Virus record (IMG/VR): IMGVR_UViG_3300045049_000120
Coordinates: 1 to 60,034 of that record
Source: a virus
Length of the DNA stretch: 60,034 nt
Strand: one strand, 5' to 3'
In this document: piece by piece, positions 1-60,034 of the stretch
Layout of the letters: every line of letters begins with the position of its first letter
How positions within the stretch are numbered: the stretch's first letter is position 1
Translations under genes and position numbers: made by a program
Notes under the pieces: generated by a model
Databases searched by the model: none
The model's input: only the letters and a program-made list of their open reading frames with translations
What the model was told of the DNA's origin: nothing

Positions 1-688
1 TGCCTGGGATGCGCGAGAATGGGAATGTCGCATTCCCTGCGTCATACCATACCTCTGTAGTTCGCTCGCCAATTAGCCAAAGCTCGCGTTTGTCCTCGAT
101 CATCGTCACGAGCTGATCAGTGGCGACATCCTTTAGCGCAAAATAGGTGGCATCGAGCGGGGCGGTGCCATTCCAATACAGCGGAGAAGTGTAGAACGTC
201 TGTGATCCTGGCTTGTTGAATACCAGCCAGCCATCGATAAAAGCGACTCGGCTAGAGCCAAGCCATGCTTCATCAACGATTTGCTTCACAGTCTTGGCCG
301 CTAGATTCACCACATACCCATTCGGACCATCGACAATGACTGCAATGCCACCCGCACCATTGTCCCGAATGCATACTGGGCCATTGGTGGATGCGATCGT
401 GCCGATCAAGGCTGCGCTGATAGCACCAAGCGATGGAGAGGTTATCCAATATACATTGCTACCGGATACGACAATAGCAGCCGCCCCACCTGGGAGGGGC
501 CATCCTCCACGGACCGGACCCGTCCCCAATACAGCCAGAGATAGCAGCCCAGGCGTGCCAAGTAGCGCGATCGGCTCTTTGCTATTGGCATGGCGCGAAA
601 TCTCCGGATACCAGTTAACCAGTTTCTGCATGTCCTGCAGCGGCATGGGCGCCTCATAAGCCCCGCCGACGAACGGAAAGAGACTCAT
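1..688 (-). CDS. P22 gp10-like tail/DNA-stabilisation protein (partial)
   Basis: The frame stays open from the ATG at 688 to the left edge, so only about 229 N-terminal residues are seen. The N-terminus (MSLFPFVGG... then MPLQDMQKLVNWYPE) and the following beta-rich, Gly-rich sequence match what I know of the P22 gp10 packaged-DNA stabilisation (tail hub) family, which plugs the portal vertex after DNA packaging. Its place just downstream of a gp4-like gene in a P22-type order (portal, scaffold, coat, gp4, gp10) supports this. The family call is by recognition and gene order, not by search. Confidence 0.8.
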   Translation of the reverse strand, partial: MSLFPFVGGAYEAPMPLQDMQKLVNWYPEISRHANSKEPIALLGTPGLLSLAVLGTGPVRGGWPLPGGAAAIVVSGSNVYWITSPSLGAISAALIGTIASTNGPVCIRDNGAGGIAVIVDGPNGYVVNLAAKTVKQIVDEAWLGSSRVAFIDGWLVFNKPGSQTFYTSPLYWNGTAPLDATYFALKDVATDQLVTMIEDKRELWLIGERTTEVWYDAGNATFPFSRIPG

Positions 689-697
689 GGTTATCCC

Positions 698-1645
698 TTA
701 ATTGAACCCGCCGTGCAAGATCCAGCCAGCATCATTCTTGGCTTTCCCGGCAATCGCCCGATCATATTGCGCAACGCTCTGCGCCTGCGCATTCAGATTC
801 TTCACTGCCGTTTTAGCCTCTCGATAAAGCTGTTCAAGAAGCGCAGGGAATGGCATTGCGGCTCTGTAGATCGTCCACATTTCCCGACAGAGCGCAATCT
901 TCAGGAAACGGATATACCCTTGCGGCAAGGTAATCACAGTGTTCAACGTCATCGCATCCGCTAGCAGCACATCTGTCCATAGGTGCAATTCGCCAGGCTG
1001 GGAGGGAATCGGCCAGAAATATAGCGTGCCCAGTGGAATGGACATATCGTAGTAAACGATTTTTGGCCATGGCCCAGGCTGCGACTTCAATCCGATCGAT
1101 GAATATTGGTCGATCGACACCGGTTCCATTGGGTAATCGACGGCCGAATAGCCGCTACTGGTGAGCCTGGTATACGCATTCGAGATGCGCAGTGGCCGTG
1201 GTACCTTGAAATCGCCCGGCGTGGTAAAGCTGATGGTTTCCTGCGGGAGCGAGCCAGTCGCATTGGCCGACATTGTGACCGTATTTGCGCCGATGGCGGC
1301 AACAGTTGTGCCGGCAGGGATGCCGGCGCCTATGAGGTCGCCACCAACCACGATATTGCCAGGCATTGCAGTTACACCAGTGATGACATTACTGCCACCG
1401 GTTAGGACCCCAACCAGCATGCCACCAATTGGATTTCCGATGGTATAGATGCCTTTGCCGCCCTGCAGCTGCAACACGTTTTCCACACGCTGATAGCAGG
1501 CCAAATGTTCGTTGGATAGGCTATCCAGCAAATCGTTGAAAATCACTAGACCATCGTTGGCATCAGGCAGCTGTAGAACCTCACCAGGCGCATAGGAATT
1601 CATGCGCTTGAGCGCCTCTGAGATCACGTCAAGCACCGTTGCCAT
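698..1645 (-). CDS. P22 gp4-like head-completion (packaged DNA stabilisation) protein
   Basis: This 315-residue protein starts MATVLDVISEALKRMNSYAPGE and has alpha-helical ends, as in P22 gp4, which assembles on the portal to close the head and receive the tail. It is longer than the roughly 165 residues of P22 gp4. Residues about 72-140 are a Gly/Thr/Val-rich stretch containing GIPAGTTVAAIGANTVTMS, which looks like an inserted beta-rich decoration domain rather than part of the adaptor fold. It lies 9 bp upstream of the gp10-like gene in the late operon. Confidence 0.72.
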   Translation of the reverse strand: MATVLDVISEALKRMNSYAPGEVLQLPDANDGLVIFNDLLDSLSNEHLACYQRVENVLQLQGGKGIYTIGNPIGGMLVGVLTGGSNVITGVTAMPGNIVVGGDLIGAGIPAGTTVAAIGANTVTMSANATGSLPQETISFTTPGDFKVPRPLRISNAYTRLTSSGYSAVDYPMEPVSIDQYSSIGLKSQPGPWPKIVYYDMSIPLGTLYFWPIPSQPGELHLWTDVLLADAMTLNTVITLPQGYIRFLKIALCREMWTIYRAAMPFPALLEQLYREAKTAVKNLNAQAQSVAQYDRAIAGKAKNDAGWILHGGFN

Positions 1646-1651
1646 GGTCTA

Positions 1652-1879
1652 TTACTCCGTTTTCGCCTGACCAGCCTTCTTGTTCGCTGCGGAAACATCA
1701 TTTTGGCCGATAAAATCATAGGGCTCGGCACTCCATCCCTCGGTAAGCGCGGCTTGTTCTTCGTCGGGGGATGCCACAACCCTAGATCCGAAAGTGCCAG
1801 ACATCAGGACGGCCTTTACTGTCTCGGCATCGGGATATAGCGAAGGCGCGCGATATAGCATCTTCGGATAATTACTCAT
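1652..1879 (-). CDS. Small conserved-type late protein, unknown function
   Basis: This 75-residue acidic protein begins MSNYPKMLYRAP and contains a GW(S)AEPYD-like segment. Similar short proteins are common between coat and gp4 genes of P22-like phages, but I cannot assign a role. It is preceded by a hairpin at 1896-1915 (CCAGGGGC, four-base loop, GCCCCTGG) that lacks a T-run and may protect mRNA rather than terminate it. Confidence 0.6.
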   Translation of the reverse strand: MSNYPKMLYRAPSLYPDAETVKAVLMSGTFGSRVVASPDEEQAALTEGWSAEPYDFIGQNDVSAANKKAGQAKTE

Positions 1880-1918
1880 GGGACATTCCTCATGACCAGG
1901 GGCCGAAGCCCCTGGCGG

Positions 1919-2317
1919 TTAGAACGAGTTCAGATAGCCACTGCCTGCGGCAATGCTTTCATTCGGCTGCGGACGCGCCACCAAGAAGGTATACGAGCCT
2001 GCATTCGGAGTGATCGGAGAAGCAGTGAGATTGCCAAAAACGATGGTGATCTTATCCGGCGTAGTGGTATCCGCAACTGCATCTACGATGATCAGGCCAG
2101 CCTGAAAGGCACCAGGCGACGACAGCCAAAGCAGTTGATCGCCGGGCTGAGTGCCCAGGCCAACAGCAGTGAAGGACTGCTGCGCCGTTGTATTGGCCGC
2201 CACACTTGCAGGAGTAATACTGGCCGTCTGAAGCGATGCCAGCTTCTGGATATTGCCGACAGGGGACTGCGGTACGGGGTTTGCGGAAATCGCTGGTCCC
2301 GGATTGGTATTCGACAT
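1919..2317 (-). CDS. Probable head decoration or accessory virion protein
   Basis: This 132-residue protein has no obvious membrane or enzymatic motif. It is rich in Ala, Thr, Pro and Gly, with alternating hydrophobic residues suggesting a beta-sandwich. It sits directly downstream of the coat gene, where capsid-decorating proteins are often found. The role is inferred from position only. Confidence 0.5.
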   Translation of the reverse strand: MSNTNPGPAISANPVPQSPVGNIQKLASLQTASITPASVAANTTAQQSFTAVGLGTQPGDQLLWLSSPGAFQAGLIIVDAVADTTTPDKITIVFGNLTASPITPNAGSYTFLVARPQPNESIAAGSGYLNSF

Positions 2318-2334
2318 TGTCGATTCTCCTGGAA

Positions 2335-2362
2335 GAGAAAAAGGCCGCGCGAAAGCGGCCTT
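2335..2362 (-). terminator. Terminator-like hairpin after coat gene
   Basis: Reading the minus strand, AAGGCCGC and GCGGCCTT form an 8-bp stem followed by TTTTTCTC. It lies just past the coat stop and probably attenuates transcription so that coat is made in excess over downstream genes. Confidence 0.7.
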
Positions 2363-2370
2363 AAAATGGG

Positions 2371-3687
2371 TTAACCGGCGATACGGCAGGCCAGTTCACG
2401 ATACAACGATGCCCAGCCATAGAGCACATCCATACGGGTAGGAATAGCATCGTTGTTGATGGTGTACTGGCGCACTACACGGATGCTCAGGCCGGTTTGT
2501 TTGTCTGCGGCACGTCCGGCAAAATGCACACCATCCGGCAATTCCAGATCAGCCGTTGCCAGGGTGAAGGCATCGCGGTGGAAGGCCATCGACTGCGGGC
2601 TATAGGTATTGGCTGAACCGAATACGGTGATGGCAGCATTGTTCACTGGGGCTGCGCTCACGTTCTGGAACTGGCCTGCGCTAATGATTGCCGGAGCAAT
2701 CGTCAGCTGCAGATTGCCAGAGCCGTCCGAAGTGTATTGACCGCCTACAACTTGGCCGAACGAATTGGTGATGGCAGTGAATGTGCCGTTCGACGGCGTA
2801 CCCACCGGCGGACGAACCACGAATTGACGCAGCTGATTGGAACCCCACTGTGCACGGTTCTGCGGGTTCACCGCATATACGCCGGCAATCGTGATTACGT
2901 CACCCACATTCACTACGTTGGTAGAGGCAGTCCACCCAGTGGTATACAGCGTGCCGCTATCGGACCAGCCAGACGTCAGCAATGCAGACGAAGTGCCGCC
3001 CGTTCCGAATTTCGGAGAGCCACCCTGGGCGCCCACGCTGTACGAGTTGACGTTCTGGTCCTGATACCAGTCGAAGCCGAGGGTATCACGGCCAAGCAGC
3101 CCCTTTTTATACATCTCGCCGATAGTGGCCTGCGGATTGAACAGTCCTTTCAGCGCATCCGCCATACTGATCATGCTGAACGGATCCAGCACAATGCAGC
3201 GTTCACCACCGTCCGGCGCGGCCTCCGAGTCCAAGACAGCTTTGGCCGTCAGTGCAGTCAGGGCAGCTGTTGGCTTGGTGCCAGGCGTGCCCACCGCATT
3301 GGCGGTATTCTGATAGGCGAATTGCAGGCCATCATAGTCGATTTTGTTGGCGATGGCAGCCACAGCTGGTTTCAGCAAGCGGCGGCTGAAATCGTCCATG
3401 GATAGCAAGAGATCAGCCGTACTGAATTGGGTATCGACGTGAAATTGCGTGGTCAGCGTAACAGGCACGCTGGATTCCACGAAATCCTCCACATTCAGCG
3501 CCGGACCTACGGTGCCTTTGAAGCGCGCCGGCTTGCGGACGTTCACGGTATAGCCGATCTTTGCACCGGGGATGGCGAACTTGTCGTCATATTCCTTCTT
3601 CACCTTGTCGGTGAACACGCATTCGTTTTCCAGCACCATCAACGCTTCGTTGGTGATGTCAGAAATGGTGAGTAGGTTGTTGGCCAT
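2371..3687 (-). CDS. Major coat protein, P22 gp5-like
   Basis: This 438-residue protein begins MANNLLTISDITNEALMVLE and continues with a KIGYTVNVRKPARF segment. Both are typical of the P22-type coat family (HK97 fold with an inserted I-domain), the shell subunit of the procapsid. Length agrees with P22 gp5 (430). A Gly/Ser/Thr-rich stretch around residues 205-300 probably corresponds to the inserted surface domain. It follows the scaffold gene after a terminator-like hairpin, as in other P22-like phages. Confidence 0.88.
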   Translation of the reverse strand: MANNLLTISDITNEALMVLENECVFTDKVKKEYDDKFAIPGAKIGYTVNVRKPARFKGTVGPALNVEDFVESSVPVTLTTQFHVDTQFSTADLLLSMDDFSRRLLKPAVAAIANKIDYDGLQFAYQNTANAVGTPGTKPTAALTALTAKAVLDSEAAPDGGERCIVLDPFSMISMADALKGLFNPQATIGEMYKKGLLGRDTLGFDWYQDQNVNSYSVGAQGGSPKFGTGGTSSALLTSGWSDSGTLYTTGWTASTNVVNVGDVITIAGVYAVNPQNRAQWGSNQLRQFVVRPPVGTPSNGTFTAITNSFGQVVGGQYTSDGSGNLQLTIAPAIISAGQFQNVSAAPVNNAAITVFGSANTYSPQSMAFHRDAFTLATADLELPDGVHFAGRAADKQTGLSIRVVRQYTINNDAIPTRMDVLYGWASLYRELACRIAG

Positions 3688-3702
3688 TTAGGCTCTCCAG
3701 AA

Positions 3703-3730
3703 ACGACAAAACCCCGCGCAAAGCGGGGTT
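3703..3730 (-). terminator. Hairpin between scaffold and coat genes
   Basis: On the minus strand AACCCCGC and GCGGGGTT pair and are followed by TTGTCGTTT. It lies between the scaffold stop and coat start, so it is more likely a partial terminator or processing site than a full stop. Confidence 0.6.
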
Positions 3731-3753
3731 CATCTGAGGGATAGGCTTTTGCG

Positions 3754-4662
3754 CTATCGCCGGCGCTGCGCCGCCTGCTGGGCGGCACGGTGCGCTTTAT
3801 ATTCCTGATACGTCATCTGGCTAGTTGGCTTTTCCACTGGCGTACTGGCGTTTTTCAGGGGATCGATTGGCGGTGGCGCTTTCGATGTTTCAGGTTGTTT
3901 GGCAGCTGGTTGAACTGATTGCTGATTTGGCTTTTGCACTGGCGCAGCCATGGCATCCTCAAGGCGCCCGAGCATCTTCAATGCCTCTGTTGGACTCATC
4001 GCCATCAGCTTGCGCGCCTCTTCCGGATGTTGAGCAAAGTGATAGGCCAATTGCGGGCCATAATCGCTCTCCACCACTGCGGCAAAGAGGTGATTCGGCA
4101 GCTCAATGGACGAATTGCCAACGACTTCATCGAAGTCGGTCAGATCCGCTTTGGCCGCCTCCAGTCTGCGCTGCCAGTTGTCAGCAAGTTGCCGCTGGGC
4201 TGCCTGCACGTTTGCTGTCTCTTGCTCCTGCTCGCGCTCCTTGATGCGCTGATCAACTTTCCAGTCTGTCAGTGCTTCCTGGTAGTCGGCATCGCTCACA
4301 AATTGCGAGCGTTCTGGCCTTGGATCATCTTTCGCCGGTTGCACATTGGGCTGGGCGTGCAGCCGTTGCCGCACTTCTTCCAGTTCGGCCTGGAGTTGGG
4401 CAACACGCGCATTAGCATCGCTTTCGCGTGCGCGCGCCTCATTGCGCTCATGGCGGGTTTTGATGAGTTCCTCTACCAGCGGCTTGCGCGGTTTATGCTG
4501 GCTGTTTTGTTGCTGTTCGGCGATCTGTGTTTCAGCCAGTGGATTGCCATCGTCACCGGTATTTTCAGGCGAGGCTTGCGTTTCGGCCGGGGGTTTCTGC
4601 GTATCGCCTATCAGTTGGGCCATCAGGGTTTCAGAGGTAACAACAGTGCGTGATTCAGACAT
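3754..4662 (-). CDS. Scaffolding protein
   Basis: About 302 residues, highly charged and Gln/Glu/Ala-rich, with a predicted coiled coil from about residue 65 to 170 and a basic C-terminus ending AQQAAQRRR. P22-type scaffolding proteins have a similar length (303) and a basic C-terminal coat-binding helix. I chose the ATG that begins MSESRTVV over one seven codons earlier. It lies between portal and coat as expected. It directs procapsid assembly and is then released. Confidence 0.8.
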   Translation of the reverse strand: MSESRTVVTSETLMAQLIGDTQKPPAETQASPENTGDDGNPLAETQIAEQQQNSQHKPRKPLVEELIKTRHERNEARARESDANARVAQLQAELEEVRQRLHAQPNVQPAKDDPRPERSQFVSDADYQEALTDWKVDQRIKEREQEQETANVQAAQRQLADNWQRRLEAAKADLTDFDEVVGNSSIELPNHLFAAVVESDYGPQLAYHFAQHPEEARKLMAMSPTEALKMLGRLEDAMAAPVQKPNQQSVQPAAKQPETSKAPPPIDPLKNASTPVEKPTSQMTYQEYKAHRAAQQAAQRRR

Positions 4663-4760
4663 GGATAACTCCACGAGGCCCACATATGAAAACGCCCAGC
4701 GCGGCTGTGGGCACCGGGCTAGGCAGGGTATTTCTATAAGGTTCAGCTATTCAGCCGTAT

Positions 4761-6791
4761 TCAATGGGTTGCTTCATTGTCTATCCTGCCCTGCGCCTTG
4801 GCCGCCTCTTTCTGCAGATCCAAGTGTGCCAGGATCAAGGCAATCTGATCTTGCATGTGCTGGACTGTCACGGCGGTCGCATCTCGACTCTCAACGTCAT
4901 GACGCTTCGTCATGTCCTGCATTTCAGTGCGACGGTCCTGGCCTTCCTGTTTCACCTGCTCGACGCTTAGTCGATATTTCTGGTCCAGCGTGAGCTGCTG
5001 AACTTGTTGTCCAAGCTGCTGATTCTGCGCCTGCAGCTGTGCAATCAAAGATTTTGCTTCTTCTGGAATATTATCCGGAAGATTTTGCGCCGCCTGAGCA
5101 ATCGGATTGGCTGCAGCAAGTCGATCGGCGATGAGGTCTGCGCCCGGCCAATCGAACTGGCGGAACACAATATCATCCGCAATTGCGGAAACCCTCTCTC
5201 CCAGAGGAGTGGCCAGCATCTGCAGCATATGGTCCGCGGCGTCCTGGCGCTTGGTTTGATAGCCAGGCCCCGTATCGATCACCACATCGTATTCACCCAC
5301 CGTTACATCATTCAGAACTGCAGCAATGGCACCAGCTTCATCGAGCTGTTTCTGATTGATCGTCATGCTGGATGGAACACCGTCCTCGCCGATGATACGA
5401 ATCGTACGCTCGGTATCGTAGTAATGCGGGATGAGGTCCAGAATGATCTTGCCGGTGTGGCGAATCGATCGACACAGATTGTCATAGAAGTGGAAGTTGG
5501 ACATATCCGACTGCCGCTGGCGACGCTGCACCATTACGCCGGATGTTTCCTGGCCCGCTGCGCCGAGCGCTGGGTCGAACATCCCAGCCACGGCTTTCAT
5601 ATCCTCGCTGGCCCCCATGGCGGCATTGATCTGCGCTGCCGGCATGCCCTGGGGTTCTAGCCTCTGCGGGGGTGGGACCGGTGTACCGTCTTGAACGGTC
5701 GGCTTATAGGGCAAATACGCATAGGATTTCTGGTTAGCAGCATTCCAGACATCCTCATAGCCTTCTATCTGCTCTTCAGCCACCAGCCATGGCGCTTTAG
5801 GTGCAAGCGCAACTACCTCAGTTTCTGCAGAACGCCAGAAATTATACATGCGCTGAGGATCCTGCAGCGCGCGTACCATACCATAACGGATTACTTTCCC
5901 CTCTAGCTCATATTCAGCGCCATAGACAGGAACGACTGGAATCCAACGCCCAGGCCATTCTCGCGTTTCAAGCACTTCCAGCGCGGTCATCTTGTACCAC
6001 ATAACACGACGCCTGGTGCTATTGCGCTCATGGGCAACGGAAATCCCTGCGGCTTTCAGGGCGGCCATATCTATCTGTGATTTGTAGCGAACTTGGCCAT
6101 TGCTGAGCATGCACAATACATCTGCCGTATGCTCAACCTTCCAATACTCGGCAATTCGTATTTCATCTTGCCGTGCCCACACATGCAGGTCATCACCACT
6201 GCCGAGCGCGCGGAAGTCTACCCATTGAGCACGCGGGTATTTGCGCTCGAACTGCTTCTTGGTCACGAGATCGGTAATGATGCACCACTCAGCATCACTG
6301 CCGTCCGGCGCAGTGCTATTCGGATCCATATAGACCGTGAACGGATTGCGCACACGGTCTATGTACAGTTCCTGATCAAAGCTATCCTCGCGCACATAAC
6401 GCGACGCGACACGCCAATAGCCCCAACCCATTCGTACTTGGAAGTCGGCGCCAGTATCGTAGGCGGTATCTGCATTGCTGTTGACCTGGATATGCCTCAT
6501 CAATCCGGCAATGACCTTTGCCTTTTCCTTATCTGCGCCATCAGCTACTGGGTGAACGGAAATGCGTGGCCGCTGCTCCCGCATATTGTTCACAGCTTGG
6601 CGCACAAAGCTATCGGTTTTGTTGATGGTCAAACATGGGCGATGCTCAAGCTCTCTGGCAGTCTGAATAAAAGCCGGCCACTGATCGCCAGCAGCAAACT
6701 TCAGATCAAGGAGCGCCTCTGCACGGTTCTGCGACTCAGCCTCTACCGCGATCTTAAGCGCCTCCTGGCATTCCCTGATGATCGCGCTCAT
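4761..6791 (-). CDS. Portal protein, P22 gp1-like
   Basis: 676 residues from the ATG one base after the terminase stop (start MSAIIRECQEALK). The size and text (AAGDQWPAF; NKTDSFVRQAVNNMREQRPRI) fit the large P22-type portal family. The family forms the dodecameric DNA channel and the terminase dock. The C-terminus from about residue 580 is Gln-rich helical coiled coil (QLQAQNQQLGQQVQQL), matching the long helical barrel of P22 portals. Spacing to the terminase gene implies translational coupling. Confidence 0.88.
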   Translation of the reverse strand: MSAIIRECQEALKIAVEAESQNRAEALLDLKFAAGDQWPAFIQTARELEHRPCLTINKTDSFVRQAVNNMREQRPRISVHPVADGADKEKAKVIAGLMRHIQVNSNADTAYDTGADFQVRMGWGYWRVASRYVREDSFDQELYIDRVRNPFTVYMDPNSTAPDGSDAEWCIITDLVTKKQFERKYPRAQWVDFRALGSGDDLHVWARQDEIRIAEYWKVEHTADVLCMLSNGQVRYKSQIDMAALKAAGISVAHERNSTRRRVMWYKMTALEVLETREWPGRWIPVVPVYGAEYELEGKVIRYGMVRALQDPQRMYNFWRSAETEVVALAPKAPWLVAEEQIEGYEDVWNAANQKSYAYLPYKPTVQDGTPVPPPQRLEPQGMPAAQINAAMGASEDMKAVAGMFDPALGAAGQETSGVMVQRRQRQSDMSNFHFYDNLCRSIRHTGKIILDLIPHYYDTERTIRIIGEDGVPSSMTINQKQLDEAGAIAAVLNDVTVGEYDVVIDTGPGYQTKRQDAADHMLQMLATPLGERVSAIADDIVFRQFDWPGADLIADRLAAANPIAQAAQNLPDNIPEEAKSLIAQLQAQNQQLGQQVQQLTLDQKYRLSVEQVKQEGQDRRTEMQDMTKRHDVESRDATAVTVQHMQDQIALILAHLDLQKEAAKAQGRIDNEATH

Positions 6792-6792
6792 A

Positions 6793-8037
6793 TTATCCCA
6801 TCCATCCACCCGGTCCAGTTGGCACCACAATGCGGCGCCGTGGCTCGGCCGTGACTATGTTTCGCTTGATCGCGCGTCTCGCCCCTTCGCAGGCATAGCG
6901 CAATGCATCGATCACATGGTTGTTCTTATCTTCCAAGAGCGGCACGACCTGCCCAGTCAGCGGATCCGTTTTATAGCTGTAAAGCGTCAATTCATCGATC
7001 GTATGCTTGCAGCGTGGATGCACGATGATATCGAAGCTCTTCAGGAACTCAATGCCTTCTTCTAGGCTCTTTGATCCCTTGATGGCCGCTGTAATACGCG
7101 GAAACCCATGCTTCTGCATATGGCTGATAGTCTCAGGCCTTGCGCTATCAGCCGTAATTGGCCATCTCTCTGCCTCGGGCACGCTCATGAACAACTCGGG
7201 GAGGTTAACAATCTCGCAACCGACCTGATACGCCTCATAGTCGATATAAAGCGCATTACCTTCGATGCTGCAACGGATGAGAACCGAAGGATCCACCGAA
7301 AACCCCCAGTCCGCCCCGAGCCGGAAAATCGTTCCCGCAGGCCGCTCGAATTCTTCTATACGCCAGTTTCTGAATACCCGAGCTTCGCTGTTTCGCTGAT
7401 ATTCACCAAGCCAGATATGCGCATATTTGTCGGGGTCTCGACGCCGGTCGTACTCCATTTCGTCAACCAGCGTGGTTTCGTTGAACCACGGATTGTCAAA
7501 ATAGTTGGCCTCAACCACTACTGCGCCTGGCGGCAATTCCTCGCCACGGAGCAGGACATCTACAGGATCAGTTGGCTTTGATGGATTCCAGGAAAACCAT
7601 AACTCCGAACCAGGCTTACGAATCGTCGGACGAAGCATATCCAGGGAGCGCTGGCTAAGCGTTTGCGCCTCTTCCACCCACGCCCTGTCAAACCCCTCGA
7701 GGGATTTAATCGACTCCGCAGTATGGTTCTGCATGCCCTGGAAAATGATCAGGCCGCCATGAATGCTCTTTATCTTCGCGTCCTGCACTTCGAAGTAATA
7801 TCCTGCATTCAGTTTCTCGATTTTATGCTCTAGCAGCTTCTTCACTGACTGATCAAGCGACTTCTGATTTTCACGAATGCAGACTGCATCTATCTTCGAA
7901 GTAGCGGATTCCTCGATCAATAACTCGCCGAAGAAATGCGATTTTCCCGAACCACGGCCGCCTCGAGCCCCTTTATATCGCGCAGGTTCGAGCAAAGGCA
8001 CGAACACGCGCGGAGTGAGGATTTCGAGGCTTTGCAT
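6793..8037 (-). CDS. Terminase large subunit (packaging ATPase/nuclease)
   Basis: 414 residues. A Walker A motif is visible at residues 26-33 (GGRGSGKS) and a Walker B-like AWVEEA at about 119-124, followed by an Arg-rich segment of the ATPase domain. The C-terminal half has RLGADWGFSVDPSV, the first acidic cluster of the RNase H-like headful nuclease. It drives DNA into the procapsid together with the small subunit encoded immediately upstream. Length is slightly short of P22 gp2 (499) but complete for the PBSX/Terminase_3 type. Confidence 0.88.
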   Translation of the reverse strand: MQSLEILTPRVFVPLLEPARYKGARGGRGSGKSHFFGELLIEESATSKIDAVCIRENQKSLDQSVKKLLEHKIEKLNAGYYFEVQDAKIKSIHGGLIIFQGMQNHTAESIKSLEGFDRAWVEEAQTLSQRSLDMLRPTIRKPGSELWFSWNPSKPTDPVDVLLRGEELPPGAVVVEANYFDNPWFNETTLVDEMEYDRRRDPDKYAHIWLGEYQRNSEARVFRNWRIEEFERPAGTIFRLGADWGFSVDPSVLIRCSIEGNALYIDYEAYQVGCEIVNLPELFMSVPEAERWPITADSARPETISHMQKHGFPRITAAIKGSKSLEEGIEFLKSFDIIVHPRCKHTIDELTLYSYKTDPLTGQVVPLLEDKNNHVIDALRYACEGARRAIKRNIVTAEPRRRIVVPTGPGGWMG

Positions 8038-8038
8038 A

Positions 8039-8470
8039 TCAAGTCTTCGGGTCGATCACTCTGCGAGTAATGGTCTCAATCTTGCCGGAGTGATTTACCT
8101 CGGCTTCTACTTTGTCACGCCATTTTGCCGACTGACGGTTCTTGAGCCAGAATATTGCAGCCGTGGTATCGGGGGGGTAATGCTTAACCAGCGGTGTCTC
8201 GACTATCGCGCCATCAATCACGCGAATATCTACATCCGGATGCTCGTATCCTGTGGCGCGCTTGAACAGCTTGTCAGCCACTTCAGCGTCGGCCAAATCC
8301 TTGCCATTCCTTATGGACTCAAGAAATTCAGGATATGCTGTTTTCCAATTGTTGATCGTCTGCTCGGATACCCCGAAGAAATCGGCGAGTTCTTTGTCAG
8401 TTGCACCAAGGCGGCACAGCTTACGCGCCTGCTCGGCAAAGACATCGCAGTACTTAGGCGGCCTGCTCAT
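8039..8470 (-). CDS. Terminase small subunit
   Basis: 143 residues from the ATG starting MSRPPKYCDVFAEQ. Residues about 20-45 (GATDKELADFFGVSEQTINNWK) form a helix-turn-helix typical of small terminase subunits that recognise the packaging site. The C-terminal AIFWLKNRQSAKWRDK is a family hallmark. The start lies inside the preceding gene, consistent with coupled translation. Confidence 0.85.
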   Translation of the reverse strand: MSRPPKYCDVFAEQARKLCRLGATDKELADFFGVSEQTINNWKTAYPEFLESIRNGKDLADAEVADKLFKRATGYEHPDVDIRVIDGAIVETPLVKHYPPDTTAAIFWLKNRQSAKWRDKVEAEVNHSGKIETITRRVIDPKT

Positions 8471-8777
8471 TTTCAAACACCCAACAGACATCCGCTTCTT
8501 GCATGATCAAGTAACGCTGTCCGTCCTCGTAATGCTCTCGATAGTCAAATTCGCCGAATGCGATTCGATCGCCAACTTTCACATCCAGGGGAATACGCTT
8601 CCCAGCCTTGTTCAGCTTCCCTGGGCCAACAGCCATGACAGCACCCGTGCGCCCAAGATGCTCTTGGCTCGAAGCGAGTAGCGATTCTCGGGTCTTCACG
8701 ATTAGCCCGGCAGCCGTGATGTCATCGCGATAGGCATCAGGAAGCACCGCAATGCGGTCTTCAGTTGGCTGAATCAT
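8454..8777 (-). CDS. Phage GroES-like co-chaperonin
   Basis: This 107-residue protein has the Cpn10 pattern along its whole length: IQPTEDRIAVLP at the N-terminus, GLIV, a mobile-loop region around residues 25-42, GAVMAVGPG, PLDVKVGDRIAFGE and LIMQEADVCWVFE. It probably caps the host GroEL to fold the coat protein, as T4 gp31 does for T4. The mobile loop (KTRESLLASSQEHLG) is longer than in bacterial GroES. It lies between the terminase small subunit and two small late genes, overlapping both neighbours. Confidence 0.82.
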   Translation of the reverse strand: MIQPTEDRIAVLPDAYRDDITAAGLIVKTRESLLASSQEHLGRTGAVMAVGPGKLNKAGKRIPLDVKVGDRIAFGEFDYREHYEDGQRYLIMQEADVCWVFENEQAA

Positions 8778-8926
8778 TTGCGGATTTCTTTCTTCTTTGG
8801 GCGCTTGACGTTGTAAGCAATCGCAATCGCCTGCTTAAGGGGCATCCCAGGATGGGCGTTCTTCTCGGTCCGGATATTCTGGCTGATCGCTTGCTTGCTT
8901 AGGCTGCTCAATAGCGGCACGGTCAT
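8774..8926 (-). CDS. 50-residue basic late protein
   Basis: Start ATG at 8926, stop TGA overlapping the GroES-like start (ATGA). Sequence has AISQNIRTE, then PLKQAIAIAYNVKR and a Lys-rich tail. The pattern (x)QAIAIAY-V is one I recognise from a recurrent family of short phage proteins of unknown function. Tight overlaps on both sides support it being translated. Confidence 0.6.
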   Translation of the reverse strand: MTVPLLSSLSKQAISQNIRTEKNAHPGMPLKQAIAIAYNVKRPKKKEIRK

Positions 8927-9144
8927 TTCCTTTCGGTCTCAAAGCGCACCGCTTTGATCAGGTTCTCCATTCCCGCAACAAGCTGCCTTTCTGCTTCGGA
9001 GAGGGCTATTTCGGCATCTGGGCATGGCTCACCACTGCGCCTGCGCATTTCCAAGCGGCGCCTAGTGTAATCCAGCAAAACGGCTACATCGCCGCATGTT
9101 TCTTCTGTCTCCCGTTCCCAGCGTGTCTTGTCATTCGCGGCCAT
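8923..9144 (-). CDS. Small hypothetical, first gene of late operon A
   Basis: 73 residues from the ATG at 9144 (MAANDKTRWERETEETCGD). Charged and mostly helical, with no recognised domain. It is the first gene after the late promoter and terminator of prophage A and overlaps the next gene by four bases. Confidence 0.55.
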   Translation of the reverse strand: MAANDKTRWERETEETCGDVAVLLDYTRRRLEMRRRSGEPCPDAEIALSEAERQLVAGMENLIKAVRFETERK

Positions 9145-9154
9145 TCTGACCTCG

Positions 9155-9185
9155 CAAAAAACAAAACCCGTCACATGGACGGGTT
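9155..9185 (-). terminator. tR'-like terminator of late leader A
   Basis: Minus strand: AACCCGT, seven-base loop, ACGGGTT, then TTGTTTTTT. It stands about 70-100 nt downstream of the predicted late transcription start and before the first late gene, where lambda-type phages place the terminator that Q overrides. Confidence 0.75.
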
Positions 9186-9222
9186 CAATACAGGATGGGG
9201 AGACTACACCAGAATGACAAAC

Positions 9223-9250
9223 AGCCCATACGCTGGACGCAATATGGGCT
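9223..9250 (-). promoter_or_regulatory. Conserved hairpin at start of late transcript A
   Basis: An 8-bp stem (AGCCCATA with TATGGGCT) encloses a 12-base loop containing CTGGACG on the plus strand (CGTCCAG in the RNA). It begins within about 10 nt of the predicted start of the late transcript. Prophage B has the same loop at the same place with a different but fully paired stem (51,441-51,468), so the pairing is conserved. Likely a Q-dependent pause or antitermination element. Confidence 0.65.
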
Positions 9251-9260
9251 GCTGCAAATA

Positions 9261-9289
9261 ATGGTAGTTTGGCCGGATTAGGATGTCAA
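9261..9289 (-). promoter_or_regulatory. Late promoter pR' of prophage A
   Basis: Minus strand TTGACA (9,289-9,284), 17-bp spacer, TACCAT (9,266-9,261). It sits immediately after the Q stop codon and reads into the late genes. The same -10 TACCAT and spacing occur after the Q gene of prophage B. Confidence 0.75.
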
Positions 9290-9293
9290 GGAA

Positions 9294-9794
9294 TTAGGCT
9301 GTAAGCCTTTCCCGATGGGCGTTTCGGGCAGAATAAAAAATCAGCAAATCCAAAACCTGAACTTCGATGGTAGCAAGACCTGAATTGAAGCGCGAATCCA
9401 ACGTTTTCTTGGCATGCCCCCAGTAATCGGTGATGGTCTGACGACTCCGGCAAAACATCTCGGCAATTTCGGCATGCGTATGCTCCAGCCCATCGCGCGC
9501 CCAGCCTCGTGCCATCATCCGGCGCAGCTTCACATCAGGCCACGGCAGCACTTTGGCAGCCTCGTTGATGGCGCGGATGTCGCCAGTATAGAACGCGGCA
9601 ATCGCGCTATATTCGCCAGGCGGTAGACGTGCGATCTTCGCCAGGATATCGGTAGCCATTTGCTTTTTCTCATCGGGGCGCAAGTCAGATATGCAACCCG
9701 GGACTTCCTGCCCAAACCTCTGAATCTTGACTGGAATTGCTTCTGACATTTGAAATGCCCATCCGACAAGGCCACGCACCGTGGAAAATTGCAT
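9294..9794 (-). CDS. Q-like late gene regulator (antiterminator), prophage A
   Basis: 166 residues, starting MQFSTVRGLVGWAFQMSEAIPVK. A C-terminal helix-turn-helix is visible around residues 108-130 (HAEIAEMFCRSRQTITDYWGH). A homologue lies in the same place in prophage B (51,488-52,018) with the same N-terminus and HTH region but diverged middle. Position between the replication/resolvase genes and a late promoter with an early hairpin and terminator is that of lambda Q-type antiterminators. The mechanism is inferred from context. Confidence 0.7.
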   Translation of the reverse strand: MQFSTVRGLVGWAFQMSEAIPVKIQRFGQEVPGCISDLRPDEKKQMATDILAKIARLPPGEYSAIAAFYTGDIRAINEAAKVLPWPDVKLRRMMARGWARDGLEHTHAEIAEMFCRSRQTITDYWGHAKKTLDSRFNSGLATIEVQVLDLLIFYSARNAHRERLTA

Positions 9795-9830
9795 ATGTCA
9801 CCCCCTGTTTTTCTTATGCCGCGGTATTGC

Positions 9831-10211
9831 TCAAAACTCCTCGACGGCCCAGCCGCCACCGTATTTCTTGGCGAGCACTTTTACCGCAACGATGCGGAAC
9901 GGGAACATGTCGGCCGCAATCTTGATTTTGGCGCGCGCATCGTCCTGCCAGAACCCCTTGACCTCATGGAGCTCGATCTCATTGTTGCTGAGCATTACGA
10001 CAAAGTCCGGGCTGTAGAACGTATTGGCAGCCAGACGAAGTTTGACCCCCTCAAATTTGAACCAGGCCACTTCTCCGGCTTGCTGCCGCTGCTGCAGGTG
10101 CCGGGCATAGGCCTCCTCGGTCCGATTCATCGTGCCAGTCTTGAGGCGCCCCAGCGCCTGCATTCCTAGCTTGGCGGACGAATTCTTGGGGCAGGCAGAT
10201 CCGTTTTGCAT
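9831..10211 (-). CDS. DUF1064-like phage nuclease/resolvase
   Basis: 126 residues from the ATG at 10,211, which overlaps the stop of the preceding small gene (TGATG). The core YSPDFVVML..NEIELHEVKGFW has the acidic D...E-x-K pattern of PD-(D/E)XK nucleases and matches the DUF1064 phage family. Prophage B has RusA in this exact slot, which suggests that this protein also processes branched replication or recombination intermediates. Confidence 0.75.
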   Translation of the reverse strand: MQNGSACPKNSSAKLGMQALGRLKTGTMNRTEEAYARHLQQRQQAGEVAWFKFEGVKLRLAANTFYSPDFVVMLSNNEIELHEVKGFWQDDARAKIKIAADMFPFRIVAVKVLAKKYGGGWAVEEF

Positions 10212-10312
10212 CACTCATCCTCTTCAGTCACGGGGGCGTTCTTGATTTCGTAAATAATCACCAGAATCCCGGCGATTAGCATTGCGATGCTGGCAATCTT
10301 GAACCAACTCAT
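10211..10312 (-). CDS. 33-residue single-span membrane peptide
   Basis: ATG at 10,312, TGA at 10,213-10,211 overlapping the next start. Translation MSWFKIASIAMLIAGILVIIY then EIKNAPVTEEDE: one clear transmembrane helix at residues 4-21 followed by a short acidic tail. Its start overlaps the stop of the P-like gene, so it is in a coupled run of genes. Function unknown. Confidence 0.6.
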   Translation of the reverse strand: MSWFKIASIAMLIAGILVIIYEIKNAPVTEEDE

Positions 10313-10902
10313 TAGGCAGCCTCATCGATAGCGCCGGGGTAATTCGGCAAATACTTCCGCAAGCATTCCGGTACAGGCTGGCGCGCATCACGAATCGCCT
10401 CAGCCGCCATGCGGCAGCAGTGGGAACCGCTGCGATATACGCCCTGCTCGACTTGCCGCGCGATGGTATACGCCCATTCAACATTCGCGCGACCGACCGT
10501 GCCAGTTGTCTTCACGGCGCCACCCACTTCCGACAGCCGTATTTGCGCTTCCTCGCGGCTCATGCGCGGTGCGGCTAGCGCTTTGGCTTCGCTCGCCTTG
10601 AAATCCTCGTTAGTAGGGCGGTAGTCGCGATTGACACAGGCCTGGATGAATTCGTCCGAGCTGGGCGCACGGCGGAATTTGCTGTTTAGCCCGTGCTGGA
10701 TATCGGCCGTCGACAAGTCGCGCAACTCGTACGCCCATACGTCCATGGCTTCCAACAGGCCGGTATCCTTGCCTTCGTTCGGTTTTCCCTTCGGTACGAT
10801 CTCGCCCGATCGGTAGCGGTTGACGAACTCGCTGCCAAAGCGGCCACGAAGGGCGCGGAAAATGTTTTCTACAACTGCACGGCTAAGCGGGGAGTTGCTC
10901 AT
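10312..10902 (-). CDS. Replication protein P-like (helicase loader), prophage A
   Basis: 196 residues; the N-terminal half (VVENIFRALRGRFGSEFVNRY; GLLEAMDVWAYELRDLS) closely matches the protein in the same place in prophage B. It overlaps the end of the O-like gene, as lambda P follows O, and its size and helix-rich composition fit a helicase-recruiting P protein. The C-terminal half (MSREEAQIRLSEVGGAVK... RKYLPNYPG) is also shared with B. The loader role is inferred from gene order and resemblance to P-type proteins. Confidence 0.7.
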   Translation of the reverse strand: MSNSPLSRAVVENIFRALRGRFGSEFVNRYRSGEIVPKGKPNEGKDTGLLEAMDVWAYELRDLSTADIQHGLNSKFRRAPSSDEFIQACVNRDYRPTNEDFKASEAKALAAPRMSREEAQIRLSEVGGAVKTTGTVGRANVEWAYTIARQVEQGVYRSGSHCCRMAAEAIRDARQPVPECLRKYLPNYPGAIDEAA

Positions 10903-11854
10903 AGTCGCCTCCGTCTTCAGGGTTCAGGTAGTGCGATCCAACGCTCAGCGTGTTTGCGGCAGCGCGGCGCTGTTCGTCGTAGTCAGGGAAAGACCGAGAT
11001 GTTCCGGGAGAACCGCGGTTACGGTCGGCGTTGATCTGCATAGCGTCGAGCAGCCATTTGCGGAATTGCGCTTGCCAGGCTCGCACGTCGTCACGTCGAG
11101 AACCGGCAGCCTGGTGGTGGGCAATGAACTTGGCGCATTCGATGTCCAGATCCAGGCCGAACTGGCTGGCATGCATGCGTGCGGTGCGGCAGGGCTGGAA
11201 GTCCCCGGGGACAGGGACACCGCCGCGTCCCCACGCGTACGTGTCACCCACTACGGAAGACACGCTAGTGTCTGTAGTAGTGGTTATATCTATATCCCTG
11301 TCCCTTGGAGTGCGTTTCCCGGGGGACTCAGGCGGGACATCGTCTTGCTGTCCCTGAGACATTTTCGGGATGTCCCCGGGGACATTTGCCGTGTGTCCCT
11401 CAGGACAATCCAGAGACATCCACTCTTCGAACGTGGGGGGGTTGTACGGTTGCTTGTGCCGCTGGCACTGCTTCTTGAGGCGTGCGCACTCGGTCGCCCA
11501 GCGTTGCTTGAGCTTGGCGCGCCAAGCCTCGTTTGCCTTCTCGGCTACCACCGGGTGATACAGGCGGCCGTCGCTGCACTTAATCCAGCCGCGCAGGGCG
11601 CCGGAACGCACCTTGAGCCATTCCTTGATGACACGGCCGTAGCCGGCCAGGCGTGCGAGCACCGTGTCGTCGTCGGGCAGGCTGGCGGCTGGCACCTGGT
11701 GCCAGCTGGCGCACCACAGCAGGATGCCGGCCCGGAATTCATCACCATCCGAGAGCGCGGCGAAATCGCTATCACGCAGACGGACAACGTCCATCGGCAT
11801 GAACGCGAAGTCGCGCAGGTCGCAGTCTGGATGGGTAAGAGGAGAGGTGCTCAT
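10883..11854 (-). CDS. DUF1376-type replication initiator (lambda O analogue), prophage A
   Basis: 323 residues from the ATG starting MSTSPLTHPDCDLRDFAF. The N-terminal domain (MDVVRLRDSDFAALSDGDEFRAG, then a winged-helix-like segment to about residue 115) is DUF1376, often found in phage initiators. A central low-complexity linker (about residues 140-200) is encoded by the iteron region, and a C-terminal helical part (QAQFRKWLLDAMQI) follows. Lambda O has the same plan: DNA-binding N-terminus, origin inside the gene, and a P-interacting C-terminus. Confidence 0.75.
   Translation of the reverse strand: MSTSPLTHPDCDLRDFAFMPMDVVRLRDSDFAALSDGDEFRAGILLWCASWHQVPAASLPDDDTVLARLAGYGRVIKEWLKVRSGALRGWIKCSDGRLYHPVVAEKANEAWRAKLKQRWATECARLKKQCQRHKQPYNPPTFEEWMSLDCPEGHTANVPGDIPKMSQGQQDDVPPESPGKRTPRDRDIDITTTTDTSVSSVVGDTYAWGRGGVPVPGDFQPCRTARMHASQFGLDLDIECAKFIAHHQAAGSRRDDVRAWQAQFRKWLLDAMQINADRNRGSPGTSRSFPDYDEQRRAAANTLSVGSHYLNPEDGGDYEQLPA
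11201..11418. other. Predicted replication origin with iterons, prophage A
   Basis: Three near-palindromes of the form TGTCCC-nn-GGGACA stand at 11,349-11,361, 11,371-11,384 (perfect, TGTCCCCGGGGACA) and 11,394-11,407, about 22-23 bp apart (two helical turns). A further copy lies at 11,201-11,213 and half-sites flank the array. Between them are an AT-rich run (11,283-11,295) and an inverted repeat GACAC-GCTA-GTGTC (11,259-11,272). The block sits inside the O-like gene, as in lambda, and is almost unchanged at nucleotide level in prophage B. Confidence 0.75.
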
Positions 11855-11976
11855 GCGCAATGCCCTTGAAAAGCACTATCCGCGAAGCGCAGACAGCGCC
11901 TCCATAAATATGAACTTTGAATAAATCGCACTGCCAAACAGCCTTGGGAACTGCCATGCCTGCGCCTTGGGCGCAT

Positions 11977-12000
11977 TAAAAAACGGCGCTTTCACGCCGC
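11977..12000 (-). terminator. tR1-like terminator after cII, prophage A
   Basis: Minus strand GGCG-TGAAAG-CGCC followed by GTTTTTTAAT. It overlaps the last codons of cII and precedes O, where lambda has tR1. The roughly 120 bases from here to the O start hold no other feature I can see. Confidence 0.6.
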
Positions 12001-12297
12001 GATCCTCACTGAATTGCCGCCGCATTCCCCCTTACCACTACGGGCGCACCGGCATCCGGCACCAACCTGGCAGAGGTAGGCCAGCGAATCTAGATACTGT
12101 GGCGATACCGCGACGAAACCGACTGCTGCAATCGCCGCATCCAGCTTGTCCTCGGTAATTCCCATCTGGCCGGAAAGAAATCGGCTTACCTGACTGCCAT
12201 CCCAGCCCAGCAAATCCATGACCCGGGCCTTATCCCGTGGATCAGAGAGTGCGCTGCGCAAGGCCCGCGCCAGTGAAGGTGCCACAAGGCTGTCCAT
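11992..12297 (-). CDS. CII-like transcription activator, prophage A
   Basis: 101 residues. A helix-turn-helix with the signature LLGWDGSQVSRFLSGQMGI lies at residues 28-46, the hallmark of phage CII proteins that activate integrase and repressor promoters. The C-terminus carries CQVGAGCRCARSGKGECGG, a Cys-rich tail shared with the prophage B protein. The gene lies between Cro and the O-like gene, exactly where lambda has cII. Confidence 0.85.
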   Translation of the reverse strand: MDSLVAPSLARALRSALSDPRDKARVMDLLGWDGSQVSRFLSGQMGITEDKLDAAIAAVGFVAVSPQYLDSLAYLCQVGAGCRCARSGKGECGGNSVRIAA

Positions 12298-12369
12298 CGT
12301 TCATTCCCTTTCAAAAAATGTTGAATGCGCTTGCATTCGTGATGCTGGAAAGTGGGCCAAGCCGGATCT

Positions 12370-12633
12370 TCAGTGCCGCGTGTCGACGCCGGCATCCGAC
12401 TTGTGCACGCCCTGGCCGAGCTCGGGCCAGAAGCGTTGCCAGTCGTCTGGGCGCAGTTCTTGGCGGGTGACGGCACGCTCGGACTCGCGCTCGATAGCAA
12501 CGCATATGTCAGCGCCCAGGAACTGGCCTGTGCTTAATGCCTTGCGCAAGTAACCGAGCGACGTGCCGCAGCGCGATGCGAAATCGTGCTGACGGAGAGG
12601 GGGTAGCCCGTTCAGGTAGGTTCGAAGGTCCAT
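12370..12633 (-). CDS. Cro-type regulator (YdaS-like HTH), prophage A
   Basis: 87 residues; start ATG with GAGGAAG seven bases upstream. The N-terminus (LPPLRQHDFASRCGTSLGYLRKALS) is a helix-turn-helix of the YdaS/Cro type. It is transcribed divergently from cI from a promoter overlapped by CI operators, so it is the first gene of the rightward early operon and the presumed Cro. It shows no clear similarity to the Cro of prophage B, in line with different immunity. Confidence 0.72.
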   Translation of the reverse strand: MDLRTYLNGLPPLRQHDFASRCGTSLGYLRKALSTGQFLGADICVAIERESERAVTRQELRPDDWQRFWPELGQGVHKSDAGVDTRH

Positions 12634-12660
12634 GAGACTTCCTCATTGGCAGATATTTGA

Positions 12661-12720
12661 ACATTACCAAACGGTAAAGCATAAATCAATACCAAACGGT
12701 GTTTTACCTAATGGTATATA
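12661..12720. promoter_or_regulatory. Immunity operator region and cro promoter, prophage A
   Basis: Three 12-bp sites TACC(A/T)AA(C/T)GGT(A/G) lie at 12,665-12,676, 12,690-12,701 and 12,705-12,716. The cro promoter on the minus strand has TTGATT (12,689-12,684), a 17-bp spacer and TAATGT (12,666-12,661), so the first site overlaps its -10. The third site is followed by TATATA and lies about 20 bp before the cI start, allowing repression or autoregulation of cI. The same motif recurs at the early plus-strand promoter (13,932-13,967). Confidence 0.82.
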
Positions 12721-12737
12721 TCTGAGATTCTTGCGAG

Positions 12738-13460
12738 ATGGATATCGTGCAGAACAGAAGAGCGCGCCTACGCGCTTGGATAGATCAACATTGCAACGGC
12801 AGTCAGGCTCAGTTCGTCGAGATGACAGGCATCAACCAGGGCGAACTTTCTGGCCTATTAAGAACAAAATCATTTGGAGAGAAGAAGGCTAGATCGCTTG
12901 AAGTTTCGGCTGGTATGCCCGTAGGCTGGCTTGATCAGGTCGCGCCCGAAGAAGTTTCGAGGAAAGCAGGTGACCTTGGGCCGGCTGTTGAAACTCCGAT
13001 GCGCCCGGTGGTGGTGGTCGAGACACAGGACGACATCCAGCACGATGTTTTCGAAGTGCCACGCTATACGCTGAAGGCATCAGCGGGGCATGGGGCTCCG
13101 ATGTTAGAAGTAGACACGAAGGGCACTCCAAATTATTGCCGCGGCGGCTGGGCCAAACAAAACGGCTACCGCAGGGAAGACCTGTTCAGCATTGTGGCCG
13201 TGGGCGACAGCATGGAGCCAACAATCCCTGACGGCGCCAGCCTAATCGTGCACCGACAGCAACATATCGTGAATGGCAAGGTGCACGTCATCTGCAAGGG
13301 CAACGAGTGCTATGTGAAGCGCCTGTTCAAGCAGATGGATGGCTCGGTGTTGGTGCACTCGGATAACCAGGCAGTCTACAAGGATGTGATTGTACAGCCG
13401 GATGACCCGGAGGTGCTGCATGTGGTCGGGGTAGTGGTTTCAGTGAGCTTCAACCTGTAG
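12738..13460 (+). CDS. cI: CI repressor, S24/LexA-type, prophage A
   Basis: 240 residues. The N-terminal domain (residues 1-65) holds a helix-turn-helix (QAQFVEMTGINQGELSGLL). The C-terminal domain is a self-cleaving S24 peptidase: likely cleavage bond Ala116-Gly117 (KASAG), nucleophile Ser158 (VGDSMEP) and general base Lys194 (CYVKRLF). RecA-stimulated cleavage should induce the phage. From residue 79 onward I count 13 differences in 162 positions against the prophage B repressor, while the N-terminal domains are not alignable. Confidence 0.92.
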   Translation: MDIVQNRRARLRAWIDQHCNGSQAQFVEMTGINQGELSGLLRTKSFGEKKARSLEVSAGMPVGWLDQVAPEEVSRKAGDLGPAVETPMRPVVVVETQDDIQHDVFEVPRYTLKASAGHGAPMLEVDTKGTPNYCRGGWAKQNGYRREDLFSIVAVGDSMEPTIPDGASLIVHRQQHIVNGKVHVICKGNECYVKRLFKQMDGSVLVHSDNQAVYKDVIVQPDDPEVLHVVGVVVSVSFNL

Positions 13461-13462
13461 CC

Positions 13463-13783
13463 ATGAGGCTATCGATTGCGAGGATGAAACGCTTGAACAA
13501 GATGATGTTCTTCATGATGCTGTCGCTTGCGTTGCCGGCCGCCAATAGTTATGCAGAATGCGTTGCTGGGACTAAGAGCAAGACGACCTTTCGAGTGATC
13601 GATGGGCACAATATCCTCCTCTCTGGAGGTTATGGCCCGGAAATATTTATCAAGACATTCGATTATTTTAACCAGTACTCCAGAGTCGAGATTCTTATGG
13701 ACAGTTTCTGTGACTATCAAACAGGAGTCCTCTATATCGATGGGCGCATCGTGAACGTAAACGAAGTCAAAGTACTTCGATAG
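13463..13783 (+). CDS. Small exported protein co-transcribed with cI (moron)
   Basis: 106 residues from the ATG two bases after the cI stop; an internal ATG at 13,484 would also give a signal peptide. Residues about 8-31 (MKRLNKMMFFMMLSLALPA then NSYA) form a secretion signal with a likely cut after Ala. The mature part of about 75 residues has two Cys residues that could form a disulphide. It has no recognised domain. Being cotranscribed with the repressor it should be made in the lysogen and act in the periplasm. Lower GC than neighbours hints at separate acquisition. Confidence 0.65.
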   Translation: MRLSIARMKRLNKMMFFMMLSLALPAANSYAECVAGTKSKTTFRVIDGHNILLSGGYGPEIFIKTFDYFNQYSRVEILMDSFCDYQTGVLYIDGRIVNVNEVKVLR

Positions 13784-13814
13784 CATCCGCGCTCCACCAC
13801 TCACAATCATACAA

Positions 13815-13840
13815 GCCGCCTGCATAGGCGGTTTTTGTTG
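13815..13840 (+). terminator. Terminator after cI operon, prophage A
   Basis: CCGCC-TGCATA-GGCGG followed by TTTTTGTT. It ends the repressor operon before the early plus-strand promoter. Confidence 0.85.
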
Positions 13841-13931
13841 TCTGCAGCTTCGCTGCGCCACTCCTAAATGAAACTCGTCGATCTCATCAAGGCTAATCGT
13901 TGCAAAAATGAGGAAAACTTACCAAGAAAAT

Positions 13932-13971
13932 TACTAAATGGTATTGACTTTCGAATACCGTTTGGTAATAC
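13932..13971 (+). promoter_or_regulatory. CI-controlled early promoter (pL equivalent), prophage A
   Basis: TTGACT (13,944-13,949), 16-bp spacer, TAATAC (13,966-13,971). Two CI operator sites overlap it: TACTAAATGGTA at 13,932-13,943 just before the -35, and TACCGTTTGGTA (the inverse of the main motif) at 13,956-13,967 in the spacer and -10. It should drive the structured RNA and the recombination/integration operon and be shut in the lysogen. Confidence 0.8.
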
Positions 13972-13977
13972 TTGGTT

Positions 13978-14440
13978 CAACAGCAGCGAACACCGCCGCA
14001 TCGATCCTTAACAAGCCGTAGCACTACGGAACCCGCCCAGCCGAGAAGAGGGCGGCACCACGGTACACACGACCGGATGCGCGATGCAGGAGGCACGAGG
14101 CTAACCCTGCATCGGTGGCAAGGGCCTTAACGCAGGATGGGGTGTGTGGCGGGGTGAGAAAGAATTTCAAGCAGAAACCCATTAGGGCGTGACGGGAAAC
14201 GGGGCCCACCGGTGCATAAGGCAGAAGGATGCGTGAAACGCGTAGACGCCGAACCCCGCAATGCAGGCTGTGAGAGACCAGAAGCTAACAAGACACGACA
14301 GGATGCCGGCAGGGACAGCGGATACCTAGGTTGAGATCTGCTTGTGACACCACGGAAAGACGTGGGGAGCAGGCCTTCGCAAGAGGGCCGGCACCAAAGG
14401 CGCGTGACAGGTGGCCTTTGGTGTTACCCAACACTCAACC
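13978..14440 (+). ncRNA. Large structured phage RNA, copy 1
   Basis: A run of about 460 bases without a credible reading frame starts at the predicted early transcript start. Complementary segments: 14,033-14,038/14,050-14,055; 14,083-14,090/14,106-14,113 (8 bp); long-range 14,149-14,155/14,253-14,259 (7 bp); 14,231-14,234/14,238-14,241; a closing helix 14,329-14,335/14,434-14,440 enclosing 14,338-14,342/14,368-14,372, 14,350-14,354/14,361-14,365, a helix with a GCAA tetraloop (14,373-14,378/14,383-14,388) and a 9-bp stem 14,393-14,401/14,414-14,422. Positions 14,003-14,191 recur in prophage B with 2 mismatches and no gaps. I do not recognise it as any named RNA class. End points are estimates. 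Confidence 0.75.
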
Positions 14441-14462
14441 ATATCCCCCTGGAGGTAAAGCC

Positions 14463-14765
14463 ATGATCACCAAGACCAAGCAGAACTGGACTGTGGGCGC
14501 CACCGTCAAGGTCGGTTTTCTGTCCCTTGTTGTGAAAGCTTCCGTCGCCACGCCGGGCGATTACCTCCCGGACGCCTACATCCTGGCAAATCAGGCCGGC
14601 ACCCAGTTGTATCGCTTCGTCCCGCATAACGGGCTGGAGAAGATCAGTGTGGACGAGGCGCGCGAGATGCTGGCCAAGGCTGAGCATTACGCAGCGCAGG
14701 TAGCTGCGAAAGCAATCGCCAAGGCTGCGGCCGTGCGCGAGATCGATGCAGTGTTTGCCGCCTGA
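14463..14765 (+). CDS. First protein of early operon A, unknown function
   Basis: 100 residues, ATG preceded by GGAGGTAAAGCC. The N-terminal half is compact and hydrophobic (VGATVKVGFLSLVVKAS... TPGDYLPDAYILANQ, FVPHNGLEKI) and the C-terminal half is an Ala-rich helix. It is the first gene after the structured RNA, so it is translated from that leader. I do not recognise the family; position suggests an early take-over or regulatory role. Confidence 0.65.
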   Translation: MITKTKQNWTVGATVKVGFLSLVVKASVATPGDYLPDAYILANQAGTQLYRFVPHNGLEKISVDEAREMLAKAEHYAAQVAAKAIAKAAAVREIDAVFAA

Positions 14766-14767
14766 TC

Positions 14768-15212
14768 TGCGCCGCTTCTCACGAGGCGGCATCGTCAAGC
14801 ACCCAGCGCGAGCAAGCGCGGTACCGGCGGCCTGAGCAATGCGCCTGGCCGAACGCCCGAATAGCTGCCGCTGGATGTTTGACGATGTAGAGCGGTATCC
14901 ACACAGAAGCGGCGGCGTGGAAAGTCGAAGACACGCTAGAGGGTCGGCTCGATAAATATGCCCGACCAGCAAAGGCAGGAAGGTGGCCGCAGACCTCTCT
15001 ACCTTGGGATGCCAAGGATGAAGTCGAAACACATCGCCGGAGTAGCGCCCGGCCCGCTTCTGTGTGGGATTCGCGGATGCCTCCACCGTCCAGGTGGTTC
15101 GGATCAAAACCTTCGGCGAGCCCACGCCAATTTTCCCCCGTAGTTCTCCTCGAGCTTGACCGCCGGTCGTTCACACCCCGGCCGGCGGCTCTTTTTTCTC
15201 GAAAGGACAGCC
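14768..15212. other. Unassigned 445-bp gap in early operon A
   Basis: No convincing gene is visible. A minus-strand frame ending at 14,779 has protein-like text only in its last 50 residues and no sensible start; I did not call it. On the plus strand there is an inverted repeat GGTCGG/CCGACC near 14,942-14,968 with an AT-rich loop, and a terminator at the far end. It may be untranslated leader, a decayed gene or more structured RNA. Confidence 0.4.
15160..15198 (+). terminator. Terminator inside early operon A
   Basis: CCGCCGG (15,160-15,166) pairs with CCGGCGG (15,182-15,188) and is followed by CTCTTTTTTC. It lies on the coding strand between the first early gene and the rest of the operon, so transcription beyond it needs antitermination or a second promoter. 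Confidence 0.7.
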
Positions 15213-15383
15213 ATGAACAAGCCAGCCACCGTGCTACTGCACCCGGCGTGCGCAAGCAACCTGCAAACCGTCGATGCAATCGAGGCCGCCACCGGCCTCC
15301 GTGCGGTGATCAGCCGCAACAGCCGGGTAGTGCGCCTGGTGCCGGTGCTGAAAGTGGTGGCCGGCAAGCGGGTGAGCGCATGA
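15213..15383 (+). CDS. Small early protein, 56 residues
   Basis: ATG with GAAAGGA upstream (start MNKPATVLLHPACASN). Contains TVDAIEAATGLRAVISRNSRVVRL, a compact alpha/beta-like sequence. Unknown function. Its stop overlaps the next start (ATGA). It opens a dense run of small overlapping genes ending at the exonuclease. Confidence 0.6.
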   Translation: MNKPATVLLHPACASNLQTVDAIEAATGLRAVISRNSRVVRLVPVLKVVAGKRVSA

Positions 15384-15478
15384 AGCGCCTGATCAAGTCG
15401 TATCTGTGGGCATTGCTGGTGGTGGCGATCTACTTCGCCGCCGGCGCTGCCTGCCAAGCCATGGAGTATGTGCGATGA
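15380..15478 (+). CDS. 32-residue membrane peptide
   Basis: ATG at 15,380 overlapping the previous stop; stop overlaps the next start. MKRLIKSYLWALLVVAIYFAAG... is a single transmembrane helix with a basic N-terminus. The ATGA overlaps on both sides make translation likely. Unknown function. Confidence 0.6.
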   Translation: MKRLIKSYLWALLVVAIYFAAGAACQAMEYVR

Positions 15479-15867
15479 GCCTGAAAGCCCTATCCGAGCG
15501 CGTGCTGCGCAACCACCGGGACGATGACACGCAGGCAGAGCTGCGCGCCGTCGCCATCGAGCACGAAGCCGACCTGCTGCTGACGGACCCTGTGCGCGGC
15601 CTGGAGCTGGCCGACGAGTTCCTGCAGGAGGTGTTCCTCGACAGCGGGCTTGAGCAGCAGCTTCTGGCGCTCACCCTGCGCGCGTTGTGTTCGATCAACG
15701 CCGGCAAGCCGCTGATGGTGGATATCCGCGCCGACTTCCCGATGCTGGCGGCGCTGGCCGACAAGATGACCGAGGCGCGCGCCGCGGCGGTGATCGATGA
15801 GGCTAAGAAGGTGCGGCCGTTCGAGCTGCCTGATACCGACCGCTGGCTGGGGGATGTCGCAGCATGA
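15475..15867 (+). CDS. Early hypothetical protein, 130 residues
   Basis: Start ATG at 15,475 chosen because it overlaps the upstream stop. Acidic, helix-rich (MSLKALSERVLRNHRDDDTQAELRAV at the start). No recognised domain and no membrane segment. Confidence 0.65.
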   Translation: MSLKALSERVLRNHRDDDTQAELRAVAIEHEADLLLTDPVRGLELADEFLQEVFLDSGLEQQLLALTLRALCSINAGKPLMVDIRADFPMLAALADKMTEARAAAVIDEAKKVRPFELPDTDRWLGDVAA

Positions 15868-16220
15868 ACACCTTGAGAGCAGTTCAGCGGGCCGCGTGCT
15901 CGCTCGGCATCCACGACAACGTCGAATACATCGACCAGGTGCTGCTGCCGGAGCTGATCGGCGCAGTGGTCGAGCGCCGCCGGCCGCCGGCAGAAGAGGG
16001 CGCCAGCGAATGGCGCGTGAACTTCGACGGCTGGGAACTGGTGGTGCGTGGCCACTACCGGCCGCCGGCCGGCGCCGACAAGGCGCGCTTCGACGTGACC
16101 GCCGCCTATCACCCCGACAGCGCGGTGGACGTGAAAGACCTGTTCGACGATCTGGCCACCTTCATGGTGGTGCACATCGAGTGCCAGATCGAAGAAGCCC
16201 ATTTGGAGGACGCAGCGTGA
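15864..16220 (+). CDS. Early hypothetical protein, 118 residues
   Basis: Overlaps both neighbours by four bases. Mixed alpha/beta sequence with an acidic C-terminus; the middle (WRVNFDGWELVVRGHYRPP) looks like beta strands. No known family recognised. Confidence 0.65.
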   Translation: MNTLRAVQRAACSLGIHDNVEYIDQVLLPELIGAVVERRRPPAEEGASEWRVNFDGWELVVRGHYRPPAGADKARFDVTAAYHPDSAVDVKDLFDDLATFMVVHIECQIEEAHLEDAA

Positions 16221-16633
16221 ACGACGAAATCAAGCGGCTATTGGAACTGGCGGCCAAGGCCATCGGGCTTGAACTGAAGCCCATGGAGGTAAAGAACGTG
16301 ACTTTCAAGGGTGACGACAAATTTATCGGCTACATGACGGACCCGGAAAAGTGGCCGAGTGGTTGGTTTTGCCCGCACAAGGACGATGGCGATAGCCGCC
16401 GCCTGGAGGTGGCGCTTCGCATGGATGTCGGACAGGGCTATGAAATGGCCTTCGCAACCGCAACCGTGCCGACCGCAGAGGTTCCAGAAGGCGAGTTCGC
16501 GCCGTGTATCCACGCCGAGGCCGATGAAGAATATAGCGCGCATGGCGGCGAGGCATTGACGGCAACTCGAATGGCTGTTTTGCGCTGCGCGGCCAGCATA
16601 GGCGAGCAGATGCAGGAAGGCGGTGCAGCATGA
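16217..16633 (+). CDS. Early hypothetical protein, 138 residues
   Basis: GTG start at 16,217 in a GTGA overlap. Contains KNVTFKGDDKFIGYMTDPEK and an acidic central region. No known family recognised. Codon use is like its neighbours. Confidence 0.62.
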   Translation: MNDEIKRLLELAAKAIGLELKPMEVKNVTFKGDDKFIGYMTDPEKWPSGWFCPHKDDGDSRRLEVALRMDVGQGYEMAFATATVPTAEVPEGEFAPCIHAEADEEYSAHGGEALTATRMAVLRCAASIGEQMQEGGAA

Positions 16634-16812
16634 TCGGCCACGACACCAAAGTGCGCGATTGCATCGAGGCCATTGCCGAGGTGCGCAGCCATATCGCTAT
16701 CCGCGGCGCTCAGCCGCGATTCAAACCACGTTCCGATGAGCTGAAGCGCCGCTGGGATGCCTATGAGCAGGCTCAGCAGCTCAAGCGGCTGATAGGCACC
16801 GATCCCTACTAA
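16630..16812 (+). CDS. Small helical early protein, 60 residues
   Basis: ATGA overlap with the previous gene. Basic, helical, ending AQQLKRLIGTDPY. It lies 10 bases before the exonuclease. Unknown function. Confidence 0.6.
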   Translation: MIGHDTKVRDCIEAIAEVRSHIAIRGAQPRFKPRSDELKRRWDAYEQAQQLKRLIGTDPY

Positions 16813-16822
16813 GGACAAGAAC

Positions 16823-17764
16823 ATGACCGCCACATCCCGTGAAGAATGGCTGGCCCTGCGTAATACCGGCATCGGCGGCAGCGACGCCGGCACCGTGCTG
16901 GGCGTTAACCGGTACAAGCAGCCCCTGGAGCTTTACAAGGAAAAGCGTGGCGAGCTGGTGCCGGACGATATCTCCGACAAGCTGGCGGTCCGGATTGGCC
17001 ACGGCCTGGAAGACTTCGTCGCCCAGCTCTACACCCAGGAAACCGGCCAGCGGGTCGAGCGCTGCAATACCCTGCTGCGCCACCCGCAGCACCAGTGGAT
17101 GCTGGGTAATGTCGACCGCCTGGTGTGGGAGGGCGACAAACGCCCGCAGCACCGCGGCGAGATCCGCACCCGCAAGCTGCTGGAGTGCAAGACCACCCTC
17201 AGCAAGTTCATCGACTCGGAAGAGTGGGGGCCGGGCGGCACGGACCAGGTGCCTATCCACTACCTCGCGCAGTGCCAGCACTACATGGCCGTCACCGGGG
17301 CCGAGCATTGCGACCTGGCTGTGCTGATGGCGGGCCCTGACTTCCGGATTTATCCCATCGCCCGCGATGACGACCTGATCGCCAGCATGATCGAGCGCGA
17401 GGGCGAGTTTTGGGAGCGGGTGCAGTCCGGAGCCGAGCCGGAACTGGTCTATGAGCACCCGTCCACCAGCGACCTGATCGCCAAGCTGTACCCGGGCACG
17501 GATGGCCAAACCATCGACCTGCCGCCCGAAGCCGCGCACTGGAAGACGGTCATGGACGAGGCGAAGGAGCAGGCCAAGCTGTACGAGGCCGTCGCCACCG
17601 GCGCCAAGAACCATTTCCTCAATCTGATGAAGTCGGCGGCAATCGGTCGCCTGCCGGATGGTACCGGCTTCACTCGCAAGGTAATCAAGCGCGACGGCTA
17701 CACGGTCGATCCCGTCCAGTACGTCGATTTCCGATTTGCTAAGAAACTCAAGGATGCAGCATGA
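16823..17764 (+). CDS. YqaJ-family recombination exonuclease
   Basis: 313 residues. The N-terminal TGIGGSDAGTVLGVNRYKQPLELY, then GHGLEDFVAQLY (catalytic Glu), WMLGNVDRLVW (catalytic Asp) and LLECKTT (Glu-x-Lys) are the lambda-exonuclease/YqaJ active-site motifs. It degrades 5' strands of duplex ends to give 3' single strands for annealing. It overlaps the RecT gene by four bases, forming a standard two-gene phage recombination (Red-like) system. Confidence 0.92.
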   Translation: MTATSREEWLALRNTGIGGSDAGTVLGVNRYKQPLELYKEKRGELVPDDISDKLAVRIGHGLEDFVAQLYTQETGQRVERCNTLLRHPQHQWMLGNVDRLVWEGDKRPQHRGEIRTRKLLECKTTLSKFIDSEEWGPGGTDQVPIHYLAQCQHYMAVTGAEHCDLAVLMAGPDFRIYPIARDDDLIASMIEREGEFWERVQSGAEPELVYEHPSTSDLIAKLYPGTDGQTIDLPPEAAHWKTVMDEAKEQAKLYEAVATGAKNHFLNLMKSAAIGRLPDGTGFTRKVIKRDGYTVDPVQYVDFRFAKKLKDAA

Positions 17765-18792
17765 GCAACATCATCGAACACGACGCGCCGGCAGCGCTGC
17801 CGGTTTACCACGGTGACGCGATGTCCACCGCGGCCATGGTTTTGGACCGAGATACCGTCAACAGCATGATGCGTGTGGCGGAGATCATGGCCAGTGGTAA
17901 AGCAACGGTGCCGCAGCACCTGCGGAATAGCGCGGGCGACTGCCTGGCTGTAGTGATGCAGGCGATGCAATGGCGGATGAACCCGTTCGCCGTGGCACAA
18001 AAAACCCATCTGGTAAACGGCACGCTGGGCTACGAGGCACAGCTTGTGAACGCTGTTATCCAGGCATCCGGCAGCATCGTCGGCCGCTTCCACTACGAAT
18101 ACCAGGGCGAAGGGGCGGCGTTGTCCTGCCGTGTCGGCGCGGTGCTGCGCGGCGAAACCGAGATCACCTGGGGCGAGTGGCTGCGCTCCAGTGACGTGAC
18201 CACCAAGAACTCGCCGCTGTGGAAGACCAATCCGAAGCAGCAGCTCGGTTACCTGCAGGTCAAGAACTGGTCTCGCCTGTACTGCCCTGGCGCGATTCTC
18301 GGCGTGTACACGCCGGAGGAACTGGAGGATGGCCCGGCGCGCGGGCCGATCGATGTCACGCCCAGCGCGCAGTCTGCGCCACCACCGTCCACGCGCGCCG
18401 GGCAGTTAAAACAGCACCTCGGCGCTAGGCCGGCTGCTCCGGCTCTCCCTGCGCCCTCGCTGGACGATGTTTTGCAGGCAATCAATAGCGCCATGTGCAA
18501 GGCGGACATGGACAAAGCCAAGGCAATAGCCAAGCAGCTGACCGATCCGAAGGATGTTGATCAAGCCTTCGATCGCTATGAGAGGCGCGTGCAGGAGCTG
18601 AAGGCGCAGGCCGAGAAGTCCCAGGCGCCGGCCTTCGACGCCGCCGGCTTCGCCAAGCGCTTGGAAGCCTGCAGCGATATCGACACGCTGGACCTGATGG
18701 CCGACGAAGTGCGCTCGATCACCGACGACGCGGTGCGCGCGCACCTGGAGAACGTCTACCACGAGCGCCGCGCGGTGCTGCTGGAGGGCTAA
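17761..18792 (+). CDS. recT: RecT-family single-strand annealing protein
   Basis: 343 residues. Residues about 60-200 carry the RecT core: WRMNPFAVAQKTHLVNGTLGYEAQL, WKTNPKQQLGYLQVKNWSR. After residue 200 there is a Pro-rich linker and an extended helical C-terminus, longer than in Rac RecT (269 residues). It anneals the 3' single strands produced by the exonuclease encoded just upstream. Confidence 0.92.
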   Translation: MSNIIEHDAPAALPVYHGDAMSTAAMVLDRDTVNSMMRVAEIMASGKATVPQHLRNSAGDCLAVVMQAMQWRMNPFAVAQKTHLVNGTLGYEAQLVNAVIQASGSIVGRFHYEYQGEGAALSCRVGAVLRGETEITWGEWLRSSDVTTKNSPLWKTNPKQQLGYLQVKNWSRLYCPGAILGVYTPEELEDGPARGPIDVTPSAQSAPPPSTRAGQLKQHLGARPAAPALPAPSLDDVLQAINSAMCKADMDKAKAIAKQLTDPKDVDQAFDRYERRVQELKAQAEKSQAPAFDAAGFAKRLEACSDIDTLDLMADEVRSITDDAVRAHLENVYHERRAVLLEG

Positions 18793-18795
18793 GCC

Positions 18796-19008
18796 ATGTT
18801 CCACCGCAGAGGGCTCAGCAAGCCCGCCAGCGAGTGTTACACCCAAGAGCGCCTTCGGGCGCTTTTGCATGACGCCGAGAGCAAAGCGGCGCCGGGCTGG
18901 GATACCGAGTTCATCACCGACCTGTCGGGCCGCTTCAAAACCTACGGCATGGGCGTGCTGCTGAGCACGCTACAGCGCCACCACCTCGAACGCATCGCAA
19001 ACCAGTAA
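18796..19008 (+). CDS. Small early protein, 70 residues
   Basis: Begins MFHRRGLSKPASECYTQERL, three bases after the RecT stop. Basic and helical. Unknown function; presumably cotranscribed with the recombination genes. Confidence 0.6.
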   Translation: MFHRRGLSKPASECYTQERLRALLHDAESKAAPGWDTEFITDLSGRFKTYGMGVLLSTLQRHHLERIANQ

Positions 19009-19042
19009 CCCCTCGCTATATAGCAACCCCCGGAGAAATCAC

Positions 19043-19714
19043 ATGTCCGAAAACGCCATCATCGAACAGCTGGAAGACAAGCGGCTGGAAGAGGAAACCA
19101 ACAAATTTGCCGCCGAGTTTCTGCTCGGCGAGCTGATCAAAGCCGCCTCCAAGCAGTTCAAGGAACTGGCGCTGCCCTGGCACAGCATGAGCCAAACCGA
19201 ACAGGAAACCGTGCTGCACCGCCTGAAAGAGGACTGCTGGACGGCGGCCAAGAAGGCCATCATCTGCATCGCCAGCGACAACCGCGTGAACTTCCGCGCT
19301 GAGGTGAAGAGCGTGCAGTTCCTGGACGGCGAGGTGAAAGCACAGCTGGTGATGGTCAACACCCCGGAAGCGCACGATCTGGCCAATGCAGCCGGCGGCC
19401 ACGTCACGATCGTGATCGAGGACGGCAAGCGCTATCTGGAGGTCGGCGACGCCTGCGATGGTGAGCCGGACCAACATGCGCTGTTCGACGAGTCCACCGG
19501 CGGCGAAATGGCTGCGGATGCTGATGCCGTTGTCGGGGATGACGATGAAGGGCCGAAAGGGCCGGCTGAGGTGCGCTACCGCCATCCGGACGACGAGGGC
19601 CTGACTTGGTCCGGTCGTGGTCGTAGGCCGTCCTGGGTGCAGAACTGGCTGGATGGCGACGGTACGCTGGAGCAGCTGGATACCTTCCAGCCCGCGGAAC
19701 AGAAAGCCGCCTAA
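19043..19714 (+). CDS. Early protein with H-NS-type C-terminal DNA-binding motif
   Basis: 223 residues. The N-terminal 140 are alpha/beta of unknown family. Residues about 180-215 read VRYRHPDDEGLTWSGRGRRP followed by SWVQNWL, the AT-hook-like loop of the H-NS C-terminal domain (T-W-S/T-G-x-G-R-x-P). The usual H-NS coiled-coil dimerisation part is absent. An acidic linker (about 155-180) joins the two parts. It may bind AT-rich DNA or compete with host H-NS. It lies between RecT and the zinc-hook ATPase. Confidence 0.7.
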   Translation: MSENAIIEQLEDKRLEEETNKFAAEFLLGELIKAASKQFKELALPWHSMSQTEQETVLHRLKEDCWTAAKKAIICIASDNRVNFRAEVKSVQFLDGEVKAQLVMVNTPEAHDLANAAGGHVTIVIEDGKRYLEVGDACDGEPDQHALFDESTGGEMAADADAVVGDDDEGPKGPAEVRYRHPDDEGLTWSGRGRRPSWVQNWLDGDGTLEQLDTFQPAEQKAA

Positions 19715-19728
19715 CCCCGAACTTCCCA

Positions 19729-19754
19729 CGGCCGCCGCAAGCGGCCGTTTCTCA
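19729..19754 (+). terminator. Hairpin between early genes A
   Basis: A GC-rich inverted repeat (ACGGCCGC with GCGGCCGT) followed by TTCTC. The T-run is weak, so this could be an RNA processing or partial termination site. Confidence 0.45.
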
Positions 19755-19766
19755 AGGAATACCCCC

Positions 19767-20210
19767 ATGAAAGACCTCGCCATCATCGTGGCCGTTGCGC
19801 CCGTATCGCCCGGCTATGTCAAGCGCCTGCAGCGCGTGAACGCCAGCCTGCGCAGCCACGTCGAGCGCGCCGAGAAGGAAAACCGGCGCCTCAGCGAAAA
19901 CAACCGCCAACTCTGGAACAACCTCGAAGCCAATCAGCGCGCGGCGCGTGAACTGGAAGAGGCCAAGCTGGAAGCCGAATACGACCAGGGCAAGCTCTTG
20001 CGCCAAGTCGAGCAGCTGCAGGCCCAGGTGAAGGAGCTCGGGCGCCAAAACATCGCTTTGGCCGCGCAAGCTGAGCAGGCCCAGTTCCTGGAACAGCAGC
20101 TGGAGGCCGCGGACGCCGAGAAACTGGAACTGCGCGCCGCGCTGGCTGTGGCCAAACTGCCGGCCGGCAGCCGCGACAACGTGATTCAACTGGTACGGGA
20201 GGCAGCATGA
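19767..20210 (+). CDS. Coiled-coil early protein
   Basis: 147 residues from the ATG following AAGGAATACCCCC. Residues about 20-125 form a nearly continuous heptad-repeat coiled coil rich in Gln, Glu and Leu. The C-terminus is short and uncharged. Its stop overlaps the zinc-ribbon gene start. Unknown function; possibly a partner of the following ATPase. Confidence 0.65.
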   Translation: MKDLAIIVAVAPVSPGYVKRLQRVNASLRSHVERAEKENRRLSENNRQLWNNLEANQRAARELEEAKLEAEYDQGKLLRQVEQLQAQVKELGRQNIALAAQAEQAQFLEQQLEAADAEKLELRAALAVAKLPAGSRDNVIQLVREAA

Positions 20211-20392
20211 GCGACCAGGAAAAGAAGCCTTCTTGCCCGTACTGCGGCAAGCCGATCGAAACGCCGGTGGGCCGCAAGATCATCGACCGTGGCTGGAATC
20301 AGGCTACGCGCAAACAGTATGTCCGCGAGCGCCAGATGGATTTCTGCTCGGCGCGGTGCGGCGGCAATTACCAAATGGGATGCGAAGGATAA
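20207..20392 (+). CDS. Zinc-ribbon small protein
   Basis: 61 residues with CPYCGKP near the N-terminus and CSARCGG near the C-terminus, a four-Cys zinc ribbon. Basic in the middle. ATGA-type overlap with the previous gene and only three bases before the ATPase. Likely nucleic-acid or protein binding. Confidence 0.65.
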   Translation: MSDQEKKPSCPYCGKPIETPVGRKIIDRGWNQATRKQYVRERQMDFCSARCGGNYQMGCEG

Positions 20393-20395
20393 GCC

Positions 20396-22141
20396 ATGAA
20401 AATCAGCCGCTTTGCAGTGAAGAACTTCCAGGGCCTGCACGCCTTCGACCTGCCGGTGCGCGCTCCGCTGCTGATGTTCACCGGCCCGAATGGCGCCGGT
20501 AAGTCCAGCGTCCGCGACGCGATCGCCATGGGCCTCAGCGGCGCGCCGACCCGCGTCAGCAAGAAAAAGGACTACGACCAGCTGGTGCACGAGTCGCACC
20601 AGACCGCCAGCATCGAAATCGACCTGGCCGACGGCCGCCGTTCGGTGACCGCGCTGCCGGGCGATGGCACCAAGTTCGCCGGCAATGCTTCGATCGACGA
20701 CCAGGACAAGGCCCGGGCGGCGCTGCCGTACCTGCTGGCGCCGCAGACCTTCGCTGCAGCTACCGCCGACGACCGCCGCGGCGTGCTGTTCACGCTGACC
20801 GGCTGCAAGGCCAGTACCGGCGAGGTATCCAAGCGCCTGACCGCACGCGGTGCCGACAGCGCCAAGATCGAAGCGGTGTTGCCGCTGCTGCGCGTGGGTT
20901 TTCCTGAAGCCGAGAAAGACGCCAAGGGCCGCGCCATGGAAGCCAAGGGCGCCTGGCGCGCGGTGACCGGCGAAACCTACGGCGAAAAGAGGGCAGAGAC
21001 CTGGAAGGCGGAAAAGCCGGCTGTGGCCGAGCAGGATCTGCTGCAGGCCGAGCATGACCTCGATGTGGTCGATGGCGAGATTACCCAAGCCAATCAGGCG
21101 GTGGGCGAACTGCAGGCGCGTTGGAATGCCCAGCAGGGCCGCGCGCAGAAGATCGCGCAGCTGGAGGAAGCCGCCGGCAAGCTGGAGCGGATCCGCACCA
21201 AGCTGGCAGCCGATGAAAGCGACCTGGCCGCCGCCCAGGCGAAGGTAGACCGTCTGTCCGATTCGAAGCTGAGCCAGGACGCGCTGCCGTGCCCGTGCTG
21301 CAACGCCATGCTGGTTGTGCGTGACGGCCAACTGGTGGAAGCCGGCCCGCTGGCGCACGGTACCGAAGACGATCTGGCCGCGCTGCCGGAGTTGACCAAG
21401 GCCCGCGACATGATGCAGCGCGCCGTCGACAACGACCGCCAGGCACTGAAGGCGGCCGAGGACGCCGAGGCACAGCTCACGGCGCTGGAAGAGGAAACCG
21501 GCGAGCCGGTGACCGAGGTGCAGCTCGAGCAAGCGCGCCAGCGCGTCACCGTGCTGAACGAAAGCCGCAAACAGCTGGCGCAGAAGCTGGACGAGCACCG
21601 CGCCGCTCAGCGCGCTGCGGCCGAGGCCGACGACAAGACGGCGAAGGCCGCAAAGCACCACGCCGATGTACAGGCCTGGACGCTGATCGCCGAAGCCATG
21701 GCGCCGGATGGCATCCCGGGCGAGCTGCTGAGCGATGCGCTGCGGCCGGTAAACGACCTGCTGCACAGCCTGGCGCAGCGTGCGAACTGGGCGCGCATGC
21801 AGCTGAGCCGCGACATGGATATCACCGCCGACGGACGGCTGTACGGGCTGCTTAGCGAGTCCGAGCAGTGGCGCGCCGACTGCCTGCTGGCTCTCGCGCT
21901 GGCCAATCTGTCCGGCCTCAAGCTAGCTCTGCTCGATCGCTTCGACGTGCTGGACCTGCGCGGCCGCGGCGAGCTGCTGGACCTGCTCTACGACCTGGCC
22001 GACGCCGGCGAGGTCGACACGGTGGCGGTGTTCGGCACGCTCAAGGCAGCGCCGCCGAGCGACGACCTGATGGAATCGTACTGGGTGCAGGCGGGCGAGG
22101 TGTCCATGGTGGCGCCGGAACAAGAAAGGGCTGCAGCGTGA
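20396..22141 (+). CDS. SbcC/Rad50-like ATPase with zinc hook
   Basis: 581 residues. Walker A at residues 30-37 (GPNGAGKS). Long coiled coils (about 215-300 and 345-420) flank a CPCC motif near residue 300 (LPCPCCNAML), the place and pattern of a Rad50 zinc hook. The C-terminal Walker B reads LALLDRFDVLD, with Arg where most family members have catalytic Glu. It is half the length of SbcC. No SbcD-type nuclease gene is visible nearby; the YqaJ exonuclease may be its partner. Confidence 0.8.
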   Translation: MKISRFAVKNFQGLHAFDLPVRAPLLMFTGPNGAGKSSVRDAIAMGLSGAPTRVSKKKDYDQLVHESHQTASIEIDLADGRRSVTALPGDGTKFAGNASIDDQDKARAALPYLLAPQTFAAATADDRRGVLFTLTGCKASTGEVSKRLTARGADSAKIEAVLPLLRVGFPEAEKDAKGRAMEAKGAWRAVTGETYGEKRAETWKAEKPAVAEQDLLQAEHDLDVVDGEITQANQAVGELQARWNAQQGRAQKIAQLEEAAGKLERIRTKLAADESDLAAAQAKVDRLSDSKLSQDALPCPCCNAMLVVRDGQLVEAGPLAHGTEDDLAALPELTKARDMMQRAVDNDRQALKAAEDAEAQLTALEEETGEPVTEVQLEQARQRVTVLNESRKQLAQKLDEHRAAQRAAAEADDKTAKAAKHHADVQAWTLIAEAMAPDGIPGELLSDALRPVNDLLHSLAQRANWARMQLSRDMDITADGRLYGLLSESEQWRADCLLALALANLSGLKLALLDRFDVLDLRGRGELLDLLYDLADAGEVDTVAVFGTLKAAPPSDDLMESYWVQAGEVSMVAPEQERAAA

Positions 22142-22560
22142 GTTTCCATGTACCTGAAGACTACCGTATCACCGCCGGTGGCATGGCCAGCGACGCAAGC
22201 TACGGCAACAACGGTGCCTTCGCGGTGCCGGGGCCGCGCGGCTTCAAGCTGAATGTGATTGCCGGCGATGGTCTGGGTTGGGAACACGTCAGCGTGTCGG
22301 TGAAGGATGCGGCCCGGTGCCCAACCTGGGACGAGATGTGCGCGATCAAAGAACTGTTCTGGGATGGTGAGGACTGCGTGGTGCAGTACCACCCGCCCAA
22401 GTCCGACTACGTGAATAACCATCCGTATGTGCTGCACCTGTGGCGCCCTGTAGGTGTTGAAATGCCGCGCCCGCCGCATGAGCTGGTCGGGGTGCGGAAA
22501 AACAGCGGCGTAGCAGTGAAGGCGCTGGCATTGGCGATTCTGTCGGGAGGGATGCGATGA
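22138..22560 (+). CDS. DUF7694-like phage protein
   Basis: 140 residues from a GTG overlapping the ATPase stop (GTGA). The segment CPTWDEMCAIKELFWDGEDCV then VQYHPPKSDYVNNHPY is one I recognise from a widespread phage protein family of unknown function (DUF7694). The first stop-overlap suggests coupling with the ATPase. Confidence 0.7.
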   Translation: MSFHVPEDYRITAGGMASDASYGNNGAFAVPGPRGFKLNVIAGDGLGWEHVSVSVKDAARCPTWDEMCAIKELFWDGEDCVVQYHPPKSDYVNNHPYVLHLWRPVGVEMPRPPHELVGVRKNSGVAVKALALAILSGGMR

Positions 22561-22727
22561 CCTACCAAACCTACGGCGAGAGCCTGCATGTGACGAAGCG
22601 CGCCACCACGCCGGCGGACGAGTGCCAGACCTTCCGCCAGCCGGCTGCACTGTGCGGCTGCCCGGAGTGCTGCGCGTCGCGCTATCCGGCCGATGGCGTT
22701 GAGAGCGATGGAGGGGAACATGACTGA
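22557..22727 (+). CDS. Cys-rich small protein, 56 residues
   Basis: ATG at 22,557 overlapping the previous stop. Contains LCGCPECCASRYP, a dense Cys cluster that may bind metal. It overlaps the following gene by eight bases. Unknown function. Confidence 0.55.
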   Translation: MTYQTYGESLHVTKRATTPADECQTFRQPAALCGCPECCASRYPADGVESDGGEHD

Positions 22728-22989
22728 GCGCAAATACGGCAAGTCCACCATTGCTGAAATCGACGCGCTTAGCGGGAGCGGTGAACCGCTTATGTGGTGG
22801 CATGAGGCGGTGGAAACCATGCGGGCCATGGCCGCCCACATCCGCGAGCTGGAGGCTAACGTGGCTGCTTACCGCGCCGATGAGAGCTATGTCACGGCGT
22901 GCGCGACAATCCGCGCCAGTGCCGGTGGCGCTGTGCCGAACTGGCCGCATCCGGATGGCTTAGGCGGCGGCCTGATAGGAGGGCAATGA
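22720..22989 (+). CDS. Early hypothetical protein, 89 residues
   Basis: ATG with GGAGGGGAAC upstream. N-terminal helix-rich half and a Gly/Pro-rich tail ending GLGGGLIGGQ. No recognised family. Confidence 0.6.
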   Translation: MTERKYGKSTIAEIDALSGSGEPLMWWHEAVETMRAMAAHIRELEANVAAYRADESYVTACATIRASAGGAVPNWPHPDGLGGGLIGGQ

Positions 22990-23132
22990 TGATCTGCGCA
23001 ACCTGCGGCGGTACCGTCCTCTGGATGGGGCCGCTGTCCAACCTCACGCATACCGAGTGCCAGCAGTGCGGCGCGGTGAACAACCAGGTGGTGGATCCGC
23101 CGGAGGACGATGGCGATGCTGAGCTTCCATGA
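22986..23132 (+). CDS. Zinc-ribbon small protein, 48 residues
   Basis: ATGATG at 22,986 overlapping the previous stop. CATCGG and CQQCGA form a four-Cys ribbon. Acidic C-terminus. Unknown function. Confidence 0.6.
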   Translation: MMICATCGGTVLWMGPLSNLTHTECQQCGAVNNQVVDPPEDDGDAELP

Positions 23133-23319
23133 CTGGCTCGCGCCGATGGTGCAGCCGCTGCCCGAGCTGCCAGACGGCATGGCCTACAACGACGACCTGC
23201 GGCCGGCTACTTGGTGCAAGAATTGCGGCCAACTGTACGAGTGGCCGGTCGACGTCGAGGACTTTGACCCGGAAGACCCGTATAACCTGTGCGGCGGTTC
23301 ACCTCGCTGCTGCCCATGA
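23110..23319 (+). CDS. Small early protein with Cys pairs, 69 residues
   Basis: Start at 23,110 or six bases later. Contains WCKNCGQLYEWPVD and a CGGSPRCCP end, again a likely zinc-binding arrangement. It ends the plus-strand early run before a convergent minus-strand gene. Confidence 0.58.
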   Translation: MAMLSFHDWLAPMVQPLPELPDGMAYNDDLRPATWCKNCGQLYEWPVDVEDFDPEDPYNLCGGSPRCCP

Positions 23320-23327
23320 CTAGAACC

Positions 23328-23750
23328 TTAGGCGCCCACCGTATTACCAAAACCATTGAGCACCACGGTGATCTGCCCGGCCGTAGCCTGGCTCCCATCG
23401 TTGAGGTTCACGTCAGGCCGGTGAGCCGCCATCAGGATGTGAGCGCCTATGTGCAGCTTCAGCGTTTCCAGCATCCGCTCCCGGTCTTTGGCCTTGGCTT
23501 CGACCAACTTTCGCCAATCAGCCTCTGACCAGGTGTAGAGCAGATTGACCGGATGCTGCATGGTCGGCTTAGCCGACTGGGAAAACGCCTCGAAACGCTT
23601 GCTCCCATCAACCGCAATCCCAACTGCTCCACCCTCGCTCACCCACGTCGACACGAACCCATTGGTCCCGACGAAATAACCGCGAAATATCGACGTCAGT
23701 TCGTTTCCGATCTGGGCCAGAACCCCCAACTCCTGCTCGCTCAATGCCAT
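23328..23750 (-). CDS. Minus-strand gene inside early operon, unknown function
   Basis: 140 residues (MALSEQELGVLAQIGNELT...). The sequence is soluble and balanced, with a plausible start and stop and no better plus-strand frame opposite. The first 110 residues look like a single alpha/beta domain. Being antisense to the early operon it is probably expressed in the lysogen, so a moron role is possible. It has no recognised motif. Confidence 0.6.
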   Translation of the reverse strand: MALSEQELGVLAQIGNELTSIFRGYFVGTNGFVSTWVSEGGAVGIAVDGSKRFEAFSQSAKPTMQHPVNLLYTWSEADWRKLVEAKAKDRERMLETLKLHIGAHILMAAHRPDVNLNDGSQATAGQITVVLNGFGNTVGA

Positions 23751-23810
23751 GACAGCCCCCGAATGTAGGTGGCTATGGTAGCACCGCGGGCAACCGATAC
23801 CGGAGGACTA

Positions 23811-23930
23811 ATGCAATGCCCCTACGATAACTGGCTGCCAGACCAGCCGATCAACCCGCCGCCCGCGCCTCAACAGCCGGGCGGTGCTGTTTTGTCCGGA
23901 GCACCGAAAGATGGAGGATATAAGGAATGA
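23811..23930 (+). CDS. Pro-rich 39-residue peptide upstream of excisionase
   Basis: ATG preceded by CGGAGGACTA; stop overlaps the excisionase start (ATGA). Sequence contains PINPPPAPQQPGG. Strong ribosome site and overlap argue that it is translated, perhaps only as a leader that couples excisionase synthesis. Confidence 0.5.
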   Translation: MQCPYDNWLPDQPINPPPAPQQPGGAVLSGAPKDGGYKE

Positions 23931-24190
23931 GCGACGAAATCCTTGCGCTTCCCGTAAAGTGGGTGCGCGCCGAAATCTATTGCCGGTCAACCGGCGAGCC
24001 TATGGACACGGTGCTGACGCGCATCCGCGATGGGATATGGGCAGCCGGCAAGCACTACAAGCGCACCGGACCGCGCACGTTATGGATTAACCTGATCGAG
24101 GCAACCAAATGGGTGGATCAACAACCCCACGTCGAAACGGACTCCCAGAAGGTGTTGAAGTCCGTGAAGGGGCGCGCGGAAGCAGCCTGA
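23927..24190 (+). CDS. xis: Excisionase
   Basis: 87 residues. WVRAEIYCRSTGEPMDTVLTR then IRDGIWAAGKHYKRTG matches the winged-helix excisionase-like proteins paired with DUF3596-type integrases. It directs prophage excision. It overlaps the integrase gene by 82 bp, as in many lambdoid phages. Confidence 0.82.
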   Translation: MSDEILALPVKWVRAEIYCRSTGEPMDTVLTRIRDGIWAAGKHYKRTGPRTLWINLIEATKWVDQQPHVETDSQKVLKSVKGRAEAA

Positions 24191-25353
24191 GAGTTACTTT
24201 CATCTGGGAAGGCAAGCGCCGCCGGGAAACGCTCGACGTTCCGGCGACGCCGGCCAACATCAAATACGCCTCCCGTCTGCGTGGCGAGGTGCTCAATGCG
24301 ATAGCGCGCGGCACCTTCGACTACGCCACCTATTTCCCAAATTCGAAATATGCGCGCAGCGTGGCGCCGGCCGCCAAGAAGCGCTACCTAGTGGAAGATC
24401 TGGTCAACGCCCATGTCAACACGGCGCGCCAGCTTGAATCGTTGTCGCCGTCGAGTATCGCTACTTACGCCAAGTGGGCGCGCGCTCGTATCAATCCGAA
24501 GTGGGGGCAGCTATACGTGGACGAGTTGGCCACTCCGGAGTTGCGTGAGTGGATCATTAGCCTATCCAAGGGACTGGCGCCGAAGTCAGTACGAAACTGC
24601 GTTGGGTTGTTGAATACGGTGCTCAACCAGGCGGCGGCAGACGGCATTATCCCGAGCAATCCGCTGGAGCCAATCAAGTTGCGGACGGTGCTGCCCCGCA
24701 AGAAGAAGGCCGAAGACGACGATATCGACCCGTTCAACGACGAGGAAATCAAGACGATTCTGGATGCGTGTACGGCTGTCGAGACGCGCGCTTTTATCCA
24801 GTTTGCCTTTGCCACTGGCCTTCGAACGGGCGAGTTGATCGCGCTGAAGTGGCAGCACGTCGATTTCCACTCTGGGTTAATTCGCGTGCAGGACAACATC
24901 GTGACCGGGGAGGGCGGGACGGTCGAGAAGTCCACCAAGACCGACACCGCACGCGATGTGCCACTGCTGCCGGCCGCGCTGGAGGCACTGCAGGTGATGA
25001 AGCCGATCAGCTTGATGCTCGGCATTGGCGGGTATATCTTCATCAACCCGAACACCCGCAAGCGCTGGAGCGGGGAGCGTGTGACACTGGATCACTGGAC
25101 GAAGACGCTACGGCTCGCCAAGATCCGGTACCGCAATCAGTACCAGACCCGTCACACTTTCGCGTCGCGCCTACTGATGGCCGGTGAGCCCGAACTGCTG
25201 GTGGCCAAGTTGCTGGGGCACACCACTGTGGAAATGGTGCGCCGGCACTACGGCAAGTACATCAAGCAGCCGAACGGGATCGTGCTCCGGGGCGACTATT
25301 CGGAGTTCGGCACAAAAGGCGAAACGCCCCAAATACGCCCCAAATCAGCATGA
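24109..25353 (+). CDS. int: Tyrosine-type integrase, prophage A
   Basis: 414 residues. The N-terminal arm-binding domain (LPEGVEVREGARGSSLRVTFI) is of the DUF3596 type; a SAM-like core-binding domain covers about 85-165. The catalytic domain shows Arg in GLRTGELIALKW, His-x-x-Arg in TRHTFASRLL, His in LLGHTT and the Tyr nucleophile in VRRHYGKY. Its last codons are themselves part of the GCCCCAAAT arm sites. It lies at the right end of prophage A next to the attachment junction. Confidence 0.93.
   Translation: MGGSTTPRRNGLPEGVEVREGARGSSLRVTFIWEGKRRRETLDVPATPANIKYASRLRGEVLNAIARGTFDYATYFPNSKYARSVAPAAKKRYLVEDLVNAHVNTARQLESLSPSSIATYAKWARARINPKWGQLYVDELATPELREWIISLSKGLAPKSVRNCVGLLNTVLNQAAADGIIPSNPLEPIKLRTVLPRKKKAEDDDIDPFNDEEIKTILDACTAVETRAFIQFAFATGLRTGELIALKWQHVDFHSGLIRVQDNIVTGEGGTVEKSTKTDTARDVPLLPAALEALQVMKPISLMLGIGGYIFINPNTRKRWSGERVTLDHWTKTLRLAKIRYRNQYQTRHTFASRLLMAGEPELLVAKLLGHTTVEMVRRHYGKYIKQPNGIVLRGDYSEFGTKGETPQIRPKSA
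25326..25345 (+). repeat. Integrase arm-type site pair (int side)
   Basis: Two copies of GCCCCAAAT at 25,326-25,334 and 25,337-25,345, 11 bp apart, at the extreme 3' end of int. An identical pair with identical spacing lies on the other side of the core at 25,536-25,555. Confidence 0.75.
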
Positions 25354-25394
25354 ACCACGCGCTAACCCGCGTGGTTATTATCCCGCTCTGGAAT

Positions 25395-25417
25395 TTCGAA
25401 TCTCACCGCTTCCGCCA
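25395..25417 (+). other. Attachment core: 3' end of a tRNA-Ser gene
   Basis: The 23 bases begin TTCGAATC (T-loop) and end CTTCCGCCA. The 3' half of the T-stem (CTCAC) and acceptor strand are those of bacterial tRNA-Ser, but the bases to the left do not complete a tRNA, so this is an att duplicate and not a gene. It lies between two pairs of integrase arm sites and marks the boundary of prophages A and B. Confidence 0.72.
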
Positions 25418-25613
25418 GAACATACACCGCCTTAATCCGTGCAAATCCCCCCTAAAGCTAGATTTGGCGCGGGTTACGGCGGTCTGCATCTCTCCCCTCT
25501 AGATTGCCTTAAGACGGCTTAGCGCAGGTTAGAGCGCCCCAAATCTGCCCCAAATTTCAGAAGCGCGCACGGCGGTGTACTATGAACCGTGTGCATGACC
25601 CTCTTTCCCTTCC
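25418..25613. repeat. Left terminal region of prophage B with arm sites
   Basis: Non-coding. It holds the second GCCCCAAAT pair (25,536-25,544 and 25,547-25,555), spaced 11 bp apart like the int-side pair. I see no gene. A short inverted segment around 25,430-25,480 (ACCGCC...GGCGGT) could be part of the att structure. Confidence 0.65.
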
Positions 25614-25946
25614 ATGCAGCCCTCCATCGAAGACCTGACCGAACGAATCAACCAGGCGCTTGCCGCGCTGGAAGGTGGCCACCTCACTCTTCACCAGGCG
25701 ATCAACCTGACTGGGCCATGCGACCGCGTGGTCATTCCCATTGATCTTTTCCCCGCTGACGAGCAGTACGCCACCCACCTGAAAGCGCTGCTGTCGGTCT
25801 TGACCGGTTTGCACCGCGCCCTTATTCAGTTCCGCAAGCTGGGCATCTCTCCGGACACCCAACTGCGGCACATCCCCCTGCTGATCGGTGGCATCAAGCG
25901 GAACATCGAGGCGGCCCGTGCCGGCAAGATGGTCTTGTTCAGGTGA
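25614..25946 (+). CDS. Hypothetical protein at left end of prophage B
   Basis: 110 residues, all-helical in appearance (SIEDLTERINQALAALEGGHL...). No signal peptide or recognised motif. Because it lies right of the tRNA-Ser core it probably belongs to prophage B. Position at the extreme end suggests a lysogen-expressed accessory gene. Confidence 0.55.
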   Translation: MQPSIEDLTERINQALAALEGGHLTLHQAINLTGPCDRVVIPIDLFPADEQYATHLKALLSVLTGLHRALIQFRKLGISPDTQLRHIPLLIGGIKRNIEAARAGKMVLFR

Positions 25947-26032
25947 ATAGCTCGATGCCAGGGGGCTATCTGTAAGACATTCATTTCTGACGAGCGCATA
26001 ATATGCCGCTGTTACAACCAGCGGACTCAAGT

Positions 26033-26500
26033 ATGAAACGCTTCGCCATTCTCTTCCTGTTCGCCGCCGGCATCGCCGCGGCTGGCGACCTCCCCAATCC
26101 GAGCTTGACACCAGGCGCCACGAATCCAGACGTGACCCAGGACAACATCGGCAGCACCATCTGCGTGAAGGGCTGGACCAAGACCATCCGGCCGCCAGCG
26201 AACTACACCAATAAGCTCAAGAAACAGCAGATTGCCCGGTACGGCTATGCCGACACCAACCCCAAGCATTACGAGGAGGATCACCTCGTCAGCCTGGAGA
26301 TCGGCGGCGACCCGAGGGACGAGCGTAATCTGTGGCCGCAGCCGTGGACCTCGCAGTGGAACGCCGGCACCAAGGACAAGCTGGAGAACGCGCTGCATCG
26401 GATGGTCTGCGCTGGGGAAATCTCGCTGGCCGAGGCACAAAGAGCTATCGCTACCAACTGGATTGAGGCTTATAAGAAGTACGTCGGGGAGGGGTCGTAA
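26033..26500 (+). CDS. Exported HNH-like (bba-metal) protein
   Basis: 155 residues from the ATG beginning MKRFAILFLFAAGIAAA, a signal peptide cut near residue 18. The mature protein has YEEDHLVSLEIGGDPRDERN then LWPQPW, the D-H-x-x-x-L-E-x-G-G...N-L-W-P pattern of small HNH/His-Asn metal nucleases. Two Cys residues could form a disulphide. It would act outside the cytoplasm. Its stop overlaps the next start, so the two exported proteins are made together. Confidence 0.62.
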   Translation: MKRFAILFLFAAGIAAAGDLPNPSLTPGATNPDVTQDNIGSTICVKGWTKTIRPPANYTNKLKKQQIARYGYADTNPKHYEEDHLVSLEIGGDPRDERNLWPQPWTSQWNAGTKDKLENALHRMVCAGEISLAEAQRAIATNWIEAYKKYVGEGS

Positions 26501-26967
26501 TGAAGAAGGTGGCGATTTTTGCTATCGCGGCGACGCTTACCAGCCCGGCGATGTCTGCCGGCATGGATAAGGCGTGCAACGTGGTGGCCTGTAACGCTGG
26601 CGACAAGGCCATCACCTATGCCAAGAAGGACGACATGTACTTTGCATGCCCGACCATGGAGCTATCCGATTACACGAACGCCGTGCTCGGGATGGTCTCC
26701 CTTTCGGCGCTCAGCGGGAAGATGCCGAATATCTCCCCGGTAACTGGTGAGCCGGAATATGAAGGGCAGAGCAAGCAAATGTTGGATGTGCTGCGTGCCA
26801 AGGCCCGTGTCGCAACGTTTGACCAGGCAGTCGCAGCCTGCAAGAAAGGGGCAGGGAAACGCGCCGTTACTGTGATGAACAACCCGAAGGATGGTTTCTC
26901 GATCTGGGTGGCTGGCGTGGATAAAAAACCGTTCTGGATGCCCAAGGGGCACTTGGATAAGCGTTGA
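26500..26967 (+). CDS. Exported protein, partner of HNH-like gene
   Basis: 155 residues with a signal peptide (MKKVAIFAIAATLTSPAMSA). The mature region contains CNVVACNAGDKAI and further Cys residues, so disulphides are likely. No known domain. Start overlaps the HNH-like gene stop (TAATG). The pair lies convergent to the lysis genes and is typical of phage-edge conversion genes. Confidence 0.6.
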   Translation: MKKVAIFAIAATLTSPAMSAGMDKACNVVACNAGDKAITYAKKDDMYFACPTMELSDYTNAVLGMVSLSALSGKMPNISPVTGEPEYEGQSKQMLDVLRAKARVATFDQAVAACKKGAGKRAVTVMNNPKDGFSIWVAGVDKKPFWMPKGHLDKR

Positions 26968-26999
26968 ACTTAGCCCCGCTGGTGCAGGGCTTGATCCTC

Positions 27000-27506
27000 C
27001 TACTGCGCGGCGGATGCCTCCTGATCCGCCCGCACCAGCGCCTGGCAAGCGTTCAACTGCTTGACGACGTCGTCGGCTTCGGCAGCGAGTCGTTCAGCAT
27101 CTGCTCCATGCGTTGCAAGAAAGTCGGCTGGCGCGGACGCATCACGTCGGCCGGCGCCGGCGGAAGCTGCGGGCAGATGCCCGGCGCGGGCTGTGGCAAG
27201 TTGCTGGTCGCGCAGCCGGATAGCAGCAGCAAGCCGATCAAGGCTGTCCTGCAGTTGGTTTTTCCCATCTTCGAGTCCCTTCTGATATTGAGCCGAGGCC
27301 GCGGCATCACTGGCGGCGACCTGGTGTTCCACGCGGCGAGCTCCCTGCACGGCGGAGGTAACGCTGCGCGCGGCCGAGGCGTCGGCTTTGGCGGCAGCGA
27401 TCACCGGCTTGTCCATGACGCCGCGCAGCGCGATGCCGGCCGCCACCAGGGCGACCACCGCCAGCACGCTCAGCAGGGCGCGCCAGTCCTTCAATAGCCA
27501 GACCAT
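27000..27506 (-). CDS. Rz: i-spanin (Rz)
   Basis: 168 residues. N-terminal transmembrane helix (LLSVLAVVALVAAGIAL) followed by a long periplasmic helical coiled-coil domain. A lipoprotein gene (Rz1) is nested in another frame, which is diagnostic of a spanin pair. The pair fuses inner and outer membranes at the final step of lysis. Located last in the lysis cassette. Confidence 0.85.
   Translation of the reverse strand: MVWLLKDWRALLSVLAVVALVAAGIALRGVMDKPVIAAAKADASAARSVTSAVQGARRVEHQVAASDAAASAQYQKGLEDGKNQLQDSLDRLAAAIRLRDQQLATARAGHLPAASAGAGRRDASAPADFLATHGADAERLAAEADDVVKQLNACQALVRADQEASAAQ
27053..27268 (-). CDS. Rz1: o-spanin (Rz1) lipoprotein nested in Rz
   Basis: 71 residues from the ATG at 27,268 (MGKTNCRTALIGLLLLSGC). 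The lipobox LLSGC predicts a lipoprotein with acylated Cys19; the mature part is Pro-rich (PQPAPGICPQLPPAP), as Rz1 proteins are. Entirely inside Rz in a different reading frame. Confidence 0.83.
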   Translation of the reverse strand: MGKTNCRTALIGLLLLSGCATSNLPQPAPGICPQLPPAPADVMRPRQPTFLQRMEQMLNDSLPKPTTSSSS

Positions 27507-27509
27507 CGT

Positions 27510-27725
27510 TTATGCCCCCATCTTCTTGCCGACGCCGGCGCCGACCAGCAGAGCGCCGACACCTACGCCGTAGGCCTGCAGGTCGAACGGCTTGCCCTTC
27601 ACGACCGAATAGACCTCCAGCCCCAGGCCGACCAGCACCGACAGCGCCCACCAGAGATAAGCCGGCTCGATCGTCTGGTTGTCCTCGCCGGTGATCGCTT
27701 CAAGCAGCTTTTTGAGCAGCAACAT
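27510..27725 (-). CDS. Putative holin
   Basis: 71 residues with two hydrophobic helices (about 21-41 and 47-66) and charged ends. It lies directly upstream of Rz in the lysis cassette, which fits a class II holin. It starts inside the end of the preceding gene. Confidence 0.65.
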   Translation of the reverse strand: MLLLKKLLEAITGEDNQTIEPAYLWWALSVLVGLGLEVYSVVKGKPFDLQAYGVGVGALLVGAGVGKKMGA

Positions 27726-28371
27726 GGGCTACCTCCTGATGGGAATGAGCGGCCTGCAGCTCATCGGCCGAGAATACGAAGCCGGGTACGCGCGGGAAGG
27801 CCTGGAAGATCCAGACCGGGAAGCTCATCGCGTGGATGCCGTGGTCGCGGTGGCGGTGGAACTTGCTCTGCAACACGAGCATGTTTTGCGGCGAATCGAC
27901 GAAGGTTTCCGGCTTGGCCGGGTCGAAGGCATGCCAGTCGAAGCCGCGCAGCTCGGCCAGCTTGCAGACGATCCACAGCAACGAATGTTTGGCATCGTAG
28001 GTCGCGCCGGTCGGCTGATCGGTGTCCAGGTCCAGCACCGGCAGCTCGGTGATTTCGCCGAGCGCCACGCCCTTGACGGTGTGCCAGTCCACAGCGCCGG
28101 AGAATGCCCACTCGATGGCGAGGTGGTGGTACTCGACGCCCTCGGTATGGCCGCTGATCGCGCACGGCAGCTTGGCGGCGTGGCCGGCGGCTTTGGTGTG
28201 GCGGAAGGTGGGCGACTCAGTGCGCGGCGGGTGGTCCGGGTAGAACACGTCCTCGCTGAGCTGGTCGCGGTGCTCGTGTTCGTGAGCGATGGCCGGCATG
28301 GTCTTCATCTGCTCGCCCACACAGAGGGAGCAGGGCTTTTCGATGTCCAGGCCGTGGCTGCATTTTTCCAT
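27700..28371 (-). CDS. HNH-like phage protein in lysis region
   Basis: 223 residues. CAISGHTEGVEYHHLAIEWAF, then SPQNMLVLQSKFHRHRDHG, give the His-His and Asn...His pattern of an HNH/bba-metal nuclease; N-terminal Cys pairs (CSLCVGEQ) may bind zinc. It lies between the endolysin and the holin, an unusual place for a nuclease, so it may be a homing or accessory gene. Confidence 0.6.
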   Translation of the reverse strand: MEKCSHGLDIEKPCSLCVGEQMKTMPAIAHEHEHRDQLSEDVFYPDHPPRTESPTFRHTKAAGHAAKLPCAISGHTEGVEYHHLAIEWAFSGAVDWHTVKGVALGEITELPVLDLDTDQPTGATYDAKHSLLWIVCKLAELRGFDWHAFDPAKPETFVDSPQNMLVLQSKFHRHRDHGIHAMSFPVWIFQAFPRVPGFVFSADELQAAHSHQEVAHVAAQKAA

Positions 28372-28390
28372 TGGGATGCTCCAGAAACGA

Positions 28391-28415
28391 CAAAGCCCCG
28401 CACGTGGCGGGGTTC
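28391..28415 (-). terminator. Terminator after endolysin gene
   Basis: Minus strand: CCCCGC and GCGGGG form a 6-bp stem, followed by CTTTGTCGTTT. It separates the endolysin from the HNH-like gene and may be only partial. Confidence 0.6.
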
Positions 28416-28436
28416 TGTCGGTTGTTCAGCGGTGTA

Positions 28437-29063
28437 TCAGGCGGGAATCGCCTTGAGGGCGGCGGCCTGCCGCGCGATGCGCAGCGGGCCTTGATTGGCG
28501 GAGCAGGGGGTAGTGCCGTTGATCTTGCGGGTGATGTCGACGATGTCGCCAGCGTCGGCCAGCGGGTTGCAGCCGTTGGTTGCCCAGAACCATGCGGCAG
28601 ATAGCGCAGCGTTCGCCGGCTGCTCCAGCAGCTCCGGATGATTAAGCAGATCGAGGCTGAGGCCCTTGCCGGCGGCGGCATAGCCGTTGCGTCCGGTGAT
28701 CTGGATCAGGCCGCGGCCACGGTAGGTCCAGCCATCGCAGCTTGCCGGCAGGCCGTTCCCCATCCGGCCGGCGTAGACCAGGTTGGCGATGGCTTCCGGA
28801 TTCCGCGCGCACTTTGCTGCAGTCTCGGCAGTGAAGTGGCCGGGCCAGGTGGCCAGCAGGCCCTGCGCGCTGTAGTTGAGGTTTTCCACCACGGCAGTCA
28901 GGCCTGCGCTCTCTACCCCGATAGTGGCCAGAAAGCATGCCACACGGGCGCGGGTGTTGATCTCGAACCGGTCACAGGCCGCCTGCAGGTGCGGCAGCCA
29001 GGTGGCAGCGGCAGTTGCAGAGCAGCCGGTGCCGGCGATGAGGATGGCGGGTGTCAGCTTCAT
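28437..29063 (-). CDS. Endolysin, glycoside hydrolase 19 (chitinase-like)
   Basis: 208 residues. FLATIGVESAGLTAVVENLNY carries the catalytic Glu of the GH19 family, and the second part has WTYRGRGLIQITGRNGY, its hallmark. No clear signal peptide, so export depends on the holin. It cleaves peptidoglycan glycan strands at lysis. Start overlaps the stop of the upstream membrane protein gene. Confidence 0.9.
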   Translation of the reverse strand: MKLTPAILIAGTGCSATAAATWLPHLQAACDRFEINTRARVACFLATIGVESAGLTAVVENLNYSAQGLLATWPGHFTAETAAKCARNPEAIANLVYAGRMGNGLPASCDGWTYRGRGLIQITGRNGYAAAGKGLSLDLLNHPELLEQPANAALSAAWFWATNGCNPLADAGDIVDITRKINGTTPCSANQGPLRIARQAAALKAIPA

Positions 29064-29326
29064 CGTACGCGCGCTCCGATAGTCGCCATGACCTCGCTCT
29101 TGAACGACTGGAGCAGCTGGTGGATGTCACCCTTCAGGTTCTCCATCATCTGCACCATGTCGTCCTTCTGCAGGTAGCGCTCGGCCACCCGCACGCGCAG
29201 CTCTTCATGGTCTGCGCGCAGCTTTTCATGGCGGTTGTGCAGGCTGATCAGCCACCAGCCCATTGCAGTGCAGAACAGCGTTAGCACGCCGCTCAAGGCG
29301 GCCAGCAGCAGTTCCCCTTCGGACAT
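29060..29326 (-). CDS. Small membrane protein of lysis cassette
   Basis: 88 residues from the ATG of MSEGELLLAALSGVLTLFC. One transmembrane helix (about 5-26), then a coiled-coil cytoplasmic or periplasmic region (LHNRHEKLRADHEELRVRV...). Overlaps the endolysin start. Could be a second holin or antiholin. Confidence 0.6.
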   Translation of the reverse strand: MSEGELLLAALSGVLTLFCTAMGWWLISLHNRHEKLRADHEELRVRVAERYLQKDDMVQMMENLKGDIHQLLQSFKSEVMATIGARVR

Positions 29327-29347
29327 GAATTCCCCTTTCTGTGGGCG

Positions 29348-29371
29348 CAAAAAAGCCCGCACGGGGCGGGC
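29348..29371 (-). terminator. Terminator upstream of lysis cassette
   Basis: Minus strand GCCCGC-loop-GCGGGC followed by TTTTTT. It separates the acyltransferase from the lysis genes. Confidence 0.8.
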
Positions 29372-29423
29372 ATGAGAAAGCCGCCAAGAGGCGGCTGGGT
29401 ATTAGTGTGATACTGAGGTGGAT

Positions 29424-30443
29424 CTATATCGCGTACCGAAGCGGGCGCCAGCCAAATAGTGGGAGATTCCTGGTTACAAAAACGAGGAAGAGGCAAATGG
29501 AAAATACCAGGACCGAAGCAAGCAACGGGTCAATCCACGGCACCCCCGTAATTCCCATCAATCCGAAATTCTTAGCCCACGGATCAACCGCAAATGGATG
29601 AAGTCCGTATATACCCAAAGTGCAATTTGATATTGCGCGCAGCACCGGCGAAGACTGCCCAGGCTTTAAAGCCATGAAGGCAATAAAAAGCCCTGCAGCA
29701 GCTGCCGCTACCGAAGGCGACCAGTAAAGGTAAAAGATTGGCGTTGGCGCGCCAACAAAATTGGATGACAAAAGCGTGGAAATTGCCGTAAACCCGGTGG
29801 CAACCAAAAATATGGCAACTCCTTTTTTTGCACTCCAGTTTATTTCATATAGGAATGCTCCCAAGATGAAATATCCTGCATATTGCCCAAAGTAAGACAA
29901 TGAGTAAACGTCAGTTACTGTTGTCGGGTGAGCCAATTCATTTTTTGACCCGGTTAGCACGGTATGCATGACGGGGTAAATACAACCCAATATAAACCAA
30001 ATCGTGAGCAGCCATAGCACTTCGGTCTTCGTTGCTCCTTTGTGCAGCGTGCGCATCGCAGGAACGAAAAGGTACAGGCCGATAAGTGCGTAGAAAAACC
30101 ACAGATGGAACATGGTAGGGCCTTGCAAGATTGCAACGGCCCAATTGCCAGTTTGGACGCCATTGTGTTGCAGCCACCAGAGGTAAAATACTGACCAAGC
30201 TATAAGTGGCGGAATAACCCGGATGAACCGCTTTAGAAAGTAGTCAGAAAGCGTTTCGGACTTTCGCAAGAGAGTAGCGCCGGAGATCATGAAGAAAATT
30301 GGCACGCTCGCCCTCGTAAATGACTCAATAACGTTCGCACTGAACCATTTCGGACCGAATGCCTGGAAATTTTCCCCTGAGATGTGCAGCAGCACTACAA
30401 GGAAGCACGCGGCCACACGCAATGCATCAATTCGTCTGTCCAT
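29424..30443 (-). CDS. Acyltransferase 3 family membrane protein (O-antigen modification)
   Basis: 339 residues from the ATG of MDRRIDALRVAACFLVVLLH, which has GGAGGAATC upstream. About ten transmembrane helices. The N-terminal DxxR...H pattern (IDALR...LLHISGE) is that of the acyltransferase 3/OafA family. Such genes beside the tail fibre of prophages usually acetylate cell-surface polysaccharide and block related phages. It is clearly richer in A+T than neighbouring genes, a sign of separate transfer. Confidence 0.8.
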   Translation of the reverse strand: MDRRIDALRVAACFLVVLLHISGENFQAFGPKWFSANVIESFTRASVPIFFMISGATLLRKSETLSDYFLKRFIRVIPPLIAWSVFYLWWLQHNGVQTGNWAVAILQGPTMFHLWFFYALIGLYLFVPAMRTLHKGATKTEVLWLLTIWFILGCIYPVMHTVLTGSKNELAHPTTVTDVYSLSYFGQYAGYFILGAFLYEINWSAKKGVAIFLVATGFTAISTLLSSNFVGAPTPIFYLYWSPSVAAAAAGLFIAFMALKPGQSSPVLRAISNCTLGIYGLHPFAVDPWAKNFGLMGITGVPWIDPLLASVLVFSICLFLVFVTRNLPLFGWRPLRYAI

Positions 30444-30514
30444 GATTCCTCCATTTGGTCCGTAGCTGTAGGATGCACCGATATTCATTGAGCATCATAT
30501 CACGTTCATGATTT

Positions 30515-30703
30515 TTATGTTGGCGCCGGGAGGGTCGCACGCGCCGATACCGGGTTCAGGGTGTTATAGAAGGCCTTGTATCGGTCGTCGGTGGTGTCGA
30601 CCTGACCCTGATATGGGTACGAGTTTTCGTCCTGTGGCGATGAAAAAAAAGCCACGACGGTTTGACTCGTGGCATCGGAAAATTGCACATTTACTATGGT
30701 CAT
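30515..30703 (-). CDS. Small protein downstream of tail fibre
   Basis: 62 residues (MTIVNVQFSDATSQTVVAFF). No recognised fold. Place directly after the tail fibre gene suggests a fibre chaperone fragment or accessory protein. The 70 bases between it and the acyltransferase hold no feature I can see. Confidence 0.5.
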   Translation of the reverse strand: MTIVNVQFSDATSQTVVAFFSSPQDENSYPYQGQVDTTDDRYKAFYNTLNPVSARATLPAPT

Positions 30704-30713
30704 GTAGCCTCCA

Positions 30714-32450
30714 TTAGAAGGAATACGTCGAAATATATATTACATAGGTTGGGGTGCCGGCCGTATTTGAAGAATTCCAATATATGGTTTGAGCAGAAGC
30801 GAGAGGGACCATAAAGTTTGCAATATAACCAGTCGCCGTTACTGTCGCCGTTGAGTTCTGCTGCCCCACGCCATTTGCATCTGCAGCAACAGATAGCCCA
30901 GCCGTAGACGAGGAGGTGCTGGAAAGGGACAGCTCCCCTGTTATCTGCGTTGCATTAGGCGGTACTACCCCAGAAATGGAGAGAGACGTCAGGCTTCCCT
31001 GCACAACGCTAGAGGACAGCGCAGTGGCAAGCGGAAACGAAATAGTCCGATCTCGCTGCAGTCCAACCTTAAACTGCCCGCTCGCATTAGTTGGCCATAC
31101 GCCAATCAACGCGGATGCCGTATAGCCGCTCGGCATGTTTGCCCCACCATAGACACTGGGAGCTGCTGCCGAAGTTGCATTGGTGGCCAGAATATTGGCC
31201 GTACTGGTTGTCGGGTTGTAAATTGCATACAACGCAACATAGCCGCTAACCGGAGCGCTACCGGTATCCATGCCCCCCGCACCGGTTGTCGCAAGGTTGA
31301 TGGTTTTACTGAAGTTGGCCAGCCGGTATTGCAGTCCGCCAAGAGCAGTTTCGGCGATGATTTCATCCGCGGTGAACGTGCCACTTGCCGATGCTGCCGA
31401 AATGTACATCTTGGCATTTCGCGTAGAGCCCACCATGCCGGTCAATTGGCCGAAGGCGATTGCATGCTGGCTCTGCGTGGCATTTGCCATTTGTTCCGGC
31501 GCCCCAGTGCAGAGCAGCAAGATGTATGAGCCGGAGCCGCCAACCGAACTGTTCCATTGCGCCCAGCAGTCGCCGTTTGCGACGATCTCGCCGCTTTGCA
31601 GCGCGATATGTGCACCACCTACCAGTGGCGCAGTTCCGACACCATCCCATAACGTGCTCGCGCCGTTGTTCGCCGTTTTCGCCTTGAAGCGGATTACCTG
31701 ACCCTCGGTGCGGGAGCTCAATGCGGGCGTGCAATTCACCACATAGTTGTTGGCCGTGCCGGTGTCGATACCGAACGATACGTTGCCGGTCTGGATCGCC
31801 TGCAGCAGGCCGCCAGGCAGCAGCGGCGCGGCGCTGTATTGGCTGATATTGCTGGTGGTGATCGTGGCCTGGCCGTAGGCCACCGTCACCACGTACAGGC
31901 CGACATAGCCCGAATCCGGTGCCGGCGTCTGCTGGGAGCCGGTGGTGGCGGCAATACCGGCCTTAGCAGAGATTACTGCCGCGCCCTTGCGCGTGGTGTA
32001 TTGCGTAGAGCCGCTATTGTTCGGGCCGCTCCACGGCAACGAAGGGTTAGAGCTGTTGTAATAGGGTAGAGCGACGGCGTTGGCGTCTTGGTCCTGGTAG
32101 GTAGCCTGGATCAGGTAGTTTATCGACTGGCCGGCCGTACCCGGCGCGGCCAGCGTGAGCGTCTGCGCGTCCAGGGCGATGCCCTGCTTCAGGATGCTGT
32201 GCGTGGTGTCGGCAGCCAGCGAGCTGTACGCAGTAGCGTCGATGTTGGCTAGTGCGTAGATCTCGCCGGCGGCGACGTTGACCTGCATCGAGGCCGGGCT
32301 GGTAGCGGTGACCGCAAACCCGTTGGCGATCGTGCTGATGCCGAGGACGGCCGCCGCCAGCTTGGACAAGGCGACCATCATGTTTTTGTTGGTATTGAGC
32401 AGATCCGTTTCGAGCGGAATGGCCCCGGAGTAGACGATCTGGCGATCCAT
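30714..32450 (-). CDS. Tail fibre protein, prophage B
   Basis: 578 residues from MDRQIVYSGAIPLETDLLNTN. The first 130 residues are conserved-looking (baseplate attachment). The rest is low-charge, rich in Ser, Thr, Gly and Ala, with repeated beta-type segments, as in receptor-binding fibres. The late end of the baseplate operon and adjacency to a surface-modifying acyltransferase support this. The base composition drops toward the C-terminal (receptor-binding) part. Confidence 0.78.
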   Translation of the reverse strand: MDRQIVYSGAIPLETDLLNTNKNMMVALSKLAAAVLGISTIANGFAVTATSPASMQVNVAAGEIYALANIDATAYSSLAADTTHSILKQGIALDAQTLTLAAPGTAGQSINYLIQATYQDQDANAVALPYYNSSNPSLPWSGPNNSGSTQYTTRKGAAVISAKAGIAATTGSQQTPAPDSGYVGLYVVTVAYGQATITTSNISQYSAAPLLPGGLLQAIQTGNVSFGIDTGTANNYVVNCTPALSSRTEGQVIRFKAKTANNGASTLWDGVGTAPLVGGAHIALQSGEIVANGDCWAQWNSSVGGSGSYILLLCTGAPEQMANATQSQHAIAFGQLTGMVGSTRNAKMYISAASASGTFTADEIIAETALGGLQYRLANFSKTINLATTGAGGMDTGSAPVSGYVALYAIYNPTTSTANILATNATSAAAPSVYGGANMPSGYTASALIGVWPTNASGQFKVGLQRDRTISFPLATALSSSVVQGSLTSLSISGVVPPNATQITGELSLSSTSSSTAGLSVAADANGVGQQNSTATVTATGYIANFMVPLASAQTIYWNSSNTAGTPTYVIYISTYSF

Positions 32451-32462
32451 GGCGGCTCCAAA

Positions 32463-32489
32463 GAAAAAGGGCCGCTCATGGCGGCCCTT
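32463..32489 (-). terminator. Hairpin between baseplate and tail fibre genes
   Basis: Minus strand GGGCCGC-loop-GCGGCCC, followed by TTTTTCTTT. It may tune tail fibre expression. Confidence 0.65.
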
Positions 32490-32514
32490 GGTCGGGGAAT
32501 CGGTCGGTAAATGG

Positions 32515-33180
32515 TTAGCTGGTGATGCGCACCCAGACTTGCGTACTGATCGGACGCACCGCATCGACGGCGGCATACAGATCGGCGTCAGTGACGCCAG
32601 CCATCTGCGACAACGAGGCGTAATCGGCCTGCGAGCCTTTCCCGTAGCCGCCTGTGGATGTGCCGTAGCCGGCAATATTCGGGAAGCCCTGGTTCAGCGG
32701 ACGATAGGCAGTCACGAAAGCCTGATAGGGCATCACGAGCGAGCCATAGCCACCGGCAACGCCATAGCCGATCGATCGCCCGACACCGTAGGCACCGGTA
32801 TCTGCCGGGCGCCTTGGCTCGAAGATGAGAGGCGCGCGCCCGGTCAGGTCGGTCAGCACCTTGGTGATTGCGTAGCGTGTGCCGCGCTCGCGCACCAGGT
32901 TGATCAGGATTCGGTTGCGGAAACTGGCGTCAGACATCCCGTTGCCACGCCGCAGGGTTGTGCCAAAGAAGTCATAAGCGATTAAATCCAGCCATCCGTC
33001 ACTGGCCGTTTTGATTCGTGTCTGCGCCTGCGCGTACAGGTAGAGCGAGAAGCACCAGGCCAACGCCTGCGCCATACCCCACAGCAGTGCGTCCAGCACC
33101 GGGGTGCTGTCGCCAAACCAGCCGCGCGGCAAGAGCGCCTTTAGGCGCCCGAACATGTCTTGTTGATCACCTATCGCCAT
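32515..33180 (-). CDS. Baseplate/tail protein in gpI position
   Basis: 221 residues. The N-terminus (DQQDMFGRLKALLPRGWFG) and the central TLRRGNGMSDASFRNRIL are typical of baseplate wedge proteins between gpJ and the tail fibre. C-terminus has Gly-rich loops (YGTSTGGYGKGSQADY). Position equals P2 gpI or YmfQ-like proteins that link fibre to baseplate. Confidence 0.65.
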   Translation of the reverse strand: MAIGDQQDMFGRLKALLPRGWFGDSTPVLDALLWGMAQALAWCFSLYLYAQAQTRIKTASDGWLDLIAYDFFGTTLRRGNGMSDASFRNRILINLVRERGTRYAITKVLTDLTGRAPLIFEPRRPADTGAYGVGRSIGYGVAGGYGSLVMPYQAFVTAYRPLNQGFPNIAGYGTSTGGYGKGSQADYASLSQMAGVTDADLYAAVDAVRPISTQVWVRITS

Positions 33181-34308
33181 TTAGCTCACCGTGAGCGTGC
33201 CGGCGCGGATCACCTGCCGGGTGGTTGCAGCAAGATCGGAAGTGCCGCCGTTGAGGGTGATGCCTGTGACGTTAAGCACGTAGGGACTGGCGCCGTAGGC
33301 TACCGTCGCCAGCTGCGTGAACGGGAGCAGCTGCCCCAGCTTCAGGCTGGCGATATAGTTCTGCAGCGCAGCCTGCACCAGCGACACCACCGTGGCCCGG
33401 TTTGCAGTCGGGTCGACCGTCAGCGTCATGGCGGTGTTGGCGGTCACTACGGTAGGACCGAACACGCCATAGCTCACCGTGAACGGCCTGACTGCCTCGA
33501 TCGCGTTGGCAGCTGAGGCAAGGAACGTGCTGGATGGGTTGCCGCTGCCGTCGTCGATCACCGCCGTAAAGTAGCCCGCCACCGTATTGCCGTTGATGTC
33601 CTGGTTCTCGGTCAGCGTGTAGCTGACGCCCTGTTGCAGGCTCGTTATGGCGTAGGCGATAGCCGCCTTGGTCGACTTCGACAGCGACGCGATCCACAGC
33701 ACGAAGCGCGCCTGGAAAGCAGAGTCACCCTCTGCATCGGAACCATTGGAGAAGGCTGCTGCGTTGGTAACCGTGTCGACGTAGGAGATGCTGCCGGAGA
33801 TCACCGTAACCGTGCCGGCCAGGGCGTTGCCTGCCGCGCCAGCCGTGTTGGCCTGCACCGTCACGGCGACGCTGGACACGCCGGCCGCGATGACAAAGCC
33901 TCCCAGCGTCGCACTGTATGCCGGGTTTGTGGTGTCGACGATTACCGTGAACTGCTGCGTGCCGTCGGTGGTGGTCACGATGGTGCCGACCGGTATCAGC
34001 GCTTGGTTTGTCGAAGTGAAGCGGGCGAACGTCACCTGACCAGTGGCTTGCACCGCAGAGAGCCGGATAAAGCCGAAGTCGGCCATCCAACTGTCGAGGT
34101 CGTTCCCAGAGCAGGTGGCCGCCCGGGTGGTGGCCAGCAGCATGACGATCAGTTGCTGGATCCACTGCACCACGCCGCCGTTGGCTTCGACAACCGCTCG
34201 CAGCAGGCTGCCGATCGCGAGGTCTACCAGCCCGGCGGCGCGCGCATGAATGGATGTGACCTGGTTCCGGACGATGGTGGCAAAGTCGAGGATGTTGAGA
34301 GACGCCAT
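33181..34308 (-). CDS. Baseplate J-like (wedge) protein
   Basis: 375 residues. The N-terminus (IHARAAGLVDLAIGSLLRAVV) and the middle (GSDAEGDSAFQARFVLWIASL) match the baseplate J/gp47 family. It forms the baseplate wedge with the gp25-like protein encoded just upstream. Length is normal for the family. Confidence 0.85.
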   Translation of the reverse strand: MASLNILDFATIVRNQVTSIHARAAGLVDLAIGSLLRAVVEANGGVVQWIQQLIVMLLATTRAATCSGNDLDSWMADFGFIRLSAVQATGQVTFARFTSTNQALIPVGTIVTTTDGTQQFTVIVDTTNPAYSATLGGFVIAAGVSSVAVTVQANTAGAAGNALAGTVTVISGSISYVDTVTNAAAFSNGSDAEGDSAFQARFVLWIASLSKSTKAAIAYAITSLQQGVSYTLTENQDINGNTVAGYFTAVIDDGSGNPSSTFLASAANAIEAVRPFTVSYGVFGPTVVTANTAMTLTVDPTANRATVVSLVQAALQNYIASLKLGQLLPFTQLATVAYGASPYVLNVTGITLNGGTSDLAATTRQVIRAGTLTVS

Positions 34309-34310
34309 TG

Positions 34311-34676
34311 TTACCTCGTTACGTCAAAACCCAGGGTGACCGCTTGCCCGCTCGGTGCATCCGTATAGGCGATGTATACCGTGGCGCCGTTGGTGATCGA
34401 CTGCACGCTGATCTGCGGCGCCGGTGAGCTTGCGACACTGTCTTCCAGGAGCATCTGGCCGCGAATTAGAGCGGTCCATTCGCCGACGTTGACGATGTCG
34501 CCGACCTTCTGGCCGAGACCGGCGCCATAGTCCGGGTGCTGGATGTAGTCGCCCGGATTGGTCATGAGCCGACGCAGAATACGCTGCCGGCCGCGCTCGA
34601 TGTCGCTAACTGGCATTAGGTCGCCAACCGGCGACGTGCTCAGGTCGCCGCCGATGTAGTGGTAGAGGTCGTTCAT
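34311..34676 (-). CDS. gp25/gpW-like baseplate wedge protein
   Basis: 121 residues. IERGRQRILRRLMTNPGDYI then HPDYGAGL is the gp25/W lysozyme-like wedge signature. It starts overlapping the spike gene stop. Standard V-W-J order is kept. Confidence 0.82.
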   Translation of the reverse strand: MNDLYHYIGGDLSTSPVGDLMPVSDIERGRQRILRRLMTNPGDYIQHPDYGAGLGQKVGDIVNVGEWTALIRGQMLLEDSVASSPAPQISVQSITNGATVYIAYTDAPSGQAVTLGFDVTR

Positions 34677-35326
34677 CAGTTTGGTGCGCTCGTAGTGCCG
34701 CCTTGCGGGTCATTGTGGGTGTGAGTCTTGAGGCTCTTGCCACCTCCGACCACGTCGGTGGCACCGGTGATCGTGCCGCTGGAGGTCATATCGCCTATTA
34801 CCTGCATGGCCGCGCCGGAGCCGCCAGAAACAGCCATGCCGCCCTGACCGGTGATTTGCTGCGTTACCTGCAAGGTCTTGTCCATCGTTACCGGGCCGTG
34901 GAAAGTGTGTTCTGTCGCCGTGTAGGTGATGCTGGCAGTGGCCGTCAGCTCGACAGATCCGTCGTTGTGGAACTTGAGCAGCGAGCCAGACTGATGAACC
35001 AGCCAAAGCTCGCCAGAAGGTGGCCCCGGGCAGCGGTCGGTGTCGTTGAAGAACTGGCCGCCGGCCAGCCCGTCGCCGATCGCGCCCGAATCGAAGTTGA
35101 CCTCGATCTGAGCCCCTTCCACCGGGCCGGCCGCGAAGCCCCAGCCGTTACCAGCCCAAGGCGTCGCCAACGGAATCCAGCCGGTTTCCATCTGCTCCGG
35201 CATGATGGTTACCTTGATGCTGTAGGTGTCCGGGTCATAGCCAGTGATCAAGCCCTGGCGCGTGCCGCTGAAGCCGCCCTGCGCCCGAAGCGCCTGCGCA
35301 GCCATCGCGTTCATCAAATGTTTCAT
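34676..35326 (-). CDS. Baseplate spike protein, gpV-like
   Basis: 216 residues. An N-terminal OB-fold (LITGYDPDTYSIKVTIMP), then a triple-stranded beta-helix region with regular hydrophobic alternation, and a C-terminal THTHNDPQGG. The H-x-H near the tip is the iron-binding apex motif of P2 gpV-type membrane-piercing spikes. Confidence 0.8.
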   Translation of the reverse strand: MKHLMNAMAAQALRAQGGFSGTRQGLITGYDPDTYSIKVTIMPEQMETGWIPLATPWAGNGWGFAAGPVEGAQIEVNFDSGAIGDGLAGGQFFNDTDRCPGPPSGELWLVHQSGSLLKFHNDGSVELTATASITYTATEHTFHGPVTMDKTLQVTQQITGQGGMAVSGGSGAAMQVIGDMTSSGTITGATDVVGGGKSLKTHTHNDPQGGTTSAPN

Positions 35327-36441
35327 CCGGACACCTGCATCAGGGGGCTATGGTTCTTGGCGGAGAAGGACATCCGGTAGCCACCTTCCCAGCTAAACGA
35401 GCGGCGCACCGAATCGCAGAAGTACAGCTGGTCGAACGGGGATTCGGTGCCTTCCACACGGATGATGGTCTGCGGTGTCAGCAGGTTGTCGCCGGCGGAC
35501 GATCCGCTCATCTTCATCTCGTGCTGGACGATTTGCTTGTAGATCGCCTGGGCCTTCTGCATTGCCATGTCTGGCGTGAGCCCATTGCGGATAATCCGAT
35601 AGACCTGCGTACGCGGCGCCGACTGCCCGGGCGTGGTGCCCTTGGTGTATTTCGGATAGGCGGCCACGAACGGCACCAGACGCTTGTGCCTGCTGTGCCA
35701 GGACAGCACCTCGACAGTGACACCCTTGGTCACCGTCAACGCGCGCTCAAACAGCAGGTCGTCCGACACGTTCGCCTGCGGATAGGCCAGCGTGCCCGGC
35801 GGCACCCACTTGATCAGGTATTGGTCGGTGGTGGCCGGGTCTACCTGCGGCTCGAAATGCAGCTCATTGCCGGAGACGTAGACCTGCATCATCTCTATCG
35901 CAGCCAGCGCACACAGCAGATCCCATTCGGTCTGCTCGCCGGTCAGATGCGCCGTGTCGATCTGGTAGAACTCGCCGAAGCGCTTCGTGGTCGCGGTAAC
36001 AACCGGCGTCAGTCCGTGCCGCTTGGCCAGCAGCGTGGCAATCTGACTGCTCGTGTAGTTCTTGAAGCTCTCGCCGGCAGACTTGGCGTCAATCAGAAGG
36101 GCGGTGAAGTCCCGTCCATCAAGGGTGATCTCGGTACGTGCCGGATTGAAACGAAAGGCATCGGCATAGCCGACCATCAGCTGCGTCCAATCCACCCCCA
36201 GCTTGCTGTAGATCCCGACATGCAACTCGACCTTGATGCTGGTCTGGTGCGCCCACCAGTTGAGCAAGCCCATATCCTGGGGCAGCGCAGAAGTGCCGAA
36301 GGAGACCGAATACGTATCAGCCGAGTTGAAAGCGTTGTTGTCGACCTCGAACGATACAAAGGGCACTTCGACACCGTTCAAAAGACAACGCCCGACGATT
36401 CGCCGGGCGCTGGGGATCACAGGGAACTGGTTTACATCCAT
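35323..36441 (-). CDS. Baseplate hub protein, gpD-like (late control D family)
   Basis: 372 residues from the ATG of MDVNQFPVIPSARRIVGR. Length, place beside the spike gene and text (LDGRDFTALLIDAKSAGESF; CALAAIEMMQVYV) fit the trimeric hub (gp27/gpD) that carries the spike. ATGA overlap with gpV. Confidence 0.75.
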   Translation of the reverse strand: MDVNQFPVIPSARRIVGRCLLNGVEVPFVSFEVDNNAFNSADTYSVSFGTSALPQDMGLLNWWAHQTSIKVELHVGIYSKLGVDWTQLMVGYADAFRFNPARTEITLDGRDFTALLIDAKSAGESFKNYTSSQIATLLAKRHGLTPVVTATTKRFGEFYQIDTAHLTGEQTEWDLLCALAAIEMMQVYVSGNELHFEPQVDPATTDQYLIKWVPPGTLAYPQANVSDDLLFERALTVTKGVTVEVLSWHSRHKRLVPFVAAYPKYTKGTTPGQSAPRTQVYRIIRNGLTPDMAMQKAQAIYKQIVQHEMKMSGSSAGDNLLTPQTIIRVEGTESPFDQLYFCDSVRRSFSWEGGYRMSFSAKNHSPLMQVSG

Positions 36442-36443
36442 GG

Positions 36444-37421
36444 TCAACTCGGTTTGTCTGGTACCACGATGGTCTGAATGCCGGAAAGCTGCGGATCGGT
36501 CAGGCCGTTGGCCGTGGCCAGGCTGGTCCACCTGGACGAATCGCCGTACTGCTGGCTGGCCGCCTGGTAGAGGTTGCCGCCGGACAGCGTCACGGTACGT
36601 ACGCCGTTGGCGGACTGGCCGGCCTGTACGTTCTTATTCAAGCGGCCGAGCACATCACTCAGCTGGTACAGCGCTGGCGTGCGCGTGGACAGGTCGACCT
36701 GTGTCAGAAGATTGTTCACCGTCTTGGCCACCGGGTTGCCTGACACCAAGCCGCCTAGCGTCGTGATGGTGTTCGCTGACGCCTCCAGCTGCGCAATGGT
36801 CTTCTGCACCATCTGTTGGGCCGCAACGATTGGCCGGACCACCGATTGCACGGCGCTGACTGTTGCGTTGGCGAAGTCCTGAACCTGCTGAACAGCCGTC
36901 TGCACTGCGGTGACGGCATCGGTCACAGCCTGCACATTGATCACACTGGAGAGGTTGAGCGACTGCCCCACGTCACTGTTGATCAGCGCGTCGAGCGAGC
37001 CCGTCAGCGCATCGACTTTGGCGGGGGTGTCATTGCGTTGCACGATCTCCAGCTTGATACTGTACGGCCGGCGGAAGACGAACTCGTATACCGGCACGAA
37101 CTCGGCCACCACCACCTCGAAGCTGTAATCGCCGAGCGTGAAGGTGAGCTGCTCGCCGGCATCGCGCATCCGCTCGAGCGCCTGGACCCTGGCGGCCGAC
37201 TCCGGGCCGTTGATGATGCCGGACCACTGCAGGTCGTCCCAATCCACGCCCAGTACGTCGATGGTACGCAGGCCTCCGACGTACTTGTGCTTAACGGTCT
37301 GCTGTTTGGCGCCGATGGCAATCCGCTCGGGGATCTCGAAGTCCACGAACTCGAAGTCCCCGAGAATTAGCCGGGTTGCCGACGGGTCCATGCCTTGGGC
37401 GAAGTTGTCGAAGACGCTCAT
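36444..37421 (-). CDS. Baseplate protein with C-terminal LysM-like domain
   Basis: 325 residues. N-terminal 110 residues resemble the DNA circularisation/gp53-like baseplate domain; a helical middle; the C-terminal (VTLSGGNLYQAASQQYGDSS then ATANGLTDPQL) has the pattern of a LysM fold (gpX-like) that fixes the hub to the tail tube. Confidence 0.7.
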   Translation of the reverse strand: MSVFDNFAQGMDPSATRLILGDFEFVDFEIPERIAIGAKQQTVKHKYVGGLRTIDVLGVDWDDLQWSGIINGPESAARVQALERMRDAGEQLTFTLGDYSFEVVVAEFVPVYEFVFRRPYSIKLEIVQRNDTPAKVDALTGSLDALINSDVGQSLNLSSVINVQAVTDAVTAVQTAVQQVQDFANATVSAVQSVVRPIVAAQQMVQKTIAQLEASANTITTLGGLVSGNPVAKTVNNLLTQVDLSTRTPALYQLSDVLGRLNKNVQAGQSANGVRTVTLSGGNLYQAASQQYGDSSRWTSLATANGLTDPQLSGIQTIVVPDKPS

Positions 37422-37429
37422 TTTTCACC

Positions 37430-39310
37430 TTATCGGAACGCCATGCTCGGGTAGGCCGCATGAAGGAGGCCGAGATGGCTGTCCAGAGCAGAGGTACCCG
37501 CTGCCGGCGAATTGGCGGCGCGTGCTTGGTGCATGGTCGTGTTTTCGGCGATCTTCTTGCCGTCCAGATTGATTGGCTGGTTGATATGCACCACCACCGG
37601 CTGGCGAGGCGGTACCGGCGCAGCGATCGACTGTTTATGAATCGGTGCCGGTGCCGTCCACGATGCGTCCTCGTCTCGGTGGGTGATGTGGTAGAACCAG
37701 TCGCCCAGGCTCACAGACTTGCCGTTCGTGAAGAACGAGATCAGGGGATTGAGCACGTTATCGTTCAGCCATGTCCCGACCATGTGTCCAACTTGGTAGG
37801 CGGCGAATGCCGCAAAGGCGCTCTTTATCAATCCGATCTGGGCAACCGAGGTATATAGGGTTGACTGCAAGGCGACCAAGCCAATCCGCGCCCCGGCCGC
37901 TGCAGCCGGCAGACCGCCCATCGTCGTATACAGCAGGCCAAACGCCTTACCTGCGGCCCAGATGCCGTTGATCAGGCCGCCAGCCATCAGGAAGCTGGAT
38001 AGGCCGATGAGCGAGAAGGTCAGGCCCTTGATCAGTCGTGGGTGTTTGCCCAACTCCACAGCCATGTCCGCTAAGTCGTGAATCATGGGGATAAAGACCG
38101 GAAGGACATTCTTACCAACGGCCAAACCAAGATCATCGAGCGCCCTATGGAAACGCTCGATTTGCATCATCGGCGAATTGGTATTGTCTTTGATGGTCTG
38201 ATTCAGCCCATGCGCGGCATTGAAAGCGCTCTCTGACCGCTTCAGCACCGGCATCTGGCGCATGATCAGGTCGTAGACCTTGGCACCATTGGTGCCAAAT
38301 AGCAGTGTGTTTTCCCGCGAGATGTCCGCTTGCTTGACGATGCCCTTCGAGCGGTAGACCTCCATCATCCTCTCGGCAAATGCAATCGCGTCGGTGTTCA
38401 TAAGGTCCGTATAGGCGCCTTTGAGGGGATTGCCCTTCAGCCGCTTAATGCCACCCTGGGAATTGAATTCGACCTGATGTGCATCCCATATGCCCAGCCG
38501 AATGGCCTCATGCAGGAGCTGGTTCGGCGGTTTGATCAACCCTTGCAGCCGGCTATAGGCCGTGCGCAAGCCCATGCCAGTCGTACTGCCCTTCAGTTCG
38601 CCTATGATCGGCTCAAGGCCAGCAAATATCGTCATGTCCTTGTAGTTGGCCACGGCGGTGCCGCCATAGCTGCGAAATTGGCGCAACTGGTCGGGGGTGA
38701 TCATCTTGCCCGAGGCGGCTACAGCCTTGAACGCCGAATCGACAATCTGCGCGGCGCGGTGCGGGTCGGTCAGGCCGCCCATCTGCTCCACCAGGCGGTT
38801 CAGGGCCATCATGCCGTGTTCGGCTGCGGCCTTTTTTTCGCCCTCCAGGGTGTTGGTGGCTACCTGGTAGCGGGCAAGGATCGGGGCCATAACCTTGGCC
38901 GCCTCCAGCGCGTGCGCGCCTTTCATGCCGGATTCGCGGAAAGCGCCCTGCGCCTCGGTGAAGAGTTTCATGCGCTCTAGAATCGAGGTACCAATGATCT
39001 TATTGGCTTCGACGAACTTCTGTGCCTCGGCGATTTGGGCGTCGCCCAGCCCCATCTGGCGCAGCTTGGCGATCTCGCGCTGGTACTCTACCGCTTTCTC
39101 GATCGGCGTCTTGAACATCGCGGCGATGGCCATGCCGCCGCCGAACATGACGCCGCCTAACGCCGCCTGCTTGCCGATGGACTGCAGGCGCTTTTCCAGC
39201 TCCCCGGCGCTGATGTGGGCCGTCTGCAGGTTCTTGGTAATCGACAACAAGCCGTTGCTCACATTGTTGATGAGCGAGAGCTTGATAGCGACGGAGTAAG
39301 CTTCGAACAT
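37430..39310 (-). CDS. Tail tape measure protein
   Basis: 626 residues. Long helical N-terminal half (with KQAALGGVMFGGGMAIAAMF near residue 47) and several hydrophobic segments in the C-terminal half (GLTFSLIGLSSFLMAGG). It sets tail length; the family rule of about 1.5 angstroms per residue gives roughly 90-95 nm. It lies between the chaperone pair and baseplate genes as expected. Confidence 0.85.
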   Translation of the reverse strand: MFEAYSVAIKLSLINNVSNGLLSITKNLQTAHISAGELEKRLQSIGKQAALGGVMFGGGMAIAAMFKTPIEKAVEYQREIAKLRQMGLGDAQIAEAQKFVEANKIIGTSILERMKLFTEAQGAFRESGMKGAHALEAAKVMAPILARYQVATNTLEGEKKAAAEHGMMALNRLVEQMGGLTDPHRAAQIVDSAFKAVAASGKMITPDQLRQFRSYGGTAVANYKDMTIFAGLEPIIGELKGSTTGMGLRTAYSRLQGLIKPPNQLLHEAIRLGIWDAHQVEFNSQGGIKRLKGNPLKGAYTDLMNTDAIAFAERMMEVYRSKGIVKQADISRENTLLFGTNGAKVYDLIMRQMPVLKRSESAFNAAHGLNQTIKDNTNSPMMQIERFHRALDDLGLAVGKNVLPVFIPMIHDLADMAVELGKHPRLIKGLTFSLIGLSSFLMAGGLINGIWAAGKAFGLLYTTMGGLPAAAAGARIGLVALQSTLYTSVAQIGLIKSAFAAFAAYQVGHMVGTWLNDNVLNPLISFFTNGKSVSLGDWFYHITHRDEDASWTAPAPIHKQSIAAPVPPRQPVVVHINQPINLDGKKIAENTTMHQARAANSPAAGTSALDSHLGLLHAAYPSMAFR

Positions 39311-39346
39311 GCTATTATCCGGATGTCAATTGATTGGGAGGCTGCG

Positions 39347-39589
39347 ATGAAAGGCATGCCGCGCTTCAAGATGCACTACTGGTCGAACCCGCAGCCGGGT
39401 TACGGCGACGAGTTCGGCCCGAATGTGATTGATGTGACGCCCGCCCGGAAAAAGCCGACCCTCGGCCAGCTCTGGTATCTGTTTTGTGGCGGCCTGCTGC
39501 TTATGGCGTTCATGTCCGTTGCGCTTCCGCTGTTGGGTGGCGTCTTGCTGCTGATCTACCACCTGATCAAGGCCGTGATCGCCGGATAA
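39347..39589 (+). CDS. Membrane protein on opposite strand within tail module
   Basis: 80 residues; ATG with GGGAGG seven bases upstream. The N-terminal 35 residues are hydrophilic; residues about 43-75 form one or two transmembrane helices (WYLFCGGLLLMAFMSVALPLL). It is the only plus-strand gene in the late region and interrupts the tail operon, so it is likely an independently expressed moron. Confidence 0.62.
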   Translation: MKGMPRFKMHYWSNPQPGYGDEFGPNVIDVTPARKKPTLGQLWYLFCGGLLLMAFMSVALPLLGGVLLLIYHLIKAVIAG

Positions 39590-39611
39590 TCGGCCCGCGC
39601 ACTCTGAAGCA

Positions 39612-40118
39612 TCAACCGGCTTTCACCTCCATGTCGTAGCCAAGAACCTGGTGGATTCGAGAGCCGCCAAGCAGCCCGGACACAGCGGCCTGCCCGATCA
39701 CCTTCAGCACGAAATCCTTGTTCCTGAACGCTGCCGGTCCGAGCACGGGGCGCGGTGGCATCTTGTTCGTGCCGAACTCGTGGTAAACGAGAAGTCGACC
39801 GGCATCCGTGTCCTTGGCACCGATCACCGCCTCCAACCCATCCACCTCATGCGTGATGCTGTCGCGCATCTCACCAGTGCGAAGTAGGGGCGCATCGACC
39901 GGGTAGCCCTTGCTCGCCTTGTCCTGCTCGGTCGAGTCCGCCAATTCTGCCCAAGCCGGAAACGGCCCCGCCGCCGTCTGGTAGTGGCCGATCTCCTGTT
40001 TGGCGGTCTCCTCGATCTTGACCGCGCAGCGCTCCAGCCCATGCTGCAGTTCATGAACCTGTGCTGCATGCAGCGTCGCAAGGTGCAGCGCCAAGTCGCC
40101 CAGGCTCTTAAACTCCAC
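39612..40118 (-). CDS. HK97 gp10-like/virion morphogenesis protein
   Basis: 168 residues from a GTG that has AAGGAAAG upstream. LLVYHEFGTNKMPPRPVLGPA is the hallmark of HK97-gp10-like and virion-morphogenesis tail-completion proteins (E-F-G-T...P-P/A-R-P). It starts inside the end of the frameshifted chaperone frame. Its place after the chaperones is unusual; the family normally lies before the sheath. Confidence 0.65.
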   Translation of the reverse strand: MEFKSLGDLALHLATLHAAQVHELQHGLERCAVKIEETAKQEIGHYQTAAGPFPAWAELADSTEQDKASKGYPVDAPLLRTGEMRDSITHEVDGLEAVIGAKDTDAGRLLVYHEFGTNKMPPRPVLGPAAFRNKDFVLKVIGQAAVSGLLGGSRIHQVLGYDMEVKAG

Positions 40119-40700
40119 TGGCTTTCCTTTCCTTGAACAGCATGGTGGTCCAGTCGAACTCATTCCCCTCGAACTCGGAGAAGGTCACCGACATGGCCAA
40201 GCGCTCATGCGGCATCAGGCGCCCGCACTCGAAAACCCTGTCGAACGGAACCCCGTTCCTCAGTAGCCAGCAACGGCTCCGGAAGTCGGGGTTCTGCGCT
40301 AGTTTTTTGCGGCAGCCTGTTCCGCGGACTGCGCCGCCTTTTCAAGCTCGGCCTTGGCCGCTTCAAACTTGGCCAGCAGGTGCGCGTTGATCGCGGCCAT
40401 GCCTTCGCTGCCCAGTTGCTTAAGCATCGCCTCGATTTGGAGGATCGAGGTCGGGAAGCCGAAAAATTCATCGTCGATATGGGCCACCATCGCTGCCGGC
40501 AGTGCAAAGCCGTTCATGTAGGTCTGGTTGGCCGCTACTTCACCGCCGACGGCCATCACCAGGCGAGCCTGCTGCAGTGGATCAAGCTCGCGGAGCTGGA
40601 GCACACGCCCCTTGCTGTCGGTGACGCTCTCGAATTGCGATTTTTTCGGTGCGGCCGGAGCCGGTACCTCGGCGTCCTGGTGCACGGTAACTTTGGTCAT
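40108..40700 (-). CDS. Tail assembly chaperone GT (-1 frameshift fusion)
   Basis: The minus strand has A AAA AAC at 40,308-40,302 with zero-frame codons AAA-AAC followed at once by TAG. A -1 slip gives a 64-residue open extension (LAQNPDFRSRCWLLRNG... VTFSEFEGNEFDWTTMLF) ending at TAA 40,110-40,108, 8 bases into the next gene. The extension has the look of a genuine domain and no start codon of its own nearby. This is the usual G/GT arrangement of long-tailed phages. Confidence 0.78.
40299..40700 (-). CDS. Tail assembly chaperone G (pre-frameshift product)
   Basis: 133 residues, helical C-terminus rich in Ala, Glu and Lys, ending AEQAAAKN at a TAG. Position between tube and tape measure genes is that of G-type chaperones that coat the tape measure. 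Its last codons form a -1 slippery site (40,308-40,302), giving a longer product. Confidence 0.78.
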   Translation of the reverse strand: MTKVTVHQDAEVPAPAAPKKSQFESVTDSKGRVLQLRELDPLQQARLVMAVGGEVAANQTYMNGFALPAAMVAHIDDEFFGFPTSILQIEAMLKQLGSEGMAAINAHLLAKFEAAKAELEKAAQSAEQAAAKN

Positions 40701-40797
40701 TGCTATGTCCTCTCGTCAAAGGTCGTCAGGAAGGGCGCGGCTGGCCGGCGACGAACTCGGCCACGGTGCCCCGCTGCCGAGCCCAAAAGGGATGCGG

Positions 40798-41226
40798 TTA
40801 GCCCACCTTCTTGCGGCGCCGTGCGGTAAAGGTGAGCTGCATGCGCACCGTCTTTTCGCCTTCCTTCTTGCCGGCGTCGGCCAGGTGCAGCACCACGTTC
40901 TCGTAGCGGTATACAGAAACGCTGCCACCGGTTTCCTGGATGGTCTCGGTGATAGTGGCGGGCGGTTGAACGACGCCGTTGTAGAAGTCGTCTTCCCACT
41001 TGGCCCAGAAGTCGTCCAGGGTTGAGTCGGTTCGTTCCACGTCGATGGTGCCGGTCCAGCCTTTCGGGATCAGCAACTCGTCGGTCAGGCCGTTGAGCGG
41101 GGTGATTTCCGAGTTGGCGATCTTCGGCTTGGCCTCGAAGGCCATGATTTTGAGGCGGACCGGGCCGTACGGGCCGATGATGTCCAGCGCGACGTCCCGG
41201 CCAAGGGTGTAGCCAGCTTGCGGCAT
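40798..41226 (-). CDS. Tail tube protein
   Basis: 142 residues. TLGRDVALDIIGPYGPVRLK, LIPKGWTGTIDVERTD and a basic C-terminus (TFTARRRKKVG) fit contractile-tail tube subunits. It follows the sheath gene and precedes the chaperone pair. It polymerises around the tape measure. Confidence 0.8.
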   Translation of the reverse strand: MPQAGYTLGRDVALDIIGPYGPVRLKIMAFEAKPKIANSEITPLNGLTDELLIPKGWTGTIDVERTDSTLDDFWAKWEDDFYNGVVQPPATITETIQETGGSVSVYRYENVVLHLADAGKKEGEKTVRMQLTFTARRRKKVG

Positions 41227-41282
41227 GTTTCATGCTCCAAAAATGCAGATGCCCCTCGCTAGGAGGAACTGCGGGGTTTCAG

Positions 41283-42830
41283 TTAGCGCGGGCTGGCCGA
41301 AACGGTGATGCTCACCGAGCCGCCACCTTCGATGTTCACCAGGAAGTAGCGCACCACGTTGAGGTACTTCACCTGCACGTCGGCCTGCATGTAGCCCAGC
41401 GCGACGCGGCTGTCCGGGTTGTTGGCCTTGTCGATCTGCACCGAGAAGCAGGGGCCTCCGTTCGGGTCGCCGATCATGCCCTGGGCCTGCAAGTTGGCCA
41501 GGAACGACTCCATGGTCGACTTGGTCTCGCGCCGCAGGTCGGTGGTCTGGTTCTGGCCGATTACGTAGCCATAGGCTGCGGCAACCGTCAGCGCGATGAA
41601 ATTGGTCATGCGCGTATACGTGTCGCCGTTCTGCGTCGGGTTGCTGGCGCAGTTCAGGCCGGAGCGGTGGCCGAAGTAGTTACCGCCCGGACACGGGTTG
41701 GTGATCACGTCCAGGCGCGCGGTGTTGATCGCGCCGATCTCGGCGATGCTGTACGGCTGGTTCGCCAGCTGCCGCTGGGTAGCCACCGCATTGCTCAGCG
41801 GTTTGTTCAGCGGCGAGATGTGCGGGGCCTGCGCGGCGATTTTGGCCGCCGAGAAAGTGGCCGGAGCCAGCATGCGGTTCTGGCCATTGACCTGGTCGTA
41901 CCAGTACACCCAGTCGCCCACCAGCACCTTGAGGCCATAGCCATCGCAGCCGGCGGTATTGAGGCTGCTGGACACGGTCGAGTAAGACGCGCCGGCCGAG
42001 CCCTGCGTCGCCAGATAGGCACCTTCCGACAGCGCATAGGTCAGCATCGTCGGCCACTTGGTGGAGTCGGTCAGGTCGACCAGATTGACCACCTGCGCGT
42101 TGGTGCCACGTAGCGCGTACATGCCAGTGCGGCTGGTGCCGTCGGCTCCGATCAGCGTTGCATCGGTCACACCGCTGGCGCCGTCGGTGCCGCCGGTGAA
42201 GCTGTAAGTGTTGGAAGTGTTCGGCGTGCTGGAGGAGGTCCCGATCGAGGCCACCACCAGCTGAGACGGGCCACGGATGCCGCTCTGCCCGTTGTTCACC
42301 GCGCTGACCAGGTTCTGCCAGAAGGTCGCGCCAGAGCCGGTGATGTTGTCGAACACTTCCGGGTTCATGCCTGGCATGTTGATGGTCAGCTTGTAGCTGC
42401 TCACCGCAGTGCCGGCAGAGATGGTCGCCTGCAGGTTGTTGCCCAGGGTGCCAGTGTAGATGCCGGTCAGGGTGGCGCCGGTCACCGGCGTGCCCTGCGT
42501 ATCCTTCAATGCGGCACTCGCCGCCACATCGGTGCCGTCGGTGACGCGCACGGCGCGGATGTTCGAGGCGCCGAGTTGCAGCGATACCGCTACGGCGGTG
42601 GCCAAGTCGTACTTGCGCACCTGAGCCTGGCCGAGGTAACGCTGCTGATCGACGGCCGAGCCGATCAGATAGGGACTGTTGACCGGGCCCCACGATGCGA
42701 CACCTACGATGCCCAAGATGTCGGTCGGCACACCGTTGATGAAACGCGTTTTCGGCGCGACGACCTGCACATACAGGTCAGGCGCTTGGAGCGCGGCCGT
42801 GTTCAAGCTGCCTGCCTGGTAAATGGGCAT
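41283..42830 (-). CDS. Tail sheath protein
   Basis: 515 residues. N-terminus (PDLYVQVVAPKTRFINGVPT; IVGVASWGPVNSPYLI) and the C-terminal region (FIALTVAAAYGYVIGQNQ; FSVQIDKANNPDSRVALGYM) are typical of myovirus sheaths. Its presence shows that prophage B builds a contractile tail. Confidence 0.88.
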   Translation of the reverse strand: MPIYQAGSLNTAALQAPDLYVQVVAPKTRFINGVPTDILGIVGVASWGPVNSPYLIGSAVDQQRYLGQAQVRKYDLATAVAVSLQLGASNIRAVRVTDGTDVAASAALKDTQGTPVTGATLTGIYTGTLGNNLQATISAGTAVSSYKLTINMPGMNPEVFDNITGSGATFWQNLVSAVNNGQSGIRGPSQLVVASIGTSSSTPNTSNTYSFTGGTDGASGVTDATLIGADGTSRTGMYALRGTNAQVVNLVDLTDSTKWPTMLTYALSEGAYLATQGSAGASYSTVSSSLNTAGCDGYGLKVLVGDWVYWYDQVNGQNRMLAPATFSAAKIAAQAPHISPLNKPLSNAVATQRQLANQPYSIAEIGAINTARLDVITNPCPGGNYFGHRSGLNCASNPTQNGDTYTRMTNFIALTVAAAYGYVIGQNQTTDLRRETKSTMESFLANLQAQGMIGDPNGGPCFSVQIDKANNPDSRVALGYMQADVQVKYLNVVRYFLVNIEGGGSVSITVSASPR

Positions 42831-42851
42831 GGCGATCCTCCAGAAATGGAA

Positions 42852-42874
42852 GAACCCGCCACTTGGGCGGGTTC
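42852..42874 (-). terminator. Hairpin upstream of sheath gene
   Basis: GAACCCGCC pairs with GGCGGGTTC around a five-base loop. The T-run on the minus strand is poor (TTCC), so it may be a weak terminator or an mRNA-processing hairpin. Confidence 0.45.
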
Positions 42875-42897
42875 AGGTTATTCGGGCTGCGGGGTTT

Positions 42898-43065
42898 TTA
42901 TTCGGTGGCCGGCGCCTTATTGACGTAGCTGGCGCACTCGCCGGCCAGTACCGCCTCGATCTCAGTCGGATCAGTGATGCGGTGGCCGCGCTGGTAATCG
43001 GCGAAGGCGTGGACCACCACCAGCACGAAGTCCGGCGCAGCGGCCGGCGGTTGCTTGTCTGCCAT
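42898..43065 (-). CDS. Small protein upstream of sheath
   Basis: 55 residues (MADKQPPAAAPDFVLVVVHA...). Stop TAA at 42,900-42,898. A small gene in this position (between neck and sheath) is common in contractile phages (DUF2635-type in Mu-like phages), but I cannot confirm a family. Confidence 0.55.
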   Translation of the reverse strand: MADKQPPAAAPDFVLVVVHAFADYQRGHRITDPTEIEAVLAGECASYVNKAPATE

Positions 43066-43068
43066 GGG

Positions 43069-43905
43069 TTACTCCTGAATGGTGCGGATGGTTTGGCCGC
43101 TATTCTGGTTGATGACGTTGAGCACTGGCGCGATCACCTGCGGCGCCGACGCGGTTTGCGTGGTTGCGTAGTCGACCGTGTAGATCAGGTCGCGCCGGTA
43201 CAGGCCGGCCTTTTGATTCTGGTCGGACTGGATGGTGTGGCTGTACAGCAGAATGCCGTGCGAGCCATCGGTGAACGCCAGATCGCTGGATACGCCCAGC
43301 GCGACATCAACCGGGCCGGCTGCCGCGTCACGCAGGACCGGCGTCGGCGCCCAGATCGTGATCTGGAACTGCTTTTCCTGTCGCTTGAGCTCGCGCATGG
43401 CCGCGCCGATGGCGCCGACACGAGCAATCACGCTGTACGCACCAGGAACAGTCAACACGGGGCCGGTGCTGCTGGCGGCCGGGAAGTCGCCTTGCAGTAG
43501 AGTGGCGAAGGCCGTGGCGATACTGGCTAGCGTGTCGGCCGGCTGCACGGCGTACATGTAGCCTTTGCCGTTCACCAGCAGATACAGGTTTTGCGGTATC
43601 GACACCGTGCCGCCGAAGGTCACCTGGTTGAGGTAGACCGTGGCTGTTAGGGTTGGGGTGCCGGGGATAGTGGTCACCCATGGCCGCCCGATCTGGCGGC
43701 TGGTCTTGCGTTCGGTTGGCAGCGGATAAACGCTGACATGCACCTTTCCGGCCTTCAGGTCGGCGTCGAGCACGTTCGCCACTGGCCAGCCTGCATACAG
43801 CTTGACCGGCGCGACACAGATGCTTGGCGAGGCCGTACCGTTGGGATAGGCCGCCCCAGTGGCGAGACTGACCAGCAGGTTGGAAACGTCGGATACGTCA
43901 GCCAT
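43069..43905 (-). CDS. Probable neck/tail terminator protein
   Basis: 278 residues, beta-rich, with alternating small residues and LYRRDLIYTVDYATTQ near the C-terminus. It stands between head-tail connectors and the sheath. I assign it as a neck or tail terminator protein from position and size. Confidence 0.55.
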   Translation of the reverse strand: MADVSDVSNLLVSLATGAAYPNGTASPSICVAPVKLYAGWPVANVLDADLKAGKVHVSVYPLPTERKTSRQIGRPWVTTIPGTPTLTATVYLNQVTFGGTVSIPQNLYLLVNGKGYMYAVQPADTLASIATAFATLLQGDFPAASSTGPVLTVPGAYSVIARVGAIGAAMRELKRQEKQFQITIWAPTPVLRDAAAGPVDVALGVSSDLAFTDGSHGILLYSHTIQSDQNQKAGLYRRDLIYTVDYATTQTASAPQVIAPVLNVINQNSGQTIRTIQE

Positions 43906-43906
43906 A

Positions 43907-44551
43907 TCACACCTGCGTCTGCATGGCGGTGATCCGCCAGCCCATGTCGGTCAATTCAGCACTGGAAACGATGTAGCGCCGCCCAAGGTCGTCCGTGATG
44001 ATGTCGGATGTGCGCAGCACGATCCCCGGCCAAGCCGGCATCAGGATTGCCCACCATGGCGTGCGCACATCACCCGGTAGCCTCACTTCGTTCTGCTCGC
44101 CCTTCGTGCCTTGCAGCACGCTCGCTGGCCAGCCTGTCATCAGCGGCTGCTCGGTGCTGGCCGTATCGCCGCCGTAGCCAACCTGGCCGACGCCGCTGTC
44201 CATGCTGACGCGCAGTACGTTGATGGTTCGGTTGCAGTCCACCATGAAGATGGGCAGGAGCTGCTGCATCGCGGCCACGAACAGCGTGCCCTCGATGCCG
44301 ACGATGTAATCGCCGACCTGCAGCTGACTGCCATCGGCTACCGCGTACCAAGTGGCTTTGCCGTAGACATTCGGGCGGGCGTATGTCGGGTCGTCGGCGT
44401 TCAGGCTTACCGGCAGGTCCGGCAGCCGGTTGGCGGGGTCGAGCGGGCTGGCTGCGCTGCTCGGGCGATAGTGCTGGTACGGCGTGCCCATCACCCTGGC
44501 GGCCTTGGCATAGCCTGCCCAGACCTTGGCGTTGATCGTTGCGCCGTCCAT
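43907..44551 (-). CDS. Head-tail joining protein, unknown family
   Basis: 214 residues from the ATG of MDGATINAKVWAGYAKAAR, one base after the preceding gene. Beta-rich in the C-terminal half. Likely part of the neck by position; no family recognised. Confidence 0.55.
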   Translation of the reverse strand: MDGATINAKVWAGYAKAARVMGTPYQHYRPSSAASPLDPANRLPDLPVSLNADDPTYARPNVYGKATWYAVADGSQLQVGDYIVGIEGTLFVAAMQQLLPIFMVDCNRTINVLRVSMDSGVGQVGYGGDTASTEQPLMTGWPASVLQGTKGEQNEVRLPGDVRTPWWAILMPAWPGIVLRTSDIITDDLGRRYIVSSAELTDMGWRITAMQTQV

Positions 44552-44552
44552 G

Positions 44553-44933
44553 TCACACCACCAGGTTGAAACTACCGTCACCCAGAGCCGGGCCGGGCGG
44601 GATGCCGAGGAAGCCGCACAGCCGGCGGCGCCAACCGTCGAACAAGGCTTCGCGGTCGCGCACCTCGTTCCTGTTGTGCGTCCACACCGCCGCGGACTCG
44701 GTATCGAGGTTCGTCCGAGAGCCCACGATATCGGTCTCGAGCTGGTACAGGTTGGCCAGGTAGGAGGTGCGGATTACTGCCTCTTCGGCGGCCTGCAGGT
44801 TGTTGAGCCGGAATTCGAGCGTGCCGTACTGCTGGAAGAAGCGATGGCCGAAGGCCTGCACCGGCTGCCCGCCGAATACCGGGAAGCCACAGAAGCGCCG
44901 GATATCGACCTTTTCGGCATCGGTGAAGGCCAT
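44553..44933 (-). CDS. Head-tail connector protein
   Basis: 126 residues from MAFTDAEKVDIRRFCGFPVF. N-terminal helices and a short size fit gp6/gp15-like connectors stacking on the portal. It follows the capsid gene group and precedes the neck. Confidence 0.6.
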   Translation of the reverse strand: MAFTDAEKVDIRRFCGFPVFGGQPVQAFGHRFFQQYGTLEFRLNNLQAAEEAVIRTSYLANLYQLETDIVGSRTNLDTESAAVWTHNRNEVRDREALFDGWRRRLCGFLGIPPGPALGDGSFNLVV

Positions 44934-44937
44934 CCGG

Positions 44938-45231
44938 TCAACCCTCGTACTTGATGCCGACCAGCGGCGCCAGGCGCTCCAGCAGCAGCTTGATTTCATG
45001 TTCTGCCTTCACGATGGTGCCGGCCGCCCAGAAGCGGTGATTGCCTTCCTCGTCGACGAAGCCGTGCGGCGCGGCGAGTTCGACCTGCTCGGGCAGCGGT
45101 GCAGCAGGGGGCTGGCCCGTGTCACCACGTTTCGGCCTGGCCTTGCCAGTATCGGCAGGGGCGTTCTGCGGTTGCTGAGCGGCAGGGGGCTGGCCGCCTT
45201 GCTGCAGCAGGTCGGTTTGGTTCTGATCCAT
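44938..45231 (-). CDS. Small late protein downstream of capsid
   Basis: 97 residues from MDQNQTDLLQQGG. Gln/Pro/Ala-rich N-terminus, then APHGFVDEEGNHRFWAAGTIV. Perhaps a minor head protein; function unknown. Confidence 0.55.
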   Translation of the reverse strand: MDQNQTDLLQQGGQPPAAQQPQNAPADTGKARPKRGDTGQPPAAPLPEQVELAAPHGFVDEEGNHRFWAAGTIVKAEHEIKLLLERLAPLVGIKYEG

Positions 45232-45284
45232 GGGGCTTTCCTTTCGGTCGGGCGGAAGCATTCAGCCTCCGCCCGGTTTGCGGA

Positions 45285-46598
45285 TTACAGCGACTCGATC
45301 ACCACGCCGCGCTTGAAATAGCTGTTCGTCGCGGTCGGGATGATGTTCGGGTTCGCGGTAACGTCGGTCGGCACGGCATAGCCACCGATCCAGTACCAGG
45401 ACTGGGCGATGATCTGTTGCAGGCGGTCCAGCGGTTCGCGGGTGACCATGCACACCTTGTCGATCATCTCGACCAGGCCTTTCTGGGCCTCCGGGATGTT
45501 GGTGTAGCCGGTATCGATGTAATCGCCCTCAACCAGCGCGCCCTGGCCGCAGACAACTGCGCGATGGATCGGGCCGGCCCCAAGGCTGGCCTGCTGCGGG
45601 GCTTCGTTGGTCGGAATGAAGCGCACGCCCAGCAGCTCGATGATCTGGCCGTTTTTGTACGTCTCGGAGCCATAGGCGCCACGGTACAGCAGCTTGAAGT
45701 CAGGATCCTTGAACAGGCCCAGCAGTTGCTTGTCGTCCAGATAGCAGTTGTACAGGCCGTCGATGGTCGGGACGTTGTTGGAGCGCAGCGTGGCTACCGC
45801 CGTCAGTACGTCCTGCATCTGCAGCGTGTCGCCTGCCTGCAGAGCCGCCGTACTGGCGCGACCATTGGTGCGCAGCACTACCGGCGCCACCGCCGAAATC
45901 ACGGCATTGCCAGCAGTGCCATCGAGCACAGTCACATTGCTGGAAAAGAGCAGGGTGCCACTGACGCCCTTCGGTGCGGTCGACACGTTGGAGCCGTCCG
46001 CCGTAGCGCCGACCACCTGATACACATCGGCGCCAACAGTGACAGTCATCGGGTTGGTGTTCGACACCGGCACCATCACGCCGTTGACCAGCACGTACTG
46101 GAAGCCGCGGATATCGTCAACGGCTACGGTAGTGCCGGGAGCGCCCAGCGTGGTGCGCACACGGGTATTGCCACCCAGGTAGGAGCCATACAGAGTGTTC
46201 CGGGCGAGGCGATCGAGCGACTGCATGGCTTGCTCGCCATTCACCTTGGCGTTTTCGGCGAATTGTTTGGCGATGCCGACACCCTGAGTCACCATGTTCA
46301 GGTCGATGGTATCGCCATACATGTTGATGCCCAGCGTGTACTGCTCGACCGTCCAGCCAGACGGCGTCATGCCGTTGTCCAGATTGGTGTTGTTGGACGG
46401 GTTGAGCGGCGTTTCCACCGGCGCTTTCAGGCCGCGACGGGTCTTGGTGATCGTTTCGCCGATCTTGTTCGGGAAGTCCTCGCGGTCGGCGATGGCACGA
46501 TAGCCCAAGCGGGAGCGCAGACCGGTCTGGAACTCGCGTTGCAGGAAACCCTGCTGGATGATCGGCTGCAGCGCAGCCGGGAAGTTCTGAATGCCCAT
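45285..46598 (-). CDS. Major capsid protein, prophage B
   Basis: 437 residues. MGIQNFPAALQPIIQQGFLQ (N-arm), DREDFPNKIGETITKTRRG (E-loop region), and C-terminal GGYAVPTDVTANPNI. A central beta-rich stretch (about residues 150-255) looks like an inserted surface domain. It follows the scaffold gene and precedes the connectors. HK97-fold identity is inferred. Confidence 0.8.
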   Translation of the reverse strand: MGIQNFPAALQPIIQQGFLQREFQTGLRSRLGYRAIADREDFPNKIGETITKTRRGLKAPVETPLNPSNNTNLDNGMTPSGWTVEQYTLGINMYGDTIDLNMVTQGVGIAKQFAENAKVNGEQAMQSLDRLARNTLYGSYLGGNTRVRTTLGAPGTTVAVDDIRGFQYVLVNGVMVPVSNTNPMTVTVGADVYQVVGATADGSNVSTAPKGVSGTLLFSSNVTVLDGTAGNAVISAVAPVVLRTNGRASTAALQAGDTLQMQDVLTAVATLRSNNVPTIDGLYNCYLDDKQLLGLFKDPDFKLLYRGAYGSETYKNGQIIELLGVRFIPTNEAPQQASLGAGPIHRAVVCGQGALVEGDYIDTGYTNIPEAQKGLVEMIDKVCMVTREPLDRLQQIIAQSWYWIGGYAVPTDVTANPNIIPTATNSYFKRGVVIESL

Positions 46599-46673
46599 TC
46601 GGGGATACTCCGGGGGAAGTTGGACGGTTTTCTGTCCCCCTGGGCGTCTTGCCCCGATAGGGATACGGCAGCG

Positions 46674-47246
46674 TTACAGGCCTACTGCGGCTTTGGCGGC
46701 AGCGTATTCGGCGTCGGACATCTCCGACACGGGCTTAGGCGTCTGCTGGCCGGCCGGCGGCGGCGTATGCGTGCTGCTGCTGTTGCTCGGCGGCTGGCCG
46801 AAAAGGTAGGGTTTACTTTCCTTCAGACTGGTGAAGAGCGCTTCGGCGCCTTCCAGCTTGCCATCCTTGAGGGTCACGCCGGACAGATCGGCCAGCTTGA
46901 GGCCATCCACGTCCACCATGCCTGCCTTGATGGCTTCGCCCTTCAGCTCGGCTAGCAGCACGCGCTGGTCGGCTTCCTTGGCGACTTCCGCGCGGGTTTC
47001 GTCCCGCGCCTTGGTGGTAGCTTCTTCCACCGCCTTGGCGACCGCTTCGGTCTTTTCCTTCTCGAAGCCATCAATGCGGCCCTGCAGCTCGGTGTTCTTC
47101 AGGCGCAGGCCCTTGTTTTCGGCGCGCAGCTCGCGCACGTACTCGGCAGAGAAGGTCTGCGGCTGGCTGCCGGAGCCGCCAGATCCGCCACCTTCGCCGG
47201 CCTGTTCCATGAAGCGACGGAAAAGCAGTTGTTGAAGCCTGTTCAT
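46674..47246 (-). CDS. Scaffolding protein, prophage B
   Basis: 190 residues. Gly/Ser-rich N-terminus, coiled coil about residues 35-105 (RELRAENKGLRLKNTELQG), Pro/Ser-rich linker and short helical C-terminus. These features and its place right before the capsid gene fit phage scaffolds. Overlaps the upstream gene by four bases. Confidence 0.72.
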   Translation of the reverse strand: MNRLQQLLFRRFMEQAGEGGGSGGSGSQPQTFSAEYVRELRAENKGLRLKNTELQGRIDGFEKEKTEAVAKAVEEATTKARDETRAEVAKEADQRVLLAELKGEAIKAGMVDVDGLKLADLSGVTLKDGKLEGAEALFTSLKESKPYLFGQPPSNSSSTHTPPPAGQQTPKPVSEMSDAEYAAAKAAVGL

Positions 47247-47527
47247 TGGTTCACCTCGTTACGCTGTTTGATCTCTTCGGCGCGGCGCTGGGCTTCAGCG
47301 CCGGCCAGTCCTTGCTCGACACGGCGGTAATGCTGGCCGAGGTTGCAGTAGATGCCGATCGACAGCATCTCGTTGGCGATGGCGTTGTTCACGCCATGGC
47401 CGCAAAACTGAACCGTCCCATGCTCGTCGCGGGTGAGCAGGATTACGCCGGTCAGGCCGCTTGCCTCGCAGATCGCTGCGGGCAGCTGCTCCAGATCGTG
47501 CAGCGACAAGGGTTTTTGGTCGGACAT
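47243..47527 (-). CDS. Small late protein upstream of scaffold
   Basis: 94 residues (MSDQKPLSLHDLEQLPAAIC...). Contains ILLTRDEHGTVQFCGHGVNN, an alpha/beta-like core. Unknown function. A hairpin GCCCCG/CGGGGC at 47,555-47,572 precedes it. Confidence 0.6.
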   Translation of the reverse strand: MSDQKPLSLHDLEQLPAAICEASGLTGVILLTRDEHGTVQFCGHGVNNAIANEMLSIGIYCNLGQHYRRVEQGLAGAEAQRRAEEIKQRNEVNQ

Positions 47528-47575
47528 CTAGTCGTCTCCAGGGTGGAAGAAGAACGCCCCGAATCATCGGGGCGG

Positions 47576-49060
47576 CTAGTCGGCGCTTTCGCTCAGCGGC
47601 GGCTGCTTGGGTGTCGCGGCCGGTGAGTTAGGCGGCGGCGGATCGCTCTCGATCTGCCGGATTTCGTTCTGTGGGTCTGCGATGTCGTAGCCCGGGGCCA
47701 GCGTCTTCACTGCTGTTTCGCGCGAGAGCAGGCCACCTTCGCGCAGCGTGGTCAGCGTGGTGGCCTGGGTCTGCTTGTCCGCGTAGGTCGGCTGGTACCA
47801 CTCGGGCCAGCGTAGCTCGATGTCCTGTTCCTGGGTCATTTCGCCGAGCGCGCGGCCCTTCTTGTCCACCAGCTTGAACTTGGCAGAGGCGAGCACCACC
47901 ATATTCAGCAGCGTCAGCAGGGCGCCTTCGCCGTAGCTGATGCGCAGCTTGTCGGCCAGCCAGATCAGGGCCTGATTCATCAGCTCCATGGCCCGACCGG
48001 ACTGCGCGGCACTGAGCTTATCGGCGTTGGCGCGGTTGCCGCCAGCGCCTTCGAGCGCGATCTCGCGCAAGCCCTTCACCCAGTCCAGCACGGCGTGCGC
48101 CGAGTCGCCGCTGATCTCCAGCAGCTTGGCGTCGCCTTCAACGCTGGTCACGATGGCGTTTGCCGCACCCTTGACCATGCCACCAGCAGCACCGTTGCCG
48201 CTGTGCGCCGGTTCCTTGATGTGCAGCGTGGGGTCGGACTGGTACTTGAGGCCACGGCCGCCCTGCGACAGCAGGTAGTCGGCCTCGATCTGCGTGTCGA
48301 TCGCCTCGGCTGGGAAGGTCGGCGCGCCGTCGATATCGTCGCCGCCCGGCAGGTTGCGCACCCAGGCGATGGGCACGAAGCCAAGATCGTGCCGGGTGGT
48401 GCGTGAGGTATCGGCCTTCGGTTGCCATCCCTCCCTGGCGTCCTTGACCTTGATCGGCTGATACCAGGTCTCGGCGATGTTGTCCCATTCACGCCGGAAC
48501 CAGAAGTCGGCGTTCAAATCGTCGTCAGCAATCGAATATCCTCCATTGCGCAGCGCGTGGCCCTTGACCTTGTACTGCTCGGCGACCTTTTGCAGCGTGT
48601 CCGGCGCTTCCTTGTCCCAGGTGGGCGTCAGGTAGGTGGTGGGCATGACCTGCCAGAAGACGCGGTTTTTCAGCACCCGCATCAGAATGGCCACGGAGCC
48701 GGCCGCGCCGCGTATGGCGGCATCGATCATTACCTCGTTGAGCTTCGTTTCTTTCACCAGCTTGGTGAGCGTGTCACGTGTGGTTTCGTCCGCGCAGTCC
48801 ACAGCCGGAAAGTGTCCCTCGGAAAACAGCAGGCTCACCGAGTCGTTGACCACGGTAGGGCAGATGCGGGTACGCGCCGACGGCCGGCGCTGCGCCAGCG
48901 GGATGTATTCGCCGGCGTCGTTGCGCTCGGTGCCGAACGGGTACTGCAAGCTGTCGTACAGCGTGCCGTCTAGCACTCGCGTCAGAGCGGCCATGCGGAA
49001 CGTGCGCTCCGGGTAGTCCGAGTCTCGCGGGTAGGTCTGCTGGAGGGTCTTGAAGTCCAT
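47576..49060 (-). CDS. Portal protein, prophage B
   Basis: 494 residues. MDFKTLQQTYPRDSDYPERT, LLFSEGHFPAV, and a C-terminal MTQEQDIELRWPEWYQPTYAD. Size, place after the large terminase and general pattern fit the phage portal family (SPP1 gp6-like). It forms the DNA entry vertex. Confidence 0.8.
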   Translation of the reverse strand: MDFKTLQQTYPRDSDYPERTFRMAALTRVLDGTLYDSLQYPFGTERNDAGEYIPLAQRRPSARTRICPTVVNDSVSLLFSEGHFPAVDCADETTRDTLTKLVKETKLNEVMIDAAIRGAAGSVAILMRVLKNRVFWQVMPTTYLTPTWDKEAPDTLQKVAEQYKVKGHALRNGGYSIADDDLNADFWFRREWDNIAETWYQPIKVKDAREGWQPKADTSRTTRHDLGFVPIAWVRNLPGGDDIDGAPTFPAEAIDTQIEADYLLSQGGRGLKYQSDPTLHIKEPAHSGNGAAGGMVKGAANAIVTSVEGDAKLLEISGDSAHAVLDWVKGLREIALEGAGGNRANADKLSAAQSGRAMELMNQALIWLADKLRISYGEGALLTLLNMVVLASAKFKLVDKKGRALGEMTQEQDIELRWPEWYQPTYADKQTQATTLTTLREGGLLSRETAVKTLAPGYDIADPQNEIRQIESDPPPPNSPAATPKQPPLSESAD

Positions 49061-49063
49061 GGG

Positions 49064-50344
49064 TTAGCGGCTCATGTGCGGCACATGCGCGCCGTGGGTT
49101 GCTATCGGTTTCACGACTGGCCAACGCCAAACCATGAAGTAGCCGCCGGCATCGTTCGTGTGATCGTGGCCAGTGCTCTTGTCGGGTTCGCTGTTGTCGT
49201 CGTAGGACTGCTGCTCCAGGCTCTCGGTGAAGGTCGGGCATAGGCCCGTGTTCACTCTCAGCCGGCGCACGCCCTGGTCGTTCAGGATCAGTGCATTGAC
49301 GCTGTTCACCCGGTCCTTGACCGCCGGGTTGCTTTCCTTGGCAAGGATCTGGAAGCCAGCCTGCTGCAGGATGGTCAGGTCGGACTGGCTTGCGCTCTTG
49401 CTGCTCGTGTTCTTGCCGCTGGCGTCCGGGTAGATCGTGATGTGATGGCCCTGCATCAGGTACCGCTCGCGGATCTTCTGTGCCATATCCGGGGTGTCGC
49501 GCACCTTTACCAGCTCGCCAACGGCGTGCGGTGCATCGTCGCGCACCACAAACACGATGGCGGCCATCTTGTTGACGTTGAAGTCCATCCCGATATGCAG
49601 CGGCTCGCCCGGCATGGCCACGGTGGGTGCATGGTTCAGCGTGCGGCTGAACTCGGGATACACGCAGCCGCTGTTCAGGTTGACGAAGCGGCCTTCGAGG
49701 TAGGCCTCGATCAGCTGCGGCGGGTAGCTGGCGCGCAGGCTGTCGATGTAGTCGTCAGGCAAGAACGGGTTGGTGCGCGTCGGCGCCTGCACCATCGCAT
49801 AGCCGGGCTTCGGGTTCTTCGCCCATGTCTCATAGACGAAGTTGAAGCCCTCGGGCGTGGTGTACACGCTCACCCGGTTGAACGGGTTTTCCAGACCGCG
49901 CGGCATTTGCCGGTTACGGGCGATGATCTTGCGCCAGGCCAGCGTCGCTTGGTCTTTCTTCAGCGTGTCGATCTCGTCGACGTGCGCCCGGTAGGACTGA
50001 TAGCCGACGATGCGCGCCGGGTTGTCCAAGGTGCGCAGCACGAAGTCGCCGCAGCCACCGTTGGCCGTGTAGATGATGTTCTCGGTCTTGTTGTACCGGT
50101 ACCGAATGCCCAGGTCGGAGAGCTTTTCCTCCATCCGTGGCGCCAGGATCAGGCGCACCAGGTCGTAGGTGGGCTCGTACAGGGCGATCAGCGCGTTCGA
50201 CGATTCCAGCGCGTCGCGCGTGGCGCACATGGCCAGCGCCTCGGTTTTTCCGGTACCAAAGCCGCCGACGAAGGCAGGGTACTTGTCCGGCAACTGGAAG
50301 AACCTCGCCTGCGGCTCCGTCATGGTCATACGGATTTCACGCAT
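49064..50344 (-). CDS. Terminase large subunit, prophage B
   Basis: 426 residues. Walker A near residue 30 (GGFGTGKTEA), a Walker B-like AHVDEID around residue 120, and the nuclease motif HIGMDFNVNKMAA near residue 250 with a later HTNDAGGY. It overlaps the small subunit stop. It is not closely similar to the prophage A terminase. Confidence 0.88.
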   Translation of the reverse strand: MREIRMTMTEPQARFFQLPDKYPAFVGGFGTGKTEALAMCATRDALESSNALIALYEPTYDLVRLILAPRMEEKLSDLGIRYRYNKTENIIYTANGGCGDFVLRTLDNPARIVGYQSYRAHVDEIDTLKKDQATLAWRKIIARNRQMPRGLENPFNRVSVYTTPEGFNFVYETWAKNPKPGYAMVQAPTRTNPFLPDDYIDSLRASYPPQLIEAYLEGRFVNLNSGCVYPEFSRTLNHAPTVAMPGEPLHIGMDFNVNKMAAIVFVVRDDAPHAVGELVKVRDTPDMAQKIRERYLMQGHHITIYPDASGKNTSSKSASQSDLTILQQAGFQILAKESNPAVKDRVNSVNALILNDQGVRRLRVNTGLCPTFTESLEQQSYDDNSEPDKSTGHDHTNDAGGYFMVWRWPVVKPIATHGAHVPHMSR

Positions 50345-50888
50345 TGGGGCTTCCCACTACCTCGATGACGATCTTACCGACCGGGCCGTCGTCTTTCTCC
50401 GCGCCCTTGTCCTTGAGCTCCAGGCGCTTCAGGTCGGCGTCCAGCTGCTGTTGCAGCAGGGTGGCCCGCCGCTTCTCCAGGGTGTCGATGAGGCGCGTCA
50501 GCTTGTCGATCATCCCTGCGTAATCGCGGATACGCCGCTTTTCCTCGTCGCCGGGCGAGTATTCACCGCCGCCAGTGCGTTCGATGGTTTCGTACAGCTC
50601 CAGAGTGTCGCCGTATTCCTGCTCGCGCTTGAGGACACGCATCAGCCGGATGCGCGTCAGCCGCAGTTCCTCGTCGACGCTGCCCAGTTCGAGGCTGGCG
50701 GCGATATCAAGCTCCTCGTCGGATAGGAACTTGCTGTACAAACTGCCCGGCTTGGCAGCGTTCATGTTGCCGCGCTGATCCTTCGGCCCTGTGCTCTTTC
50801 CGCCATGCAAGGCACACCGGCGCTTGCCAGGCAGTGCCTCGCGCCGGCAATTCCCGCCGCTGCGGGTCTTAGCCCCGCACTTCGGCAT
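50337..50888 (-). CDS. Terminase small subunit-like protein, prophage B
   Basis: 183 residues from the ATG with GGAGAGG ten bases upstream. N-terminal zinc-binding MPKCGAKTRSGGNCRREAL... RCALHGG with the HGGxxTGP pattern typical of a phage terminase-associated small protein; helical C-terminus. Gene order (directly before the large subunit) supports the small terminase role. Confidence 0.72.
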   Translation of the reverse strand: MPKCGAKTRSGGNCRREALPGKRRCALHGGKSTGPKDQRGNMNAAKPGSLYSKFLSDEELDIAASLELGSVDEELRLTRIRLMRVLKREQEYGDTLELYETIERTGGGEYSPGDEEKRRIRDYAGMIDKLTRLIDTLEKRRATLLQQQLDADLKRLELKDKGAEKDDGPVGKIVIEVVGSPNA

Positions 50889-50961
50889 GGGATGCACCTC
50901 TCCATGTGGTGGTGATTGTGGCCCGGATCACCTCCTTTCGAGGCGGCCAGGCCGGGGTAGG

Positions 50962-51162
50962 TCACACCCGCACCATCTCCGGTACGCGGTGGCGGGGCAG
51001 TATCACGCAGTCATCCGGCTTTCCGGGTTCGAGGTAATCGAAGCGGATGACCTTCGGGCCGATGTCCGCGACCCTGGCAGCCCGCCCGGTCGCCATCAGC
51101 ACATGCTGACCTTCGCGCAGGTGGCAGGCGTCGAGCACCGGCTTGGCGTGTTCCATGTGCAT
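50962..51162 (-). CDS. Small late protein, first gene of late operon B
   Basis: 66 residues with AGGAAG before the ATG. Contains LREGQHVLMATGRAARVADI, resembling an SH3-like small beta barrel. Unknown function. The 73 bases between it and the terminase gene hold no feature I can see. Confidence 0.55.
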   Translation of the reverse strand: MHMEHAKPVLDACHLREGQHVLMATGRAARVADIGPKVIRFDYLEPGKPDDCVILPRHRVPEMVRV

Positions 51163-51213
51163 GGTGCGCTTCCTTGCGTTTGCTATGCTGATGTTTTACA
51201 GGGGAGGTCCCGC

Positions 51214-51402
51214 ATGAACCCAAAAACTATTGATGGCGAAATGGCCATGCCCATTCGTAGAGTTGCCGATGGAGATTCTGGTGGCGTTGAACAGGCATTA
51301 CGAGTTGTCGAGAGCCTGTTGAAGCGAATGAATGGCGAGATCGAAGAACTCAAGAAGGAAGTCGAAGAGCTCAAGCAAGAACTCGCCAAGAAATCCACTT
51401 GA
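51214..51402 (+). CDS. Small coiled-coil protein antisense to late leader B
   Basis: 62 residues, ATG with GGGGAGG eight bases upstream. N-terminal 25 residues polar, then a coiled coil (ESLLKRMNGEIEELKKEVEE). Encoded opposite to the late transcript between its terminator hairpin and the first late gene. A -10-like TATGCT lies about 30 bases upstream. Possibly a lysogen-expressed gene. Confidence 0.6.
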   Translation: MNPKTIDGEMAMPIRRVADGDSGGVEQALRVVESLLKRMNGEIEELKKEVEELKQELAKKST

Positions 51403-51430
51403 GGTAACCATCGCTCGAAGGCCGGGCCTG

Positions 51431-51468
51431 AAAAGCAAAAAGCCCGAACTCTGGACGTAGTTCGGGCT
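51431..51468 (-). terminator. Conserved hairpin/terminator at start of late transcript B
   Basis: Minus strand AGCCCGAACT, loop ACGTCCAG, AGTTCGGGCT, then TTTTTGCTTTT: a 10-bp stem with a T-run. It begins within about 10 nt of the predicted start and keeps the CGTCCAG loop of the prophage A hairpin though the stem differs. Confidence 0.75.
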
Positions 51469-51478
51469 GCTGCAAAGA

Positions 51479-51507
51479 ATGGTAGTTTTACCGGCCGGAA
51501 AATGCAA
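51479..51507 (-). promoter_or_regulatory. Late promoter pR' of prophage B
   Basis: Minus strand TTGCAT (51,507-51,502), 17-bp spacer, TACCAT (51,484-51,479). The -35 lies inside the end of the Q gene. The -10 and spacing match prophage A exactly. Confidence 0.72.
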
Positions 51508-52018
51508 GCACCTCGTTGCAAGCCGCGTGGTAGCTGGGTTTGCGGTAGGTGATGCACTCGATCAAATCGTAAACCTGCGGCTCGATGATTTTGAGCCCGT
51601 GGTGGTACAGGTCGTTGAATGTCTTCTGGGTCACCATCCAGCGATCGGAAACCGTCTGCTGGCTCAGCAAGTAGGTCTCGGCGATCTCGCGCTGGGCACG
51701 CTGCAGCCCCTGATCATCGACCCAGCCGCGGGTGAGTTCGCGCCGCATTGTCGTCGGCCAGCCGCGCGGGAGCAGCTTGGCGGCCTCTCTGACCGCCGTT
51801 GATGTGCCGGTGAAGTAAGCTGCCAATACCACCTGGTCGGCCTCATCCAGCCGGCCCACCTTCGCCATTACGTCCACCGCGACCATCTTCAACTCGTCCG
51901 GGGTGAGGGCGTCGTACTCGCGCGGCGCCGCCTCGGCGAACTTCTGGACCTTCACCGGGATCGCCTCCGACATTTGAAACGCCCATCCGACCAGACTGCG
52001 CACCGTGGAAAACTGCAT
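51488..52018 (-). CDS. Q-like late gene regulator (antiterminator), prophage B
   Basis: 176 residues from MQFSTVRSLVGWAFQMSEAI. It shares with the prophage A protein the first 23 residues almost unchanged and the HTH region (QREIAETYLLSQQTVSDRWM). The target late promoter follows directly. The role is inferred from context as for A. Confidence 0.7.
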   Translation of the reverse strand: MQFSTVRSLVGWAFQMSEAIPVKVQKFAEAAPREYDALTPDELKMVAVDVMAKVGRLDEADQVVLAAYFTGTSTAVREAAKLLPRGWPTTMRRELTRGWVDDQGLQRAQREIAETYLLSQQTVSDRWMVTQKTFNDLYHHGLKIIEPQVYDLIECITYRKPSYHAACNEVLAFSGR

Positions 52019-52067
52019 ACTTCCCCCTGATTTTTGTTGGGTTGTTGTTGCTGTGCTGCGGTACTGC

Positions 52068-52514
52068 TCAGGCCGCGAAGAGCGCGCCCTCAATCTCGGC
52101 CACCACCACACGGACGCCCGGCGTTTCGCCGTAGCGCTTGATCACCATGATGTTGCAGGCCTGAACATCGTCGACCCACACCACGCCGTTCATGCCGTCG
52201 AACAGGGCCTTGACCACGTTGTCGGCGTCCGGCTTCTTGGTCGGCAGCACCTGACCCAGCAGCGCGGCCGCCTGTTTTTTCTTCGACCAGGACGCCGGCA
52301 CCGGCAGGGTGATGCGCAGGGTGACCTCGGCGGGGCCTGTCATTGGCGCGCGGCCTGCCATGGCTTGCTGTGCTGCCAGCGCGATCATCCCCTCGTAGTT
52401 CGCCGTCTTCTCCGGCGTGTACAACTGCGCAAAGCCCTTGCCGCGCGAACGGACCTTCGGGCGGCCTTTGCCCACCGGCGTGCCGGGGACGTGGAACGAA
52501 ATCACAGTAGCCAT
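52068..52514 (-). CDS. rusA: RusA-type Holliday junction resolvase
   Basis: 148 residues. KGRPKVRSRGKG and the catalytic block KKPDADNVVKALFDGMNG then VVWVDDVQ carry the conserved Asp residues of RusA. It cleaves four-way junctions formed in replication and recombination. It occupies the slot held by the DUF1064 protein in prophage A. Confidence 0.9.
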   Translation of the reverse strand: MATVISFHVPGTPVGKGRPKVRSRGKGFAQLYTPEKTANYEGMIALAAQQAMAGRAPMTGPAEVTLRITLPVPASWSKKKQAAALLGQVLPTKKPDADNVVKALFDGMNGVVWVDDVQACNIMVIKRYGETPGVRVVVAEIEGALFAA

Positions 52515-52720
52515 CAGGCGGCATCCTCCAGGTTGTCGTTGTTCAGCTTTTCCGCTGCGTCGTTGCAGCGTTGGGTCCAGGCGTCGATGCCATCACGGGT
52601 ACAACGCACGTCGGCGATGCAGACCTGCTGGAGCGGGCAGCTTCCGCAGCCGTAACCTTTGGCGGTCGGGTGGAAGTGGGCATCGCAGATGGCTTTTGCC
52701 TTGTTGCTCAGCTCGATCAC
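52514..52720 (-). CDS. Cys-rich small protein, 68 residues
   Basis: Contains GYGCGSCPLQQVCIADVRC: five Cys in twenty residues, a probable metal site. Overlaps both neighbours. Absent from prophage A. Unknown function. Confidence 0.6.
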   Translation of the reverse strand: MIELSNKAKAICDAHFHPTAKGYGCGSCPLQQVCIADVRCTRDGIDAWTQRCNDAAEKLNNDNLEDAA

Positions 52721-53295
52721 GCTGCATCCTCCATGGGGTTGGTTTTCGTCAGGAACGGCTGCAGGGACTCGGGCACAGGCTTGCGCGCCGTCTGGATCGC
52801 ATCAGCGGCCATACGCTTGCCATGCACTCCGCCGCAGTACACGCCGCGAGCAGCTTCGTCGGCGATCTTGTACGCCCAGTCCAGCTTCACGCTGTTGTCG
52901 GTCGGGAAGCGCTTCACAGCACCGCCTACCTCTGCGATGCGGACCTGCGCCTCTTCGCGGGTCATCTTCGGCGCCGGCAGGGCAGCGCGATCGCTCACGG
53001 GGGGCGGTGGGGTGAACTCCCGCGTGCAGCAGGCCTGGACGAACTCATCGGCGCTCGGCGGGTATTTGAACTTGCACTTCAGCCCGTGCTCGATATCGGC
53101 CGGCGTCAGGTCACGCAGCTCATGCGCCCAAACCTCCATGGCTTCCAGCAACCCGGTGTCCTTGCCCGCATTCGGACGACCTTCCGGCACCACGTCGCCA
53201 GAGCGGTAGCGCTCAACGAACGGCGAGCCGAAGCGACCGCGCAGCGTGCGGAAGATGTTGGCCACGATGGCCGGGCTAATCGGCGATTTGTGCAT
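52717..53295 (-). CDS. Replication protein P-like, prophage B
   Basis: 192 residues, clearly homologous to the prophage A protein over its whole length (IFRTLRGRFGSPFVERYRSG; GLLEAMEVWAHELRDLT; MTREEAQVRIAEVGGAVK). It overlaps the O-like gene. Helicase loading is inferred from lambda P analogy. Confidence 0.7.
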   Translation of the reverse strand: MHKSPISPAIVANIFRTLRGRFGSPFVERYRSGDVVPEGRPNAGKDTGLLEAMEVWAHELRDLTPADIEHGLKCKFKYPPSADEFVQACCTREFTPPPPVSDRAALPAPKMTREEAQVRIAEVGGAVKRFPTDNSVKLDWAYKIADEAARGVYCGGVHGKRMAADAIQTARKPVPESLQPFLTKTNPMEDAA

Positions 53296-54244
53296 GGTCG
53301 TAGCCTCCAGTCAGGTAGTGCGAGCCAACGCCGATGGTGTTGGCAGCAGAGCGGCGTGCGTCGTCGCGGGATTGGGGGGTATTGCCGCCGGAAGCACCGT
53401 TGCGGCTGTTGCGGTCAGCGGCCATCTGCATGGCGTCCAGCAGCCACTTGCGGAATTGAGCCTCCCAGGCTTGCAGGTCATCACGCAGGGTTTTCGCAGC
53501 CTGGTGGTGGGCCACGAACTTGGCGACCTCGATGTCCAGGTTCAGGTTGAACTGGCTGGCATTCATCCGGGCGGTGCGGCAGGGCTGGAAGTCCTCGGGG
53601 ACAGGGACACCGCCGCGTCCCCACGCATGTGCGTCACCCACTACGGAAGACACGCTAGTGTCTGTAGTAGTGGTTATATCTATATCCCTGTCCCTTGGAG
53701 TGCGTTTCCCGGGGGACTCAGGCGGGACATCGTCTTGCTGTCCTTGGGACATTTTAGGGATGTCCCCGGGGACATTTGCCGGGTGTCCCTCGGGACAAAG
53801 CAGAGACATCCACTCTTCGAACGTGGGCGGGTTGTACGGCCGCTTGTGCCGCTGGCACTGCTTCTTGAGGCGTGCGCACTCGGTCGACCAGCGTTGCTTG
53901 AGCTTGGCGCGCCAGGCCTCGTTTGCCTTCTCGGCCACCACCGGGTGATACAAGCGGCCGTCGCTGCACTTGATCCAGCCGCGCAGGGCGCCAGAACGCA
54001 CCTTGAGCCATTCCTTGATGACGCGGCCGTAGCCGGCCAGGCGTGCGAGCACCGTGTCGTCGTCGGGAAGGCTGGCGGCCGGCACCTGGTGCCAGCTGGC
54101 GCACCACAGCAGGATGCCGGCGCGGAATTCATCACCATCCGAGAGCGCGGCGAAGTCGCTATCACGCAGGCGGACAACGTCCATCGGCATGAAGGCGAAG
54201 TCGCGCAGGTCGCAGTCGGGAGCGGTAAGAGGGCTATTGCTCAT
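53276..54244 (-). CDS. DUF1376-type replication initiator, prophage B
   Basis: 322 residues from MSNSPLTAPDCDLRDFAF. The first 200 residues are almost identical to the prophage A initiator, including the origin-encoded linker; the last 80 differ more (NSRNGASGGNTPQSRDD). Near-identity at DNA level across the iterons suggests that A and B share replication specificity. Confidence 0.75.
   Translation of the reverse strand: MSNSPLTAPDCDLRDFAFMPMDVVRLRDSDFAALSDGDEFRAGILLWCASWHQVPAASLPDDDTVLARLAGYGRVIKEWLKVRSGALRGWIKCSDGRLYHPVVAEKANEAWRAKLKQRWSTECARLKKQCQRHKRPYNPPTFEEWMSLLCPEGHPANVPGDIPKMSQGQQDDVPPESPGKRTPRDRDIDITTTTDTSVSSVVGDAHAWGRGGVPVPEDFQPCRTARMNASQFNLNLDIEVAKFVAHHQAAKTLRDDLQAWEAQFRKWLLDAMQMAADRNSRNGASGGNTPQSRDDARRSAANTIGVGSHYLTGGYDHAQIAD
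53590..53810. other. Predicted replication origin with iterons, prophage B
   Basis: Palindromic sites at 53,739-53,751 (TGTCCTTGGGACA), 53,761-53,774 (TGTCCCCGGGGACA) and 53,784-53,797 (TGTCCCTCGGGACA), 22-23 bp apart, plus the same AT-rich run and GACAC/GTGTC inverted repeat as prophage A. The base changes between A and B mostly keep or improve the dyad symmetry. Confidence 0.75.
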
Positions 54245-56031
54245 ACAGGGGCCTGTACAGAGAGCGCCACGGCGACCGGGCGGACCCAGATCGGCGTGGC
54301 CGACAACACGAAGGTTTCGCCGCTCCACGCCAGCAGCAGGGTGGTACCCATCACTCCACCGATGGCCTCCGCGGCTTCCGATGGAACGGCATTGCCGATG
54401 CGCTCGCGCCAAGCGGTATCGCTGAGGCCGTCCAGTTCGAGCTGTTCCTCTGCATCGATCAGCGATTGCAGCGCGGCGAGCTCCAGGGTGGTGAACGGGC
54501 GGTGCCAGGTGCCGTCCAGCGCGCGGATCACGCATTGCAGCTTGTCGTTCGGCGCCGGCAGGCGGGGATCGGCGACGCTCCAGCGGCCGTTATCGTGGCC
54601 AGCAGCAGCTGATACGGCGCCGCTGGTTTGATCCCAGCCGACGACGCCATAGTGGCCGCCGGTCAGGTAGTGGTCGCCTTTCTGGCGGCTGTTAAGCGCG
54701 GTGCGCGGGTCAGCTACAGCAAGGGCACCGCTGCCGAATCGGGCGCCGGTAATGGTTGATGCGGTTTCGTCAAATGCCGTCACCTTGAGCTTGTTGCCGT
54801 GCGCCGTGTCTGACCAGTTGTGATAGCGCGGATCGGCGACAGCCTGGCCGCCGGAGCTCGGGCCGTGGCCACCGGTTACGGTACCGGATGCCTGGTCGAA
54901 GCTGACAACGCGGAACACGTTGTTATGGCGCACATCGGAGAAACGCGGGTCGGCAACGGAGAACGAGCCTTGCCCAGGTGAACGCTGGCTTGTGACAGTG
55001 CCGGCAGTGTCTTGCCAGGGGATAACGCCGAACTGGCTGTATTCCTGACCCTGGTAGCGCGGGTCGGCCACAGAGAAAGCGCCATTGGTCGGGCTGCTGC
55101 GGCCGGCGATCACTCCGGTGGTGTCTTCCCAACGATTCACGCCCATATAGCCAGCGTGGTATTCCGGCACCAGCAGGTAATCGCGCAAGTGGCCGTTCTC
55201 GACCGCCAGCTTGTTCAGGCTGCGCCAGTCGCCGCCAGCTTCAACGAATGCCAGGCGCACCCAGGTTTTCCACTGCAGCGACGGCACGCGGTGCATCGGG
55301 CCAGCAGCGATATCGCCCGGCAGCGGCATGCGGCCGAGGACCGTGCCAACAGCTTCAAGCCGCTTCTTCTGCGGCTCGTACAGGAACGGGGGCACCTTCT
55401 CGATGTGGCGCGCCACCAGAAGGAAGCGCTTGCGGCTCTGCGCCAGGCCGCCGAGCTCGCCGCAGTCGTGGGTAGTCTCGGCTACGGCGTAGCCATAGGC
55501 GCGCAGTAGGTCACCGATCTGGTCCAGCAGATGGCGCCCGCGGCTGGCGATGCGCGGCACGTTTTCGAACACGATCAGCTCGACGGGGTCGTCGGCGTAG
55601 GCTTCCAGCGCGAGCCAGATGCAGCGCAGGGTCAGGCGGTTCAGGGCCTGATACTTGGCCGTGGCGCTCTTGCTCTCGCTCATCAGCCCGGACAGGCCCT
55701 TGCACGGTGCCGAAATGAACCAGATATGCGGGCGTTCGCCGCCCATGGCGCGCACGATGTCGGCCGGCGTGGCTTCGCGCCAGTCGGCCGGCGGTTCGTG
55801 GCCGTGGAAATCGGTGTATTGCTGGCGGTCGAACAGGTCCATGACGGTGCCAGGGACGCCGGCCAGCTTGTTGAAATCGCGGATGGCCGCCGGGTCGACA
55901 TCAATGCCGCCCAGGCAGCGGAACTTCGCCTGCAGATTGCCCACGCGGGCTTGTGCCTTGTTGAACCCCTTTGCGCCTCCACCGAGGCCGCAGCAAAGGT
56001 GCCCGTGCCGAATTTCGCGGGTCTCGATCAT
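54241..56031 (-). CDS. C5 cytosine-specific DNA methyltransferase with repeat array
   Basis: 596 residues. Motif I HLCCGLGGGAKGF at the N-terminus, motif IV SAPCKGLSG (Cys nucleophile, Lys where Gln is usual), motif VI VFENVPRI, motif VIII-like QSRKRFLLVA and a C-terminal motif X-like GNAVPSEAAEAIG. Between about residues 295 and 510 are five repeats of roughly 40 residues, each with (A/G)xVTG...VADPR. It probably methylates phage DNA against host restriction. It overlaps the O-like gene start; prophage A has no counterpart. Confidence 0.85.
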   Translation of the reverse strand: MIETREIRHGHLCCGLGGGAKGFNKAQARVGNLQAKFRCLGGIDVDPAAIRDFNKLAGVPGTVMDLFDRQQYTDFHGHEPPADWREATPADIVRAMGGERPHIWFISAPCKGLSGLMSESKSATAKYQALNRLTLRCIWLALEAYADDPVELIVFENVPRIASRGRHLLDQIGDLLRAYGYAVAETTHDCGELGGLAQSRKRFLLVARHIEKVPPFLYEPQKKRLEAVGTVLGRMPLPGDIAAGPMHRVPSLQWKTWVRLAFVEAGGDWRSLNKLAVENGHLRDYLLVPEYHAGYMGVNRWEDTTGVIAGRSSPTNGAFSVADPRYQGQEYSQFGVIPWQDTAGTVTSQRSPGQGSFSVADPRFSDVRHNNVFRVVSFDQASGTVTGGHGPSSGGQAVADPRYHNWSDTAHGNKLKVTAFDETASTITGARFGSGALAVADPRTALNSRQKGDHYLTGGHYGVVGWDQTSGAVSAAAGHDNGRWSVADPRLPAPNDKLQCVIRALDGTWHRPFTTLELAALQSLIDAEEQLELDGLSDTAWRERIGNAVPSEAAEAIGGVMGTTLLLAWSGETFVLSATPIWVRPVAVALSVQAPV

Positions 56032-56073
56032 TGTGTGGCCCCCTGGTTGCGTTCAAATGCGCGTGTCGTCATA

Positions 56074-56135
56074 ATCAAAAAACCTTCAAGAAGGTGGCCC
56101 GCTTGGTATGTCCAGTACCGTTAAGCGGGCCTTGT
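56074..56135 (-). terminator. tR1-like terminator region after cII, prophage B
   Basis: On the minus strand ACCTT-CTTG-AAGGT is followed by TTTTTTG. Just upstream a larger hairpin pairs GGCCCGCTT with AAGCGGGCC (56,096-56,135), and has a T-run on the plus side. Together they separate cII from the methyltransferase and replication genes. Confidence 0.65.
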
Positions 56136-56155
56136 CGTTTTTGCTCTACCACCCA

Positions 56156-56452
56156 TCAATCCCCACTCCCGCAAGCACCCATACCGCGCCGGGCGCATTC
56201 ACAATTCGCCCCGACCTGGCACAGCGTCGCCATGGCGTCGAGGTACTTCGGCTTGACGCACACGAAACCGAGCGTGGTCAGAGCGGTGTCCACCTTGTCG
56301 ATCGTCAGACCCATCTGGCCGGACAAGAAGCGGCTCACCTGGCTGTTGTCCCAGCCCAATGCCTCAGAGATGCGTGCGCTCTCGCGCGGGTTGGTCAGCG
56401 CGGCGCGCAGGCCGCGTTCAATCGAAAGCAGGCCGATGTTTTCCATCGTCAT
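56156..56452 (-). CDS. CII-like transcription activator, prophage B
   Basis: 98 residues. HTH signature LGWDNSQVSRFLSGQMGL is nearly identical to that of prophage A; the C-terminal CQVGANCECARRGMGACG keeps the Cys cluster. Likely recognises the same activator sites as CII of A. Confidence 0.85.
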   Translation of the reverse strand: MTMENIGLLSIERGLRAALTNPRESARISEALGWDNSQVSRFLSGQMGLTIDKVDTALTTLGFVCVKPKYLDAMATLCQVGANCECARRGMGACGSGD

Positions 56453-56555
56453 TCCCTTTCAAAAGTGATTGCGTGCGGTTGAAGACCGCACCGGTCATAG
56501 TGGTGACATGGCGCATGGCTACCCCCTTCATGGTCGGTGGCATGGATGGACAGGC

Positions 56556-56753
56556 TTAGGCAGCTTTCTTGCTGCGGCCCTTTGTAGTCTTCGGCTCGGC
56601 CGGTTTCCGAGCTTGCATCAGCTCGGTGATCTGGTAGGCGCGCAGCGCGGGCACGTCCTCACCCCATTGCGAGATCGCACCGGGGGTGATGCCCAAAGCC
56701 TTGGCCAGCTCAGCGGCCGTTCCGAAGAATTCGATAGCGTGCTGTGTCTTCAT
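56556..56753 (-). CDS. Cro-type regulator, prophage B
   Basis: 65 residues. AAELAKALGITPGAISQWGE is a helix-turn-helix of the Cro/YdaS kind; basic C-terminus (KTTKGRSKKAA). Divergent from cI across the operator region. Distinct from Cro of A. Confidence 0.78.
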   Translation of the reverse strand: MKTQHAIEFFGTAAELAKALGITPGAISQWGEDVPALRAYQITELMQARKPAEPKTTKGRSKKAA

Positions 56754-56762
56754 GGAACGAAA

Positions 56763-56823
56763 TTTAGCACACTAAATTTTCTAATGCCAGCACGCTAAAC
56801 GCGATTTCATTTAGATTGCTAAA
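56763..56823. promoter_or_regulatory. Immunity operator region, prophage B
   Basis: 14-bp sites TTTAGCACACTAAA (56,763-56,776) and TTTAGATTGCTAAA (56,810-56,823), with a half-site GCTAAA at 56,794-56,799. The last full site ends one base before the cI ATG, which implies a leaderless or nearly leaderless cI message. The motif (TTTAGCA-nn-CTAAA) recurs at the early promoter (59,768-59,814) and differs completely from that of prophage A. Confidence 0.82.
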
Positions 56824-56824
56824 C

Positions 56825-57538
56825 ATGAACCTGAACGAACGAATCGCACATGCCATCGCGCACGCGAAAAAGCAGCGCGGGCTGACTCAGCGGGAGATCG
56901 CCCAGCAAGTGGGCGTGACGCCGGGCGCCTTGACCCAGTGGAAAGTGGATGTCCAGTCTTTGAAGGCTGAGAACCTGCTCAAGCTGGCTCGCATCACGGG
57001 CGTGAACGCCGAGTGGCTGGCCAGCGGGCGAGGGGAGATGCTTGCCGCCGATCTGGGGCCGGCCGTCGAGACCCCGATGCGGCCGGTGGTAGTGGTCGAT
57101 ACCGCCGACGACATCCAGCACGAAATCTTCGAGGTGCCGCGCTACACGCTGAAGGCGTCGGCTGGCAACGGATCTCCGGTGCTGGATATAGATACCAAGG
57201 GCACGCCGAACTATTGCCGAGGCGGCTGGGCCAAGCAAAACGGCTACCGCAAGGAAGACCTATTCAGCATTGTGGCCGTGGGCGACAGCATGGAGCCGAC
57301 CATTCCGGATGGCGCCAGCCTGATCGTGCACCGCCAGCAGCAGATCGTGAACGGCAAAGTGCACGTCATATGCAAGGGCAACGAGTGCTATGTGAAGCGC
57401 CTGTTCAAGCAGATGGACGGTTCGGTGCTGGTGCGCTCGGACAACCAGGCCGTCTACAAGGACGTGATCGTGCAGCCGGATGACCCGGAGGTTCTGCACG
57501 TGGTCGGACTGGTGGTGTCGGTAAGTTTCAATCTGTAG
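56825..57538 (+). CDS. cI: CI repressor, S24/LexA-type, prophage B
   Basis: 237 residues from the ATG (MNLNERIAHAIAHAKKQRG). The HTH reads GLTQREIAQQVGVTPGALTQ, unrelated to that of A. The C-terminal S24 domain has KASAG (cleavage), VGDSMEP (Ser) and CYVKRLF (Lys) and differs from A at only 13 of 162 positions. It should repress through the TTTAGCA-type operators and be cleaved on SOS induction. Confidence 0.93.
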   Translation: MNLNERIAHAIAHAKKQRGLTQREIAQQVGVTPGALTQWKVDVQSLKAENLLKLARITGVNAEWLASGRGEMLAADLGPAVETPMRPVVVVDTADDIQHEIFEVPRYTLKASAGNGSPVLDIDTKGTPNYCRGGWAKQNGYRKEDLFSIVAVGDSMEPTIPDGASLIVHRQQQIVNGKVHVICKGNECYVKRLFKQMDGSVLVRSDNQAVYKDVIVQPDDPEVLHVVGLVVSVSFNL

Positions 57539-57575
57539 CGCCAGAAGATCCGGGGATATTTGAAAATGGTGAAGT

Positions 57576-57896
57576 ATGAGTGACGAAGAAGATCAGAAGG
57601 TTGGTCGGGGGATGGGCAACCATCCATATGTCAAGGCGCTGATGGTGGCAGGCTGGAAGAATAAATGCCCTTCCTGTGGCAACGAAAATAACTGGGGAAT
57701 TGCCACGCATCAAGAATGGCCACCCGGAAACGTCGTGATAGTGAAGCCGTTCTTGTATGCCGAAATTGAAGGGCAAGAAGACTCGGACAATGTCGGGAAA
57801 ATGAGCGTTATCCCGATAGTCTGTGATAACTGCGGGTTTCTGATGCTTTACTCAGAGGCGCATTTGAAACGAATGGTTGCAAAAAATCATGAGTAA
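57576..57896 (+). CDS. Zinc-ribbon protein downstream of cI, prophage B
   Basis: 106 residues. CPSCGNENNWGI and CDNCGFLML give two Cys pairs flanking a hydrophobic core. Cotranscribed with cI and overlapping the next gene by eight bases. Genes here are often exclusion or lysogen-fitness functions; the exact role is unknown. Confidence 0.68.
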   Translation: MSDEEDQKVGRGMGNHPYVKALMVAGWKNKCPSCGNENNWGIATHQEWPPGNVVIVKPFLYAEIEGQEDSDNVGKMSVIPIVCDNCGFLMLYSEAHLKRMVAKNHE

Positions 57897-58485
57897 TGTG
57901 TCCCACCTTTGGGAGATGGGGAAGAAACCTCGACAGCCTGTGAAGACACCACAGCCGGCCGCCGAGGTTGTGCAAGATCTGGCATCCGCTGATAATGGAG
58001 GCATGAGCACCGCACCGACACGCGAAGAGATTGATGCCAAACTCGCCGCAAACGTGGCCGAGGTGAAGGCCGTTGCGTCCGAGATGCGCGCGGAAATGAC
58101 AGCATTGCGAGCCGACAACCAGGCGCAGTTTGCGGCACTGAACGCGACTATGGCGAGCATGCAATCTTTCCTTGAGGCGCAGGCGGCTAAGACAGAAGCT
58201 GGTTTTGCGACCCTAGCAGCTCGCGTTGAGGGGTCTGAAAAGAGTCTGGCTGCAAAGATTGATGGCGTGGAAAAGGGCGTCGAGGGCAAGATAGACGGCC
58301 TCAAGTCATCGATGACGACGATGCAATGGGTTGCAGGCATCGTGGCTGCCTTGGTGGCTGTGTGGATCGGCTATCTGCAGCTCAAGCAGGCCGAAGCCCC
58401 GCCGACTGCACCTCAGTCTGGGCCACCTGTGATCATCAACAATCTTCCCCCTGGCTCCGCGCCCAGCGTACCCGCTAAGAAATAA
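57889..58485 (+). CDS. Coiled-coil membrane protein, partner of zinc-ribbon gene
   Basis: 198 residues from the ATG inside the end of the previous gene; a later ATG at 58,003 with GGAGG close by is possible. Residues about 45-145 form a long coiled coil with repeats of about 20 residues. A single transmembrane helix follows (WVAGIVAALVAVWIGYLQL), then a Pro-rich tail of 30 residues. Topology suggests a membrane-anchored cytoplasmic sensor or scaffold acting with the zinc-ribbon protein. Confidence 0.65.
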   Translation: MSNVSHLWEMGKKPRQPVKTPQPAAEVVQDLASADNGGMSTAPTREEIDAKLAANVAEVKAVASEMRAEMTALRADNQAQFAALNATMASMQSFLEAQAAKTEAGFATLAARVEGSEKSLAAKIDGVEKGVEGKIDGLKSSMTTMQWVAGIVAALVAVWIGYLQLKQAEAPPTAPQSGPPVIINNLPPGSAPSVPAKK

Positions 58486-58505
58486 CCCGCTTCGGCGGGT
58501 TTTTC
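58484..58505 (+). terminator. Terminator after cI operon, prophage B
   Basis: AACCCGC-TTCG-GCGGGT followed by TTTTC. Ends the cI/zinc-ribbon/coiled-coil operon. Confidence 0.85.
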
Positions 58506-58615
58506 ATTTCCGGTCCCCTCTACCGCTACAAGCCGGCTCTGGGCGATTCATTGTTATCCGTATGCGGGTTGCTGTTATCCGCTTTGTGGTTGCGGCGTGC
58601 GGCATCATGCCCGCG

Positions 58616-58960
58616 ATGGAGAACCTTGCACAAAGACTCAAGAGCGAGCGCGAGAAGCGTGGCCTATCACAGTGGGACTTAGCAACGCGCGCCGGCGTGG
58701 GGCAGTCCACCATCGCATCACTTGAGCGGGATCCGAACCGGAGTACCACGAAGCTGGTCCAGATTGCGCGGGCGTTGAACGTGACCCCGCAATGGCTTGA
58801 GACCGGTAAAGGCCCCAAGGATCCACCTCCATCCTCCAGCACCCCATACGTAGCCGCCGACTCGATCGAGGACCTGGCAGACAAGATGATCGATAAAGGC
58901 GCTGCCGAGTGCGCCAAGTTCTTCGACCTGGTGCTGCAGCGGATCTCCGGACGCAAATAG
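58616..58960 (+). CDS. XRE-family regulator 1
   Basis: 114 residues from the ATG of MENLAQRLKSEREKRG; two earlier in-frame ATGs (58,562 and 58,607) are possible. Classical XRE HTH (GLSQWDLATRAGVGQSTIAS LERD) with a helical C-terminal 50 residues. It lacks an S24 domain. It is separated from cI by a terminator and must have its own promoter. Confidence 0.72.
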   Translation: MENLAQRLKSEREKRGLSQWDLATRAGVGQSTIASLERDPNRSTTKLVQIARALNVTPQWLETGKGPKDPPPSSSTPYVAADSIEDLADKMIDKGAAECAKFFDLVLQRISGRK

Positions 58961-58992
58961 CGCAGCAGCCTATGGCCGGCGCGGCTTCCCGA

Positions 58993-59010
58993 TATCAACA
59001 AAACTTGATA
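58993..59010. promoter_or_regulatory. Inverted repeat operator before XRE regulator 2
   Basis: TATCAA (58,993-58,998) and TTGATA (59,005-59,010) form a perfect dyad with six bases between. The half-site AACTTGATAC recurs after the gene at 59,383-59,392. A likely autoregulatory site of the second XRE protein. Confidence 0.55.
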
Positions 59011-59074
59011 CCGAACACTACTATTTGCCATTGCTGCTGACGTGGGTTTTCCGTAGGATCGCGGTGTGGCAGGA

Positions 59075-59377
59075 ATGGTGGAGCGGCTGCGCGAGCTGAA
59101 GCAGAAGCGGCGCGTGACCGCAAAGGAAATCGCAAAGGCTAGCGGCGTCTCGCCGCAGACCGTATACGGCTGGCTCGCAGGAAAAGTGCCTAGAAGCAAG
59201 CATTTAGCAAGCGTCGCGTCATTTCTTGGCGTGACCACCGACTACCTCGTGCACGGCGACCAGGCCGGCCCGCGCAGTGAGCTCATTCAGGAACTGCGCG
59301 CCTGCGTGCCGCAGCTCACAACTTCCCAGCTGATCGTGCTCTTGATGATGGCGCGCGAGCTGGCCCGCAAAAACTGA
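59075..59377 (+). CDS. XRE-family regulator 2
   Basis: 100 residues from the ATG, or 103 from a GTG at 59,066. HTH: RVTAKEIAKASGVSPQTVYG WLAGKVP. Short helical C-terminus. Flanked on both sides by TTGATA sites. It is the third HTH regulator on the plus strand of this immunity region. Confidence 0.72.
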   Translation: MVERLRELKQKRRVTAKEIAKASGVSPQTVYGWLAGKVPRSKHLASVASFLGVTTDYLVHGDQAGPRSELIQELRACVPQLTTSQLIVLLMMARELARKN

Positions 59378-59476
59378 CCCCAAACTTGATACGCTTCAGG
59401 GTTCCCACCCGGGCGGCATCTTTCCTGTGGTGGTAGCCTATTTCTGTCATAAACGACACGCTGAGCGGCGATCACC

Positions 59477-59653
59477 ATGAATACCAAGTCCAAAGACCAA
59501 GAATCCCAGAACCCCGGCCAATCCAAGCAAGCCCTCGTACGCCAGGATCTCGAAGCGCTTCTGGCCAATCTCAATAGCTTCGAGGCGGCGATGAGAGGAT
59601 GTATCTCCCGCCTACGAGAGGACATCCTTACAGCTGCCGTGCATCACGGCTGA
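59477..59653 (+). CDS. Small helical protein before early promoter B
   Basis: 58 residues (MNTKSKDQESQNPGQSKQ then ALVRQDLEALLANLNSF). Polar N-terminus and one amphipathic helix. Followed at once by a terminator. Unknown function. Confidence 0.55.
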   Translation: MNTKSKDQESQNPGQSKQALVRQDLEALLANLNSFEAAMRGCISRLREDILTAAVHHG

Positions 59654-59659
59654 TCCACC

Positions 59660-59682
59660 AAGGCCGCGTCTGCGGCCTTTTT
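59660..59682 (+). terminator. Terminator before early promoter B
   Basis: AAGGCCGC-GTCT-GCGGCCTT followed by TTT. It isolates the regulator genes from the early operon. Confidence 0.85.
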
Positions 59683-59767
59683 CACGCCTTCTGCAACATC
59701 CCCGCCACAACTTCCCATCCAGACGCCTGAAATCTTCAGCCGGCTGTGTCTTCGCACGTCTCGAAAA

Positions 59768-59816
59768 TTTAGCAAAGTAAATTTCTATTGACAGGATAAA
59801 TTTAGCAAACTAAATT
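59768..59816 (+). promoter_or_regulatory. CI-controlled early promoter (pL equivalent), prophage B
   Basis: TTGACA (59,788-59,793), 17-bp spacer, TAAATT (59,811-59,816). CI sites TTTAGCAAAGTAAA (59,768-59,781) and TTTAGCAAACTAAA (59,801-59,814) lie before and over the promoter. The predicted start is about 20 bases before the structured RNA homology. Confidence 0.82.
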
Positions 59817-59823
59817 ATTGACA

Positions 59824-60034
59824 ACAGCGGACTAAACTCTGCACCGATCCTTAACAAGCCGTAGCACGACGGAACCCGCCCAGCCGAGAAGAGGGCGGCA
59901 CCACGGCACACACGACCGGATGCGCGATGCAGGAGGCACGAGGCTAACCCTGCATCGGTGGCAAGGGCCTTAACGCAGGATGGGGTGTGTGGCGGGGTGA
60001 GAAAGAATTTCAAGCAGAAACCCATTAGGGCGTG
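59824..60034 (+). ncRNA. Large structured phage RNA, copy 2 (partial)
   Basis: From 59,846 to the window end this matches 14,003-14,191 without gaps, with only two changes (59,868 and 59,907). Stems CCGCCC/GGGCGG and GATGCAGG/CCTGCATC are intact. It lies at the same place relative to the CI-controlled early promoter as copy 1, although promoters and operators differ. The 3' part is outside the window. Confidence 0.75.

Follow-up and report, generated by a model that had tools for sequence, protein, structure and literature searches.

The stretch of DNA analysed here, hereafter the window, is the IMG/VR record IMGVR_UViG_3300045049_000120 at its full length of 60,034 bases. Positions 1-14 kb carry the P22-type portal, terminase, scaffold and head gene set of one phage, A, the terminase of which has Xanthomonas phage PBR31 as its best-matching phage (82%). 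Positions 29-57 kb carry the tail sheath, baseplate and other contractile-tail genes of a second phage, B, whose terminase is nearest to that of Xanthomonas phage Kintu (66%). The host of these temperate phages is probably a member of the Xanthomonadaceae. The features discussed below, including two putative structured RNAs termed RNA1 and RNA2, are as follows.

13,944-13,971, plus strand: early promoter of phage A, read from the sequence (TTGACT, 16 nt, TAATAC)
14,002-14,457, plus strand: RNA1, copy 1, a structured untranslated leader, delimited on the evidence of A/B identity and folding z-scores, with no open reading frame and no Rfam match
14,002-14,014, plus strand: boxA-like 13-mer CGATCCTTAACAA at the 5' edge of the shared block, from a sequence scan
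14,056-14,156, plus strand: RNA1 5' domain, with a CACC/GGTG closing helix, UACACAC/GUGUGUG and the CGATGCAGG hairpin
14,304-14,457, plus strand: RNA1 extended 3' domain, with GCAA-tetraloop and 10-bp hairpins in the predicted fold
14,463-14,765, plus strand: P0001, the first early gene (100 aa), characterized from 18 viral relatives, their alignment and AlphaFold2
14,766-15,198, plus strand: RNA2, a second structured untranslated region ending in a terminator, from folding z-scores
14,899-15,067, plus strand: conserved core of RNA2, from similarity and compensatory changes in another virus (locus L052)
15,158-15,197, plus strand: intrinsic terminator, a hairpin at 15,158-15,190 (-20.2 kcal/mol) followed by the T run CTTTTTTC
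59,788-59,816, plus strand: early promoter of phage B, read from the sequence (TTGACA, 17 nt, TAAATT)
59,845-60,034, plus strand: the phage B copy of RNA1 (copy 2), truncated where the contig stops

The first-pass annotation of this DNA had described an untranslated block present at two positions, and an alignment run backwards from the contig end confirmed it: 14,003-14,191 and 59,846-60,034 are identical at 187 of 189 positions, the only mismatches being 14,025 (T/G) and 14,064 (T/C). A further difference, 14,001 (T/C), lies just outside, and the 5' boundary of the identity is abrupt, at 14,002. Both copies of RNA1 lie directly 3' of sigma70-type early promoters and, as had been claimed, these promoters differ between the phages (TTGACT..TAATAC versus TTGACA..TAAATT), as do the DNA-binding parts of the repressors. 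The site in phage A was also recovered by a promoter scan, as TTGACT-17-AATACT, and that in phage B sits between the repeats AATTTAGCAAAGTAAATT and AATTTAGCAAACTAAATT. The repressors of A (12,738-13,460) and B (56,816-57,538) have near-identical S24 halves and unrelated DNA-binding halves, the pattern of a domain swap. The two phages also share 1.2 kb with a DUF1376 replication gene, 85% identical between 10,637-11,842 and 53,030-54,232.

The same annotation spoke of two prophages; that both lie in one chromosome was not confirmed. A second IMG/VR record, G001 (36,056 bases), repeats positions 1-14,152 of the window at 99.95% identity (14,152 bp) and carries on its other side phage A's own RecT, YqaJ and integrase genes, together with a holin and a tail spike; this early/integrase region matches the early operon of the window only in short patches, at 87-89%. 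The G001 contig ends within RNA1 (loci L003 and L028), exactly 127 nt past the A/B mismatch at 14,025, and the window itself ends exactly 127 nt past the mismatch at 14,064. A de Bruijn assembler at k = 127 yields contigs that stop one 127-k-mer into a shared stretch, although the IMG/VR record does not state which assembler was used. Because the contig ends lie 127 nt past the mismatches, the window is probably an assembly-graph join of two phages, and on these sequences A and B are most likely separate, co-occurring phages joined at their common RNA1 block rather than two prophages. We infer that the early operon of the window belongs with phage B and that its join to phage A may be an assembly artefact; alternatively, the window may represent a true recombinant or a tandem lysogen of A and B. 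At its start, G001 lies in a 27-bp tandem repeat array of the early region (L029:17,862-18,056). A contig from the same metagenome as G001 (L048, in G801), the sole additional one returned by an IMG/VR search for repressor relatives, represents a third phage related to these two. It matches B at 94% identity along 4.1 kb of the replication-repressor region, and the contig stops before the early promoter.

These joins bear on how the two copies of RNA1 can be read. Since both contigs end inside RNA1 and the join of A to the early operon may be artefactual, the 3' half of the element (14,192-14,457) is attested once and has no safe assignment to A or B. Likewise, because the contig end truncates the comparison and the sharing looks recent, the identity of 187 of 189 positions, judged from the sequences, reflects recent sharing and is no measure of constraint; the earlier view of the element as near-invariant under constraint is accordingly not sustained.

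RNA1 is taken to begin with the shared block and to extend as far as the Shine-Dalgarno sequence of the first gene, both limits being inferred. No open reading frame accounts for the element, in agreement with its initial description as untranslated. Whole RNA1 folds better than shuffled sequences (z -2.9 and -3.35), its 3' domain has a z-score of -3.9, and the extended 3' domain reaches -4.2, a value equalled by 0 of 200 shuffles, with a minimum-energy structure identical to the centroid; control folds of three coding stretches gave -0.4 to -1.5. Scores near -3, as for whole RNA1, suggest structure and are no proof of it. At least two domains are predicted. The helices listed previously are all present, namely CGATGCAGG/CCTGCATCG, CAAGCAGA/TCTGCTTG, GCGGGGT/ACCCCGC and GGTTGAG/CTCAACC, along with the GCAA tetraloop and a 10-bp helix, CACCAAAGGC/GCCTTTGGTG. 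The pairing of CAAGCAGA (14,168-14,175) with TCTGCTTG (14,337-14,344) is a candidate long-range helix that would link the 5' and 3' parts of RNA1, its eight pairs being by themselves unremarkable. In the predicted fold, most of the Shine-Dalgarno sequence GGAGGT (14,451-14,456) is base-paired within the extended 3' domain. Among the three A/B substitutions in total, the one at 14,064 keeps its pair with G14148 (U.G in A, C-G in B), that at 14,025 breaks a loop-closing pair and that at 14,001 is unpaired. The original interpretation is supported in so far as it has the early transcript begin with a large structured RNA that is not translated.

All copies of RNA1 found anywhere are near-identical, and no diverged homologue was recovered. 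Rfam 15 gave no match at gathering score and, up to E = 10, only sub-threshold chance matches, so that the statement that RNA1 is not GOLLD, ROOL, HEARO, OLE or a group I/II intron holds at Rfam level. A blastn comparison with phage, plasmid and E. coli sequences gave no homologue, only scattered matches of 25-30 nt at E up to 10. Four exact RNA1 patterns searched across IMG/VR led to the G001 contig only, in a type of scan that misses diverged copies; pattern matches in L004, L005, L030 and L031 were inspected and judged to be chance. The four matches to an RNA1 17-mer in 84,980 species genomes were all chance as well. A blastn search of about 1,190 genomes (398 from the phylum of G018, and 397 and 392 from two families), a set of little depth in the Xanthomonadaceae, returned no homologue and a single 20-nt match judged to be chance, and a model of the 5' domain run over the collected loci found the known copies only.

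The product of the gene that follows RNA1, P0001, is predicted to combine a small beta-barrel and a C-terminal helix (AlphaFold2 pLDDT 80) and by inspection is not arginine-rich. A fold search gave weak matches, among them EF-P and eIF5A through their SH3-like barrels, and no match had E < 0.2; no confident relative was found by sequence or by fold. The same first early gene occurs at 18 IMG/VR loci (L006-L023), and in none of the 18 did reading and searching the upstream sequence reveal RNA1. At most of them an early promoter is followed by a short leader, and at some a small gene intervenes. Xanthomonas phage PBR31 has the order seen here, repressor (cI), terminator, promoter and early gene, but with a short leader. 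These short leaders resemble RNA1 in that an early promoter heads the early operon, with P0001 also present at L006-L023, and differ in usually lacking the 440-nt element. At one of these loci, L011, a GC-rich and apparently untranslated stretch (5,460-5,690) follows the P0001 relative; it is unrelated in sequence to RNA2 and is perhaps another RNA.

The terminator reported downstream proved to be a good match to an intrinsic terminator in its hairpin and T run, 0.7 kb beyond RNA1. From the T run to the next early gene, at 15,213, for which no relatives were found, the gap is about 15 nt. As this leaves almost no room for a promoter, the genes beyond 15,197, among them those for RecT, a YqaJ-type recombinase and an integrase, need read-through, barring an unseen promoter. 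A comparable terminator in the first kilobase is absent from 14 of 15 P0001 relatives without RNA1, in which the next gene often starts within about 25 nt, a distribution that fits antitermination in cis.

Between P0001 and this terminator lies RNA2. Folded with the terminator (14,766-15,210) it has a z-score of -4.1; when the terminator is left out the score is -2.9, and the fold contains a long-range helix of 14 bp that was equalled in 0 of 100 shuffles. Its core is laid out as a closing helix (14,899-14,912/15,054-15,067) that encloses H3, H1, the conserved block GGCAGGAAGGTGGCC..CAGACC, H2 and H4; the conserved blocks of RNA2 are GGCAGGAAGGTGGCC and GAAGTCGAAACACATCGCCGG. An IMG/VR scan revealed a relative in another virus, L052 (709-870), at 74% over 151 columns (E 6e-21). 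Between the window and L052 there are 11 pair-keeping double changes in three RNA2 helices (5, 6 and 6 pairs counted), a tally from two sequences only, with the register set by hand from flanking identical blocks. The inner part of the closing helix keeps 5 of 5 pairs with three double changes and its outer part is partly kept (6 of 8 pairs counted), while the hairpins at 14,942-14,947/14,962-14,967 and 15,002-15,007/15,012-15,017 each keep 6 of 6 pairs with four double changes; two more hairpins are unchanged. L052 too ends, by its sequence, in a terminator-like hairpin, and its own minimum-energy fold is no better than those of shuffles. By inspection there is no conserved reading frame in the core between the window and L052. 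RNA2 has no Rfam match at gathering score and only chance matches at E up to 10, blastn gave none in phages and plasmids, and an RNA2 model found none in 258 genomes of one class; 17-mer matches in L053 and L054 fall in ssb-like coding sequence. This comparison makes it very probable that RNA2 is a genuine structured RNA that has been conserved. Of the two RNAs it is the better-supported discovery, with compensatory changes between two viruses, a line of evidence that the near-identical copies of RNA1 do not offer.

Antitermination by an RNA has a precedent in phage HK022, whose put RNAs promote protein-independent terminator read-through in a manner that depends on the zinc-binding domain of the beta' subunit. 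The put RNAs are about 70 nt long and form two stem-loops, with putL just downstream of the early promoter and putR about 270 nt down (PMC9378689). Like them, RNA1 is untranslated, near an early promoter and upstream of a terminator, with no dedicated N protein recognised; unlike them, it is about 440 nt long with several domains, and nothing beyond position links it to put. The boxA/nut sites of lambda-type and rRNA antitermination also have a possible counterpart in RNA1, the boxA-like CGATCCTTAACAA. This site (GATCCTTAACA) departs at two positions from the gamma-proteobacterial consensus GYTCTTTAANA (PMC5725501), and four boxA-like matches of similar quality occur elsewhere in the window, so that the motif speaks at most weakly for antitermination. 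On non-systematic inspection, neither a boxB nor an N-like protein was recognised. GOLLD, ROOL, OLE, HEARO and the group I/II introns are, like RNA1, large structured RNAs, several of them associated with phages or mobile elements; neither with these nor with riboswitches does RNA1 share an Rfam 15 match.

We tentatively place first the possibility that RNA1 is a cis-acting leader of the early operon that helps RNA polymerase past the terminator at 15,158-15,197. RNA1 would act in cis, as a structured leader with which the early transcripts of two temperate phages begin; during transcription it would modify or stay with RNA polymerase, as put RNA does in HK022 on the scale of a much smaller molecule, so that the polymerase passes the terminator, and its partner would be RNA2, which bears the terminator and at which the decision on passage would fall. 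This reading is placed first mainly because the operon has two additions compared with the relatives, RNA1 and the terminator-bearing RNA2, a combination with the terminator that is a single observation (n = 1). Also counted in its favour are the position of RNA1 after the promoter in both phages and a folding signal that is absent from neighbouring coding stretches; counted against it, RNA1 has near-identical copies as its sole homologues found, and some other antiterminator protein may act instead. The role in cis is more certain than the antitermination step, which is plausible and was among the suggestions of the first-pass annotation. The paired Shine-Dalgarno sequence also suits translational control, and a close rival, rather unlikely as it stands, is a translational riboregulator in which the 3' domain hides the Shine-Dalgarno sequence of P0001 until a ligand, a protein or the folding pathway opens it and so sets P0001 output. 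The well-defined fold of 14,304-14,457, which takes in most of GGAGGT, argues for such a switch, but minimum-energy folds often show Shine-Dalgarno sequences as paired when these are G-rich, a short plain leader suffices for P0001 expression in most relatives, and the 5' domain would be left unexplained. The terminator thus favours antitermination in cis and the Shine-Dalgarno pairing favours translational control.

Roles in trans have been suspected for GOLLD-type RNAs, as have particle-associated ones, and RNA1, with or without RNA2, might similarly accumulate in processed form and act on host or phage targets. The large, multi-domain fold of RNA1 would suit this, as would the terminator of RNA2 and its structured relative in another virus; RNA1, however, lacks its own terminator and continues directly into P0001, and Rfam holds no known large RNA that matches it, which leaves this explanation improbable. 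It is also improbable, and slightly more so, that RNA1 has no special function and is an ordinary GC-rich 5' leader recently exchanged by recombination between the two phages. Near-identical copies only, an identity derived from recent sharing and z-scores near -3 that are suggestive rather than conclusive would all be expected on this account, but a length of 440 nt far exceeds the short leaders of most relatives, and the score of the 3' domain also speaks against it. Least probable, and indeed very doubtful, is that the leader harbours an insertion, either mobile or self-splicing: this would explain identical copies in two phages, their absence from relatives and the abrupt boundary at 14,002, yet there is no match to a group I/II intron, HEARO or any other Rfam family even at E = 10, no terminal repeats or endonuclease gene were seen, and the identity is accounted for if co-infecting phages shared an entire early module.

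Beyond the phages themselves, the locus offers a lesson about assembly, in that sequence common to co-occurring phages can mimic tandem prophages and make identity pass for constraint. At its most far-reaching, and improbably on present evidence, the first 1.2 kb of the early transcript would be a new kind of RNA switch in which RNA1 and RNA2, two large and mutually unrelated structured RNAs, flank P0001, the gene for a predicted small beta-barrel protein, and jointly gate the entry of RNA polymerase into the early operon, with RNA2 founding a new phage RNA family. RNA2 is a concrete candidate for such a family, since it is absent from Rfam and a second virus provides covariation in its favour. 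To our knowledge, very few protein-independent RNAs that let RNA polymerase pass terminators have been described, and those are small; a 440-nt leader for terminator passage, or a 440-nt riboregulator in temperate phages, would, if true, widen that class of RNAs.
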